In this document: positions 1 through 64,000 of the stretch, piece by piece | Numbering within the stretch: the first letter of the stretch is position 1 | Layout: every line of letters starts with the position of its first letter | NCBI RefSeq assembly: GCF_000466165.1 | Contig: NZ_KE951406.1 | Location: 1-64,000 of the forward strand | DNA length: 64,000 bases | DNA from: Actinobaculum sp. oral taxon 183 str. F0552 | GTDB lineage: Bacteria; Actinomycetota; Actinomycetes; Actinomycetales; Actinomycetaceae | Direction of reading: 5' to 3' | Notes under the pieces: model-generated | What the model saw: the letters and a program-made list of their open reading frames with translations, nothing else | Told to the model about the DNA's origin: nothing | Database searches by the model: none | Made by a program: the position numbers and the translations under genes

Positions 1-66
1 GCTAAGCCCGCCAGCGCCGATGGTACTGCACCCGCCAGGGTGTGGGAGAGTAGGACACCGCCGTCA
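1..66 (+). rRNA. rrf: 5S ribosomal RNA, 3' end (5' part outside the window)
   Basis: The first bases match the conserved 3' half of actinobacterial 5S rRNA: the GCTAAGCC segment, GCGCCGATGGTACTG, and the terminal GGGAGAGTAGG-ACACCGCCG. The gene starts before the window, so this is the tail of an rRNA operon. The exact 3' end is uncertain by a few bases. A short CCCAC/GTGGG inverted repeat follows at 67-83. Confidence 0.9.
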
Positions 67-137
67 CCCACACCCCGGGTGGGAACACGCAGACACGCTC
101 CCGCCCACCACACAAACCGATATGACGCGACGTATCA

Positions 138-183
138 GGCCGCACGGCGAAAAAGGGGGGGCTCCCCCCGATTCCGTGCGGCC
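138..183. terminator. Long hairpin downstream of 5S rRNA
   Basis: GGCCGCACGG (138-147) pairs perfectly with CCGTGCGGCC (174-183). Inside it a second stem of six or seven G residues pairs with a run of C residues around 155-169. No U-tract follows on either strand. It is probably a rho-independent-like terminator of the rRNA operon or a stable processing structure; the role is inferred from position. Confidence 0.5.
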
Positions 184-573
184 CAACCACATAAAACAAC
201 AACCCGATAAGGCCATATACCCTCCTCTTGCCTCGGCTGATTGTGCAAACCGGTACGAAGTGCGCACAAGGACCCTTCCATACTACGCAGCTCTAGCTCG
301 CGCGCAACGCCGCATTGCGGGCGTCTTTCACTTTCCCGGAATTCCTAAGATTGCGTTTTGGGTCTGCCGCCTTCGGCCGAGGCCCTGCAAGTCCGCCCGA
401 TCGCCCACAAGCAAGTAGACTTGACGACGGAGAGCCTTCGCCTGCTGGTTCTGTCAGCGTGGGAACTCCGTTTTGAGCACACGGGTGCCATTGCACCGAG
501 GCGTCAACAGAGAGGAGTTCCTTTTTCGGTTTCACTCATCGTCTCAGATAAAGGATGAGATTGATGGAGATTT

Positions 574-633
574 ATTTCGATATATCGAAATGTGAAGATG
601 CAATGTCGAAATGCGCTTTTAGTCTCCATTTCG
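574..633. promoter_or_regulatory. Palindromic operator upstream of the ABC exporter
   Basis: ATTTCGATATATCGAAAT at 574-591 is a perfect 18-base palindrome. Two further half-sites of the same kind lie downstream in opposite orientation: TCGAAAT at 606-612 and ATTTCG at 628-633. All lie in AT-rich DNA just before the exporter start. The arrangement suggests a dimeric repressor of exporter expression. No regulator gene is adjacent, so the binding protein is unknown. Confidence 0.6.
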
Positions 634-665
634 TGGATTGTTTTCTCTAGAATTTTCACAGAAAA

Positions 666-2303
666 ATGGGACATAGTATGCCTAAATCATCAGTGATTTC
701 TCCTCGTGGGCGCATTGACACTCGTGTTGTGGCTTTTATGCGTGTGGCAGTGAGTTTGTCCACCGGAGCTATACTTGTGTCGGTCGTTCACTATATAGCT
801 GGTGGCAGTGGGTGGATGTTTTCTCTACTTGCCATGCTGTTCGCAGGGTGTGCGAGTTTCTTTGAGATATGGTATGGCGGAATGGCGGCGAGAAGGGAAG
901 AGCGCACTATGCGACGCCGATTGCTCCAAGCGGTTTTCGCTTCGAGTTCTTCTCGGGATGATGAATCTTCGGAATTCTCATCCGGCAATCTAGTCGCACT
1001 TCATACCGATAACGTGGAACGAGTTGCGGAATACAGGCAAGCATACTTTGGTTCAGCAATGGCAGCGATAATTATACCTTTTATCGTGCTTTTCTACGTT
1101 TCAATTTCTATTGATCTTTTACTGGGAATAACAATAATATTGTTATGTTTCCTAATACCGATATTCCTTTTCCTTTTCATGAAGTTTTTCCGTAAAACTT
1201 CGGCGCATTCACGTCGCGAACGCGCCGCGCTGGCCGATCGCTATCTGGATGCGATACGAAATCTGGAAACGATTCGCCTTTTCGGCGCCGGAGCGCGAAT
1301 TGAGGCCCAGTTACGCGAACAGGGAGAACGCAATCGCGGTGCGGTTATGCGGCTCCTCGCAGGAAACCAATTGGTCATCGTCGTCGTGGACGGGCTTTTC
1401 TCACTCGTTCTCATCTGCTGCACCGCTGCGTTGACGATCGCTCGGTTCCGCGCAGGAGCCATCGATCTGCCGGACGCTCTGACAACGATGTTCCTAACGG
1501 TGCTCCTCATAGAACCTCTCACCCAGGTGGCTGGATTCTTCTACGTCGGCATGGGCGGACTGGCTTCACAGAAGGCGATTGCAGCCTATCTGGCGTCTCG
1601 GGGATCTATCGCATCGCATGGGGGGCTGCCGTCTGGAAGCCGCGAAGGTTCCATTGTCGTCGACAGTCTGAGTTTCGACTATGGGCGGGGAGCCGTTTTT
1701 ACGAATGTCGGACTGACTGTCCGCCAAGGAACCAAAGCTGCCATAATTGGTCGGTCTGGTGCCGGGAAGACCACTCTTCTGGAAGTCATCAACGGGACTC
1801 TGCCAGTCCAGACGGGGAGCGTGAGGATCGCAGGGCGGTCTATCGAAGGCCTTTCACCGGTCCAGACGAGGAGCCTGACGGCGAAGGTCTCTCAGCGCAC
1901 ATGGCTTTTCACTGGGAGCATCGCAGACAACCTTCGTGTCGCGAAGCCCGAGGCCACCGACGACGAAATGTGGCAAGCGCTCCGTCGTGCATATGTCGCC
2001 GACGAATTCGCCGCCATCGGACTCCACGCCGACATCGGCGAGCAGGGCGGCCTCATATCGGGAGGGCAGGCACAACGGATCTCCCTCGCCCGCGCTTTTC
2101 TCTCCGGCCGAAAGATCCTGCTTCTGGACGAACCCACGTCACAGGTCGATATCGAATCCGAAGCCCGGATCATCGAGGCCATCGAATCCTTGGGGAGCGA
2201 GTGGACGCTTCTCGTGGTCACACATGGCCGTGCGATTTTGCGGGTTGTCGATGAAATCTGGCGTTTATCGGACGGTGTCCTGGAGAGAGGAGACCGGCCG
2301 TGA
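666..2303 (+). CDS. ABC exporter half-transporter 1 (fused permease-ATPase, CydC/CydD-like)
   Basis: The 545-residue protein has an N-terminal transmembrane region of about six segments (residues 25-290) followed by an ATPase. The Walker A motif GRSGAGKTT lies near residue 362, the signature is ISGGQAQR, Walker B reads KILLLDEPT, and the switch histidine is in VVTHGR. It is expected to work in the cytoplasmic membrane as half of a heterodimeric exporter with the next gene, which overlaps it by four bases (GTGA), implying translational coupling. ATG 678 is an alternative start; neither start has a strong Shine-Dalgarno. The first 500 bases are much more AT-rich than the rest. Substrate is unknown; a CydCD-type thiol exporter is possible, but no cydAB is near. 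Confidence 0.85.
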   Translation: MGHSMPKSSVISPRGRIDTRVVAFMRVAVSLSTGAILVSVVHYIAGGSGWMFSLLAMLFAGCASFFEIWYGGMAARREERTMRRRLLQAVFASSSSRDDESSEFSSGNLVALHTDNVERVAEYRQAYFGSAMAAIIIPFIVLFYVSISIDLLLGITIILLCFLIPIFLFLFMKFFRKTSAHSRRERAALADRYLDAIRNLETIRLFGAGARIEAQLREQGERNRGAVMRLLAGNQLVIVVVDGLFSLVLICCTAALTIARFRAGAIDLPDALTTMFLTVLLIEPLTQVAGFFYVGMGGLASQKAIAAYLASRGSIASHGGLPSGSREGSIVVDSLSFDYGRGAVFTNVGLTVRQGTKAAIIGRSGAGKTTLLEVINGTLPVQTGSVRIAGRSIEGLSPVQTRSLTAKVSQRTWLFTGSIADNLRVAKPEATDDEMWQALRRAYVADEFAAIGLHADIGEQGGLISGGQAQRISLARAFLSGRKILLLDEPTSQVDIESEARIIEAIESLGSEWTLLVVTHGRAILRVVDEIWRLSDGVLERGDRP

Positions 2304-4018
2304 GTGAACCGTCTTTGCGAGAGCTTTCCAAGTGGCTGACCTCTGCCACGCATCCCGTCCACGGCTTCCTCTATGTCTCGACATTCTTCAGGATTCTCAG
2401 CCTCAGCCTCGATATCTTGCTCTTCGGGCTCGCAGCTGGCGGGGTGGCATTGATCGCCCTCGGTGGGGGAGACGCAGGCAACCTTCTCGTCTGGTTGATC
2501 CTCATCGCGGTCCTCAAGGCGATCTGCTACTACGGGGAACAGCTAACCGGCCATTACGTTGCTTTCAAAGCCCTCGAGCTCCTCAGAACGAAGGCTTTCG
2601 CGCAGCTGTGGCCGAAAGCCCCGGCGATCGTCAATCAAAGCAGGTCGGGCGACGTATTGGCCAGTTTGACACGCGACGTAGATCGCATCGAAGTCGTTTA
2701 CGCCCATACTTTCGCACCACTCGTCTCGGCCATCGTCGTACCTCCGGCTTTCCTCCTAGGAGCGGGCGTGCTCGTGGGATGGTCAGTTGTCATCATCCCC
2801 GCCATATGCGTGATGTTGGGTCTATTCATCGTCCCTTTCATCGGATTGCGACGCTCGATGCTCGTTACTCGCCGCACACTTCGATTGCGGCGCGAACTCA
2901 CTCATCATGTCACGGATTCCATATTCGGAACGGAGGAGGTGGTCGGATACGGACGTGTGGATGAGCGTCTGGCCGAGATGGACCGTATCGGGTCGAGAAT
3001 CGCCGAATCCGCGTGTGTGGCCAGGGCGGGCAACGCGATACGGCGAGCGAGCAACACCGTATTGAGCCTGGCAGCTGTTATCGGCGCAGTGTACGGCGCT
3101 AGGCAGGCGAGTCTGTCCATTCCGTTGACTGCGGCACTCGCAGCTGGGACTCTTCGCCTTTTCGAAGGGCCGCGAGGCATTGAGGACGCTGCGGGCTATC
3201 TCGATCATTCCCTGGCGGCTGCACGGCGTCTGTGGAATATCAGTACGAGTCCGGAGATCGTCGAAGACGGACAGGAGGTCTATGCGCCGTCGTGTCCGCC
3301 TTCTATTGAGTTCGCCGGGGTCTCCTACGCCTATCCGACGGGAGCCTTCTCCTTGAAAGACGTCAGTTTCACGGTTGCCGCCGGAGAGCACATCGCGATT
3401 GTCGGGCCTTCCGGATCGGGGAAGAGCACGGCCGTCTCCATGCTTCTCCGATACGACAATCCGACTGCGGGCCAGATCCTAGTCGACGACATGCCGATTC
3501 AACGGTATACCGTCGATTCCCTTCGCCACGCGGTAGTCCTCGTCTCTCAAAGATGCCAACTCCTCAATGCCAGCATTCGGGAGAATGTGAATCTCGGCGT
3601 CCCCGAAGCCGGGGAAGAGGAGATCTGGGAGGTTCTGGAAACAGTCTGCCTGGCGGATGAGGTCCGCAGCATGCCGAAATCCTTGGATACTTCGGTGGGG
3701 CAGTCTGGTTCGAGACTGTCGGGAGGGCAAGCCCAGCGCCTGTGTCTAGCGCGCGCTCTACTCATGCGGCCGCGGGTGCTCGTGCTCGACGAGTTCGCGG
3801 CCAACCTCAATCGCAGACTCGAGGATTCAATACGTCGCAATCTGGCTAAGAAGATTCCCGGAGTCACCGTCATTGAGATAACTCACCGCCTTGAGAGTGC
3901 GAGAGCGGCAGATCGTGTGCTCCTCATGGATCGCGGAATGCTGGTCGCTTCTGGAAGTCCCGTCGGAATCGAAGAATCGGATGGGATGCTCGCCGACTTC
4001 TTCCACCGGAACGTCTAG
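2300..4018 (+). CDS. ABC exporter half-transporter 2 (fused permease-ATPase)
   Basis: The 572-residue partner of the preceding half-transporter starts with GTG inside the previous stop codon. An N-terminal membrane domain is followed by an ATPase with Walker A GPSGSGKST (about residue 371), signature LSGGQAQR, Walker B VLVLDE and switch histidine in EITHRLE. The residues after the catalytic glutamate are FAANLN instead of the usual PTSALD, so the D-loop is unusual. Such asymmetry between halves is common in heterodimeric exporters. Substrate cannot be told from sequence. Confidence 0.85.
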   Translation: MSEPSLRELSKWLTSATHPVHGFLYVSTFFRILSLSLDILLFGLAAGGVALIALGGGDAGNLLVWLILIAVLKAICYYGEQLTGHYVAFKALELLRTKAFAQLWPKAPAIVNQSRSGDVLASLTRDVDRIEVVYAHTFAPLVSAIVVPPAFLLGAGVLVGWSVVIIPAICVMLGLFIVPFIGLRRSMLVTRRTLRLRRELTHHVTDSIFGTEEVVGYGRVDERLAEMDRIGSRIAESACVARAGNAIRRASNTVLSLAAVIGAVYGARQASLSIPLTAALAAGTLRLFEGPRGIEDAAGYLDHSLAAARRLWNISTSPEIVEDGQEVYAPSCPPSIEFAGVSYAYPTGAFSLKDVSFTVAAGEHIAIVGPSGSGKSTAVSMLLRYDNPTAGQILVDDMPIQRYTVDSLRHAVVLVSQRCQLLNASIRENVNLGVPEAGEEEIWEVLETVCLADEVRSMPKSLDTSVGQSGSRLSGGQAQRLCLARALLMRPRVLVLDEFAANLNRRLEDSIRRNLAKKIPGVTVIEITHRLESARAADRVLLMDRGMLVASGSPVGIEESDGMLADFFHRNV

Positions 4019-4033
4019 TTTCCCGACTCGGGG

Positions 4034-4069
4034 TTCCCCAAACTCGATCACAATAGTAAAGTTGGGGAA
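4034..4069. terminator. Inverted repeat after the ABC exporter
   Basis: TTCCCCAA (4034-4041) pairs with TTGGGGAA (4062-4069), with partial extension inwards. It lies 16 bases after the exporter stop codon and has no U-tract. It could be a terminator or an operator for ilvD; position favours the former. Confidence 0.35.
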
Positions 4070-4195
4070 GCCTAACCGAATTCCGCCGAGGATCGAACAC
4101 GGTGAGGATCACGTGGGTCAAGCGCTGTTCACATAATGAAAACCTAAGTAGAGGCCGGCCGGGGTGCGGCGTATGCTTGCACCCTGGGAGGTTCT

Positions 4196-6031
4196 ATGCC
4201 ACGACTACGATCCGCGACATCGACAACCGGAAGGAACATGGCCGGCGCGCGTGCGCTGTGGCGCGCCACCGGAATGACTTCGCAGGATTTCGGCAAACCC
4301 ATTATCGCGGTGGCCAACTCTTACACGGGTTTCGTCCCAGGCCATGTTCATTTAAAGGATATGGGTGCTTTGGTGTGCGATGCGATAGCGGAATACGGCG
4401 GAATCGGTCGGGAATTCAATACTATTGCTGTAGATGACGGCATAGCCATGGGGCATTCGGGAATGCTCTATTCTCTCCCTTCGAGAGAGATAATTGCAGA
4501 TAGCGTGGAATACATGGTTAATGCACACACGGCTGATGCGCTTGTGTGCATTTCCAATTGCGATAAAATCACTCCTGGAATGCTCATGGCGGCGCTTCGC
4601 CTCAATATACCGACTATCTTCGTCTCAGGCGGTCCCATGGAGTCGGGCAATGCTGTTGACGGCGTCATCGAGCATCGCACCGACTTGATTGACGCCATCG
4701 CCCTATCAGCTAACGATGACGTCTCCGACGATCAATTGGGGCTCGTAGAATCGAACGCTTGCCCGACATGCGGATCTTGCTCGGGGATGTTCACCGCCAA
4801 TTCGATGAATTGCTTAACCGAGGCGCTCGGCCTTTCGCTTCCCGGCAATGGATCGACGCTGGCAACAGCCACACGTCGCAGGGACCTCTTCGTCGAAGCC
4901 GGACACCGCATCGTCGATCTTGCCCGCCGTTACTACTCGGCCGATGATGAATCGGTTCTTCCCCGCTCAATAGCGACTAGAGATGCCTTTCTGAACGCAA
5001 TGTCCATGGATATTGCCATGGGAGGCTCGACTAATACGATTTTGCACACTTTGGCTGCCGCACAGGAGGGGCAAATCGACTTCACCATGCGAGATATCGA
5101 CGAGTTGTCTCGACACGTGCCCTGCCTGGCGAAACTCGCTCCGAACTCAGATCGATTCCATATCGAGGACTTTCACAGAGCCGGTGGGATTCCAGCGCTT
5201 CTCGGCGAGCTGTACCGCGCGAAACTGCTGCAGGACACCGTCCATTCCGTGCACTCTTCGGACTTGAAATCGTGGCTTGAGGAGTGGGATATCCGGAACC
5301 CCAGTGCCAGTGAGGTTGCAAGGGATCGTTTTCTCGCGGCTCCCGGCCGGGTGCGGACGACGCGTCCCTTTTCGCAGGATTCACGCTGGGATGGCCCTGA
5401 CAAAGATTCGATCGATGGATGCATCCGCGACGTCGGACACGCATACACTGCAGACGGCGGTCTTGCGATCCTTTTTGGAAATCTGGCTGAAGACGGCGCA
5501 GTGGTCAAAACCGCGGGTGTAGATGAGTCGTTGTTTCATTTCGAAGGCCCTGCCCGCGTCGTCGAATCTCAAGAGGCTGCTATCGAACTGATCCTCTCCA
5601 AACAGGTCGTTCCCGGCGATATCGTCGTCATCCAATACGAAGGGCCGCGGGGAGGCCCGGGAATGCAGGAGATGCTCTATCCGACGACCTTTCTCAAAGG
5701 TCTAGGGCTGGGCAAAGCGTGCGGGCTCATCACCGACGGACGTTTTTCAGGTGGCACATCGGGCCTGTCGATCGGGCACATATCGCCGGAGGCTGCCTCC
5801 GGCGGAGCCATAGGCCTTGTACGGGAGAGGGACAGGATCGTCATCGACATTCCATCCCGCACCATCAGCCTGGCCATAGACGATGCGGAGCTCGACCGCC
5901 GTCGGAAGGAGAGAGGTCCGCTCCCCTGGAGACCGGTGTCACGGGTCCGTGAAGTCTCTAAGGCGTTACAGGCCTATGCATCCATGGCCGCTTCAGCGGA
6001 CAAGGGTGCCGTGCGTATCGTCAGGGAGTGA
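4196..6031 (+). CDS. ilvD: Dihydroxy-acid dehydratase
   Basis: The 611-residue enzyme converts 2,3-dihydroxy-isovalerate and 2,3-dihydroxy-3-methylvalerate into the keto acids of valine/leucine and isoleucine, using an iron-sulfur cluster. The family is recognised by NCDKITPGM (about residue 121), the cysteine motif [21 protein letters not shown] and the C-terminal [19 protein letters not shown]. Length fits the long E. coli-type IlvD. A GGGAGG ribosome site precedes ATG 4196. A GGGTGC/GCACCC hairpin (about 4164-4186) sits just before that site. The gene is separate from ilvBNC but in the same pathway. Confidence 0.97.
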
Positions 6032-6152
6032 CCCAAAGAGAGAGCATGGGACTCCAGCCCCAGACTCATACATGTCACCTGCGTCATACTTACAGTGGCA
6101 GTTTCTCTTTGGTCGATTATGTATCGGTGGCCGTATACGAAGGAGGATTCTA

Positions 6153-7754
6153 ATGACCACCGTCATGGAATATTTGGATGAATATCCAGTAATGTTCATG
6201 TTTCTCCTTATGGGTTTGGGAATGCTTTTGGGGCGTATAAAAATAGGAGGAATAGGATTGGAGGCAGCTGCTGTTCTTTTCCTCGCTATTGGAGTATCCG
6301 CATTGGGTGCGCATCTTGGAATACGCGTCACTATTGATGAAGAACTTGGAACTGTTGGTCTAGCGATTTTCGCTTTTGCTATTGGTAATAGTGCGGGAAA
6401 GAGCTTTTTTCGTTCACTTAAACAAGCTAGTGGACCTATTGCCATGATGATATCAGTCTTCATTGTTGCGGCGGGTGTTGCTTATGTCTTAGGACGATAT
6501 GTATTTCACATGGATGGAGCCCTTATTGCGGGGACCTTCTCGGGAGGCATAACGAATACACCCGCTTTGGCGGCTGCGGGTGAGGCCTCTGGCAATGAGC
6601 CACTGGCAACGGTTGGGTACGCGGTGGCATATCTTTTCGGTGTGGTTGGAATGATAGGAGCGGCCTATTTCGCTCTGCGGAAAGCTGATGACGATCCAGA
6701 TGAGCCTACCCCCGTCACTCATTTCAATGTGCGAGTCGAAAGAGACGACTGCCCGACGATAGCTCAAGTTTCCGCCGAACTCGGCGGCCCCATCGAGATT
6801 TCGCGTTTGCGGCGAGGCGAAACCGGGCCGATTTGGATACCTCACGAGGACGACGTACTGGAGAAGGACGACCTCGCTACGGTTGTAGGCACGTTGGAGA
6901 ATGTCAATGACGCTCTTCACCATCTCGGCCACCGGTCGAGTCATTCGCTTCGCTCAGACCGCCGTTTTTTGGATTTTCGGCGCATCACTCTGTCGACTCC
7001 GGCTCTCGTGGGTAAGACGATCGCCGAACTGGACGAGATTCTAGATGAGCGGTGGAACGCGAAAATTTCGCGTGTCAGGCGCGCCGACGCCGACATGCTC
7101 GCGATCCCCGACCTCGTGGTGGAGATGGGAGACCGTCTCCGCGTCGTCGGACCGACGATGAAACTACGGGAAATCTCAAAATGGCTCGGCGACTCCGCCA
7201 AGGGAATGACCGATATCAACCCCGTGTCTCTCGGCATAGGCCTTGCCCTCGGATACTTCCTCGGTGAGATCGACATCCCACTTCCCGGCGGCGCCCACTT
7301 CGCTTTGGGGTACGCCGCAGGGATCCTGATCGTCGGCCTCATCATGGGCAAGATCGGACGAATCGGTCCGCTGGTGACGGTGCTTCCGAACACCGCCGAT
7401 TCGGTTCTTGCAGAATTGGGCTTGCTCATGTTCCTCGCTCGAGCTGGCACGAAGGCCGGCGCCCAGATTCTCAACGCTTTCTCCTCTGGCGACTGGTGGA
7501 AGATTCTCATACTGGGCGCATTGGTCACGCTCGTTGTCGCCATCGGGCTGTATGCGACTATGCGTAAGATCTTCAAAATGGGCGGGACAAAGCTGTCCGG
7601 CCTTCTGGGCGGCGCTCAGACGCAGCCTGCGGTCCTCGCTTTCGCAAACGGCCGCACAAATGCCGACCCACGTGTCGCGCTCGGGTACGCACTCGTATAC
7701 CCCGTTGCAATGATCGTTAAGATCCTCCTTGCCCACGTTTTGGGCTCCTTCTAA
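6153..7754 (+). CDS. AspT/YidE-family transporter with two TrkA-C domains
   Basis: The 533-residue membrane protein has the duplicated layout of the aspartate:alanine exchanger family: a hydrophobic N-terminal half (residues 10-175), two cytoplasmic RCK-C/TrkA-C-like domains (about 185-350) and a second hydrophobic half to the end. Repeated GG-T-x-P/Q-A-type motifs (GGITNTPAL, GGAQTQPAV) are typical. The frame is open further upstream into ilvD, but ATG 6153 is chosen because GAAGGAGG precedes it and the upstream extension lacks membrane character. The 5' 400 bases are AT-rich. Substrate is not known; an amino or organic acid is likely. Confidence 0.88.
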   Translation: MTTVMEYLDEYPVMFMFLLMGLGMLLGRIKIGGIGLEAAAVLFLAIGVSALGAHLGIRVTIDEELGTVGLAIFAFAIGNSAGKSFFRSLKQASGPIAMMISVFIVAAGVAYVLGRYVFHMDGALIAGTFSGGITNTPALAAAGEASGNEPLATVGYAVAYLFGVVGMIGAAYFALRKADDDPDEPTPVTHFNVRVERDDCPTIAQVSAELGGPIEISRLRRGETGPIWIPHEDDVLEKDDLATVVGTLENVNDALHHLGHRSSHSLRSDRRFLDFRRITLSTPALVGKTIAELDEILDERWNAKISRVRRADADMLAIPDLVVEMGDRLRVVGPTMKLREISKWLGDSAKGMTDINPVSLGIGLALGYFLGEIDIPLPGGAHFALGYAAGILIVGLIMGKIGRIGPLVTVLPNTADSVLAELGLLMFLARAGTKAGAQILNAFSSGDWWKILILGALVTLVVAIGLYATMRKIFKMGGTKLSGLLGGAQTQPAVLAFANGRTNADPRVALGYALVYPVAMIVKILLAHVLGSF

Positions 7755-7782
7755 GGATCCCGCTGGCCAAGCGGCCTCCGTC

Positions 7783-9054
7783 CTAACTCATGAGCCAATT
7801 GCGGTCGGTGACCATACGTGACAGCGCCAACCCGACGCCGATGGCGGTGATAGCCAGGCACAGCGTCACGATTTCCGGGATCGCGGCGTTGACTTGGAGC
7901 CCGTCATTGAGCGCTGACAGTGCGCGGTAGAGCGGGACGCCGGGGATCATCACGACAACGGCCGGAACGGAAAGCGTCACCCTCGAATACTTCGTCCACT
8001 TGGCGCCCAGAGCGGCGAGAAGCCCCGCTAGGAACGCCGCCAGTCCGATGGCCGACATCCGTCCGAGCCCGGCGTCCTGGGCGGTGAGTCGGAGAACGTT
8101 GATGACCGTGCCGATGACGGCTGCGATGAAGCTTGCGCGCTGGGGAGCGTTGAAGAGCATGGCGAAGCCGTAGGCTGCGACGAAGCTCGCGAGAATGCGC
8201 CCGAGTAGTAGGAGCCAGGTGTTCAGGTGGTACCCGTCAGCGGACGGGTTGACGTTCCAGTTGAGAAGTCCCGTCACCGCCCATACGGAGGCCGCTGTCG
8301 AGATCAGAAGCATGACGACGTACACGCCCCGCGCGATTCCAGCGATATAGTCCTGTCGGATGAGATCGAGTATCGAGGTGACGAGAGGGAAGCCGGGGAC
8401 GAGGAAAAGCACCGAGGAGACGACTCCGGACTGGTGGGAGGCGTCGACGATATCGGCTATATGGAAGACCGACACGATTCCCATGTAGAGGCTTGTGGCG
8501 ACGAATCCGCACGCCATCCACACGGCGAAGTGATTCATGTGGCGGCGCAACAGCGTCTTGCGGGTCGCCTGGCCTGCCAGAGCAGCGAAGAAGACGACCA
8601 GGCACTCGACCCAGCCACCCTGGTTGAGGAATGCGAAGCCTGCGCATGCTACGCCCGAAGCGAGGGCGGATACGGGCATGGAGTACAGAGGGTCTTTGTT
8701 CGCGAAAGCGTCAAGCATGTCGTCGGCGTCTTCGACCAACATCTTCCCGGGAAGGTTGTGGACGAAGTCATTGAGGTCGTCTATGCGTTCGGCGTTGATT
8801 CCCATGACCCGCTGCTCAACGAGTTCCGTCCGGAACGTCCCGCCGGCGAAGGCGGTGGCGGTGATTTCAGTGTAGGTGACTTGGATGGAGATCTTGTCGA
8901 TGCCCACTGCATGTGCAATCCGGTCCATGCCGTCTTTGACTCGGAAAGCCGAAGCGCCGGCGGACAACAGCATCTCGCCGAGTCTCATCACGACGCGCAA
9001 CTGGTCGGCAAGGCGATCGAGGGCGGCAACGTGGTGGTCGTCAGTTTGCTTCAC
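7783..9054 (-). CDS. thrE: Threonine/serine exporter family protein (ThrE-like)
   Basis: The 423-residue protein has a hydrophilic N-terminal half containing the ThrE signature (GEMLLSAGASAFRVKDGMDR and QVTYTEITATAF) followed by about ten membrane segments. In Corynebacterium, ThrE exports L-threonine and L-serine. The gene is convergent with the AspT-type gene (28 bases between stops) and divergent from ilvB. Threonine is the precursor of isoleucine, so a place beside the BCAA genes is sensible. Substrate is assigned by family only. Confidence 0.88.
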   Translation of the reverse strand: MKQTDDHHVAALDRLADQLRVVMRLGEMLLSAGASAFRVKDGMDRIAHAVGIDKISIQVTYTEITATAFAGGTFRTELVEQRVMGINAERIDDLNDFVHNLPGKMLVEDADDMLDAFANKDPLYSMPVSALASGVACAGFAFLNQGGWVECLVVFFAALAGQATRKTLLRRHMNHFAVWMACGFVATSLYMGIVSVFHIADIVDASHQSGVVSSVLFLVPGFPLVTSILDLIRQDYIAGIARGVYVVMLLISTAASVWAVTGLLNWNVNPSADGYHLNTWLLLLGRILASFVAAYGFAMLFNAPQRASFIAAVIGTVINVLRLTAQDAGLGRMSAIGLAAFLAGLLAALGAKWTKYSRVTLSVPAVVVMIPGVPLYRALSALNDGLQVNAAIPEIVTLCLAITAIGVGLALSRMVTDRNWLMS

Positions 9055-9403
9055 CGTTCCACCTTAGGGCGTGCGGGACTGGGACGGCCGGGAGGCTCGG
9101 GCGGCAGCGACTCAAACCACAGTGATAAGCAATTCACTGATTTGTCGAGGGGGCCGAAAGTCCGAGGTGTACAGGTGTCCTCGAATCGCGACCGGGTCGA
9201 TCGACCTCCCGGTGGGGCGATATGCGCCGCTGGCCTTCTCCGGTGCGTGTCCGAGGACTGGCGGAAGGCGGGAGCGGGAGGGAGAGCGCCGGGAAAGCCC
9301 GTTTCGACAATCAAGTGGCTCGCATTGCGAGATCGTGATTCAAATAGTGAGACAAACTCCGACTGGCTTGGCATCTGGCCGGTTCTGCGGCTATGGTCAA
9401 CCT
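9055..9403. promoter_or_regulatory. Divergent thrE-ilvB intergenic region with the ilvB promoter
   Basis: No gene is seen in this 350-base stretch. A promoter for the ilvB leader can be read near its end: TTGGCA (9368-9373), 18 bases, TATGGT (9392-9397). The expected start point falls at about 9404, the first base of the leader peptide GTG codon, which implies a leaderless transcript. Confidence 0.55.
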
Positions 9404-9430
9404 GTGAGAACTCTTCTGGTACGTAACTGA
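9404..9430 (+). CDS. ilvBNC leader peptide (MRTLLVRN)
   Basis: GTG AGA ACT CTT CTG GTA CGT AAC TGA encodes an eight-residue peptide with consecutive Leu-Leu-Val codons. It lies 34 bases before a rho-independent-type hairpin and upstream of ilvB. Actinobacterial ilvB operons are known to use short leader peptides rich in branched-chain residues for attenuation, often beginning MRT. No ribosome site precedes the GTG, which fits leaderless initiation. In this model, lack of charged Leu/Val tRNA stalls the ribosome and favours antitermination. Confidence 0.7.
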   Translation: MRTLLVRN

Positions 9431-9464
9431 CGCGCTGCACAAGCCGTTGGCGACGTGCCGCGCG

Positions 9465-9486
9465 CCCCTCGTTCGAGGGGTTTTTT
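9465..9486 (+). terminator. ilvB attenuator (rho-independent terminator)
   Basis: CCCCTC and GAGGGG form a short GC stem with a GTTC loop, followed at once by six T residues (9481-9486). It stands between the leader peptide and the ilvB ribosome site, the place expected for an attenuator. I did not resolve the competing antiterminator stem. Confidence 0.75.
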
Positions 9487-9553
9487 CATGCCTGCCGAAG
9501 CACGGCCCCTGGCCTGCGATGCCCGGTGTGCCGCCACAACGAAGGAGGAAGAG

Positions 9554-11380
9554 ATGGCAAAACGGCAAACGCCGACCGACTCGTCGACAGGCGCAGATGA
9601 ACAGGCCGCCACCCCGCGAGTGATTCGCGAGAAGTCAACGGGGGCGCGGTCGATCATACGCGCGCTCGAGGAGCTCGGCGTCGAGGTCGTCTTCGGCATG
9701 CCGGGAGGTGCGATCCTCCCGACGTATGATCCGATCTTCCACGCTAAGCTCCGGCATATCCTGGTGCGCCACGAGCAGGGGGCGGGACATGCCGCCGAAG
9801 GATACGCGCTGGCCACCGGCCGGGTCGGCGTTTGCATCGTGACGTCGGGTCCGGGTGCGACGAACCTCGTCACCTCGCTCCTGGACGCGCACATGGATTC
9901 AGTCCCGATAGTAGCGATCACCGGCCAGGTCGGCGCTGCCGCCATCGGCACGGACGCCTTTCAGGAAGCGGACATCGTGGGCATAACGATGCCGGTGACG
10001 AAACACTCCTTCCTCGTCACGAGTGCAGAGGAGATTCCTTCTCGCATCGCCGAGGCGTTTTACTTGGCTTCGACGGGTCGTCCCGGGCCGGTTTTGGTCG
10101 ACGTCACGAAATCCGCCCAGGTCGAGGAGGCGGACTTCGTGTGGCCGCCCGTACTCGATCTGCCCGGGTACCGTCCTGTGACTAAACCGAACGCACGGCA
10201 AATCCGGGAAGCCGCACGACTCATCGCGACGTCGTCGCGTCCGGTGCTGTATGCGGGAGGCGGGGCGATGCGCGCGGGAGTGTCCCGTGACCTCGTCGAA
10301 CTCGTCGATTTGTCCAACGCGCCGATTGTCACGACTCTGACCGCGCGTGGCGTGGTGCCCGACTCACATCCGAACAACCTCGGGATGCCCGGTATGCACG
10401 GAACGGTTCCCGCTGTGGCCGCCCTCCAGAAGTCCGACCTCATCGTGGCTTTGGGGGCGCGTTTCGACGATCGCGTGACGGGAAAGGTCTCCGATTTCGC
10501 TCCCAATGCCAAAGTCATTCACATTGACATCGACCCGGCGGAGATCTCGAAAAACCGCCTGGTGGACGTCCCGATCGTCGGGGATCTCAAAGACGCCACG
10601 TCGGATCTCGTCGCCGAATTGCGCGAAGCCCACCGTCAATACGGTGTGCCCGATCTGGAGGAGTGGTGGAAGACGCTGGCCGGTTTGCGAGAGAGGTACC
10701 CAGCTGGGTGGGAGGAGGTCGACGACGGCCTGCTCGAGCCGCAGCATGTCATTTCCCGTCTAGCGAAAACCGTCGGGTCTGACAACACCATCTACGTTAC
10801 CGGCGTCGGCCAGCATCAGATGTGGGCGAATCAGTTCCTGAACTTCGAACACCCACGACAGTGGCTGAGCTCGGGAGGCGCGGGGACCATGGGATTCGGA
10901 GTCCCGGCTGCCATGGGAGCCAAAGTCGGACAACCCGACAAAACAGTCTGGGTGATCGACGGGGACGGCTCCTTCCAAATGACTAACCAGGAACTGGCCA
11001 CTTGCTGCCTCGAGGGGATCGATATCAAGATCTGCATCATCAACAATTCCTCGCTGGGCATGGTCCGCCAATGGCAGTCGCTTTTCTACGGCGAACGCTA
11101 TTCGCATACGGATCTCAATACAGGTCATGGAACGCGCCGCATACCTGACTTCGTCAAGCTAGCCCAGGCTTACGGCTGCGAAGCATGGCGCGTCGAAGAG
11201 GGCGACGACATCGACGCCGCCTTTGAAAAAGCAATGGAGATCAACGACCGTCCGGTGCTGTTGGAGTTCGTCACCTCTCCGGACTCCGAAGTATGGCCTA
11301 TGGTTCCCGCCGGGGTGTCAAATGACGACATCGTTTACGCTCGTTCCGTTCGTCCCACGACCGATCCGTTCGCGGCCTGA
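9554..11380 (+). CDS. ilvB: Acetolactate synthase, large (catalytic) subunit
   Basis: The 608-residue thiamine-diphosphate enzyme condenses two pyruvates, or pyruvate with 2-ketobutyrate, as the first common BCAA step. Visible motifs are the catalytic glutamate in [14 protein letters not shown], the FAD/central domain with [11 protein letters not shown], and the ThDP/Mg site [12 protein letters not shown]...NN near residue 475. ATG 9554 follows GAAGGAGGAAGAG; the open frame extends 33 codons upstream but that part spans the attenuator. It is followed after 14 bases by ilvN, so both subunits are co-transcribed under leader control. Confidence 0.97.
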
Positions 11381-11394
11381 AAGGAAGGAAAAAG

Positions 11395-11925
11395 ATGAAC
11401 ACACGTCACACGCTCTCCGTTCTGGTCGAAAATAAGCCGGGCGTTCTTACGCGTGTTGCCGCTCTATTCGCTCGACGCGCCTTCAACATACACTCGCTCG
11501 CTGTTGGGGAGACCGAAGACCCCCAGCTTTCGCGCATCACCGTCGTGGTCGATGCCGCCGAACGCCCGCTCGAACAGGTTACCAAGCAATTGAACAAGCT
11601 CGTCAATGTGCTTAAAATCGTCGAGCTCGAACCTGAGTCGACGGTTGAACGGCAGTTGCTCCTAGTCAAGGTGTCGGCCAGTGATTCCACTCGCGCCAAT
11701 GTCCTCCAGGTCGTCGATCTCTTCAGGGCGCATGTCGTGGACGTCGTTCCCGACACTGTGACGATCGAGGCAACCGGTTCGGAATCCAAGGTCCGGGCAT
11801 TCCTGTCGGCCCTCGAACCGTATGGAATTCGTGAAATCGTCCAATCCGGAGCGGTGGCGATCGGACGCGGTTCGCGTTCGCTCTCCGAACGTGTCTCTGC
11901 CGAATTGTCGCTTCTGCGCGCATAA
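11395..11925 (+). CDS. ilvN: Acetolactate synthase, small (regulatory) subunit
   Basis: The 176-residue protein starts with an ACT domain (HTLSVLVENKPGVLTRVAALFARRAFNI) that binds valine for feedback inhibition. A C-terminal ALS small-subunit domain (about 85-165) contains the ending YGIREIVQSGAVAIGRG. A GAAAGGAAGGA site precedes the ATG, 14 bases after ilvB. The length is normal for the family. Confidence 0.97.
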   Translation: MNTRHTLSVLVENKPGVLTRVAALFARRAFNIHSLAVGETEDPQLSRITVVVDAAERPLEQVTKQLNKLVNVLKIVELEPESTVERQLLLVKVSASDSTRANVLQVVDLFRAHVVDVVPDTVTIEATGSESKVRAFLSALEPYGIREIVQSGAVAIGRGSRSLSERVSAELSLLRA

Positions 11926-11953
11926 TTGATTAGCGAAAGCGCTGGGCGGCTGA

Positions 11954-13060
<1,107 letters not shown>

Positions 13061-13114
13061 CCAGCTCTCGATCGACACCCGAAGGAAGTACAGGTAAACT
13101 TCTGGCCTACTAGG

Positions 13115-13153
13115 CGGTTTCGGGTGCCCAGGTGTCTCGGGCACCCGAAACCG
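13115..13153. terminator. Terminator hairpin after ilvC
   Basis: CGGTTTCGGGTGCCC (13115-13129) and GGGCACCCGAAACCG (13139-13153) are a perfect 15-base inverted repeat with a 9-base loop. There is no U-tract, as is often seen in GC-rich actinobacteria. It lies 54 bases after ilvC and marks the end of ilvBNC. Confidence 0.8.
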
Positions 13154-13332
13154 TCGGCGTGCGAACTTCCAAAATTTTACGACAGTTTCGTCATCAAATT
13201 CGCTATGTGCCTTCAAATGTCAGTGTTCACAACAGTTTTCCGATTTCGACATTGCGACATGTCGGTGGAACGGACGCCGGCGCCCGCCTACAGTTGGACC
13301 GTTGGAACAAAGGCATGCGGAGGGAGAGCGCA

Positions 13333-13878
13333 ATGGCCGATGTCGTGGTCGTCTACAATACCGTCACCGGGTTCGCGCAGACATACGGAGAGTGGATTGC
13401 CGAAGATCTGGGAGCGCGTCTGTATCCGTGGTCGCAAGCCAAGGGAATCGACCTGTCAGGAGCCGATCTGGTTGTCTACGGCGCTGGCGTGCGCATGAGC
13501 AGGATTCGAGGATTCCATGAATTCCGCAGAAAAATCAAGCGGGAGAACCTCATGGGGAAAGTCGTCGTCTGGGCCAATGGCGGTACGCCGGTCCACCCTC
13601 AACGTGACTGGAGAGTCCCCGCTGGAACTTTTACGAAGAAAGAACTCGCCAGTGGATGCTATCCCTTCTTCTATTTCCAAGGCGGTGTTCGCTATGAAGG
13701 ACTCAGCTTTCCGGAAAAAACCTTGCTCAAAATCTTCTCCAAGCGGATTCAGAGATACCGACATCGCGGAGAGTGGGTAGTCCAAGTGGCGGACAACATT
13801 GCGCACGGATATGACCACACCTCACGTGCTGCGATCATTCCACTTGTGAACAAGGCCCGAGAGATGCTAGGCGAGTAG
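13333..13878 (+). CDS. Flavodoxin domain protein (HemG/flavodoxin_5-like)
   Basis: The 181-residue protein begins MADVVVVYNTVTGFAQTYGEWI. The N-terminal strand followed by a T-x-T-G-type phosphate loop is the flavodoxin FMN-binding start. LSGADLVVYGAGVRMSRI and MGKVVVWANGGTP are the next fold elements. Relatives include protoporphyrinogen oxidase HemG and general flavodoxin-like proteins. GGAGGGAG precedes ATG 13333; the frame is open upstream through the ilvC terminator, which is not expected to be coding. Redox role is probable, specific reaction unknown. Confidence 0.75.
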   Translation: MADVVVVYNTVTGFAQTYGEWIAEDLGARLYPWSQAKGIDLSGADLVVYGAGVRMSRIRGFHEFRRKIKRENLMGKVVVWANGGTPVHPQRDWRVPAGTFTKKELASGCYPFFYFQGGVRYEGLSFPEKTLLKIFSKRIQRYRHRGEWVVQVADNIAHGYDHTSRAAIIPLVNKAREMLGE

Positions 13879-13918
13879 TGCCTGTCTCTTTCTTTCGTGG
13901 AGAGGATATTATTCTCCT

Positions 13919-14617
13919 ATGAAGTTTCTATTACGTGAGCATAGAAAATGGGGCTGGAAGAAGCGAATCGTGATTACCTTGGGAGTTATCGTCACTTCGG
14001 GCTTATTCGCTGTGGGTGGGATTAACATATATGTCACTGTGACGACCAATGATCGTGTCGTTTCGGATGTCGGCGGCATTCGTGCTGAGAAACTTGACTG
14101 CATACTTGTTCTTGGAGCGTTGGTACGCTCGGATGGAACGCCTTCGCATATGCTCCGAAAGCGGCTGGAAAAGAGTCTGGAATTGTACAAGCAGAAAGTT
14201 GCGCCGAAAATCCTTGTATCCGGAGACAATTCTAGTGTTCACTATAACGAGACAAATGTCATGCGGAAATGGTTGGAAAAGCATGAAGTTCCTAAAGAGG
14301 ATATTTTCGAAGACCACGCGGGATTTTCAACTTATGAATCAATGTATCGTGCAAGTGCCATCTTTAAAGCACATTCAATAGTCGTTGTGACGCAAAGATA
14401 CCATTTAGCGCGTTCTATTTATATAGGTCGTGAGCTTGGTCTGGATGTCTGGGGCATTGCTTCGGGAGGGAATAACTACTCACAGCAATTCAAGCGTGAT
14501 GTTCGCGAGTGGATTGCGAGAACTAAGGATTTCGTTCAAGTCGTTATTAAGCCGAAACCAAAGTACTTGGGTCCAGTCATTCCGATAGACGGCAACGGAA
14601 CCATCGAAAATCGTTAA
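13919..14617 (+). CDS. SanA/YdcF-like DUF218 membrane protein
   Basis: The 232-residue protein has one N-terminal membrane segment (about 15-37) and a DUF218 domain: DCILVLGALVRSDGTPSHML, KILVSGDN, YNETNVMRKWLE, STYESMYRA and VVTQRYHLARSIYI. In E. coli SanA this family affects envelope permeability and vancomycin resistance at high temperature. It starts 40 bases after the flavodoxin gene. Base composition is much more AT-rich than its neighbours, which suggests transfer. Exact function is unknown. Confidence 0.82.
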   Translation: MKFLLREHRKWGWKKRIVITLGVIVTSGLFAVGGINIYVTVTTNDRVVSDVGGIRAEKLDCILVLGALVRSDGTPSHMLRKRLEKSLELYKQKVAPKILVSGDNSSVHYNETNVMRKWLEKHEVPKEDIFEDHAGFSTYESMYRASAIFKAHSIVVVTQRYHLARSIYIGRELGLDVWGIASGGNNYSQQFKRDVREWIARTKDFVQVVIKPKPKYLGPVIPIDGNGTIENR

Positions 14618-14696
14618 TTATTTGTCATTAATTGCCATTAACTTCTTTGTATTTCATTACAAATCCCGGAATTCTAATCCAATATATTTATATTAT

Positions 14697-15569
14697 TTAA
14701 GTATAAATGAAATCCATAATTTTAGGAAGATCTCGTTTAGCTTGTTGAAGGCCCTCTTCGTATGCTGCTTGAACGCTAACGGCTTTTCGTTCTCCGTTCG
14801 AGATGGGCATCTCGTCAGGATAGTAGAGATAAGCCCGTCCTTCGGCTTCGAGGCTCTCCAAACGATCAAGAGAGTCATTGTACTTTTTCGGTCGATTGAG
14901 AAGAGCCTCGGCTACGGCAGGATGCTTTCGAAAGATTCCCTTATAAATCGCCGGTGGGATTTTCGACGGGGATTTCCTATATCCACGCTTACGCGTCATA
15001 ACGACAACGAAACGTTCATATCCGTCGGCTTCCGCGGCGTCAATCGCAAAACCCCCTGTGTCTCCGATGGCTCCGTCCAGGTAGGCCACGCCGTTCAGCC
15101 CCACTGGCGGCATGATGATCGGCATCGAGGAGGAAGCTTGACAGTACGTGACGAGTTCTTCCTGCGTGGAGATGTCCTCTCGGCCCCAGTAGACGGTTTG
15201 TCCCGTTTCGCAGTTGAACGAGCCGATTTTGAACTGCGTGGCGCTCGCGTTGAAAGTGTCCCAGTCGAAGGGAAGGAGTTCGCCGGGACCAGAGGTGTGC
15301 TGGTAAATGTACTCGGAGTTGAAGTAGCCCCTGCCGCGAACAAAGCTGATCGGGCCGCCTAGATTCGGATCCTTGGCGAGTTCGACGAAAGCTGCACGTG
15401 CCCTCCACGCGTCGCGGGAGACGAAGTTGCATGTGTGGGTCGCCCCGGCGGAGATCCCGCCGACCCATGGGAAGTCGATACCAGCGTCAATCATTTCGGC
15501 GACCAGTGCGGCCGTATATGTGCCACGCATTCCGCCACCCTCGAATATCAATGCGGTTCGTGTGCTCAT
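14697..15569 (-). CDS. Patatin-like phospholipase family protein (RssA-type)
   Basis: The protein of about 290 residues has the patatin fold: oxyanion loop EGGGMRG near the N-terminus, nucleophile elbow GISAGA (G-x-S-x-G serine) near residue 42, and the catalytic aspartate in DGAIGD. It is expected to be a serine lipid acyl hydrolase in the cytoplasm or at the membrane. TTG 15578 is a possible earlier start; ATG 15569 is preferred. It is convergent with the SanA-like gene. The 3' third is AT-richer than the 5' part. Confidence 0.85.
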   Translation of the reverse strand: MSTRTALIFEGGGMRGTYTAALVAEMIDAGIDFPWVGGISAGATHTCNFVSRDAWRARAAFVELAKDPNLGGPISFVRGRGYFNSEYIYQHTSGPGELLPFDWDTFNASATQFKIGSFNCETGQTVYWGREDISTQEELVTYCQASSSMPIIMPPVGLNGVAYLDGAIGDTGGFAIDAAEADGYERFVVVMTRKRGYRKSPSKIPPAIYKGIFRKHPAVAEALLNRPKKYNDSLDRLESLEAEGRAYLYYPDEMPISNGERKAVSVQAAYEEGLQQAKRDLPKIMDFIYT

Positions 15570-16547
15570 AAATTCCAAGGATATCTCGGATGCTATGTCA
15601 GCGGGGCGACCCTTTCCCCGAGCGAAATCGGCCCAGGCGGATAGCGTCGGCTGATCGATCCGTCACAGGCCACGGCATATAAATTAGGTGCAATCTCGAT
15701 ATTCTTACACAGCGAAATTTTCGAAAGTCGCATTGACTCGCTATATTATGAATAATAACATAAATTATGTGATGTTACATTACAATAAATGACTAATCAT
15801 TTTCTATTTTCTATTAAAATTCAATGATGGAATTTTCTATTAAGGACATACTCGTGACCTCAGGAAGAACTGGGCGGCGTGTCCGCTGTTGAGTGAGAAA
15901 CGTTAAGGTGAGTTCCTCTCCTGTCACCGGGAGCAAATCAAAGCTGAGCACAGCGAGTAGGGTGCGTTATCTGATAATTGAGCAAATTTGTCAATCTTGT
16001 CATCCGACTCATGTGCTGCCGCACCCATTTTCGTCAGTCAAGATGACGGCAACAAATTTACCGTCCCTATCTGTCATAGGGTAGCAGACTAGTTGAAATT
16101 CGAGAGTCTATTCCCACGGAATGATGTCGACCGACATGTTTAACGACATGTCTAACACGTTATTGCAAATTTTTGGTCATAAATTGTCAGAATTAATCAG
16201 AAGGTTATATGTAGAAGAATAATGATAAAATAATTGAATGTAATGATTATTATTACGCATAGCTAAGTAAATAACATATTGCAAAATAGACGATTGAAGC
16301 ATTCGCATTATTGCAAATTAATAATCTGGATAAAAATATATGAGAAAGTTACAAAAATTGATTTGATAGTTGTATTTTTGTTGAAAGTAAAAATATTAAT
16401 AATAAAATATTGTAGTTGAATTATTACATTTTATTTACTTTTTGTCATTAGTTGATATAATTAACGCTACCATGTCGCGGGACATAAGTTATATATTTAT
16501 AATAATTATTACTTCACTATGTTAGAATAATATATGTAAAACGTTAA
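15570..16547. other. Very AT-rich non-coding block
   Basis: Almost 1 kb has no credible gene; one 63-codon frame at 15893-16084 lacks a ribosome site and coding character. From about 15680 to 16555 the DNA is strikingly AT-rich, in sharp contrast to the GC-rich genes on both sides. It holds a near-palindrome ACATAAATTATGT (about 15770) and several GACAT/ATGTC repeats (16124-16156 and 16472-16485). It may be the edge or control region of a mobile element. Confidence 0.6.
16124..16156. repeat. GACAT dyad and tandem repeat
   Basis: ATGTCG-AC-CGACAT (16124-16137) is a perfect inverted repeat. It overlaps two tandem 12-base units, GACATGTTTAAC (16133-16144) and GACATGTCTAAC (16145-16156), that differ at one base. 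Another ATGTC-GCGG-GACAT dyad lies at 16472-16485. They resemble iterons or operator sites; function is inferred. Confidence 0.55.
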
Positions 16548-16877
16548 TTATGACGATGAAATTGATTTGGACTCGTCATGCTCGGTACGGTCGGGGTGGG
16601 GGTGGTCATGGGTTACATCCGTGAGGCGAGGAAGTGGAAGCCTTTGAGTAGGAGGTTGGCGACTGCTCCGATGATGGTGCCCAGTAATGGGCAGGGATAC
16701 GGTGTACATGACCGCGCAGGCGCCGAGCAGGACGAGGATCATTCCGGTTTTGCGGTTGCCTTTGCCCAGCCAGCGCCACAGGCCGATCAGGATGGACATG
16801 GCGCCGAGGACGCGGATGATCCCGCCGGCGTTGACGGCGGCGATGACTGAGGGCAGGTCTTGGAAGACGTTGTGCAT
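16548..16877 (-). CDS. Small membrane protein of a mobile element
   Basis: The 109-residue protein has two hydrophobic segments (about residues 15-35 and 44-63, around VLGAMSILIGLWRWLGKG and MILVLLGACAVMYTVSLPI). A hydrophilic, His/Ser/Arg-rich C-terminal tail runs into the AT-rich block. The layout is like small pilin- or PrgI-like membrane proteins of conjugative elements, but no family motif is decisive. GAAGGGAGAG precedes the ATG. The odd tail suggests the gene may be truncated or fused to foreign DNA at its 3' end. Confidence 0.6.
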   Translation of the reverse strand: MHNVFQDLPSVIAAVNAGGIIRVLGAMSILIGLWRWLGKGNRKTGMILVLLGACAVMYTVSLPITGHHHRSSRQPPTQRLPLPRLTDVTHDHPHPDRTEHDESKSISSS

Positions 16878-16920
16878 GGGGCTCTCCCTTCTCGCGGGTG
16901 GGGGCGGGCGCGGCTGCGAC

Positions 16921-16941
16921 TCGCTCGGATAGTGTGCGGAC
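16921..16941. promoter_or_regulatory. Shared upstream motif, copy 1
   Basis: A 21-base element containing CGGATAGTGTGCGGAC lies 44 bases upstream of the small membrane protein gene (minus strand). It matches the element at 18032-18052 at 19 of 21 positions. Common placement before two genes of the same element suggests a shared promoter or operator. Confidence 0.5.
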
Positions 16942-16992
16942 AGCCCCGGGCCGGCGTCGTGGCCCGCCCGGCGGGCGCTTGCCGGGAGGTTG

Positions 16993-18003
16993 TCAAGGAC
17001 TGGCTGGAGCGGCTGTGGTCGGGCAGGTCGGGGCCCGGCGGGTGGTGGCGATCATGACTGCTGAGCGCCATAGTTGCTCGGCTAGGGCGGGGTGGGCGCG
17101 TAGTAGGTCGACGATCTCGGTTTTCTCCCGGTCGGATAGGTCCCGGCCGTGGAAGGGGGCGAACAGGGCGTCGGTGGCCGCGTCGTCCTGGCCGGTTTCC
17201 CATCGGCGGGCGGCGGCCAGGACCCCGCCGGGGGAGGTGTCCATGGTTCGGCGCAGCCCGGTGGCGGCCCGGCGGGGGATGGTCTGAGGGGCGATCGCGC
17301 CGGGGAATTTGGCCTGCCAATAGTGCTCGGTCAGGGCGCGCCGGCCGCGGATCGCCTCGGGCGGCTCGAAGCGCTCGTCGGCTCGCCGGTCGGCCTGGGC
17401 GGCCCACTGCTCCTCGGCGCCGGGACAGGAGGGGGCCTGGCCATCGGTGAGGTCCTCGTAGGAGTGGCAAGCGGCCACGCCGGTGCGGCGGATGTCCATG
17501 GCAGTGCCGGCCCGGCGGGCTTCGATCCGGGCGAGCTGGTCGTGTTCGGCCTCGCTCAGCGGCCGACCCAGCCGGGTCTGGGCGTCGCGGGCGGCCGCGG
17601 CGTAGGCGGCCCAGGCGCGCATGAGGTGCGAGTTGCCGCGGCTCATGCGGGTGTGCAGGCTGTCGGTGCGCATGTGGTGGACGTGCCGGGCCCAGGAGCC
17701 GTCGATGATCCGGGAAACCTCGCCGGCGGTGATGGTGGGGTGGTCGGGGTCGGCGGCTGTGGCGCGTTCGTAGACGAACTCGAAGGTGTTGGCCTCGAAT
17801 TCCTCGGCCAGGTCGCGCCGGTCGGCCACGTAGGCCAGGGTGGCGATGCGCCGGGCGCCGGCGGCCCGGATCCGGTCCAGGACATAGGCCACGTCGGCCT
17901 CCTCGGCCAGGTCGAGTCGCACCCCGGCCGAGCCAATCCGGCTGGTTCGGCCCCATCGGCCGTCGGGGGTGCGCGGCTGGGTCAGGTAGGCGGTACCGCT
18001 CAT
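16993..18003 (-). CDS. Hypothetical protein of GC-rich mobile-element fragment
   Basis: The 336-residue protein is not recognised. It is soluble, rich in Ala and Arg, mostly helical in appearance, and has no signal peptide or clear catalytic motif. It starts at ATG 18003 after AAGGAGAG, so translation is well supported. The very high GC content differs from the chromosomal genes here and matches its neighbours at 16.5-18.7 kb, which supports common origin from an integrative or plasmid element. A regulator-like motif shared with the membrane protein gene lies just upstream. Confidence 0.65.
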   Translation of the reverse strand: MSGTAYLTQPRTPDGRWGRTSRIGSAGVRLDLAEEADVAYVLDRIRAAGARRIATLAYVADRRDLAEEFEANTFEFVYERATAADPDHPTITAGEVSRIIDGSWARHVHHMRTDSLHTRMSRGNSHLMRAWAAYAAAARDAQTRLGRPLSEAEHDQLARIEARRAGTAMDIRRTGVAACHSYEDLTDGQAPSCPGAEEQWAAQADRRADERFEPPEAIRGRRALTEHYWQAKFPGAIAPQTIPRRAATGLRRTMDTSPGGVLAAARRWETGQDDAATDALFAPFHGRDLSDREKTEIVDLLRAHPALAEQLWRSAVMIATTRRAPTCPTTAAPASP

Positions 18004-18031
18004 CAGGGACTCTCCTTGCTGACGACAGTGG

Positions 18032-18052
18032 TCGCCCGGACAGTGTGCGGAC
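18032..18052. promoter_or_regulatory. Shared upstream motif, copy 2
   Basis: A 21-base element containing CGGACAGTGTGCGGAC lies 29 bases upstream of the 336-residue protein gene. It is almost identical to copy 1 at 16921-16941. Confidence 0.5.
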
Positions 18053-18064
18053 GGGCCAGCCGGC

Positions 18065-18123
18065 TCAGGCGGAGGGTGGTGGGAGGCCGATGGCGGCGTA
18101 GTCCTCGTCCATGCCGGGCCGGC
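18065..18123 (-). pseudogene. Duplicated C-terminal fragment of the upstream gene
   Basis: This stretch encodes a piece ending DYAAIGLPPPSA-stop, closely resembling the end of the upstream gene (AIDGLTPPPT-stop). DNA around both stop codons is also similar: the GGTGG/AGGCCG and CGGCTCAGG/CGGCTTAGG segments. A partial tandem duplication with decay explains it. It has no start or ribosome site of its own. Confidence 0.4.
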
Positions 18124-18621
18124 TTAGGTGGGGGGTGGTGTCAGGCCGTCTATGGCCGGGGCGAACAGGTCGGGGGCGTAGTCGGGGTGGGTGTCGTAGA
18201 CGGTGAAGATCTGGGTGTCCCGGCCGGGCAGAAAGGGTTCGACGAGTCGCTGGTCGTGGGTGGTCTGGCCGTGGCGGACCGCGTCGGGCCGGTGGGCCCA
18301 GGCCTGTAGCTCGCTGATCCTGCTGGCGGGCAGGCCGTGGTCGTAGGCGGCGCCGGGCACGAGCGTGGCCCAGGCCAGGCGGACGGCCAGGTTTCGGCGT
18401 TTGCCCGCGGTGGGGGCCGACTCGACGCGCCGGCTGAGTTCTTCCACGGCCGGCTCGACGCACCCGGCGTCAAGCCCGGCGTCGAGCCCGGGCGCGGGCG
18501 CGGGGGTGTGCTGGTCAAGGGAAACGGGAACGTGGGAGCCGTGCCCGGCGGACGCGTCATCGATGTTGCCGATGCTGACTATTATCTCAGTTGGTCGCGG
18601 AGCCAGGACGTGGGCACCCAC
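18124..18621 (-). CDS. Hypothetical protein of mobile-element fragment
   Basis: The protein of up to 165 residues is not recognised. It is soluble and Ala/Pro-rich with no membrane segment or clear motif. The start is uncertain: GTG 18621 overlaps the HTH gene by 40 bases and no internal Met is present. The C-terminus AIDGLTPPPT is partly duplicated just downstream. It sits between the excisionase-like gene and the 336-residue gene, all on the minus strand with the same very GC-rich composition. Confidence 0.5.
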   Translation of the reverse strand: MGAHVLAPRPTEIIVSIGNIDDASAGHGSHVPVSLDQHTPAPAPGLDAGLDAGCVEPAVEELSRRVESAPTAGKRRNLAVRLAWATLVPGAAYDHGLPASRISELQAWAHRPDAVRHGQTTHDQRLVEPFLPGRDTQIFTVYDTHPDYAPDLFAPAIDGLTPPPT

Positions 18622-18722
18622 ACGAACTGTCCGATCATGATGGCCGGCACCTGACCCGCATCGATCGCCTTGGCCAGCGTTCGCGGATCGATCCCCAGAA
18701 ACTGGGCGGCTTCGGTCCGCAT
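18582..18722 (-). CDS. Excisionase-like helix-turn-helix protein
   Basis: The 46-residue protein contains one HTH of the excisionase/MerR-like type: EAAQFLGIDPRTLAKAIDAG followed by a wing VPAIMIGQFVWVP. Such proteins bind DNA to control excision or transcription of mobile elements. ATG 18722 (or GTG 18725) is chosen because the longer open frame upstream encodes Cys/Trp-rich sequence and overlaps a promoter. It is the first gene of the minus-strand fragment and stops within the next gene. No integrase is present in the window. Confidence 0.6.
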   Translation of the reverse strand: MRTEAAQFLGIDPRTLAKAIDAGQVPAIMIGQFVWVPTSWLRDQLR

Positions 18723-18822
18723 CACGGCCAGACGCCCGATAGGTTTAATATCAACTATATAATTTATGTCCCGATATTGCGCGGAGCCGTCCCAAGGCCA
18801 TGACCAACAGGACGAAACAAGG

Positions 18823-18851
18823 GTACAATCCGTACACGATTTTCCTGTCAA
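18823..18851 (-). promoter_or_regulatory. Predicted promoter of the HTH gene
   Basis: On the minus strand, TTGACA (18846-18851) and TTGTAC (18823-18828) are 17 bases apart. A GTAC-n5-GTAC dyad (GTACAATCCGTAC) overlaps the -10 region and could be an autoregulatory operator. Confidence 0.45.
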
Positions 18852-18883
18852 GGCCGGATTTACGGGGGAATCCGACAAATTCC

Positions 18884-18912
18884 GTTCGCCCTCCGCGTTA
18901 GCGAGGGCGAAC
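18884..18912 (-). terminator. Hairpin at the distal end of the CRISPR array
   Basis: GTTCGCCCTC (18884-18893) and GAGGGCGAAC (18903-18912) form a perfect 10-base stem with a 9-base loop. It is 34 bases beyond the last, degenerate repeat in the direction of array transcription (minus strand), so it is likely to end the pre-crRNA. Confidence 0.6.
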
Positions 18913-18945
18913 GCAGGGTTCGAGGCGATGGCGCCGTGTTATGGC

Positions 18946-27338
<8,393 letters not shown>

Positions 27339-27470
27339 ACTTGGAAATCCCTGCAATACCAAGGATCGCCGCCGTGATTATACCAGTTTTCCTTTACCCG
27401 TCACCCACCCCTCAGGAGGAGGCGGATCGTAGTATGGTTTTGCTAACATTGTCCTGAAAGGGGTACGGAG
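27339..27470 (-). promoter_or_regulatory. CRISPR leader with array promoter, shared with cas3 upstream region
   Basis: The 132 bases between the leader-proximal repeat and cas3 are AT-richer than the flanks. On the minus strand TATAAT (27377-27382) lies 16 bases from GTGACG (27399-27404), which predicts transcription starting about 30 bases before the first repeat. On the plus strand an AAGGGG ribosome site precedes cas3. Leader and cas3 5' region therefore share one short divergent segment. Confidence 0.7.
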
Positions 27471-30400
27471 ATGCTGTCCACTGGTTCACGCCGAGCATGG
27501 GCCAAATCGGGGTACGACCCGGAGCGGCGATGTTGGTCGCCGCTCTGGCTTCATCTTTTGGACACGGCAGGCGTCGCTCGGCTTTTGGCGAGGAATTGGC
27601 TTACGCCGACGATTTCGAATCTGATTCAAGTCGAGTTCGCCGAATCCGAATCTGGATTAAATCCAGAAGATGAGTTCGCCTTGCTCGCGTCTTGGATCGC
27701 GGGCGCTCATGACATAGGCAAAGCCACTCCCGCTTTCAGTTCCCAGGTCCCCTATTTGGACGATCGCATGCGCGAAGGCGGCCTTGATCATACTCCCATT
27801 GATCCTGAAGAACGCCGCAGAGTCCCTCACGCGCTTGCTGGCCAGTTGGTTCTTGAACGATGGCTTAAGGAACTGGGCTGGGGTATCTCGACGGCGCGGG
27901 CTTTGGCGTCGATAGTCGGCGCTCACCATGGAATCCCGGCGCTGGAAGGCCATCTAAATGATGCTCGGGGCCGTGAACCTCTACTAGGAGACTATGCGTG
28001 GCAAACTGTTCACGCTGAACTTCTCGATCTCGTGGCAGAACGTACCGGCGCTAAGGACAATTTGCAATTTTGGGCGCATAAATCAGAGTCCAAGTCGTGG
28101 TCTCAACCTTTTTTAGTTGAATTATCAGGTCTGGTTATTCTAGCTGATTGGCTGGCGTCCTCTGAAACATATTTTCCTCTTCTATCCATTGACGATGACG
28201 GCATGTCTCTTTTCGATTGCGACGTGCATGAAAGGCGCGTCGAAACGGGCTGGTCCCGCGTGGAGTTGCCTTCCCCATGGCATCCCCGCGATGGCGGAGA
28301 AAGCGCCGACTTCCTGTTGAACGCTCGATTCGACCTGCCTGACGGCACTTCGGCGACGGCTGCTCAGCGCACTGCCGTCAAGAGAGCCAGGGACATGAGT
28401 TTGCCTGGGATGCTCATCGTCCAAGAGACCACTGGATCGGGCAAAACCGAGGCCGCGCTTATGGCCGCCGAGATCATGGCGGCGCGTACCGGACGGTCTG
28501 GAGTTCTGTTCGCGCTGCCGACTCAGGCGACCACGGACGCTATGTTCTCTCGTGAATTGGATTGGTTGGGCAAAATCGAATCTTCCTATCGTGCGGATGG
28601 GGCTGCCTCGACTTTCGCAATCCAGCTCCAGCATGGCCGGGCTCGTCTGAACAAAGAAGCGGGTAGCTTGCGAAAGAGGGGGTACGAGATACGAGACCGG
28701 CTCCTCGGCAGTTTGGGAGAAGCTCAAGAAGACCCGGAGAAACACAGGCCGTCGCGTCCATATGACATAGGGCGGGATGAAGATAATTTACAAACCGCTA
28801 AACAACATCATGAGTCCGTAAAAAATGATGATAGAGCGCAGAGAGATCTTGCGATCATGACATGGTTCACAGGCCGCAAGAAGTCCATGCTATCCGATTT
28901 CGTTGTGACTACCGTCGACCACGTTCTTTTCTCATCCATGCGCGCTCCACATCTTGCCTTGCGGCATCTCGGTCTCAGCAGAAAGATAGTAATCGTTGAC
29001 GAAGTGCACTCTTATTCCACCTACATGAACAACTATCTGGAACGCGCTCTCACCTGGTTGGCATCCTACGGGGTGCCGGTGATTTTACTTTCCGCAACGC
29101 TCTCGGAAGCGCGTTGCGCGAGCTTTGCCGACGCCTACCGTCGCGGCTTGCGGCTCATGGCCGGAGAGAAAGTGCCGAAGAAGCCGTCACCGAATGTTGC
29201 CAGCATGCCCTTCCCCTCCCTGGCCGCTGTCGGCCGGGATGGTATGGACGTGACGCCCGTTGAGGCGACCGGTCGCAGCAGCCGTGTACGCATTGAGCGT
29301 CTGGCCAAAGACGACAGTCTCACGGCGCTTTTGGGCAATGCTCTGGTCAACGGCGGTTGCGCCCTCGTCGTGCGGAACACTGTGCGCCGGGCACAAGAAA
29401 CCTACGAGCAGTTGCGGGAGGCCTTCGGCGAGGACGTGAGTCTCAACCACGCCCGTTTCACCATTTCCGATCGCCTCGCCAGGGACGCCGATCTTCTTCG
29501 CCGTTTCGGATCGCCGCGCCGGCGGCCGGAGCGTCCTCATCGGGCGATCGTCGTGGCCACTCAAGTGGTCGAGCAGTCCCTCGACGTCGACTTCGACCTG
29601 CTCATCACCGACCTCGCTCCCATCGACTTGATCCTCCAGCGGATGGGACGCCTGCACCGTCATCGACGAACCCGGCCGAAAGCCTTAAGCGCTCCTGTGT
29701 GCTATGTCGATTGGCTGCCGAGCGCTTCGAACCCCGATCCCCGAGTGGAGCCCGGGTCCGAGATGATCTATGGAGAACACGATATGCTCCTCACCGCTGC
29801 GGCCTTGAACAGAGTGCTTGCGGACGACGCCTTGGTCACGGTCCCCGACGACGTCCGCGACCTTGTCGAAGCAGTGTACGGTGCGGGATCTGAAGCCCCC
29901 GCATCGTGGGCCGAGGCCCTCGAACGAGCACGGGGCAAGGCGTGTAAAAAGCAGAAGGACAGCACGAAGGCATCGAGGGGTTTTCTATTGAATGAGCCTG
30001 CCATGCGAGGGAAGACCGCATCGCTTGTCGGCTGGCTTGAAACGATCGCCGATGACTCCGAAGAAGGCAAGGCCCAAGTCCGCGACGGCGAGGATTCCTT
30101 GGAAGTCATCCTCCTTGAGCGACGTGATGAAGGAGGGCAGGAGGAATTGCGCACTCTTTCCACTGCACCAGGAGCTTCTTCTTCGGTTATACCCGTCGAT
30201 CGGGTACCCGATCGGAATGTTGTGCGTGCGATGGCGATGTCTGAGGTCAGGCTTCCTCCCCGATTCACGAACTCAAGTATGATTGATAGAGTTCTCGACG
30301 AACTCGAAGAGAGTTGTTTCGTTCCCGCCTGGCAGGCCTGCCCTGATCTGCGCGGCCGACTCTTCCTTCCACTCACCGACGGACGCGCTCAACTGGCCGG

Positions 30401-30476
30401 CGTAACCGTTGAGTACACTTCTACAACCGGCCTTATGGAAGTAAATGAAAATGACACAGAGCTTCAATCTGCTTGA
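27471..30476 (+). CDS. cas3: CRISPR-associated helicase-nuclease Cas3 (type I-E)
   Basis: The 1001-residue effector nuclease degrades target DNA after Cascade recruitment. The N-terminal HD nuclease is intact: His28, His80-Asp81 in AHDIGK, His120 and His152-His153 in AHHGIP. The helicase part has Walker A TTGSGKTEAA (about 320), DEVH box IVDEVHSY (about 508), motif III LSATLSEA and motif VI QRMGRLHRH. It heads the cas operon and overlaps cse1 by about 30 bases. It is transcribed away from the array. No frameshift is seen. Confidence 0.97.
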   Translation: MLSTGSRRAWAKSGYDPERRCWSPLWLHLLDTAGVARLLARNWLTPTISNLIQVEFAESESGLNPEDEFALLASWIAGAHDIGKATPAFSSQVPYLDDRMREGGLDHTPIDPEERRRVPHALAGQLVLERWLKELGWGISTARALASIVGAHHGIPALEGHLNDARGREPLLGDYAWQTVHAELLDLVAERTGAKDNLQFWAHKSESKSWSQPFLVELSGLVILADWLASSETYFPLLSIDDDGMSLFDCDVHERRVETGWSRVELPSPWHPRDGGESADFLLNARFDLPDGTSATAAQRTAVKRARDMSLPGMLIVQETTGSGKTEAALMAAEIMAARTGRSGVLFALPTQATTDAMFSRELDWLGKIESSYRADGAASTFAIQLQHGRARLNKEAGSLRKRGYEIRDRLLGSLGEAQEDPEKHRPSRPYDIGRDEDNLQTAKQHHESVKNDDRAQRDLAIMTWFTGRKKSMLSDFVVTTVDHVLFSSMRAPHLALRHLGLSRKIVIVDEVHSYSTYMNNYLERALTWLASYGVPVILLSATLSEARCASFADAYRRGLRLMAGEKVPKKPSPNVASMPFPSLAAVGRDGMDVTPVEATGRSSRVRIERLAKDDSLTALLGNALVNGGCALVVRNTVRRAQETYEQLREAFGEDVSLNHARFTISDRLARDADLLRRFGSPRRRPERPHRAIVVATQVVEQSLDVDFDLLITDLAPIDLILQRMGRLHRHRRTRPKALSAPVCYVDWLPSASNPDPRVEPGSEMIYGEHDMLLTAAALNRVLADDALVTVPDDVRDLVEAVYGAGSEAPASWAEALERARGKACKKQKDSTKASRGFLLNEPAMRGKTASLVGWLETIADDSEEGKAQVRDGEDSLEVILLERRDEGGQEELRTLSTAPGASSSVIPVDRVPDRNVVRAMAMSEVRLPPRFTNSSMIDRVLDELEESCFVPAWQACPDLRGRLFLPLTDGRAQLAGVTVEYTSTTGLMEVNENDTELQSA

Positions 30477-32097
30477 CGAGCCCTGGATTCGCGTGACCTG
30501 GCTCGATGGGGAACCCGGTGAAGTCTCTCTCCTGACCGCATTTCGAGACGCCGTCCGAATCTCGGGAATTCACGGCGAAATCGCGAGTCAGGATATGGCG
30601 CTCCTACGGCTTCTGCTAGCCATTGCACACCGAGCCACCGGTGGTCCTGAAGACCTGGACGACTGGAGGGCCTACTGGGCGAATCCAGAGAAGCTCAGAG
30701 CCGATGCCGGCGACTACCTCGAACGATATCGCGATCGTTTCGATCTGCGCGATCCTGAGGCACCCTTCTTTCAAGTTGCCGGAATCCACGCCAAATCGGG
30801 AAAGATCTCGGACCTAGAGTCACTGATCGCGGACGTTCCCAACGGAGAGCCTTTCTTCACGACGCGGATCGGCCCCGGGCTCGACCGCATGGGGTGGGCG
30901 GAGGCCGCCCGCTGGCTCGTTCATGTGCACGCCTTCGACCCCTCGGGAATTCGATCGGGCGCGGTCGGCGACCCCAGGGTCAAAGGCGGAAAAGTATACC
31001 CCATCGGTCCGGGGTGGACCGGCCAGATCGGCGTCGTGGCCGTCGAAGGGAGGAATCTGGCTGAGACGATCCTGCTCAATACGGTAGTCACCGAGAGCCT
31101 TGCCGACCTTGCCGAAGTCGAACACGAAGCCGACCTACCGCCATGGGAGAAGAAGCCCGATGGCCCGGCGGGTTCCATGGACCTCGAACCGATCGGACCC
31201 GTCTCATGCTACACGTGGCAGACTCGCCGCGCCTTGCTTCACGGAGACGAAAAGGGCGTTACGGGGCTGTTCCTCGGCAATGGCGACAAAGCGACGCCGC
31301 GGAATCGCTATCTCGTGGAGCCCATGAGTGCATGGCGTTATTCGGAGCCTCAAACTAAAAAATTCAAAGAGATCGTTTTCATGCCGCGTAAACATGACAA
31401 AGATCGTGCCATGTGGAGGGGGTTATCCAGCCTCATCCCTCAACTCATTCCGAAGTTAAAGATCAAGGGCAAAGGAGAATTTACCCGATATAGAATTCCA
31501 GGAGTCATTTCTTTTTACGAAAAGCTTCTCGCACAAGAGATCGTCTCCCACCGAGGTGTCATTCCGGTTCATGCCGTCGGCATCGAGTACGGGGCTCAAG
31601 AGGCAGTGGTCAGCGAGCATTTCGACGATGTCCTCAACCTTCCAGCTGGTTTGTTGGCGCCGGACAATAAGCGGCTTGTGACGCTTGTCCGTGATGCGAT
31701 GGAGAAGACGGAGGAAGTCGCCAAAGTGGTGCGGCAACTGGGCGGTGACCTCATTCGCGCCCGAGGGGGCGATCCCGATGACGTGTCCTCCGCCAGGGAG
31801 AAAGCCGGAGTCGCCTTCTATTTGGCCATCGACGAGGGGTTCCCTCGGTGGTTGGCCTCCTTGGACGGCATTGAGCCCGAGGCGGCCCGAGACGACTGGC
31901 GGAACCGGCTTCGAAGTGAGGCGCGCAGGCAGAAGGAAAATCTGGTGGATTCGGCTCCGCCGGCAGCTTATGCCGGACGCGGTGAAGGGAGGAGCCGCAT
32001 CGATGTCGGCCTCGCGATGAAATGGTTCGACACCGCCCTAAGCAGAGCCCTTCCTATATCTATCATTTCCCAACAAGCGAAAGAGAAAGATCAATAG
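30445..32097 (+). CDS. casA: Cascade large subunit Cse1 (Cas8e)
   Basis: The 550-residue large subunit recognises the PAM and recruits Cas3. The N-terminal NLLDEPWIRV motif is diagnostic of Cse1, and NTVVTESLADLAEVEHEADLPPWEKK-type sequence (LPPWE near 230) follows. It begins inside the end of cas3; ATG 30451 is an alternative start two codons later. Length is in the normal range. Its stop codon overlaps the GTG of cse2. Confidence 0.95.
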   Translation: MKMTQSFNLLDEPWIRVTWLDGEPGEVSLLTAFRDAVRISGIHGEIASQDMALLRLLLAIAHRATGGPEDLDDWRAYWANPEKLRADAGDYLERYRDRFDLRDPEAPFFQVAGIHAKSGKISDLESLIADVPNGEPFFTTRIGPGLDRMGWAEAARWLVHVHAFDPSGIRSGAVGDPRVKGGKVYPIGPGWTGQIGVVAVEGRNLAETILLNTVVTESLADLAEVEHEADLPPWEKKPDGPAGSMDLEPIGPVSCYTWQTRRALLHGDEKGVTGLFLGNGDKATPRNRYLVEPMSAWRYSEPQTKKFKEIVFMPRKHDKDRAMWRGLSSLIPQLIPKLKIKGKGEFTRYRIPGVISFYEKLLAQEIVSHRGVIPVHAVGIEYGAQEAVVSEHFDDVLNLPAGLLAPDNKRLVTLVRDAMEKTEEVAKVVRQLGGDLIRARGGDPDDVSSAREKAGVAFYLAIDEGFPRWLASLDGIEPEAARDDWRNRLRSEARRQKENLVDSAPPAAYAGRGEGRSRIDVGLAMKWFDTALSRALPISIISQQAKEKDQ

Positions 32098-32807
32098 TGA
32101 CCACAGTTAATGAAATAATAAAAGATGAAAAGCCTTTACGTAAAAGAAAACGACGTAATCTAAGTCCGATCGGACAGAAGATCGATTGTAAGATTTCATG
32201 TTTGCAGAAAGGATATCTGTCCGAGGATTCTCGGAAACAGGCTCGGGCGCGGGCGGACTTGGCCAACCTGCGCCGCGGCCTCACCGCAGGGCCCGGCGAG
32301 CGTGTGGAGATCTGGCATCTCACTCAGGTGGACGTTTCCGACAATGCGCCGGACGAGCCCACACGTGAGGAATTCGCAGTCCACGTCTCCATGACTCTCT
32401 ATGCGGCCCATCAGCAATCTCGAACCAAGCCTATGCATCGACCGGCGGAAGGACTCGGGCATGCGGCTCACAGCGTTGTAGGATACGGTGACGATGAAAA
32501 CCCATCGGCTCGTGCCCGTTTCGATGCTCTGGTAATGTCCTCGACTCCGAGGGAATTGCGTCGTCATCTTCGATCGTTCGTTTCGCTGTTGCGCGCCAAG
32601 GAAATACCCTTGGACTATGGCATGCTGGTTGACGACATCGTTTGCTTCCAGCGTCCTGGAGGGGCGAAGGCGGTGCGACGGCATTGGTCACGCCAGTACT
32701 ACGATTTTTCTTCGACAGATGGCGAGTCCAGCGAGACCGATTCCACAGCAGAAGACATCTGCTCGGAAAACTCACTACACAACAGTTTGAGAAATACAAA
32801 GGAATAA
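32097..32807 (+). CDS. casB: Cascade small subunit Cse2 (Cas11e)
   Basis: The 236-residue small subunit stabilises the crRNA-target hybrid along the Cascade backbone. It is highly basic at the N-terminus (KPLRKRKRRN) and has the Cse2-type ARADLANLRRG and HLRSFVSLLRAKEIPLDYGMLVDDI segments. GTG 32097 overlaps the cse1 TAG; the frame is open further upstream inside cse1, but that part is unlikely to be translated. The gene is followed by cas7 after 4 bases. Its first 130 bases are unusually AT-rich. Confidence 0.92.
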   Translation: MTTVNEIIKDEKPLRKRKRRNLSPIGQKIDCKISCLQKGYLSEDSRKQARARADLANLRRGLTAGPGERVEIWHLTQVDVSDNAPDEPTREEFAVHVSMTLYAAHQQSRTKPMHRPAEGLGHAAHSVVGYGDDENPSARARFDALVMSSTPRELRRHLRSFVSLLRAKEIPLDYGMLVDDIVCFQRPGGAKAVRRHWSRQYYDFSSTDGESSETDSTAEDICSENSLHNSLRNTKE

Positions 32808-32811
32808 AATA

Positions 32812-33954
32812 ATGAATACATATGTTGACATTCACATTGTTCAAGATCTTCCGCCCAGCTGTGTCAACAGAGATGATTCCGGCTCCCCTAAGTCGGCCAT
32901 CTACGGAGGTGTACAGCGTTTACGCATATCCAGCCAATCATGGAAGCGTGCGACCCGTCATGACTTCACCGATTATTTGGATGCCTCCGAGCTGGGCACA
33001 CGCACCAAGCGGGTGGTCGAGGTCCTCGCGAAAGAGATCGCCAGGCAGGCAGAAGACCTCTCCGACCAGGCTCAGAGCTTGGCGGAGCAAGTCTTCCAAG
33101 CCGCCAAGATCAAGCTCGTCGATTCACGGGCGAAGAATGGGGAAGAGTCCCTTAAGTCTCAGGAATCCGGTTATCTGATCTTCCTCTCGCACAGGCAGAT
33201 CGCCATGCTCGCGGAATTGGCCATAGCCAGTGACCGTTCGGGCAAGGCGCTCGACAAGAAAGCCGTCAAGGCGATTTTCAAGTCCGGCAATTCCATCGAC
33301 GTCGCCCTCTTCGGCAGGATGGTCGCCGACGACGCCGATCTCAACGTCGATGCCGCATGCCAGGTCGCCCACGCCATCTCCACCCACGCCGCCGAAAACG
33401 AATTCGATTTCTACACCGCCGTGGATGACGAGAAAGCCCGATCCGAGGAGAAGGAAGACGCAGGGGCGGGAATGATGGGCACCGTTGAATTCTCATCGGC
33501 GACGATTTATCGATACGCAACGATAAATATAGGTATGCTTTTGGAGAATTTAGGAAATAATGAGGCGACGTTGCGTGCTTTGACTGCTTTTATTAAAAGT
33601 TTCATTAGATCTATGCCGACAGGCAAGCAGAATACATTCGCCAACCGCACGCTGCCAGACACCGTCGTCATTCACATCCGTGAGGATCAACCGGTCTCGT
33701 TCGTCGGCGCTTTCGAGAAGCCCATTGCCCAAGATCTCACTGAAGGCTATGTCACGCGGTCGGTTAGACAGCTGGCCGACCACGAGAGAAAGCTCGAAGA
33801 GACATATGGATTCAAGCCTCTGCACGGATTCGCTGTGAGCATGGAGAGCCCCGAAGCCGTCGAATCGCTAGGCGAACGCATCTCCTTCGCCGATTTGGAC
33901 GGCAGAGTGCGCGAGGTCGTCGCCCGCCGCTTGCCCGGCGCGGAGTCCGAGTGA
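32812..33954 (+). CDS. casC: Cascade backbone subunit Cas7e (Cse4/CasC)
   Basis: The 380-residue RAMP protein forms the six-copy backbone on the crRNA. Recognised by the start YVDIHIVQDLPPSCVNRDD, YGGVQRLRISSQSWKRATR, the DFYTAVDD segment and MGTVEFSSATIYRYATINI. It shares a TGATG junction with cas5. A stretch near 33500-33610 is locally AT-rich. Confidence 0.96.
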   Translation: MNTYVDIHIVQDLPPSCVNRDDSGSPKSAIYGGVQRLRISSQSWKRATRHDFTDYLDASELGTRTKRVVEVLAKEIARQAEDLSDQAQSLAEQVFQAAKIKLVDSRAKNGEESLKSQESGYLIFLSHRQIAMLAELAIASDRSGKALDKKAVKAIFKSGNSIDVALFGRMVADDADLNVDAACQVAHAISTHAAENEFDFYTAVDDEKARSEEKEDAGAGMMGTVEFSSATIYRYATINIGMLLENLGNNEATLRALTAFIKSFIRSMPTGKQNTFANRTLPDTVVIHIREDQPVSFVGAFEKPIAQDLTEGYVTRSVRQLADHERKLEETYGFKPLHGFAVSMESPEAVESLGERISFADLDGRVREVVARRLPGAESE

Positions 33955-34658
33955 TGACCGTCCTGCTTCTGCGCCTGGCAGGTCCCCTGCAGGCCTGGGG
34001 CGTCAAATCGAAATTCTCCATTCGCGCTACCGAATTGGCGCCGACCAAGAGCGGCATCCTCGGAATGCTGGCGGCGGCTGTCGGCCGACGCCGAACCGAC
34101 CCCGTCGAGGACTTGCTGACTCTGCGTTTCGGAGTGCGCAAAGACCAGCCGGGTACGGTCATCCGCGATTTCCACACTGCTCATACGCTGGACGGGAAGA
34201 AGTCGATGCCGCTGTCTGACCGGTACTACCTGTCCGACGCCGTCTTCTTGGCCGGAATCGCAGGGGAGAGATCGATGCTCGAGACGCTCGATCGAGCGGT
34301 GCGCTATCCGGCGTTTCCGCTTTATCTCGGACGGCGATCGTGTCCGCCTGCGCTTCCGGTGTCTCTGGGATTGCGTGAGGCACCGTTGCTTGAGGCCCTG
34401 AAAGAGGAGCCTTGGCTGGCTTCGGAGCGGTTTCAACGTCGTAACGGCTGGGATTTCCATGCGGAGATCCTCATCGACAAGGAAGCCGTGCGGGACGGAG
34501 AGCATTCCGATGACGTGCGCGGAAGCCGGGACGTGCCCCTTTCCTTCGACCCTCGACATCGCGAGTACTCCTTCCGCGACATCGAACGTCATAGGATTTG
34601 CCTGGGCGGTATGCGCGGGGTCGATCACCACGATCCGATGGCCGAACTGGAAGATTGA
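33954..34658 (+). CDS. casD: Cascade subunit Cas5e (CasD)
   Basis: The protein of about 234 residues caps the 5' end of the crRNA. The start MTVLLLRLAGPLQAWG is the Cas5 RAMP signature, followed by TELAPTKSGILGMLAAA. GTG 33951 is one codon earlier; ATG 33954 overlaps the cas7 stop. It lies 11 bases before cas6e. Confidence 0.95.
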   Translation: MTVLLLRLAGPLQAWGVKSKFSIRATELAPTKSGILGMLAAAVGRRRTDPVEDLLTLRFGVRKDQPGTVIRDFHTAHTLDGKKSMPLSDRYYLSDAVFLAGIAGERSMLETLDRAVRYPAFPLYLGRRSCPPALPVSLGLREAPLLEALKEEPWLASERFQRRNGWDFHAEILIDKEAVRDGEHSDDVRGSRDVPLSFDPRHREYSFRDIERHRICLGGMRGVDHHDPMAELED

Positions 34659-34669
34659 CGAGGTGACCG

Positions 34670-35413
34670 ATGCACTTGACGAAAATCGAACTCGACCTGC
34701 ACAGAAGATTTGCTCGAAAACTCCTGAGCTCGCCCCAGGTTATGCACGCTGTCGTGATGAAAGCGTGCCAGCCCGGCGGCGAATCGGGGCAGTCAGATGC
34801 CACTGACGGCTTTCCCCCTGGGCGCGTGCTGTGGCGCGTGGATTCGGGGAGCTTTGGCGTGTCCCTGTACATCCTCTCCCCAAGCCCCCCGGAACTGACA
34901 CAGCTGGAATCCGAGGCAGGCCTCAGCGACACGGCCCGCACATTGGACTATGAGGGGTTCCTCGACAAGCTGTCGAACGGCCAGCACTGGGCATTCCGTT
35001 TGTCGGCCAATCCCATTCACTCGGTTCCTGGTAAGCCCGGTACTCGCGGTAAAAGATACGGACACGTCACTGTCGAGCACCAAAGGAAGTGGCTTCTTGA
35101 GAGGACCGGCAAATACGGGTTCTCGATTGCGGGCGCCGATGCCGAGCGTGACGGGACGGCAGAAGACTCCGATGGCTCTTCCCCGCTGGACGCTTCCTCT
35201 GTGCTGATCGTCCGAAGGGACAGACCCGTCTTCTATCGCAACCGTCGCGATGGGCAGCGTCGGGACAGAGTGACCATCAGCCGAGTCGTATACGAAGGCG
35301 TGCTCCGTATCGACGACGCCGAGCCGTTCAAGAGAATGCTCGTCGGCGGACTGGGGCCCTCGAAAGCGTATGGCTGTGGTCTCATGACCCTGGCCCGGCC
35401 CAAGCGATCCTGA
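34670..35413 (+). CDS. casE: Pre-crRNA endoribonuclease Cas6e (CasE)
   Basis: The 247-residue RAMP endonuclease cuts within each repeat and stays bound to the 3' hairpin. The probable catalytic histidine is in QVMHAVVMKA near residue 26, matching His20 of the E. coli protein. The C-terminal glycine-rich RNA-binding loop is GGLGPSKAYGCGLMTLA. An acidic insertion (ADAERDGTAEDSDG, about 155-168) is longer than usual. The substrate would be the minus-strand array transcript. Confidence 0.95.
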   Translation: MHLTKIELDLHRRFARKLLSSPQVMHAVVMKACQPGGESGQSDATDGFPPGRVLWRVDSGSFGVSLYILSPSPPELTQLESEAGLSDTARTLDYEGFLDKLSNGQHWAFRLSANPIHSVPGKPGTRGKRYGHVTVEHQRKWLLERTGKYGFSIAGADAERDGTAEDSDGSSPLDASSVLIVRRDRPVFYRNRRDGQRRDRVTISRVVYEGVLRIDDAEPFKRMLVGGLGPSKAYGCGLMTLARPKRS

Positions 35414-35428
35414 AGGTGCGTAACTTCG

Positions 35429-36385
35429 ATGGCGCGCCTGCTTCCCGTCCCTGTGACTGCGCTTCCCAGAGCCGCGGACCGTATGTCCTTCCTGTACCTC
35501 GAGCACTGCGTCGTCCATCGCGAGGACGGTGCGTTGACGGCGCGCAACGAACAGGGGATGATGCGCGTTCCCGCGGCGTCCCTGCTCGCTGTCTTCTTAG
35601 GGCCGGGGACGTCCATAAGCCACCAGGCTATGATGCTGCTCGGAGAGTGCGGCACCACCGCTGTGTGGGTGGGCGAACGCGGGGTGCGCTACTACGCCCA
35701 TGGACGCTCTCTGGCCACGTCGACCCGGCTGCTGGTCGAACAAGCCGCTCGTGTCTCTTCGCCCCAGAAGCGTTTGGGTGTGGCACGCCAAATGTACCTC
35801 ATGCGTTTCGCGGGCGAGGACGTGACCGGACTCACCATGCAGCAACTGCGTGGCAGAGAGGGCGCGAGAGTCCGAGCCGTATACCGTGAGAATTCCCGCC
35901 GTACCGGAGTGCCATGGCAGAGGCGCGAATACCAGCCGGACGACTTCGACTCGTCAGATCCCGTCAACCAGGCTCTGTCCGCCGCGCACGCCGCGCTGTA
36001 TGGCGTCGTTCACGCCGTCATCGTCTCACTGGGGTGCTCGCCGGGGCTGGGTTTCGTCCACACCGGCCATGAGAGGTCTTTCGTCTACGACATGGCCGAT
36101 CTGTACAAAGCCGATGTGACCATACCCGTGGCCTTCGACGTGATCAGTGAGGGCATGGAGGACATAACCGGGACGACGCGACGGCGCGTCCGCGACAGGG
36201 TGTTCGAATTCAAAGTCATCGAACGCTGCGTGCGCGACATCCAAAGACTCCTGGAAGTCGATGAGTCGGAGGACCTGAGCGTCAACGTCGTCTCTCTGTG
36301 GGACTATCAACGCAAGATCGTCGCTGGAGGGACCAATCACGCCTTCGCCATGGAGGCCTCCGAGGGAGGGGATCCCCCATGGTAG
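35429..36385 (+). CDS. cas1: CRISPR adaptation integrase Cas1e
   Basis: The 318-residue integrase forms the spacer-capture complex with Cas2. Metal-binding residues are visible as Glu in LRGREGARVR and His and Asp in HTGHERSFVYDMADLYKAD. The C-terminus GGDPPW is typical of Cas1e. Its stop overlaps the cas2 start by seven bases. Intact catalytic residues indicate that adaptation can still occur. Confidence 0.97.
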   Translation: MARLLPVPVTALPRAADRMSFLYLEHCVVHREDGALTARNEQGMMRVPAASLLAVFLGPGTSISHQAMMLLGECGTTAVWVGERGVRYYAHGRSLATSTRLLVEQAARVSSPQKRLGVARQMYLMRFAGEDVTGLTMQQLRGREGARVRAVYRENSRRTGVPWQRREYQPDDFDSSDPVNQALSAAHAALYGVVHAVIVSLGCSPGLGFVHTGHERSFVYDMADLYKADVTIPVAFDVISEGMEDITGTTRRRVRDRVFEFKVIERCVRDIQRLLEVDESEDLSVNVVSLWDYQRKIVAGGTNHAFAMEASEGGDPPW

Positions 36386-36771
36386 TCATCGTCCTGTCGG
36401 CGGCACCCGCAGGACTGCGCGGGGCCCTCACACGATGGATGCTCGAGGTGTCCGCAGGGGTGTACGTCGGGCACCTTTCCACGCGGGTGCGAGAGCAGGT
36501 CTGGGAATTGATCCAGGCCAACATCGGGCAGGGAAGGGCGTTGCTCGTTTACCCGGTCAAGTCCGAACAGAGATTCGCAATCCTGTCTCTCGGCCATGAA
36601 CGCATTCCTGTCGATGTCGAAGGGCTTTTGGTCATGCAGGCTCCATCTGTTCCCTCCGCAGGAGTGGAAAGGCTTCCCGGAGCGGTGTCGCCTCCGAAGG
36701 AATCCTGGTCGATCGCCGCTCGCCGGCGCCGTTATCGTAACTCCGCTGAGAGGGCGCTCCGGCGAGACTGA
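36379..36771 (+). CDS. cas2: CRISPR adaptation protein Cas2e
   Basis: The 130-residue dimeric scaffold of the Cas1-Cas2 complex starts MVVIVLSAAPAGLRGALTRW and continues GVYVGHLSTRVREQVWELI, diagnostic of Cas2e. It has a C-terminal extension of about 30 residues rich in Arg and Ser beyond the usual core. The true start, ATG 36379, lies within the end of cas1. No second CRISPR array follows, unlike many I-E loci. Confidence 0.96.
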   Translation: MVVIVLSAAPAGLRGALTRWMLEVSAGVYVGHLSTRVREQVWELIQANIGQGRALLVYPVKSEQRFAILSLGHERIPVDVEGLLVMQAPSVPSAGVERLPGAVSPPKESWSIAARRRRYRNSAERALRRD

Positions 36772-37021
36772 CCTCCGGGGACGAGACAGACAGCCGTGAA
36801 CGATGGTCGGCCGATCCGAGGCTTGATCTCCGGGCCTGAGACGGACACAGGACCATCGCATTCACACTCCCGACCTTGGATTGTCGACGTAGGACGGGCA
36901 CCGGTTCCCCTGTGGACCATTACCCGTCATCCGATGGTTAATTTTCCGTCGAGCCGGTGTCAGAATTGGACCAGCAAATCGGATCACAGTACATATAGCG
37001 AACGCGAAGGAGAATCGAGAC

Positions 37022-37555
37022 ATGCCCCAACGTTCCGATGTGTCCCGTCATCGGGACAGCTCTGCAGGGATTTGGTCGGATGAAACCGCTTATTGGCGAG
37101 GAATGACGTACAGTCCCTCTTCCTCCGAAGGAGGTGGGGATTCGCGGCGAGCCGATGCCGTCCATGAGAGGGCTTCCAAACCGGAGCCTCGGGAGTCTCG
37201 GCTTTCGCCGTCCGCCGGTTCTCGGGACGATGCCAGGATTGCCGCCTCCTGGTATTCAGGGGCATCGACGTATCGCGCTGCCAACGCATGCCCCGCTCCA
37301 GCCAGGCCTATCGACACCGTGTCGGCCGGTTATCCTGCATCACGGCAGTCTGAATATGATATACGGCATACTTCTCGACGTCGCTCTCACGCGAGTGGTC
37401 AGCGCATAGCGCAGGTCTCCACGCATCCGCGTACCCTTTGGCCGGCGCGAAGACGCGAGTTCCTCATGAGGCCGGGCGGAATCCTTATGCTGGCCACGGC
37501 AATCGCCTCAACTCTGGCCTTAGGATGGCTGGCCATCTTCCTCGGGCAGTCCTGA
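37022..37555 (+). CDS. Hypothetical protein, disordered with C-terminal membrane anchor
   Basis: The 177-residue protein is not recognised. The first 145 residues are rich in Ser, Arg and Ala with low complexity. One membrane helix follows near the end (RPGGILMLATAIASTLALGW...). The topology suggests a tail-anchored protein with a cytoplasmic N-terminal domain. GAAGGAG lies about ten bases before ATG 37022, and a possible promoter (TTGGAC 36966-36971, TACATA 36990-36995) is upstream. It precedes a second single-TM low-complexity protein. Confidence 0.55.
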   Translation: MPQRSDVSRHRDSSAGIWSDETAYWRGMTYSPSSSEGGGDSRRADAVHERASKPEPRESRLSPSAGSRDDARIAASWYSGASTYRAANACPAPARPIDTVSAGYPASRQSEYDIRHTSRRRSHASGQRIAQVSTHPRTLWPARRREFLMRPGGILMLATAIASTLALGWLAIFLGQS

Positions 37556-37687
37556 GCCGATCTCTTCTTCTCACTCCTCGCCGGTGGATCTACTGCGGAG
37601 CGGTGTTGTATTTGTGGCAAGGCGGTTGTGCAGAGATAGAATGCCAGTGCTGTCGCAACATGCACTATACTGTAAGGAGAGTTGCAC

Positions 37688-38413
37688 ATGGTCAGGCGCT
37701 TCAATCCGCCGCCCAATTGGCCGGCTCCGCCCGAAGGATGGGTTCCCGACCCGTCGTGGCGACCGGACCCCGCCTGGGGGCCGGCTCCGGAGGGATGGAA
37801 TTTCTGGCTTGACGATGAGGATGAGCGGCATTTGCAGGCTGCCGAGTCCGGAAATGCCGCATCGTCCGACGAGACGGTCTTCTCCGCCTCGAGAGCAGCC
37901 GAAGTCTTCTCGTCCTACTCGGCCTATTTCAATGAACAGCCGCCCGACGGGCTGTCAGACGCCGGGCATGGTCAGTCGTGGAATGCCGGTAGTCCGGGAG
38001 GGTATCCGGTCGGCGACGTTCCCGGTCCGATCGGCGCGAATCCAAGGCCTGTTGGAGAAACCGGTACTCTCGGACCAGCGATTGACGGCACTGCACCGTC
38101 GGCCCCCTCGGCGGCGATGCCGCAGTACCAGGCCATGCCCCAATACCAGGCTATGCCGGCGTCGGCCGCTCTTCCGCCGGTGCTCGGCGGGCAACCCTTC
38201 GCGGATGCGGGATCGGGGCAGTCGGATCAGAGGCCTAAGAAAAAGGGCTTCTTTACAAGGCCGATAGGCGTGATCCTCATCCTTCTCATCGTCATAGGGC
38301 TTATTGTCGGGGGATTTTTCGCGGTCAAGAGTCTTTTGGACGATAAGAACGATGAGTCCCTGGGAATGAATATCACTCATGAAATGAAATATGTGGAATA
38401 CTATATTGACTAA
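37688..38413 (+). CDS. Actinobacterial Pro/Trp-repeat membrane protein
   Basis: The 241-residue protein begins with the Pro/Trp-rich N-terminal region common in actinobacterial envelope proteins (FNPPPNWPAPPEGWVPDPSW, then DPAWGPAPEGW). A long low-complexity segment with a QYQAMP tandem repeat follows. One membrane helix (about 199-220, GVILILLIVIGLIVGGFF) precedes a short C-terminal tail. AAGGAG precedes ATG 37688. Role is unknown; proline-rich N-termini of this kind often mediate protein contacts at the membrane. Confidence 0.7.
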   Translation: MVRRFNPPPNWPAPPEGWVPDPSWRPDPAWGPAPEGWNFWLDDEDERHLQAAESGNAASSDETVFSASRAAEVFSSYSAYFNEQPPDGLSDAGHGQSWNAGSPGGYPVGDVPGPIGANPRPVGETGTLGPAIDGTAPSAPSAAMPQYQAMPQYQAMPASAALPPVLGGQPFADAGSGQSDQRPKKKGFFTRPIGVILILLIVIGLIVGGFFAVKSLLDDKNDESLGMNITHEMKYVEYYID

Positions 38414-38632
38414 CGCAGTTCAATTTTATTGAAAGGATTTATTTTATATTGTACATTACATTTAAATGGTTAAAGTCGATTCGCGATACTGTATTTAAAT
38501 ATTTAATAGTATAACACGACAAAACGCTTAGTATGTATTGAATAATCTTTTCGTTTTCTTTTGCGTTCGACGAAAATGACCAAATGCCGAGACGACAGTC
38601 ACGGGTTTCCGGTACTCGCTATCATGGAATCC

Positions 38633-39715
38633 ATGACTCGCACCATCGACATCGCGGTGATTCCGGGTGACGGCATCGGTCCTGAAGTCGTCCGCGAGGC
38701 TTGTAAAGTCTTAGAGTCTGCTGTAGCATTATGCGACACAATCGGAAATGAAAGATTACATATTCAGTTTACCCGCTACGAACTTGGCGCTGAACGCTAC
38801 CACAGGACGGGCGAGATCCTCCCTGACGCCGAGCTCGAAGAGATCAAGCGACATGACGCAATCCTCCTCGGAGCGGTAGGCGATCCGTCAGTTCCCTCCG
38901 GACTGTTGGAAAGAGGTCTGCTCCTCAAACTCCGCTTCGCCTTGGACCACTATGTCAATCTCAGACCCAGCAGGCACTATCCGGGTGTTCCGACTCCGCT
39001 CGCAGCCCCCGGCGCGATCGACTTCCTCGTCGTGAGAGAGGGGACCGAAGGGTTGTACTGCGGCAACGGCGGGGTCATGCGGCAGGGAACCCCTCACGAA
39101 GTCGCCACAGAGGTTTCCGTCAACACCGCTTACGGAGTGGAACGAGTGGTCCGCTACGCTTTTTCGAAAGCTGTGTCACGTTCTCGCAAAAAGCTGACGT
39201 ACGTTCACAAACACAACGTCCTTGTCAATGCGGGAGGCTTGTGGCGAAGGATCGTCCAAGAAGTGGGCGCCGAATACCCCGATGTTGCGGTCGACTATCT
39301 CCACGTGGACGCCGCCACGATATTCCTGCTCACCGATCCCGGACGATTCGACGTGCTTGTAACCGACAACCTTTTCGGTGACATTCTCACCGACGAAGCC
39401 GGCGCAGTGACGGGCGGCATCGGCCTGGCGGCCTCGGGCAACATCAATCCCGAAGGCTCCTACCCGTCGATGTTCGAGCCTGTCCACGGGTCGGCTCCGG
39501 ACATCGCCGGGCGGCATAAGGCCGATCCCACCGCGGCGATATCCTCCGCGGCTTTGCTTCTCGACCATTTGGGGCATCCCGGCCCCGCACGTGCCATCGA
39601 GACAGCAGTCGAGGCCGATATGGCGGTGCGGGCGGAGGCAGCGGCTTCAGGAAACCCTCTTGTGCGTTCAACTCCGCAGATAGGCGACGACATCGCAGCC
39701 CGTCTCCGAGGCTGA
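38633..39715 (+). CDS. leuB: 3-isopropylmalate dehydrogenase
   Basis: The 360-residue NAD-dependent decarboxylating dehydrogenase of leucine synthesis has the start [16 protein letters not shown], the substrate segment [19 protein letters not shown], the catalytic Lys/Asp region KHNVLV and [14 protein letters not shown], and the NAD-binding [15 protein letters not shown] 38633 is chosen by family length and a TATCAT -10-like box seven bases upstream, which would make the mRNA leaderless. The longer frame from 38561 has no ribosome site. About 145 bases upstream are very AT-rich. Confidence 0.95.
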
Positions 39716-39821
39716 CTACCCGACCGGGAAGCAGGCGGTCTTCAACCCTTGGGCGGGCGATGCCTCGGCACGTCCTCCGGCTACAATCGGTCTATCGTCA
39801 AGAAAGAAAAGAAGTGACACA

Positions 39822-40955
39822 ATGACGTATACGAATCTAGAACTCGCTTCCATGGGAAAGGTTCCACTCGCCGACGAATTGCTCGGCTCCTGGGAAATCG
39901 TTCCCAATCCGCATTCGACGAGCCAGGCAGAGCGCAGCGCGGCTCTCGTCGATCTCGGCTTCGGCAAACGGTTCTCCGACCACATGGCCCATGCGACATG
40001 GACCGCCGAGCGGGGATGGCATGATTTCAGGATCGAACCGTACGAAGCTATTGCCATGAGCCCGGCTGGCGCGGTTCTCCATTACGGGCAAGAGGTCTTC
40101 GAAGGTCTGAAGGCCTATCGGCACGCCGACGGCTCCATCTGGACGTTCCGGCCCACCTACAACGCAGCGCGACTCAACCATTCGAGCCGCCGCCTGGCCA
40201 TTCCCGAATTCGAGCATGAAGCCTTCATCGGATCGATCGTCAATCTCGTCCGTCAGGACGCCGCATGGGTGCCCGATGCGCCGGGGTCGTCCCTCTACCT
40301 CCGTCCCTTCATATTCGCATCCGAAGCCTTTCTGGGTGTGCGGGCCTCGCATCGCTACGAATACATGGTCGTCGCCTCCCCATCCGGAGCCTATTTCGCG
40401 AATGGATTCCAGCCCATCGACGTGTGGGTCGAACGGGAGTTCCACCGTGCCGGAACGGGAGGCATGGGCGACGCCAAGACCGGCGGCAACTATGCATCCT
40501 CGTTGCTGCCGAAGACGGTCGCTCACGACGCGGGGTATGACGAAGTCATGTTCCTCGACGCGACGATGGGGACCGATATCGACGAACTCGGCGGCATGAA
40601 CGTCTTCGTGGTCATGTCGGATGGATCGATCCGCACGCCTCGGTTGACGGGCAACATCCTCGCGGGATGCACCCGTTCCTCCATCCTTCAGCTCTTGCGG
40701 GACGAAGGACGCGACGTCAGGGAGGAGACTCTGCCCATTGCGGACGTTCTAGCGGGAATCGACAGTGGTGCGGTGACCGAGATGTTCGCATGCGGGACTG
40801 CCGCCGTCGTCACATCCATCGGGTCGCTTTCGAGTCGGGATTTCCACGTCGATCTTCCGGGACACGAAACGACCAAAGCGATATACGACCACTTGACGGG
40901 TATTCAGCTCGGAACGGTTGAAGACACGCACGGTTGGCTGTACCGCTTGGCATGA
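39822..40955 (+). CDS. ilvE: Branched-chain amino acid aminotransferase
   Basis: The 377-residue PLP enzyme (fold type IV) carries out the last step of valine, leucine and isoleucine synthesis. The PLP lysine is in GDAKTGGNYA (about residue 219). EVFEGLKAYRHADG and the phosphate-binding EMFACGTAAVVTSIG are clear. The length matches the class II family. It follows leuB by 106 bases on the same strand and may be co-transcribed. Confidence 0.97.
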   Translation: MTYTNLELASMGKVPLADELLGSWEIVPNPHSTSQAERSAALVDLGFGKRFSDHMAHATWTAERGWHDFRIEPYEAIAMSPAGAVLHYGQEVFEGLKAYRHADGSIWTFRPTYNAARLNHSSRRLAIPEFEHEAFIGSIVNLVRQDAAWVPDAPGSSLYLRPFIFASEAFLGVRASHRYEYMVVASPSGAYFANGFQPIDVWVEREFHRAGTGGMGDAKTGGNYASSLLPKTVAHDAGYDEVMFLDATMGTDIDELGGMNVFVVMSDGSIRTPRLTGNILAGCTRSSILQLLRDEGRDVREETLPIADVLAGIDSGAVTEMFACGTAAVVTSIGSLSSRDFHVDLPGHETTKAIYDHLTGIQLGTVEDTHGWLYRLA

Positions 40956-41338
40956 GGCGGCCTCGGATACGCAGAGGAACCTGTGGATTCGGGCAGCCGG
41001 GCTTCGATCGGTTCCCCGCCTTTGCCGGTGGCATCGCCGCGTTCGGAAGGTTGCGGCCGGTCTTGCCGGGAGGCTCACTGCGCCGTCTTGAGCTGGGATG
41101 ACGGTCGAGACGAGCTCATGGCGGTCGCAGCTGTTCCGGCTTGACACCGGAGCTCGCGGAGTGAGGAGTGCCCAGAGGAGAATCGTGGGAGTTCGCGCAT
41201 ACGCCGACGTTGACGCACTTGGCCGCGGCGATGGCGAACTCGCTGCGGGAGCGGAGCATCGTGCGCGAAGGGGAATGCCGAGGAACTGAGAACCCCTGAG
41301 GGCCTCAGGGGAGTCTCGGGACTCAGCGCTGGTTGGAG
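40956..41338. other. Intergenic region with a terminator hairpin
   Basis: No gene is supported. A CCCCTGAG (41293-41300) / CTCAGGGG (41304-41311) hairpin with a 3-base loop lies near the right end and may terminate transcription from either side. A 63-codon plus-strand frame at 41098-41289 lacks a ribosome site and is not accepted. Confidence 0.5.
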
Positions 41339-41473
41339 TTATCCGAGCTTCTTGGAGCCGGAGCGGTCAGCGTTCTTGGTGCGAGGCGGCGATGGCAATG
41401 ACGTGCGCAGACGCCGGCGCCTTGGGGGCCGGACCCGGCAGAACGGCGAGGCTATGGTCGGCGCGCTAGACAT
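41339..41473 (-). CDS. Possible small basic protein
   Basis: A 44-codon frame starting at ATG 41473 encodes an Arg-rich peptide with PPRRRRLRTS in the middle and ending RTKNADRSGSKKLG. The GGTTGGAGTT and CTGAGGCC hairpin region follows its stop. GAAGG abuts the ATG too closely for a good ribosome site. It lies 40 bases downstream of yggS on the same strand. No family is recognised; it may be a chance frame. Confidence 0.25.
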   Translation of the reverse strand: MSSAPTIASPFCRVRPPRRRRLRTSLPSPPRTKNADRSGSKKLG

Positions 41474-41513
41474 CCTTCACAGGAGGCCGTGCAGCGCCGT
41501 CGGACCCGGAGGT

Positions 41514-42380
41514 TTATCGCGTAGATGTCCGAAGGAATGGGCGAGGGCCGAACACCGCCGTGCCCACTCGCACCTGGGTGGAGCCCTCCTTGACGGCTAT
41601 CTCCATGTCGTTCGTCATGCCCATCGACAATTCTGCGCAAGAACTCACCCCGGCCGCCCTAATGGCGTCGCGCAGCTCGCGCACGCGCGCATGCGAAGCT
41701 GCGACAGCCGTGACGTCATCCGTATTCGCGCCGATGAGCATGAGCCCCGTCAGACGCAGATTGGGCAGCTCTGCGATCTCCCCCGCCAAGTCCACGACCG
41801 CCTCCGGCGGGGCTCCATACTGGGATTCCGATCCGGCGGAGTTGACCTGGATCATGACATCGAAACGACCGACCGGATCCCCCCACCGGTCGCATTCGCC
41901 CGACGAGATGCGCCTCTCCTGAATGCGGTTGAGACGAGAAGCCAGCTCGAAGGAGTCGACCGTCTCCACGCAATCGGCCGCGCGCAGCGCCTTGCCGGCC
42001 TTGTTGGCCTGGACGTGGCCGATCACGTGCACTCGGTGGGACGGCGCCCCCGAGGATCTCAATTCGGACTCACTCTGTGTGAGCTGTTGGATGTAGTTGT
42101 GGCCGATCCTGGACGCACCGGCTCGCAGCGCCGCTGCCACGCGTTCCGGTTCTTGGAACTTCGCGGCCAAGAGAATGGCGACGGCGTCCTCGGCACGCCC
42201 CGAGGCGATCGAAGCGGCCGCCACGCTCTCGCGAATTCGAGTGAAGCGCGTGGCGATCTCGGTCACATCCGGGCGGAGCACGCCGTCGAAGCTGGTTTCC
42301 TGCCCCGACCAGTTGACGCCGTTCGTCTCGATTCGTCCGCGCTGTGCCATTCCCTTTGGGTTGTCTGGTTCGTTGCTCAT
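41514..42380 (-). CDS. YggS-family PLP homeostasis protein
   Basis: The 288-residue protein belongs to the alanine-racemase-fold PLP-binding family (YggS/PLPBP) that buffers pyridoxal phosphate. The PLP lysine is in ILLAAKFQEP; VHVIGHVQANK and ELSMGMTNDMEIAVKEGSTQVRVGT-type motifs (GSTQVRVGTAVFG) define the family. The usual GENY is GHNY here and WHFIG is VHVIG, so some conserved positions differ. ATG 42380 has GAGG upstream; TTG 42407 is a weaker alternative. It is downstream of the helicase gene on the same strand. Confidence 0.85.
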   Translation of the reverse strand: MSNEPDNPKGMAQRGRIETNGVNWSGQETSFDGVLRPDVTEIATRFTRIRESVAAASIASGRAEDAVAILLAAKFQEPERVAAALRAGASRIGHNYIQQLTQSESELRSSGAPSHRVHVIGHVQANKAGKALRAADCVETVDSFELASRLNRIQERRISSGECDRWGDPVGRFDVMIQVNSAGSESQYGAPPEAVVDLAGEIAELPNLRLTGLMLIGANTDDVTAVAASHARVRELRDAIRAAGVSSCAELSMGMTNDMEIAVKEGSTQVRVGTAVFGPRPFLRTSTR

Positions 42381-42428
42381 CTCGACCTCGTATGCCGGCA
42401 GTGACAATTGCAGTGTAGCCGCGTCAGG

Positions 42429-45185
42429 TCAACTCCAGAGTTTCCCGACGCGAACGACCCGCAGACGCACCGCGCCCGCCTCGTCGCATTCGTCGAGGTC
42501 CACGAAAGCGTGGAAACCCCAGTCGCCGTCGCCTACGCCGTCATCGAAGACCTGTGTGACGACCCATAGGCGGCCGGGTTCTCTTCCGTCCATGAGCGCT
42601 TCCGCCACGTCGCCGGGAACGCCCACTTCGATGAGATCCGCCGCTTCGGCCCGTTCCCGGATACGGAAGAAATCCGCTCCACGCGCCTGGGAGCCGATGC
42701 CGATCGCCTCGTATTCGTCGTAAAACGGGTCGGTCGCTTCTAGCCAGGCCTCGCCGTCCCAGGTCGGCCCCTGCGGGTAAACGGTGCCGTCCGGTGCTGT
42801 TCCCGGAGACCACGATGGGTCGCCGTCCAGACGGTCGAGGGCCTCGCCGTCCTCGAACTGGACGGCTTCGACTCGTCGGAAGGCCGCGTTGCGGACCGCA
42901 ACCCTGAAGGCATGTCGATTGCGGGTCAAAGCCGCCGTGCCGCCTTCTGCGACGCCATAGGCGACTTCGTCGAATCCGGACTCCGCACCCGTAGCGGGGC
43001 CTTCGGCTTGCTGGGCCGTGGCTCTCCCCTCCGCGAGGGCCTCCCATTCGTCGATCAGCGAGGAATCGACGGAACGGATGAGCGAGCCGAGCCAGACTGT
43101 GATGTCGTCGACTTCGTCTGTGCGCGCCTCGAGGGGAACTGTCTGCCGGAGCGCCTTGTAGACGTCGGTGAGATAGCGCAACAGGACCCCCTCACTGCGA
43201 GCGAGGTCGAGACGCGAGACGAACTCGGAGAAAGTCTCCGCATGCTCGATCATCTCCCGTACGACGGACTTCGCAGTGAGCTCGTAGCCGTCGACCCAGG
43301 GATTCGTCTGCCGGTAGACGTCCAGCGCTCCGTGCAACAGTTCGCCGAGAGGCTGAGGCCACGTGATCCGGTCGGCCTCGGCCATTCGCTTCTCATACCC
43401 GATCCCCGCAGCCTTCATCTTCCCGATGGCCTCGCCGCGGGCCTCCCGCTCCTGTGCATAGAGGACCTGCATGGGATTCTCCTGGACGGATTCGACGACG
43501 CTGACGACGTCCAGCGCATAGTCCTGCGATTCGCGGTCCAACAGATCGAGACCCGCCAGCGCGAAGGGCGCGAGCGGCGAGTTGAGCGCGAAATCGCCGG
43601 GGACTTCGCGGGCGAATGCAATGGCGGACTCTCCCGGGTGAGCGTCCTGCCACCGACGGTCGTGGTGGACGAGGATGCCCGCGGACCGAAGGGTCTCGTA
43701 TATCTCCACCGCCTTGCGAAGGAGCGGATTGGACGGCGTGGCGGGCTCGTGGTTGTCGGTCAGGAGGCGGATGGCGGCTGCGACGGCGTCGCCCGGCCTC
43801 TGAAGGACGTTGAGAAGCATCGCATGGCTCACCCGCATGTGCGAGACCAACGTCTCCGGCTGGGCTCTCTGAAGATGCGCGAAGGTCTTGTCCGACCACA
43901 GCACGACGCCCTTGGGCGCCTTCTTCTTGACGATCTTCTTCAGTTTCTTCGGGTCATTCGCGGCCTTCTCGAGGGCCTTCGCGTTTTCGATCTCGTACTC
44001 GGGCGCCTGAACGATGACGTCGCCTCGGGTGTCGAAACCGGCGCGTCCCGCGCGCCCCGCGATCTGGTGGAATTCCCGGGCGGACAGATGCCGCGAGCGC
44101 GCGCCGTCGAATTTCGACAGGGAGGTGAGGAGTACCGTGCGGATCGGCACGTTGATGCCGACGCCCAGTGTGTCCGTTCCGCAGACGACCTGTAGGAGCC
44201 CCATCTGGGTGAGTCGTTCGACGAGCCGTCGATAGCGGGGGAGGAGCCCTGCGTGGTGCACGCCGATTCCGGCGCGCAGGAGTTTGGAGAGGGTCCTGCC
44301 GAATCCGGGGCCGAATCGGAAGTCGCCGATCGCCGCCGCGATCTTATTCCTCTGCTCTTTCGCGAGGAGATTGATCGGCAGGAGCGCCTGGGCCTGGGCC
44401 ACCGCTTCGCGTTGGGAGAAGTGGACGACGTAGACGGGTGCCCGGTGTGTGTGGACGAGTTCGTTGACGACTTCGCCCAGAGGCTCGCGTGAGTAGGAGA
44501 AGTTCAAGGGGACGGGGCGTTCGGCGTCGTCGACGGTGGTCACGCTGCGGCCGGTGCGGCGCTTCATGTCCTCGGCGAGGAATGCCGTGTCGCCGAGGGT
44601 TGCGGAGAGGAGTACATGCTGGGTCGAGGTGAGTTCGAGAAGCGGTACCTGCCACGCCCAGCCGCGCTGGGGATCGCCGTAGAAGTGGAACTCGTCGGCG
44701 ACGAGGACGCCGATGTCGGCGTCCTCGCCCTGGCGCAACGCCATGTTCGCGACGATTTCCGCCGTCGCGCAGACGATGGGTGCCGATGCGTTGATCGATG
44801 TGTCGCCGGTGATCATTCCGACATTGTGCGCTCCGAAGGTCGCGATGAGTTCGAAGAACTTCTCCGAGACGAGCGCTTTGAGCGGGGCCGTGTAATAGGC
44901 GGTGCGGCCTTCCGCCAGTGCGGTGAAGATCGCCGCCAGGGCCACCATCGACTTGCCCGAGCCCGTGGGAGTGGAGACTATGAGATGCTCGCCTTCGACG
45001 GCGGCGAGGAGGGCTTCTTCCTGATGAGGGTAGAGAGGTCGACCGGTCGATTCGGCCCAGGAGACGAATTCCTCATAGATCGCTTCATCCGGTGGAATCA
45101 GGCCGTGTGCGTCCTCGATGCGGTCGAGGGCGGCGTTCAGAGGCGAGGGTGCGGCGGAAGCCTCAGCGGGCACGGAGGAAGTCAC
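42429..45185 (-). CDS. Ski2/Mtr4-like DEAD/DEAH RNA helicase with DUF3516 (HelY-like)
   Basis: The 918-residue protein has a helicase core with Walker A TPTGSGKS, DEFH box VADEFHFYGD, motif III LLSATLGD and motif VI HQIAGRAGRAG (about residue 375). A long C-terminal region of the DUF3516 type runs to the end. Actinobacterial relatives are annotated as Ski2-family RNA helicases, probably for RNA turnover. A KKLKKIVKKKAPKG basic patch near 412-425 could bind RNA. The gene is GC-rich and intact. Confidence 0.88.
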   Translation of the reverse strand: MTSSVPAEASAAPSPLNAALDRIEDAHGLIPPDEAIYEEFVSWAESTGRPLYPHQEEALLAAVEGEHLIVSTPTGSGKSMVALAAIFTALAEGRTAYYTAPLKALVSEKFFELIATFGAHNVGMITGDTSINASAPIVCATAEIVANMALRQGEDADIGVLVADEFHFYGDPQRGWAWQVPLLELTSTQHVLLSATLGDTAFLAEDMKRRTGRSVTTVDDAERPVPLNFSYSREPLGEVVNELVHTHRAPVYVVHFSQREAVAQAQALLPINLLAKEQRNKIAAAIGDFRFGPGFGRTLSKLLRAGIGVHHAGLLPRYRRLVERLTQMGLLQVVCGTDTLGVGINVPIRTVLLTSLSKFDGARSRHLSAREFHQIAGRAGRAGFDTRGDVIVQAPEYEIENAKALEKAANDPKKLKKIVKKKAPKGVVLWSDKTFAHLQRAQPETLVSHMRVSHAMLLNVLQRPGDAVAAAIRLLTDNHEPATPSNPLLRKAVEIYETLRSAGILVHHDRRWQDAHPGESAIAFAREVPGDFALNSPLAPFALAGLDLLDRESQDYALDVVSVVESVQENPMQVLYAQEREARGEAIGKMKAAGIGYEKRMAEADRITWPQPLGELLHGALDVYRQTNPWVDGYELTAKSVVREMIEHAETFSEFVSRLDLARSEGVLLRYLTDVYKALRQTVPLEARTDEVDDITVWLGSLIRSVDSSLIDEWEALAEGRATAQQAEGPATGAESGFDEVAYGVAEGGTAALTRNRHAFRVAVRNAAFRRVEAVQFEDGEALDRLDGDPSWSPGTAPDGTVYPQGPTWDGEAWLEATDPFYDEYEAIGIGSQARGADFFRIRERAEAADLIEVGVPGDVAEALMDGREPGRLWVVTQVFDDGVGDGDWGFHAFVDLDECDEAGAVRLRVVRVGKLWS

Positions 45186-45395
45186 TCAACAAGGGTGCCA
45201 TATCCGTGGGGTCACGCGTTGCCGGCGTCGGCGAGGCGAGGGACGCCGTGCTGGTCCGCAACGATCGCGAAGCCCGCCGAGGACGGCGATCCGGGGTCTC
45301 CGTCGTGCTCGTCATTCCCTGTGCGTGAAGGCACATCCGGGGCCGACGGCTCCGACTTGCACGGAGGCGTCGACGGCGGTAAGCTCAATGCGTTC

Positions 45396-45468
45396 GCATC
45401 GCTAGCTCAATTGGTAGAGCAACTGACTCTTAATCAGTGGGTTCTGGGTTCGAGTCCCAGGCGGTGTA
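45396..45468 (+). tRNA. tRNA-Lys (CUU)
   Basis: The 73-base sequence folds as a cloverleaf: acceptor GCATCGC/GCGGTGT, D arm with AGCTCAATTGGTAGAGC, anticodon stem ACTGA/TCAGT with loop CTCTTAA, and T arm CTGGGTTCGAGTCCCAG. Anticodon CTT (45429-45431) reads AAG, so lysine. The acceptor stem contains two G-U pairs. A strong terminator follows. Confidence 0.95.
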
Positions 45469-45474
45469 CTGGCT

Positions 45475-45500
45475 GAGGCCTCCGAGGTATCGGAGGCCTC
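45475..45500 (+). terminator. Terminator after tRNA-Lys
   Basis: GAGGCCTCCGA (45475-45485) and TCGGAGGCCTC (45490-45500) form a perfect 11-base stem with a GGTA loop, seven bases after the tRNA. Confidence 0.8.
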
Positions 45501-45551
45501 TTCGCGTGGATGGTCTGTATCGAGTCGAAGTCCGGTGGGTATTCTGGGCTC

Positions 45552-47210
45552 ATGACAGTTGCCAAGGCCAAGTCGCGTGCACAGACCTTTACGATCAGCG
45601 ACCTCGTCGACTATGCGAGGGAAGGCGCGCTCCGCATCCCTGAGTTTCAGCGTTCTTTCCGGTGGGGGCAGAAGGACATCTTCGATCTCTTCGACAGTAT
45701 CCGGCGCGGCTATCCGGTGGGCAACGCGCTTCTGTGGAGGCGCGAGGCGCCCGCGGGGAACGTGCGCTTCGGCGAACTCGGCATCGTCGCCCCCGAAAGG
45801 CACGACGCCCTCTGGGTCGTCGACGGGCAACAGCGCATCACGAGCCTCGTCAACGCCGTGGCCGAGGAGATCGACGCGAATTCGCAGTTCGCGGTCGTCT
45901 ACCTGCCCAAACACGAGCGTTTCACGAGCCTGCGCAATGCGCGCGGGCAGGTGGCCGTTCCGGTTCCGACTCTGTTCAGCATCCCTCGGCTTTTCATGTG
46001 GTTCCAGGAGAACCCTGACGGACAGCAGTATGCGGAGCACCTGCAAACGGTCACGACCGCGTTGCGGGACTTCGCATTGCCGACCACCGTCCTCGAACGG
46101 GCGGACGAGGACGAGCTCCGGCGGATCTTCGACAGGATCAACAATGCGGGCAAACGTTTGAAGAAGTCCGAAGTCTTCAACGCCATCAACGGCGCCAGCG
46201 GATCGGGCGCCGAGATCGTCAACGTCACCACGATCGCCGACAGCCTCGCCTCCAGCACCACGTTCGGACGGATGCCCGATGACATGGTCTATTCCGCGCT
46301 CCTCGTGCGCAGGCATCCCGACCTCACTCGCAGCCCCAACGACGAGTTCACGCCCGACAGGAGAAAACTGTCGGACTTTCCGGACGAGGACGAGGCTACG
46401 AGTTTTCGCCGGACGGAGGATTCCCTTCACGCCACTGTCAAGTTCCTTCAGGATCGGGTGGGGGTTCCCCATATGACGTTCCTGCCGCAGCAGTTCCTTC
46501 TACTCATCCTCAACAGGTATTTTTCCCTTTTCCCCGACCCGGACAGACGCACTCGCAGGCTTCTCGTCCGATGGTTTTGGAGAGCCGCCGCGAATGCGGT
46601 GCTGCTGTCTCTCTCCAGCAGTACGTCTGTGCGTAAGCTCACCAAACTCATTGTCAAAGGCGATGAGCACGGGTCGATTCAAAGGCTTCTGGATGCGGTT
46701 AAAGTCGAGAACACTTTCACCACTCCCGATCTGGAAGTTTTCAGAACCAATCAGGGGGCGAGCAGAATAGCCCTCTGCACGATGTGGGCGCGCCATCCTC
46801 GTTCGCTCGAGACGCGGAAGCGGCTTGAGTTCAACGACCTAGCTGCGAGCGTCGAAGAGATCGGCTCGCTCAACGACGTCGTTCGACGGGTCGTCTCCTC
46901 GAATGACTGCGATGAGCGACACCGCAATTCCACGGGCAACCGTGTGATCCTTGGTTTCGAGGATCCCGACATCGCAGACTGGATGGCCATGGTGTACGAC
47001 TCGATTCGCGACCGCGAGATCGATGAAGTGCTCGCCTCTCATTTCTTCACTCCGGACGACGTCAGGCTATTCGGATCGGATCCGCAGACGGTGATCGAGA
47101 GGAGAACTCAGCGCATCGTCGACGAAGTCCACCGCTTTCTGGATGTCCAGACCGGGAGGGACCCCGACGCCTCGGCCCCGGCCGCACCCAGCCCGGACGA
47201 CGAGCTGTAG
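45552..47210 (+). CDS. DUF262 (GmrS-like) domain protein
   Basis: The 552-residue protein starts with a DUF262 domain: LRIPEFQRSFRWGQKDIFDLFDSIRRG-type sequence (IPEFQRSFRW), the nucleotide-binding VVDGQQRITSLVNA, and RIFDRINNAGKRLKKSEVFNAI. DUF262 proteins include GmrSD type IV restriction enzymes and many phage-defence proteins. The C-terminal half has a NSTGNRVIL segment like DUF1524, but I see no H-x-x-P HNH motif. It may therefore be a diverged nuclease or lack nuclease activity. ATG 45552 is chosen over 45510. It lies just downstream of tRNA-Lys, a common island site. Confidence 0.8.
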   Translation: MTVAKAKSRAQTFTISDLVDYAREGALRIPEFQRSFRWGQKDIFDLFDSIRRGYPVGNALLWRREAPAGNVRFGELGIVAPERHDALWVVDGQQRITSLVNAVAEEIDANSQFAVVYLPKHERFTSLRNARGQVAVPVPTLFSIPRLFMWFQENPDGQQYAEHLQTVTTALRDFALPTTVLERADEDELRRIFDRINNAGKRLKKSEVFNAINGASGSGAEIVNVTTIADSLASSTTFGRMPDDMVYSALLVRRHPDLTRSPNDEFTPDRRKLSDFPDEDEATSFRRTEDSLHATVKFLQDRVGVPHMTFLPQQFLLLILNRYFSLFPDPDRRTRRLLVRWFWRAAANAVLLSLSSSTSVRKLTKLIVKGDEHGSIQRLLDAVKVENTFTTPDLEVFRTNQGASRIALCTMWARHPRSLETRKRLEFNDLAASVEEIGSLNDVVRRVVSSNDCDERHRNSTGNRVILGFEDPDIADWMAMVYDSIRDREIDEVLASHFFTPDDVRLFGSDPQTVIERRTQRIVDEVHRFLDVQTGRDPDASAPAAPSPDDEL

Positions 47211-47321
47211 GGTTTCGCCGAGGCGATGCCTTGGCGGGTGGACGAACGTGGGCGAAGCGGGAAGCGCTCTGGTCCGCCGTAGGCCCGCCTCGCCTCGGTC
47301 CGTTCCGGTACAGTTGAAGAC

Positions 47322-48245
47322 GTGTCTGCACCACTCGTGACTCTGGCCACCTGCGCCGATCTGCCCGATCTCGACCCCGACGAGGCTGGACTGCCCGACG
47401 CGCTGCGGGAAAGAGGCCTCGAACCCCGTATCGCCGTGTGGAACGACCCTTCCGTGGACTGGAATGCGGCGGGGGTCGTCGTCGTGCGGTCAGTGCGCGA
47501 CTATGCGGTCAACCGCGAAGCTTTCCTGGCGTGGGCGCGTTCCGTTCCCCGGCTGCTCAACCAGGCGGGTCTCATGTCGTGGAATTCGGACAAGCACTAT
47601 CTGGCCGAGCTGGCCAGGCGCGGTCTGTCGACCATTCCGACGACGTGGCTCGAACCCGACCACAAGTATTCGAAGCATCAGGTGCACACGCGCTTTCCGG
47701 CCTTCGGCGATTTCGTCGTCAAACCCGCCGTGTCGTCGGGAGGGCGGGGGACCGGACGCTACACTGCCACGGACCCGGCATCGCGCGGGGCGGCCATCCG
47801 CCACGCGATGCACGAGCTCTCGCGCGGCCGTTCCGTCATGGTGCAGCGATACCTTGAGGAAATCGATCGCTCAGGTGAAATATCCCTCATCTACCTCAAT
47901 GGGCTGCCCGCATACAGGGTGGAGAAAGAGGCTATGCTCCACCCGCGCTTTCGGTCGGAAGACGAGCTTCACGAAGAGGTGGTGCGCTCGGCCGACGCCA
48001 ACGAAAACGAATGGCGTTGGGGCGAGGAGATCCGCAAGGCCGTCCACTCCTTCACCATCGACACACACGGGCGCGACGAGCTCGCCTTGTTCAACCGAGT
48101 CGACATCGTACGCGGCGGACCGGCAGACCAGCACGAGTTCTACGTCATGGAGATCTCGCTGATCGACGGTTCGCTCTACCTCTCTTCCGATCCCGGCCAT
48201 CTCGCCAAGTTCGCCGACGCCATAGCCATGAGGGTCGGCTGGTGA
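47322..48245 (+). CDS. ATP-grasp domain protein
   Basis: The 307-residue protein has a RimK/glutathione-synthetase-like ATP-grasp fold: FGDFVVKPAVSSGGRGTGRY (ATP loop, about 128-147), VMVQRYLEEIDRSGEISLIYL and the metal-binding end FYVMEISLIDGSLYLSS. Such enzymes form amide or ester bonds through acyl phosphates. The substrate is unknown. GTG 47322 is used, with a weak ribosome site. The N-terminal region resembles that of other actinobacterial ATP-grasp proteins of unknown function. It follows the DUF262 gene after 111 bases. Confidence 0.8.
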   Translation: MSAPLVTLATCADLPDLDPDEAGLPDALRERGLEPRIAVWNDPSVDWNAAGVVVVRSVRDYAVNREAFLAWARSVPRLLNQAGLMSWNSDKHYLAELARRGLSTIPTTWLEPDHKYSKHQVHTRFPAFGDFVVKPAVSSGGRGTGRYTATDPASRGAAIRHAMHELSRGRSVMVQRYLEEIDRSGEISLIYLNGLPAYRVEKEAMLHPRFRSEDELHEEVVRSADANENEWRWGEEIRKAVHSFTIDTHGRDELALFNRVDIVRGGPADQHEFYVMEISLIDGSLYLSSDPGHLAKFADAIAMRVGW

Positions 48246-48291
48246 TGCGGTCGACCGTCCGCCATTGGCGAGGACCGTCGAAGGGAGACGG

Positions 48292-49272
48292 TCAGTCGGC
48301 CACGTAGACAGTCTTGCCGCGGGCGTGCCGCGTCGCCAGGTGAGCCAGGGCCGCTGGGACGTGGGCGAGGCTCACGGTCTCGGTGAGCATGGCGTCGAGG
48401 GTTCCGTTGGCCACACGCCTCATGATGGCGGTGAGCATGGTGACCAGGTCTTTCCGGGCGGCCGGGTTGCCATAGGCGTGTACGGCCCCGAGCGAGATCT
48501 CGTGCACGGACGGAGACGTCGTGAAAGGCCGGACGGGGTTCGTCTCCGGGCGTCCGGCCACGGCGACGAGCCCTCCTCCGTAGGCGACGAGCTCAAGGTT
48601 GTCGCGAGCTGAATCCGGGCCGATGGTGTCGATCACGCCGTCCACGCCGTAGCCGTTCGTGAGTTCGCGGACGCTGGTCGGGACGTCGTCGGTATGGTAG
48701 TCGAAGACGATGTCGGCTCCGAGTCTGCCGACGTACATGAGATTGGCGGGCGAGGCCGTGGTGAAGACGCGCGCCTGGCGCGAGCGGGCGAGCTGAATGG
48801 CGAATCCTCCGACGCCACCCGCTCCCCCCGTGACGAGTATGGTGTCTCCGGCGTGCAGGTGAAGTCGACGATTGATCGCCTGGTAGGCGGTCATGCCCGC
48901 ACACGGAAGTGCGGCGGCCCTCTCGAAGCTGAGTCCCTGAGGCATCGGGGCGACCGTGTCCGCTGCTGTGACGGCGAACTCGGCGTACCCGCCGTTCCTA
49001 CGGAGATCCCCGTGATAGGCCACCTTGTCTCCGGGAACGAAACCGCTGACGTCCTGGCCCACTTCTTCGACGACCCCGGCCACATCCAGGCCGAGGATGT
49101 GCGGCCACGTCCACGCCGGGTTGCCGGACTGGGCGACGCGATAGTCGACGGGGTTCAAACCACACGCTTTGACGCGGACGACGATTTCCCCGGGGCCGGC
49201 GTGAGGGGCCTGCGCCTCGCCGAGCCGGAGGGTCTCGGGAGGACCGGGGGCATCGAGCAGTAGGGCTTTCAT
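48292..49272 (-). CDS. Quinone oxidoreductase-type medium-chain dehydrogenase
   Basis: The 326-residue MDR protein has the N-terminal GroES-like domain (CGLNPVDYRV, PHILGLDVAGVVEEVG, GDKVAYHGD) and a Rossmann domain with GGAGGVGGFAIQLAR. Zinc-ligand cysteines are absent, fitting the NADPH:quinone reductase branch. It would reduce quinones or enones in the cytoplasm. The gene is convergent with the ATP-grasp gene (46 bases apart). Confidence 0.88.
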   Translation of the reverse strand: MKALLLDAPGPPETLRLGEAQAPHAGPGEIVVRVKACGLNPVDYRVAQSGNPAWTWPHILGLDVAGVVEEVGQDVSGFVPGDKVAYHGDLRRNGGYAEFAVTAADTVAPMPQGLSFERAAALPCAGMTAYQAINRRLHLHAGDTILVTGGAGGVGGFAIQLARSRQARVFTTASPANLMYVGRLGADIVFDYHTDDVPTSVRELTNGYGVDGVIDTIGPDSARDNLELVAYGGGLVAVAGRPETNPVRPFTTSPSVHEISLGAVHAYGNPAARKDLVTMLTAIMRRVANGTLDAMLTETVSLAHVPAALAHLATRHARGKTVYVAD

Positions 49273-49642
49273 GAATTCCTCCTCATGATGCGTAGATGCG
49301 TCGACTGCACAGGATGCGTCGACTTAGGCAAGCGACACGAGACTAACCGCGGGACATGCGCATTGGCTGTAAAACACGCGAATGTCCTCTTCCGGCGAAG
49401 CGCGCCGCGCGGAGGAGGGCGAGTCCTGACGTTTGCTGCGTTCCGGCGGATCCACGCGGACGCCGCCGCAGAGAGCCGACGGCGAATCGACTGACTGTGA
49501 CCGAAAATACAGCGATGCCGGAACCGCGACGCAGTCTCACGAGAACGCCGGGCAGGTGTCCGGCATCACGGGACACCGATTCGGCGGCGCGCTCGCGGCG
49601 ACGTTAAACTCGTCTCGTTGCCGCTCACAAGGCGGTGCACGC
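49273..49642. other. Intergenic region before tRNA-His
   Basis: No gene is supported in 370 bases. Short frames on both strands have no ribosome site. It must contain the promoters of the MDR gene (minus) and tRNA-His (plus), but I did not recognise clear boxes. Confidence 0.45.
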
Positions 49643-49716
49643 GGTGGCTGTAGCTCAGCTGGTAGAGCTCCTGGTTGTGGTCCAGGCGGTCGCGGGTTCG
49701 AGTCCCGTCAGCCACC
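49643..49716 (+). tRNA. tRNA-His (GUG)
   Basis: The cloverleaf has acceptor GTGGCTG/CAGCCAC, anticodon stem CCTGG/CCAGG with loop TTGTGGT (anticodon GTG) and T arm CGGGTTCGAGTCCCG. The extra 5' G at 49643 and discriminator C at 49716 form the G-1:C73 pair characteristic of histidine tRNA. Confidence 0.96.
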
Positions 49717-49909
49717 CCAAGGGTGGATGTGGCCCGTCGGTGAAGGCTGTTCTGGAGGGGAGTGCCTCCCGGTGGGGAACTCATCGATGCGTTCACCTGT
49801 TTTCGGGCTCAAGGTGGCGATCTGGCGCACTCCTTCGTCGAATTTGCGAGGATAGGGAACGACAGATGCCGGTTGTCCGCCCGGCAGGGAGTGAGGCTGA
49901 AGCGAGGCG

Positions 49910-52318
49910 ATGACCATGCACGGTTCCCGACGGGAAGACGAATGCCAGCAGTCGGGGGAGCCGGCTCTTCTCCGCCAACCACAGCCGGGCGGCGAGGGGC
50001 CGGAGATCGTCACGGTCTGCGCCCCTCTCATCGAAGTGGAGGGTCGGATTTTCAAGGACTTGGCCCGTACCGGTGAACTATTGCCCTATGAAGACTGGCG
50101 ATTGGACGCCTCAACTCGCGCCGCCGACTTGGCCGGCCGGCTGAGCGTCGAGCAGATAGCCGGACTCATGCTCTACTCTCCCCACCAGACGGTTCCCGCC
50201 CTGCCGGACGGTCCCTTCCCCGGAACCTACGGTGGCAAGGATTACGACGTCTCAGGCGCTCGCCCCTGGGATCTGACCGACCAACAGCGTCGTATGCTCG
50301 CCGACGGCGTCCGCCACGTCCTTGTCATGAATCTGCAGGACGCGGCGACCGCCGCCCGCTGGAACAATGCGATGCAGGCGTTCTGCGAGGCCCTTCCCCT
50401 CGGAATCCCAGTCAACGCATCCTCCGATCCGCGCAACGGTGCAGCCGAGGCGTCGGCCGAGTTCAAGGGCGGAGCCGGTGGCGTCTCCCGCTGGCCCGAG
50501 GGACTGGGCATGGCGGCGCTGTTCGACCCGGAACGCATGCGCGAATGCGCTTCTATAATCTCCCGCGAGTACAGGGCGTTGGGCATCGTCACCGCTCTAG
50601 GGCCCCAAATCGACTTGGGAACCGAACCGCGCTGGATGCGCCTGGAGGACACCTGGGGTCCGCATTCCAGGCTCGTCACCGACTATGCGGCCGCCTACTG
50701 CGATGGCATGCAGACGAGCCAAATCCCGTGTGGCGAATGCGTCGGCGAGGCCGGAACTGTTTCGCGCACCGACCCTGGCTGGGGTCGGCATTCGGTAGCG
50801 GTCATGGTCAAACACTGGCCGGGCGGCGGCAGCGGGGAGGCCGGACGAGACGCTCACTATGGTTTCGGCAAATTCGCCGTCTACCCCGCGGGAAACGAAG
50901 CCGAACACCTGCAGCCTTTCACCGAAGGGGCCTTTCGCCTGCCCGGTCCCACAGGATGCGCGGCCGCCGTCATGCCCTACTACTCGATCGCGTGGGGGTA
51001 CGAAGGCGGCAATGACGGCCGGGACGGCCAGACTCCGCGAGGCAACTCGTACAACCGCTACCTCATACACGGGTTGCTGCGCGGCCATTGCGGCTATGAC
51101 GGCGTCGTGTGCACCGACTGGGGTGTCACCGCCGACCCCGACCCGGAGATCGGCGAGTTCGGCAAACGCTGTTACGGGGTCGAGGACATGAGCGTCGCCG
51201 AACGCCACCTGCTCGCCATCGACAACGGGGTAGACCAATTCGGCGGCAACAGTGACATCGGCCCGATCCTAGAGGCCTACCGACTCATGGCACGGCGGGA
51301 CGGACAGCGGATGGCCCGCGATCGATTCGAGGCGAGCGCCACAAGACTGCTGCGCACGTCCTTCCGGTGCGGCCTGTTCGAAAACCCCTACTTGGACCCT
51401 GAGAGCTCGACGGCCACGGTGGGCAGGGCCGACTTCACCTCCACGGGGAAGGCCGCGCAGCGCGACTCTCTCGTCCTGCTGAAGAACAGACCGGTCGGCG
51501 TCAGCGGGGTAGCGGGGTCGAGAGCGCCATCCGCTGACAGTGCTGCGAACGTTTCGGAATCGGCCGTGCACCCGACGTTGCCGCTCACCTCAGACGCCAC
51601 GGTGTATGTACCGACCCTTCACCGTGAGGACTCGCTGTCCTTTTTCCGCACGCCGGTGGCGGCGCATGACGTCGACCCTCTCCGTGTCGACTCCTGTCCC
51701 CTGCGGCGGACGCACGATCCGCGGAAGGCCGATGTCGCCGTCGTCTTCATCGAGAGCCCTCTGTCCAACCCCTACTCCGTGGACGACCGGGAGAAGGGCG
51801 GCAACGGCTACCTGCCGTTGACCCTTCAGTACCGACCCTACACGGCGCGGACCGCTCGCCAACGGTCCATCGCCTCCGGGGATTTCCGCGAGAGCGCCGA
51901 CCGGGGTTACAGGGACAAGACCAATCGGGCCGTCAACGCCTCCGATCTCAACGCGGTTCTGCAGGCGCGGGCGGACATGGAAGAGAAGCCCGTCATCGTG
52001 GTGGTTCGCATGCACAACCCCGCCGTGCTCGCCGAGTTCGAACCGTACGTCGATGCCATCATCGTGGATTTCGGCGTGGAGCAGGATGCCGTATGGGAAC
52101 TCCTGACAGGCGCGTTCGCACCGTCGGGACTGCTGCCGTTGGCCCTTCCCACAGACATGGAGGCTGTTGAGGCCCACTGCGAGGATCTCCCCTTCGACTA
52201 CGAGCCATACGCCGACACGGAAGGCAACGCCTACGACTTCGGCTACGGCATGAGCTTCGGAGGCGTCATCGACGATGATCGCACCCACCGCTATACGATG
52301 AAACGGGGAGGCGAATAG
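49910..52318 (+). CDS. Glycoside hydrolase family 3 protein (beta-glucosidase-like)
   Basis: The 802-residue protein has the GH3 N-terminal barrel (about 130-480) with KHWPGGGS, the nucleophile aspartate in GYDGVVCTDWG (about residue 403), and a C-terminal GH3 domain reaching DFGYGMSFGG. It would release beta-linked sugars from oligosaccharides. No signal peptide is visible, so it probably acts on imported sugars. No sugar transporter is adjacent. ATG 49916 is an equally possible start. Specific substrate cannot be decided. Confidence 0.88.
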   Translation: MTMHGSRREDECQQSGEPALLRQPQPGGEGPEIVTVCAPLIEVEGRIFKDLARTGELLPYEDWRLDASTRAADLAGRLSVEQIAGLMLYSPHQTVPALPDGPFPGTYGGKDYDVSGARPWDLTDQQRRMLADGVRHVLVMNLQDAATAARWNNAMQAFCEALPLGIPVNASSDPRNGAAEASAEFKGGAGGVSRWPEGLGMAALFDPERMRECASIISREYRALGIVTALGPQIDLGTEPRWMRLEDTWGPHSRLVTDYAAAYCDGMQTSQIPCGECVGEAGTVSRTDPGWGRHSVAVMVKHWPGGGSGEAGRDAHYGFGKFAVYPAGNEAEHLQPFTEGAFRLPGPTGCAAAVMPYYSIAWGYEGGNDGRDGQTPRGNSYNRYLIHGLLRGHCGYDGVVCTDWGVTADPDPEIGEFGKRCYGVEDMSVAERHLLAIDNGVDQFGGNSDIGPILEAYRLMARRDGQRMARDRFEASATRLLRTSFRCGLFENPYLDPESSTATVGRADFTSTGKAAQRDSLVLLKNRPVGVSGVAGSRAPSADSAANVSESAVHPTLPLTSDATVYVPTLHREDSLSFFRTPVAAHDVDPLRVDSCPLRRTHDPRKADVAVVFIESPLSNPYSVDDREKGGNGYLPLTLQYRPYTARTARQRSIASGDFRESADRGYRDKTNRAVNASDLNAVLQARADMEEKPVIVVVRMHNPAVLAEFEPYVDAIIVDFGVEQDAVWELLTGAFAPSGLLPLALPTDMEAVEAHCEDLPFDYEPYADTEGNAYDFGYGMSFGGVIDDDRTHRYTMKRGGE

Positions 52319-52423
52319 GGCGAAGGGCACTTTCACCGTTACGGGAGGGAGCGGTCTCGACGCTATTCGGAAAGCGAGTATTCTCGCATCGAAGAAGCAA
52401 TTCGGAGCGGCAAAGCGATGGAA

Positions 52424-53110
52424 TTACGAATCGATATGATGCAAACCGTTCCTATAAGCATAAATAATAGCCTGTGCCCTATCGCGGAAACTGAGCTTGG
52501 AGAAGATACGATTGACGTAGGTTTTGACCGTCGCCGGAGAGAGGAAGAACCGATCAGAGATTTCGGGATTCGACAGTCCCTGGGCTATGGCGTAGAAGAC
52601 CTCCCGTTCACGCGGGCTGAGTGAGTCGATGTCTCGGCGGGGCTCCTCCTTTTCCGAATCCGTTTCGGGCATTGGAATGATGCGTCGGGTATACATGTCG
52701 ATCAGCTGTCTGGTGATGCGCGGCTCGACCACGGCTTCGCCGCTGGCGACGATCCGCACCGTACGGATGAGCGCTTCCGGTGAGCTGCTTTTCAGAATGA
52801 AAGCACTGGCGCCCGCGTCCAAAGCGCCGAAGGCGTATTCGTCGAGGTCGAAAATCGTCAGGGCGATCACCCTGATATCGGGGTGGGCGGACACTATGCG
52901 TCGAGTGGCGTCGATTCCTCCCATTCCGGGCATAAGGATATCCATGAGCACGATGTCGGGTTTGGCTTCCGCAATCGCGTGAAGGGCTTCTTCGCCCGTG
53001 TCGGCCTCGCCGACGACCACGATGTCGTCTGTCGCGTCGAGCAGGAGCGCATTGCCTTCGCGGTATAGTTCTTGGTCGTCGACGAGGACGACACGGATGG
53101 CTTCTTTCAT
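52424..53110 (-). CDS. NarL/LuxR-family response regulator
   Basis: The 228-residue regulator has a receiver domain with acidic pocket VLVDDQE, phospho-acceptor Asp57 in IVLMDILMPGM, and ALTIFDLDEYAFGAL / ILKSSS at the switch positions. A LuxR-type HTH follows: LSPREREVFYAIAQGLSNPEIS...SPATVKTYVNRIFSKL. It overlaps its kinase gene by four bases and is convergent with the GH3 gene. Targets are unknown; the FtsX-type ABC transporter and lasso operon nearby are candidates. Confidence 0.93.
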   Translation of the reverse strand: MKEAIRVVLVDDQELYREGNALLLDATDDIVVVGEADTGEEALHAIAEAKPDIVLMDILMPGMGGIDATRRIVSAHPDIRVIALTIFDLDEYAFGALDAGASAFILKSSSPEALIRTVRIVASGEAVVEPRITRQLIDMYTRRIIPMPETDSEKEEPRRDIDSLSPREREVFYAIAQGLSNPEISDRFFLSPATVKTYVNRIFSKLSFRDRAQAIIYAYRNGLHHIDS

Positions 53111-54303
53111 CGGTGCGTTGCCGTCCCTCCGTTATCGTCGACGACCAGGAAGGCGTGCGTCCGCCATCCTCCGTCCGGTCGTGGGCCGGCCGTGCTGCCG
53201 CCGTCGTACTTCGCTGCGCGGGCGGAGATTCCGCGAAGGCCTCGACCCGAGCCGACCCTTGTCACGTCATGAATGGGTGCGTCGTCGGTGATTGCGATGT
53301 CGATCCGGCCCTTCTCGATTGTGATCTCGACTTCCACGTACTGGGCGCCGTGAGCGTAGCGCAAGGCGTTCGTCAAACCTTCCTGCACGATCCGAAAGAC
53401 GGTCGTTTGCAGCTCGGGTCTATTTGCCGGTAGTTTTCCGCGTTCCGTCAATTGCACTGGGAGGCCGGCTGAGCGGAAGACCTCCACGAGGTCTTCCAGG
53501 GATTCTCTGCCTGCATTTTTTTCGGCGTCACCGCTGCCGACGTTATCATCGCAGGGAAGGAGGCGAAGGATGTGCCCCATGTCCACTAGGGCGGTGCGTC
53601 CGACTTGCGAGAGGCTGTGGAGGGCTCGCGTCGATCGCTCGGGATATTTCGACCATGCCGACGCTGCTCCATTGGCTAAGGCGATCATGGTCGAAAGTGA
53701 GTGCGCCACGACATCGTGCATGTCGGCGGCGATCCTGGCGCGTTCGGCGGTCTTGGCGTGCTCTATGCGCTCTTTCCACAGTTCAGCCAGTAGCGCGTGT
53801 CGCTGCCGATGTCCGCGGATGGCCGTTCCGGTGGCCAAGGCGGCTAAAGCGAAGGGGGAGAAGACCGTGGGCGAGTATCTCGCCTGCGTGATCGTGCACT
53901 GCATGAGCGCCGTACCCACGGGTAGAAGCACGCCTACGGCGTAGCCGAACAGCCCCCGGCGATACCCTTGAAGGCTGGCGACGGCGTAAAGCGCGAAAGC
54001 GAACGGGAAATCGCGGAAATCGGTGAAGTCGATGGCTGAAACGACGCTGCTGAATGCGACTGCGGCGATGAGCGTCCCAAACGGGAGTCTCCTCCTCCAG
54101 AAGAGCACGGCGCTGATCCCAAGAGCCGGAAGGCTCAATTCCCTCCCTGAGAGCTTGACGGACAGGACTTGGATTGAGACGCAGGTGACGACCGCGAGCC
54201 AGTCAGCCGACCTCGGGTGCCGGGACATCCATTCTCGGACGGGCCAGATCCGACGAGCGATGTCCCGCCAGCTCTCTTCGTCTTCGATAGTTTTGCCTGA
54301 CAT
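53107..54303 (-). CDS. Two-component sensor histidine kinase (HisKA_3)
   Basis: The 398-residue membrane kinase has several hydrophobic segments in residues 35-165. A dimerisation/phospho-acceptor motif RIAADMHDVVAHSLS (histidine near 205) follows, with an HATPase domain with N-box QEGLTNALRYAHGA and G-box GSGRGLRGISARA. It shares an ATGA overlap with the response regulator. With so little outside the membrane, it probably senses a membrane-associated signal. Confidence 0.92.
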   Translation of the reverse strand: MSGKTIEDEESWRDIARRIWPVREWMSRHPRSADWLAVVTCVSIQVLSVKLSGRELSLPALGISAVLFWRRRLPFGTLIAAVAFSSVVSAIDFTDFRDFPFAFALYAVASLQGYRRGLFGYAVGVLLPVGTALMQCTITQARYSPTVFSPFALAALATGTAIRGHRQRHALLAELWKERIEHAKTAERARIAADMHDVVAHSLSTMIALANGAASAWSKYPERSTRALHSLSQVGRTALVDMGHILRLLPCDDNVGSGDAEKNAGRESLEDLVEVFRSAGLPVQLTERGKLPANRPELQTTVFRIVQEGLTNALRYAHGAQYVEVEITIEKGRIDIAITDDAPIHDVTRVGSGRGLRGISARAAKYDGGSTAGPRPDGGWRTHAFLVVDDNGGTATHR

Positions 54304-54781
54304 AGTGTCCTCAATTGTTTGGAAATAGTTCGGTAGTTTCTCTATTTGAGAATGCTGAAGTTATAATGGCCGTATTTTATAGCACATTGATATATGACTA
54401 TCGGATGCTTTAATCGTGCGGTGAGCTGTAAGGCGAATGACTCGTACATCCCGTCCGTGACATCGGCTTCCTCTTCAAATTCAAGCGAGAAGCCAGAGAC
54501 GGAAAACAGTTGATGTATTCGTGGTGAAGCGATAGGGTCGTACCCTCGACGGAATCATTTTACCTTGATGCGGAACCGGCTGTGTGTGCGGATGGGCGTC
54601 TCTTCGCCCACGGCGTGCAGGCGCCTTCCATCCCGTGAGCGGACGGATCCTTGTGATGAGAGGGGATTCCACGGGTCCGCCTGTGCGTTCGCAAGCTGCT
54701 CGTCGCCTGACGGGCTGCCGTGTAAAACCGGTGTGCCCGTCCCGTTCGGAGCCTCCCGGCCGCGATCGTGCGCGGCGAGCT
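54304..54781. other. Intergenic region upstream of the two-component system
   Basis: No gene is supported. The left 130 bases are AT-rich and likely contain the promoter of the sensor kinase (minus strand). The rest is GC-rich, and its long frames are other-frame readings without coding features. Confidence 0.45.
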
Positions 54782-56110
54782 TCACTTCGCGACGATGGCC
54801 TGCAGATAGCGTCCCGTGACGAAGGCGCCCAAGCGGACGAGGGCTGTTCCCGTTCCCAGACAGGCAAGGGCGATCCCGAAGGACCAAGGCGACGTCACCA
54901 CTGAGATCGCCACCAGCGGGAACAGGGCGACGACGGCGAGCGCCGCCGGCCCTACCACGGAGACGGCCAATGGCGCCATCACGCGTCTCAGGTGTGCATC
55001 CTTGAGGAGGCGAACGGGCGCCCCCATGTAGGTGAGAGCGAGGTACAGGTCGCGTCGTTCGGCGATCCCGGCTATCTGGTAAACGACGCTTGAACACGCA
55101 ACGAGGATGAAGGCTGAAATGGTCACCAGAAGCACAACCCATCGTACGTCGTCGAACAGGATCAGCTCTCTGTGGGTCAACTGTGTCGGTCCTCGGGTCA
55201 CAGCGTTGAGAAATCCCAGTATCGAACACGCCGGAACGACGAGGAAGCTCATCAGCGCCAGCGGCGAGACCTGGCGCCATGCGGCGGCGGGGTCTTCCAA
55301 GAGCGCCCGCGCCGTGACGAGTTCCGCGGGAGAGTAGTCTTTGAGCAGGAGGCGGTTCCCCCTTCGTCGGACGAGGTACGGGCCCAGCAGATTCCATATG
55401 GACATGAGAACGAGCATGGCGAGGATAAGGACCAGTACGATCACCACCACTCCCCAGCTCGCGCTCGCCAGATGCATGGCGCTCAGGCATGCCGTGAGCG
55501 CCACGATCGCCACAACTACTCGCGTTCCCCTCACGATCGGAGGCCTGTCCCTCGCGCTGACGCTCATCGGCGCGTTCACTGCGCGGTTGAGGCGGTGTAT
55601 CCCGCTGAGAATGGCCGCGAGGACCAGACCCGACGCTACGACCGCCGTTCCCTCCCAGGAGGGTCGGACATCGATTGGATGGGGTGTCCCCTCGTCTTCT
55701 CCGAAGGAGATGAGGTCCATGATCGGTGCGACGAGGAGGGAGCCGCACCAGCCGATCGCGACTCCGATGCACGAGGGGATGGCGACTTCGCAAACCACCA
55801 GCAGACGGGATGCGGCCGCAGACATGCCGAGCAGTCGCAGCGTGGAGACTTTGCCCTCCTGCTGCCTCGACTGCATTCGCGCTGAGGCCGCGCTCACGGC
55901 CGTCACTGGGACGAGCAGGCAGGCCAGGCTCATGGCGGCGAGGACCATGTAGGCCTCGTGCCGGTCGCCCAAATGCCAAAGCTTCCATGCGAGTCCCGCG
56001 ATGGTGAAGCTGACGAATCCTGCGACGGCGGACGTGGCAGCCGGAGTCGCCGAGGCCATGGCGCTCTGCCTCGACGGACGTAGAAGCCAGGCGAATGCGC
56101 GGGGGTTCAT
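54782..56110 (-). CDS. ABC transporter permease (FtsX/MacB-type)
   Basis: The 442-residue membrane protein has about ten predicted membrane segments and two FtsX-like halves. Conserved stretches are SARMQSRQQEGKVSTLRLLGMSAAA and IAGIAERRDLYLALTYMGAP, the region that contacts the ATPase. It overlaps the ATPase gene by four bases. Such systems export peptides or lipids or provide resistance to membrane-active peptides. Its location next to a lasso peptide operon suggests immunity or export, but this is inference. Confidence 0.85.
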   Translation of the reverse strand: MNPRAFAWLLRPSRQSAMASATPAATSAVAGFVSFTIAGLAWKLWHLGDRHEAYMVLAAMSLACLLVPVTAVSAASARMQSRQQEGKVSTLRLLGMSAAASRLLVVCEVAIPSCIGVAIGWCGSLLVAPIMDLISFGEDEGTPHPIDVRPSWEGTAVVASGLVLAAILSGIHRLNRAVNAPMSVSARDRPPIVRGTRVVVAIVALTACLSAMHLASASWGVVVIVLVLILAMLVLMSIWNLLGPYLVRRRGNRLLLKDYSPAELVTARALLEDPAAAWRQVSPLALMSFLVVPACSILGFLNAVTRGPTQLTHRELILFDDVRWVVLLVTISAFILVACSSVVYQIAGIAERRDLYLALTYMGAPVRLLKDAHLRRVMAPLAVSVVGPAALAVVALFPLVAISVVTSPWSFGIALACLGTGTALVRLGAFVTGRYLQAIVAK

Positions 56111-56820
56111 CGTTGGCTCGGCCTTCCCTGGATTCTGGCGTCGTGGATTTCGGCGACGCGGTCGCAGCGTGAGGCAACAGCCGGATCGTGAGTGACCATG
56201 ATGAGCGTCCGCCCCTGTTCGGTCGTCGCCTGCAACAGTTCCTCCACGACGGCTTCAGCGGTGAGGGAATCGAGGGAGGCCGTCGGCTCGTCGGCGAATA
56301 TGATCTGCGGGTCGGTCGCCGTGGCACGTGCGATGGCCACGCGCTGGGCCTCCCCTCCGGAGAGCTCTCCCGGCCTCTGGCCGCTGTAGGCGGACAGACC
56401 GACGCTCGTCAGCCGATCCATGGCGACCTTCAAAGCCTCCTTCTTGGTCATTCCGTCGAGGAGGCATGAGAGGGCGACGTTCTCGCCCGCCGTCAGGTCG
56501 GGGAGAAGCATGTCCCTTTGGAAGACGAAACCGAGGTGACGCCGGCGAATCCCGGTCCGCTCCCGTGCGGACAGAGCCGAGACCTCGACGTCGCCGCGGT
56601 CGGATCCGTAGACGACGCTCCCCGAATCCGGAACGTCGATTCCCGAGATGAGATGGAGAAGGGTCGACTTGCCGGAGCCGCTGTGCCCCATTATCGCCAA
56701 GGACTCGCCTGCTCGAACGCTCAGCGTCGCTCCGGCGAGGATCGTGCGTTTGCCGAACGATTTCCAGAGGTCGACGACGCCTACCTCTCCCGTGAACGCC
56801 ATCCGTTCCTGCGATTTCAT
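56107..56820 (-). CDS. ABC transporter ATP-binding protein (MacB/LolD-type)
   Basis: The 237-residue ATPase has Walker A GHSGSGKST, Q-loop FVFQRDMLLPDL, signature LSGGEAQR, Walker B IIFADEPTASLDS and switch His in MVTHDP. ATG 56820 follows GAGGAGGG; the longer frame to 56904 would run into the lasso promoter region. It is divergent from the lasso precursor gene, with 73 bases between the start codons. Confidence 0.93.
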   Translation of the reverse strand: MKSQERMAFTGEVGVVDLWKSFGKRTILAGATLSVRAGESLAIMGHSGSGKSTLLHLISGIDVPDSGSVVYGSDRGDVEVSALSARERTGIRRRHLGFVFQRDMLLPDLTAGENVALSCLLDGMTKKEALKVAMDRLTSVGLSAYSGQRPGELSGGEAQRVAIARATATDPQIIFADEPTASLDSLTAEAVVEELLQATTEQGRTLIMVTHDPAVASRCDRVAEIHDARIQGRPSQR

Positions 56821-56893
56821 CCGCCCTCCTCGGTGGTACCAGTCCAACCGATGATAGGGACGCCGCCTCCGCGGAACTGCCAACCAGGGGTTG

Positions 56894-57118
56894 ATGTACG
56901 CCACTCTTGTCGATTTCTATTCTCTGGAGACAAGCGTCCGCAAGACGCTGACCGTCGCAACCGCGACGGTCGAGAAAACCATCCAAGAAAAGAGGAATAT
57001 CATTTCTCAGGATGTTTACGAGGCTCCGGCCATGCTCAAGGTCGGCGGCTTCGACGAGCTCACCAACGCCACCCGCAGGGGCTACTGGGTTGACTTCCTG
57101 GGCGGTTGGTGGTTCTAA
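56894..57118 (+). CDS. Lasso peptide precursor
   Basis: The 74-residue peptide ends with a leader of the actinobacterial lasso type, Y-x2-P-x5-G-x-F-x3-T (YEAPAMLKVGGFDELT). The conserved Thr at position -2 places cleavage after LTN, giving the core ATRRGYWVDFLGGWWF (57068-57115). Asp9 is the only acidic residue, so the expected ring is Ala1-Asp9 with a seven-residue tail FLGGWWF plugged by bulky Trp. The leader is long (58 residues), but no later ATG, GTG or TTG start exists. AGGGG precedes ATG 56894. The complete processing set follows on the same strand. Product activity is unknown. Confidence 0.88.
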   Translation: MYATLVDFYSLETSVRKTLTVATATVEKTIQEKRNIISQDVYEAPAMLKVGGFDELTNATRRGYWVDFLGGWWF

Positions 57119-57144
57119 CCGCCGTTGCCTGTGAAGGCATTTCG

Positions 57145-57189
57145 GAGGTGGCCGTCTCCCATCGCGACCGCGAAGCAGACGGCCACCTC
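57145..57189 (+). terminator. Hairpin between lasso precursor and cyclase genes
   Basis: GAGGTGGCCGTCT (57145-57157) and AGACGGCCACCTC (57177-57189) form a perfect 13-base stem with a 19-base loop. It lies 26 bases after the precursor stop and just before the cyclase ribosome site. It may act as a partial terminator or mRNA stabiliser that keeps precursor levels above enzyme levels. Confidence 0.7.
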
Positions 57190-57211
57190 TCCACTGGGAA
57201 AGGAATCGTGC

Positions 57212-59011
57212 GTGGACGTCATCGTGCTTCCCGACACCGAGAAGACCGCCGGCATCCATGACGTCATCCGGCGTCATGGATACTCATGCTCGATCCACCA
57301 CTCCTCGGGCAGACCGTGGATCCTCGGAAGATGGGGGAGCCGAGAAGCGCGGGAGGCGACGGCGTCGAACTGCCGGATGGCGCTACTCGGGCTCGTAGGC
57401 GCACACGATGACGCTCTAGACCGTGCGGTCCGCTCCATCCGTTCGTTTCGGGACGTCGACGCCCTCTACGACAGAGTTCCCGGCTCCTACATCACAGCGG
57501 TCGCTTTCAACGGGTCCACCAGGGTCCACGGCACGCTGGCGGCCACCCACGAGATCTTCTACGCGGATGTCGACGGCATCGTCGTCGCGGCGAACAAGGC
57601 GTCGATCCTAGCGCGCATCGCAGAGCGCGCGATTCGAAGGGAAATGCTGGCGACGACCCTGCTGGCGCCCCGAGCCCCCTGGCCGCTCTCCGATCGGCCG
57701 CTGTGGAAAGGCGTGGAGCATGTGCCGGTCACCGATGCCCTGGAGTTGCATCCCGACGGCCGTGGAGTCATCGTGCCCCGATGGAGCTATCCGGCGCACC
57801 GAGAGCCGCTGACGGATATCGCCCCCCGATTGCGGGCTGCCCTGGAAGCCGGCGTTCGAGCGCGTGCGGATGCGACCCCTGTGCTCGGCTCCGACCTGTC
57901 GGGTGGACTGGACTCGACGACCCTCGCGTTCTATGCGGATCGACATGCCCAACGGCTGGTCACCGTACGGCAGGACGCCTACGATGCGACGAATGACGAC
58001 GTGAAGTGGGCTGCCCTCGCCCGGAGCAGGATGGGCACCGGCGACCACATCCGGATGGAGCCGGACGTCGCCCCCTGGTATGCGGAATGGAATTCGACCT
58101 CGGACGGCGACCCGAGCTCGCCGTACCCCGCCCTGAGAACGCTCGGATTCACCCGGGCACTGGCGGAACGGCTCCATGACCGAGGCGTGACGATCCATCT
58201 CACCGGGCTCGGCGGCGACGAACTCTTCTCGCCGTCGTTCACTCACCTGTACTCCCTCGTCCGGAGGCATCCTCTTCGGGCATTCCGGCCGATGCGCGGT
58301 ATGCAGGCGATCGCCCGTTGGAAGACCGCCCGGACCATCCGCGCGCTGACCCGGAGGATGCCGCACTCCGTGTGGTTGAGGGACATGGCCGGCCAACTCC
58401 GCCAGCCGGATTCGAACGGCCCCGAACAGTACTGGGAGCCTGAAGCCCGGGCGTCTTCCTGGGCCACGGCTGCAGCTGTGAGCCAGTCGGGCGAGCTCAT
58501 ACGCGAGGCGGCTGACCTCCTCGGCGAGGAAACCCCGGACACTCTTCCCGTGGACTTCGAGATGCTGCGGCTGGTCAACGCCGACGGACGCCTGATCCGA
58601 CGCATGTCACAGGTGGCCGAACGGCATGGCGTCGCCTTTGACGCCCCCTACCTGGACGACGCGGTCGTGGACCTCGCCTTCAGGACCCGATTGGAGGATC
58701 GTGTGTCGCACGGAGTGTTCAAACCCGTGCTTCAAGCAGCCGTTCCGGAGAATTTCCCCCATGAGCTCCTCTCCCGCAGATCCAAGGGAGACTACAGCGC
58801 CGAAGCGTATTCGGGGCTCGCTCGCAATCGCGGATCCATGGTGAGAGAGTTCGCGGAGGGGTCTCTTCTCCAGGAAGAGGGACTCATCGACGCGGAGGCG
58901 TTCCGCGAATTCCTCACCGCCGTGCACCCGAGCACCCAGCCGTTTCGCTTCCTCGACGCCACGCTTGGAGCGGAGATGTGGCTGAGAACCGTTCACAACG
59001 TAAAAGGATGA
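57212..59011 (+). CDS. Lasso peptide macrolactam synthetase (asparagine synthase-like, C protein)
   Basis: The 599-residue ATP-dependent cyclase activates the Asp9 side chain and joins it to the new N-terminus. It has the family N-terminal segment (VIVLPDTEKT ... SSGRPWILGRW) and the asparagine-synthetase ATP motif SGGLDSTT near residue 230, with LTGLGGDELFSP further on. GTG 57212 follows GGAAAGGA; the frame is open earlier, but that part covers the hairpin. Its stop overlaps the ATG of the next gene (ATGA). Confidence 0.93.
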   Translation: MDVIVLPDTEKTAGIHDVIRRHGYSCSIHHSSGRPWILGRWGSREAREATASNCRMALLGLVGAHDDALDRAVRSIRSFRDVDALYDRVPGSYITAVAFNGSTRVHGTLAATHEIFYADVDGIVVAANKASILARIAERAIRREMLATTLLAPRAPWPLSDRPLWKGVEHVPVTDALELHPDGRGVIVPRWSYPAHREPLTDIAPRLRAALEAGVRARADATPVLGSDLSGGLDSTTLAFYADRHAQRLVTVRQDAYDATNDDVKWAALARSRMGTGDHIRMEPDVAPWYAEWNSTSDGDPSSPYPALRTLGFTRALAERLHDRGVTIHLTGLGGDELFSPSFTHLYSLVRRHPLRAFRPMRGMQAIARWKTARTIRALTRRMPHSVWLRDMAGQLRQPDSNGPEQYWEPEARASSWATAAAVSQSGELIREAADLLGEETPDTLPVDFEMLRLVNADGRLIRRMSQVAERHGVAFDAPYLDDAVVDLAFRTRLEDRVSHGVFKPVLQAAVPENFPHELLSRRSKGDYSAEAYSGLARNRGSMVREFAEGSLLQEEGLIDAEAFREFLTAVHPSTQPFRFLDATLGAEMWLRTVHNVKG

Positions 59012-59274
59012 CAATGCCGTACAAGTTGGGCCAACAGTTCAAATTCACACAGACGGAAGGGGGAGGCGTGCTCCTCGATCTGACGAAGGGGGAGTACTGG
59101 CAGCTCAACGAACTCGGCGCTCTCCTGGTCGATCGCCTCTCCGGCGGCGGCCTGCCTCGAGACGTCGTCGAAGAGCTCGCTGCAGCCTATCCCGATTCGG
59201 CTGACCGCGTCGACGGCGACGTCCGCAGGCTCCTCGACCAGCTCATGGGGATCGGAGCGATCGACCATGAGTGA
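59008..59274 (+). CDS. Lasso peptide RRE protein (PqqD-like, B1)
   Basis: The 88-residue RiPP recognition element binds the leader (Tyr/Pro/Phe positions) and presents the precursor to the peptidase and cyclase. GVLLDLTKGEYWQLNELGALLVDRL and the C-terminal RRLLDQLMGIGAI are typical of PqqD-like B1 proteins. ATG 59008 overlaps the cyclase stop; ATG 59014 is an alternative. It overlaps the B2 gene by eight bases. Confidence 0.93.
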   Translation: MTMPYKLGQQFKFTQTEGGGVLLDLTKGEYWQLNELGALLVDRLSGGGLPRDVVEELAAAYPDSADRVDGDVRRLLDQLMGIGAIDHE

Positions 59275-59704
59275 CTTCGTCGTCGTCCCCCGGCCGGACT
59301 CCCGCCTGGGCATTCGGCGCAGACTCCTGGCGCTGGCAGCCGTCGGCTACGCACGACGTCTCGCCCGGAAGAAGCCGGACGCGCTGGAGAGGCGGCTGCG
59401 CCGAATCAGCCGAGCGGCCCGCCCGGCTCGGGTCGAGGAAGCTATAGCCGCACACCGTGCGGTCGTCAGTGTCAGCACTCGCTGCTCCGGCAGGTGGTGC
59501 CTCGACCGCTCCATCGCAATCGCCCTGCTTCTGCGCATGTCAGGCGCTTGGCCCGAATGGCACACGGGCGTTTGCCTCCTGCCTTTCCGGGCGCACGCCT
59601 GGATCACGGTCGACGGCGAGCCGATCGGCGAGCCGGAGGGGTTGAGGGACAACTTCAAGCCGCTTATGACCGTCGTGGCCGGCGGGAAGAACCGTGGACG
59701 TTGA
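59267..59704 (+). CDS. Lasso peptide leader peptidase (transglutaminase-like, B2)
   Basis: The 145-residue cysteine protease removes the leader. The catalytic Cys is in GRWCLDRSIAIALLLRMSG (about residue 78), the His in FRAHAWITVDG (about 111), and an acidic residue in GEPIGEP completes the triad. WPEWHTGV between them is a family hallmark. It overlaps both neighbours, so translation is coupled. Confidence 0.94.
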   Translation: MSDFVVVPRPDSRLGIRRRLLALAAVGYARRLARKKPDALERRLRRISRAARPARVEEAIAAHRAVVSVSTRCSGRWCLDRSIAIALLLRMSGAWPEWHTGVCLLPFRAHAWITVDGEPIGEPEGLRDNFKPLMTVVAGGKNRGR

Positions 59705-61514
59705 ACCGCGCGGCCGCGCGCGCGCCGATCGAGGCCAGTTCTCCCTGCTGGTCAGGCAGATCCGTCCGTATTGGAGACGGTTCCTCGTGGCGATTCTGCT
59801 GGGAGTCGCCGCGTCCACGCTCAGTCTGCTGCAGCCCGCCCTCATCGCCAGCATGGTCACCGCGTTGGAGAACTCGACCGGGATCCTCCCCTCGGTTCTC
59901 CTTCTCCTCGCCCTGCTGACGACGTCCGCAGCGTTGTCGGGATTCCAAACCTATGCGCTCGGCACACTCGGAGAACAGGTGACGGGCAGGATCCGCATGA
60001 CGTACGTGCGGGCTGTCTTGCGCCTGCCCGTCTGCGCACTCGAAGCCTACCGACGGGCCGACCTCGTGGCTAGGGCGACGTCCGATACCACCCTGCTCCG
60101 CGTCGCGCTCACGGAAGGCGCCGGCCAGATCATCGGCGGCGTGATCATGTTCGTCGGCGCGCTGATCGCCATGGCCTTCGTCAGCCCCCTTCTGCTGCTG
60201 GCGACTGTGGTGACCGTGACGATCGGGTTGGTGTGCGTCATGGCCCTGTCGGGTCGGCTCCGCAATGCATCCACCCAGGTCCAAGAAGGCGTGTCGTCGC
60301 TCGGCTCGTCTCTGGACCAGAGCATTTTCGCGTCCAAGACGATCCGGTCCCTGAACGCCGCGGACTGGGCGATCTCCCGCGTCGACCGCACCATCGACGC
60401 GGCGAAGCAGGCCGGAATCCGCTTTGCCCGGGTTTCATCCGCCGTCACGCCGCTTTCGGGGGTGGTGATGCAGCTCTGCCTCGCGGTCGTCCTCGGACTC
60501 GGCGCGTTCCAAGTCGCGAACGGAACCCTTCCCGTGGCGCAGCTGGTGGCATTCGTCATGTACGTGTTCCTCCTCCTGACACCCGTCGGCCAGGCGGTGA
60601 GAGCCATGACATCGCTGTCGCAGGCCACCGCAGCCGCAAGGCGCCTCGCCGAGGTGGAGGAGGAGGCCGAGGCTCCTGAGGAGCGGTCAGGCCGGGGAAC
60701 GGCTCAGGCGACATCGGTTTCCGGCCCGACACCGGTGCCGGAGGCGAACGACGCTTGCGCAGTCGAATTCGCCGACGTTCACTTCGCCTATCCGGCAACC
60801 GGAGGCGGTGCGACGGCCGGCGAGCCGAAACCGGCCCTTCGCGGAGTCACATTCGCCGTTCCGCCGGGGGCGAAGGTCGGGATCGTCGGGCCGTCGGGCT
60901 CGGGCAAGAGCACCATCCTCAATCTCATCGCGGGTTTCTACTCGCCGCAGAGGGGATCCGTCCGCATAGCGGGAATCGCCGAGGCCTCCGATCCGGATGT
61001 GCGGGACAGAGGGCTCATAGGCCTCGTGGAACAGGACGCCCCGGTCATCGCGGGCACCCTCCGCGACAACCTCACGCTCGGCGACCCGGAGATCGGCGAG
61101 GCCGACTGCCTCCAGGCGCTGTCACGCGTGAACCTCGACCACCTGTACAGTCGCGACCGAGGCGGCCTCGATCTCGAACTGTCGGATCAGGGGACGAACC
61201 TGTCAGGCGGTGAGAGGCAGCGCCTGGCCATCGCGCGCGTTCTGCTTCGAAGACGGCTGATCCTGCTTCTGGACGAGTCCACGTCCCAAATGGACAGCGA
61301 CAACGAACAGAAGCTGCGGGATGCTGTAGCCGAGGCGGGACGCCGTCGCACCACCATCGTGGTGGCCCATCGTCTGTCGACGATCGTCGACAGCGATTTC
61401 ATCCTGGTCGTCAGAGACGGAGAGATCGAAGCCGTCGGCCGTCACAGCGAACTCGTCGCCACGAGCCCGACGTACTCCGTGTTCGCAGACCAGCAGCGGT
61501 TGATCCGAGGCTGA
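59694..61514 (+). CDS. Lasso peptide ABC exporter (D protein)
   Basis: The 606-residue fused permease-ATPase has six membrane segments in residues 28-310 and an ATPase with Walker A GPSGSGKST, signature LSGGERQR, Walker B LILLLDESTSQMD and switch His in VVAHRLS. It should export the mature lasso peptide and so also protect the producer. GTG 59694 lies within the end of the peptidase gene. A variable, Pro/Ala-rich linker (about 325-360) joins the domains. A terminator overlaps its stop codon. Confidence 0.93.
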   Translation: MDVEPRGRARADRGQFSLLVRQIRPYWRRFLVAILLGVAASTLSLLQPALIASMVTALENSTGILPSVLLLLALLTTSAALSGFQTYALGTLGEQVTGRIRMTYVRAVLRLPVCALEAYRRADLVARATSDTTLLRVALTEGAGQIIGGVIMFVGALIAMAFVSPLLLLATVVTVTIGLVCVMALSGRLRNASTQVQEGVSSLGSSLDQSIFASKTIRSLNAADWAISRVDRTIDAAKQAGIRFARVSSAVTPLSGVVMQLCLAVVLGLGAFQVANGTLPVAQLVAFVMYVFLLLTPVGQAVRAMTSLSQATAAARRLAEVEEEAEAPEERSGRGTAQATSVSGPTPVPEANDACAVEFADVHFAYPATGGGATAGEPKPALRGVTFAVPPGAKVGIVGPSGSGKSTILNLIAGFYSPQRGSVRIAGIAEASDPDVRDRGLIGLVEQDAPVIAGTLRDNLTLGDPEIGEADCLQALSRVNLDHLYSRDRGGLDLELSDQGTNLSGGERQRLAIARVLLRRRLILLLDESTSQMDSDNEQKLRDAVAEAGRRRTTIVVAHRLSTIVDSDFILVVRDGEIEAVGRHSELVATSPTYSVFADQQRLIRG

Positions 61515-61545
61515 CCGGCGCCCCGCCGCCGGCGCCGGTCAGCCC
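61510..61545 (+). terminator. Terminator of the lasso operon
   Basis: GGCTGACCGGCGCC (61510-61523) and GGCGCCGGTCAGCC (61532-61545) are a perfect 14-base inverted repeat. The left arm contains the exporter stop codon. Confidence 0.8.
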
Positions 61546-61765
61546 ACACTGTACAAGGCCGGCGGATCCGGCGAGGGAGGGGGAGTGGGAGCCGGTCGGA
61601 GCGCACGGCGGCCACGACGAGGCCTGCCTGTGGTGAGCGCAACTGCATACCGGGGCCGGAGACTGGACGGTGGGAGTGCTCTCCCATATGCACGCGGCCG
61701 TGCATAGGGGCCGCTCGACCAGGTAAATTTGGAATGTCCCTGTCCGTCCCCCCATCGGAGAACGC

Positions 61766-64000
61766 ATGCGTCGCCTCGGTAGCAACTATGTGCTCGATCA
61801 GCGCATCGGGCGTGGAGCCCAAGGGGAGGTGTGGCGTGGGAGATCCGTCTCGGACCATCAAGAGGACGGCCGCGGCTCGGAGGGGACCCAGCAGGACGTG
61901 CTGGCCTTCAAGATCCTGCGGGCGGACCTCGTCGAGGACGAAGGCCTGGTCGGGCGCTTCGTCAAGGAACGGACCACGCTGACGAGGATTCGCTCTCCCT
62001 ACGTCGTGAACATCCGCGACTTCGTCATCGAGGGAACGACCTTCGCCATCGTCATGGACTACGTGCCGGGCGGAGATCTGCGTGGGAAGCTGGCGTCCGA
62101 CGGTCCTCTGCCCCCGGCGGAAGTCGCCCGCATCGGAGCGCACGTGGCGCAGGGCCTGATGGCCGTCCACGCCGCGGACGTCGTTCACCGCGACGTCAAA
62201 CCCGCCAACATCCTCCTCGATTCGACCACCGACCCCGCGACTCCCCGAGTCGTGGACTTCGGGATAGCCCGGATCCACAACGCCGTCGGCACCGACCACC
62301 TCACCGGGATCCTGGGAACGCCTCTCTACATGGCGCCGGAGATCCTCCTCGGCGAGGTCCCCAGGCCTGCCTCCGACCTGTACTCCCTGGGCATCGTGCT
62401 CTACCAGAGCTGCTGCGGAGTCACGCCCTTCGTCGGCGACCCGGGGCAGCTGCTCGGCCAGCACGTGGGCCGGCTTCCCGGACGCCCCGAGGGGATCCCC
62501 GACTCCCTCTGGAGGATTCTGAACCATCTGTTGGCCAAACGCCCCGAGCAGCGTCCAACCGCCCAGCAGGTCGCTCACGACCTCGAGGAGTTACAGCCCT
62601 CCCTCGACGGCCTCCCCCCGGCGCCGCGCATCGCGACCCCGCCCGCATCGGCGCCGTCGGCGGACTCCCTCGCCTTCGGAGGGGGAGTCCCCCCCACCAT
62701 GGCGGCGGGGCCCCGACCCGCACAGGGGTATTCGCCGGCCTTCGCCCCTGCCTCGTCGGGGGACATGGCTTCCCCGGCGGCCCCGCCCTCGAACGCCTCC
62801 TACCAGTATCCCGCCTACACGCCGGCCACGGCCGCCTCCGGCCAGTCGGGTCAGTACCGACTCGTCCAACCCCCGGGAGGATATCCGCCTCCGCGCCGCC
62901 GGCGCAGAGGCTGGAAGATCGCCGTGGCGGCCGTACTGGCCGTGGCCTTGACGGGCGCGGGAGTGCTGGCCGTGCGGCACTTCCTCTTCAACGGCCCCGA
63001 CGTTCCCGGCGACTCGGTGGCGGCCCTGCCAGCGGGCAAAGGCTTCAGCGAGCAGTTGCGCCTTCCGAACGGCTACAAGCAGTACGTCTCTCCCGATGGG
63101 GGCATGCTGGCGGTCGAATCGGACAAGTGGGCGGTCTACAGGCTCGACGGCACCAAAAGCGAACCCGTCTGGAAAGGAGACTGTTACGCTCATATGAGCG
63201 GATTCTGGGACGATTCGCATTTTCTGTGCGCGGACAGCCACAAGCGAGAGCTCATATCGTCCAACGGCAAGAGTTCCACGCCGCCGGGCCCCTCCGACTC
63301 GCGGTTGAAAGGCGCGACGGCCGATCGCACCGTCCTGACGGCCGCGTATACGGGCGACCTCCTCGCCCTCGACAGGAACGGCAAGGAAGTGTGGCGGACC
63401 TACGGCAAGTTCTCGAGCGACGTCATCGTCACCGAGAGTTTCGTGCTCGCCGTCGACAAAGACGCGGATACGGTCCAGGTGTTTTCGACGTCGACCGGGA
63501 AGAAGCTCGCCAGCTCGTCCTTCGGCGGATCCGACAAGACCTTGGAGGAGGACCCGCATCCTGCAGGCTTCGGCGTGGACGCCGGAAACAAGGCCTTCTA
63601 CCAGATTCAGGACGGCAAGTACACGATATGGGACGCCGAAGGCAGGAGGAAGGAGACCGGGACGACGAAGGCCAGTTCGAGCAACTGGGTCGCCTCCACG
63701 TCCGTCACCCCCAAAGAGCTGGCGGGTATCTTCAAGAAGGTCGACACGGACTCAGTCAACGTCATCCGAGGCAAAGAGAAGACGATCAAAGCGGCGATCA
63801 GCAATTCCCAATGCAAGGTCCGGGTGGGGGGAAAGACCATGGCAGTTCCAGCTCCAGCCAGCGAGGATTCGTGCAGCATATCGGTTTTCGGGCTGACCGG
63901 CGACGACAGCGCCATTCTGGTCGGTTCACGCACCGACTCCGATAAGTCCGTCTACTACGACAAGGGAGGCGTCGTCGCCGCCTACTCGTTGAAAGACGGC
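61766..64000 (+). CDS. Membrane Ser/Thr protein kinase with extracellular PQQ-like domain (3' end outside the window)
   Basis: The frame from ATG 61766 is open to the last base, giving 745 residues. The kinase domain has Gly loop GRGAQGEVW, LAFKIL lysine, catalytic VVHRDVKPANILLD (about 139), VVDFGIARI and MAPEIL. A Pro/Ala/Ser-rich linker follows, then one membrane helix (about 385-405) and an outer domain with repeated LLALDRNGKEVW-like PQQ/beta-propeller strands. It resembles PknB/PknD-type sensor kinases. GGAG lies six bases before the ATG. The other long frame here (61831-63945) is Arg-rich and lacks motifs. Confidence 0.9.
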   Translation, partial: MRRLGSNYVLDQRIGRGAQGEVWRGRSVSDHQEDGRGSEGTQQDVLAFKILRADLVEDEGLVGRFVKERTTLTRIRSPYVVNIRDFVIEGTTFAIVMDYVPGGDLRGKLASDGPLPPAEVARIGAHVAQGLMAVHAADVVHRDVKPANILLDSTTDPATPRVVDFGIARIHNAVGTDHLTGILGTPLYMAPEILLGEVPRPASDLYSLGIVLYQSCCGVTPFVGDPGQLLGQHVGRLPGRPEGIPDSLWRILNHLLAKRPEQRPTAQQVAHDLEELQPSLDGLPPAPRIATPPASAPSADSLAFGGGVPPTMAAGPRPAQGYSPAFAPASSGDMASPAAPPSNASYQYPAYTPATAASGQSGQYRLVQPPGGYPPPRRRRRGWKIAVAAVLAVALTGAGVLAVRHFLFNGPDVPGDSVAALPAGKGFSEQLRLPNGYKQYVSPDGGMLAVESDKWAVYRLDGTKSEPVWKGDCYAHMSGFWDDSHFLCADSHKRELISSNGKSSTPPGPSDSRLKGATADRTVLTAAYTGDLLALDRNGKEVWRTYGKFSSDVIVTESFVLAVDKDADTVQVFSTSTGKKLASSSFGGSDKTLEEDPHPAGFGVDAGNKAFYQIQDGKYTIWDAEGRRKETGTTKASSSNWVASTSVTPKELAGIFKKVDTDSVNVIRGKEKTIKAAISNSQCKVRVGGKTMAVPAPASEDSCSISVFGLTGDDSAILVGSRTDSDKSVYYDKGGVVAAYSLKDG

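Follow-up and report, generated by a model that had tools for sequence, protein, structure and literature searches.

A predicted 16-residue lasso peptide operon of Actinobaculum and similar cores encoded across Streptomyces and other actinobacteria

Operon organization

The window, the whole 64-kb stretch (64,000 nucleotides) of Actinobaculum sp. oral taxon 183 str. F0552 that was analysed, carries five genes, A, C, B1, B2 and D, on the + strand between positions 56894 and 61514, each identified with profile HMMs. These genes and the neighbouring features are as follows.

52424–53110, − strand: LuxR-type response regulator (presumed role)
53107–54303, − strand: HisKA_3 sensor histidine kinase, candidate regulator (presumed role)
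54782–56110, − strand: FtsX-like permease, presumed partner of the divergent ATPase
56107–56904, − strand: ABC ATPase of the LolD/bacteriocin-export type, candidate immunity protein from its position only; start may be 56826
56894–57118, + strand: A, lasso precursor peptide, 74 aa (lasso_leader_L3); start codon uncertain
57068–57115, + strand: predicted core ATRRGYWVDFLGGWWF, ring Ala1-Asp9, tail Phe10-Phe16; Thr-2 and Asp9 conserved in relatives
57119–57211, + strand: GC-rich stem-loop (GGAGGTGGCCGTCT / AGACGGCCACCTCT) between A and C, −42 kcal/mol
57212–59011, + strand: C, lasso cyclase of the asparagine-synthase-like type (Asn_synthase), 599 aa, GTG start
59014–59274, + strand: B1, PqqD-like RiPP recognition element (RRE; lasso_PqqD_Strm)
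59267–59704, + strand: B2, transglutaminase-like leader peptidase with conserved Cys78 and His110 (lasso_biosyn_B2)
59694–61514, + strand: D, MsbA-like ABC exporter whose membrane and ATPase domains are fused (ABC_membrane and ABC_tran)

B1 overlaps B2 and B2 overlaps D, with spacings of 2 bases between C and B1 and of 93 bases between A and C. The frames are open throughout the operon, the SGGLDS, Cys/His and ABC motifs are preserved, and GC3 is high. A sequence-only reading had proposed precursor, cyclase, RRE, peptidase and exporter, all of which are confirmed by an HMM match on the + strand; the genes within its proposed span, 56894–61545, also stand, but the end coordinate lies 31 bases past the stop codon of D (61514).

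The locus combines the characteristics of split-B lasso clusters: a leader with Y-x2-P...T at position −2 and an Asp/Glu 7–9 residues into the core, an Asn-synthetase-like cyclase carrying SGGLDS, and a B1 RRE and a B2 transglutaminase-like peptidase that both score above curated cut-offs. The cluster is real, intact and typical, and belongs to an already known kind. We are highly confident that this actinobacterial operon is a complete lasso peptide system of the split-B type with an Ala1-Asp9 core ATRRGYWVDFLGGWWF and with the enzymes and the exporter D in the proposed roles.

The precursor and the biosynthetic proteins

The leader of A, YEAPAMLKVGGFDELTN, directly precedes the core and matches the NCBIfam model lasso_leader_L3 with 23.4 bits (cut-off 19). 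The combined pattern of leader and acceptor, Y..P.{5}G.{5}T.[6-8][DE], occurs a single time in the six frames of the window. A has two candidate starts, which give leaders of different length. The N-terminal extension (56894–57001, the first 36 codons) is coding-like with a GC3 of 0.69, whereas the leaders of relatives are only ~23 aa long and an alternative in-frame ATT start at 57002, six bases after AGAGG, would give a leader of ~23 residues. The core is unaffected by this choice.

The cyclase C scores 125.6 bits against Asn_synthase, below the NCBIfam cut-off of the albusnodin/ikarugamycin subfamily (260 vs 300) and far under that of lass_lactam_cya (41.5 vs 525). Its start is likely the GTG at 57212 rather than the mechanically assigned TTG at 57125, because AAAGGA lies upstream of the former and the resulting N-terminus has a homologous counterpart in a Streptomyces locus (L013), where the cyclase is read from an ATG at 7914 upstream of the annotated start. 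B1 and B2 match lasso_PqqD_Strm and lasso_biosyn_B2 with 72.2 bits (cut-off 70) and 93.1 bits (cut-off 33), respectively.

Predicted core and product

The best reading of the core is ATRRGYWVDFLGGWWF with a predicted Ala1-Asp9 ring. Thr is located at −2 and Ala at core position 1, and Asp9 is the sole acidic residue of the core. The chemical steps of processing and ring closure are predicted from characterized homologues; threading, export and activity are predictions as well. B1 would bind the leader and pass the precursor to B2, as is established for paeninodin, in which leader binding by B1 is followed by delivery to B2 (PMC5067487). B2 would then cleave between Asn-1 and Ala1, the cyclase would activate Asp9 with ATP and join it to Ala1 in a macrolactam that encloses the tail FLGGWWF, in which Trp14, Trp15 and Phe16 would be the probable plugs, and D would export the product. 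The core contains no Cys, so no disulfide is expected, as in class II lasso peptides. The calculated mass of the dehydrated core is 1997.969 (monoisotopic [M+H]+ 1998.976, [M+2H]2+ 999.992), with a lactam b9-type ion for residues 1–9 at ~m/z 1087.54.

Since threading is not readable from sequence and the tail has just seven residues, the product might instead be an unthreaded, branched-cyclic macrolactam or a peptide cut at other positions, in place of the predicted 16-residue lasso. We consider this very unlikely: independent relatives conserve Thr-2, the N-terminus and Asp9 along with bulky residues close to the C-terminus, and the biosynthetic enzymes are of the standard lasso type.

Related cores and cyclase phylogeny

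The core reading draws its strongest support from comparison with relatives. A plasmid of Streptomyces sp. NBC_00887 (NZ_CP108791.1), which is the best plasmid match of the window cyclase (38% identity), encodes a core, ATYRGFWVDFIGGWWF (WP_331726325.1), that is identical to ATRRGYWVDFLGGWWF at 13 of 16 positions. The two loci share the A-C-B1-B2 order, with cyclases that are 38–39% identical and the plasmid precursor 120 bases before its cyclase; they differ in the short leader of the plasmid precursor (23 residues) and in the replacement of Arg3 by Tyr in the core. No gene is annotated between B2 and the end of this linear record, and hence no exporter is listed for the locus.

A scan of genome contigs with the window cyclase as a single protein gave no match, and a sub-alignment scan returned four Streptomyces loci, one of which (L019) has a truncated cyclase and no precursor that could be found. 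The contig scan identified precursors with the core LTSRGYWLDSPWGAWWF in S. lincolnensis and S. bobili and with LTSRGYWLDSPWGAWWL in S. hainanensis, and profile searches of genomes added the actinobacterial cores ITDKGGYVDLFGGWWLD, ITSSGGWIDSPGWGWWL, LTRDGNWVDSPGWGWWL, SVRRGHWIDFFGGWWL, LTNRGKWADSIWGYYWD and DALRGKWIDSILGWYWL. Matches were obtained in ~2% of the sampled genomes in each of three profile searches (9/395 genomes in the class at E 1e-3; 9/393 in one genus and 7/343 in one family at E 1e-7), counts that include some genomes carrying other lasso types, e.g. siamycin. Several profile matches were rejected as family members, among them a tRNA-synthetase-like frame (L026) and siamycin-type precursors (L023 and L047). 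A scan of viral contigs with the precursor profile found no relative.

There are at least ten related actinobacterial cores, and Gly5 and Asp9 are common to all listed members, so that both the boundary of the core and its ring acceptor have support independent of the window. The sequence-only reading is thereby upheld in its leader motif, its Thr at −2, its Ala1 and its Asp9 acceptor, as related precursors give the same boundary and acceptor. Its description of Arg3-Arg4 and of the WWF tail as unusual is contradicted by the same comparison, since Arg4 recurs across the family, SVRRGHWIDFFGGWWL has the same Arg3-Arg4, and WW[F/L] tails recur in Streptomyces and other actinobacteria.

In the cyclase tree, the window cyclase forms a clade of six (support 99/99) with five cyclases from loci that have family cores. 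The chaxapeptin cyclase and keywimysin-related cyclases fall outside this clade, as do two from the taxonomic family of the window and two from the same genome. The window cyclase is the first to branch off in the clade, and its own branch is long, at 1.29 changes per column. Among the sister genomes of the genus, a close cyclase is absent (27% identity at best), as are close counterparts of the genes flanking the cluster.

The window core has the Gly5, aromatic residue 7, Asp9 and WW[F/L] tail of the ATxRGxWVDFxGGWWF-type family. It belongs to a small and apparently undescribed lasso family whose cores read [A/S/L/I]-x-x-x-G-x-[W/Y]-x-D-...-W-W-[F/L]. We give roughly even chances to the broader proposal that this uncharacterized family (Gly5, [WY]7, Asp9, WW[FL] tail) has a shared target, with functional roles for the conserved basic residue at position 4 and for the Trp-Trp plug, and that it includes a subgroup with adjacent cysteines, xTCCG[KR]W. 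Relatives of the precursor that carry such cysteines within the predicted ring, as TCCG or GCCG, were observed in eight loci (L044–L046, L050–L052, L056 and L057, near 1350–1750 of each; xTCCG[KR]W.D, e.g. MTCCGKWADSIWGYFFD), and in several genomes they lie in tandem. The paired cysteines might form a vicinal disulfide or be modified in some other way. In 15 kb of sequence at L031, no cyclase ORF was noticed beside the family precursor with core ITSSGGWIDSPGWGWWL (7861–7971). The cyclase beside SVRRGHWIDFFGGWWL (L060, 6234–7638) appears split over several frames, which may reflect a pseudogene or an error in sequencing.

Twelve core strings of the family were absent from the literature searched, with supplements and lasso databases outside its scope, and a search there for a lasso peptide with WWF gave chance matches only. 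The predicted product is thus undescribed in that literature, with close relatives encoded in Streptomyces and other actinobacteria. It is a concrete, easily tested product of exact mass from an organism with a small genome of 2.4 Mb, and through the related cores, expression of one member could reveal a family-wide activity.

Comparison with known lasso peptides

The chaxapeptin cluster (S. leeuwenhoekii pSLE2) shares the A-C-B1-B2 order and the YExPxL...GxFxxxT leader with the window; however, its core GFGSKPLDSFGLNFF has Gly1 and Asp8 instead of Ala1 and Asp9, and its cyclase, outside the clade, is ~32% identical to C. Paeninodin has the same Ala1-Asp9 ring as predicted here. Split B proteins are also common to both (PMC5067487). 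In contrast to the window, the paeninodin cluster is from Bacillota, and its product has a longer hydrophilic tail and a phosphorylated C-terminal Ser.

RES-701-1 and RES-701-3 have 16 residues, a nine-residue ring with Asp9 and an aromatic C-terminus. The likeness to RES-701-1 that had been suggested from the sequence holds for length, ring size and the aromatic C-terminus and for nothing beyond; the core sequence is different, as had also been stated. This equal length and ring size, together with the aromatic tail, would be the grounds for regarding the window peptide as a RES-701 type that shares endothelin B receptor activity. The RES-701-3/-4 cluster, however, consists of seven ORFs including ResE, which was proposed for Trp hydroxylation (PMC7280977), and a ResE counterpart is missing inside the window operon, where B2 and D overlap with no extra gene. 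Moreover, the core resemblance is positional only and the true relatives have different cores, and we regard a RES-701-type peptide as exceedingly improbable. Because the similarity is confined to architecture, no shared activity is to be inferred.

Intergenic hairpin, regulation and neighbouring genes

GC-rich hairpins of differing sequence occupy the A-C gap in L013 and L016–L018 as well (five loci including the window). The hairpin is likely an attenuator or an mRNA-stabilizing/3′-end hairpin, and may allow more precursor than enzyme to be made.

The divergent upstream two-component/ABC module is a plausible candidate sensing or immunity system. Together with the exporter, it suggests that the peptide probably functions in competition with other bacteria. 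A Ser/Thr protein kinase lies downstream of the operon, with no evident link to the cluster.

A sigma-70 consensus promoter was not detected upstream of the operon. With the long branch of the cyclase, this would be consistent with a decayed or silent cluster from which nothing is made in the source strain, but this reading is unlikely given the open frames, the preserved motifs and the high GC3 described above.

Other lasso clusters in the source and a sister genome

The source genome also contains a tandem pair of unrelated lasso clusters (L010, G000:C8:22001-42000, 4380–17291), in which short precursors such as TRGGPRGYFRDWHHGRLIWL occur in arrays. Their B2 peptidase domains (Transglut_core3) are fused to an ABC exporter, a fusion for which no description was found in the literature searched; stretches of N lie close to the ends of both fusion ORFs. 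A congeneric genome (L011, G001:C1:534000-548000, 945–5960) encodes several lasso precursors of its own, of the C8 type, e.g. GWFYGPLRDFIGGRGRIVL.
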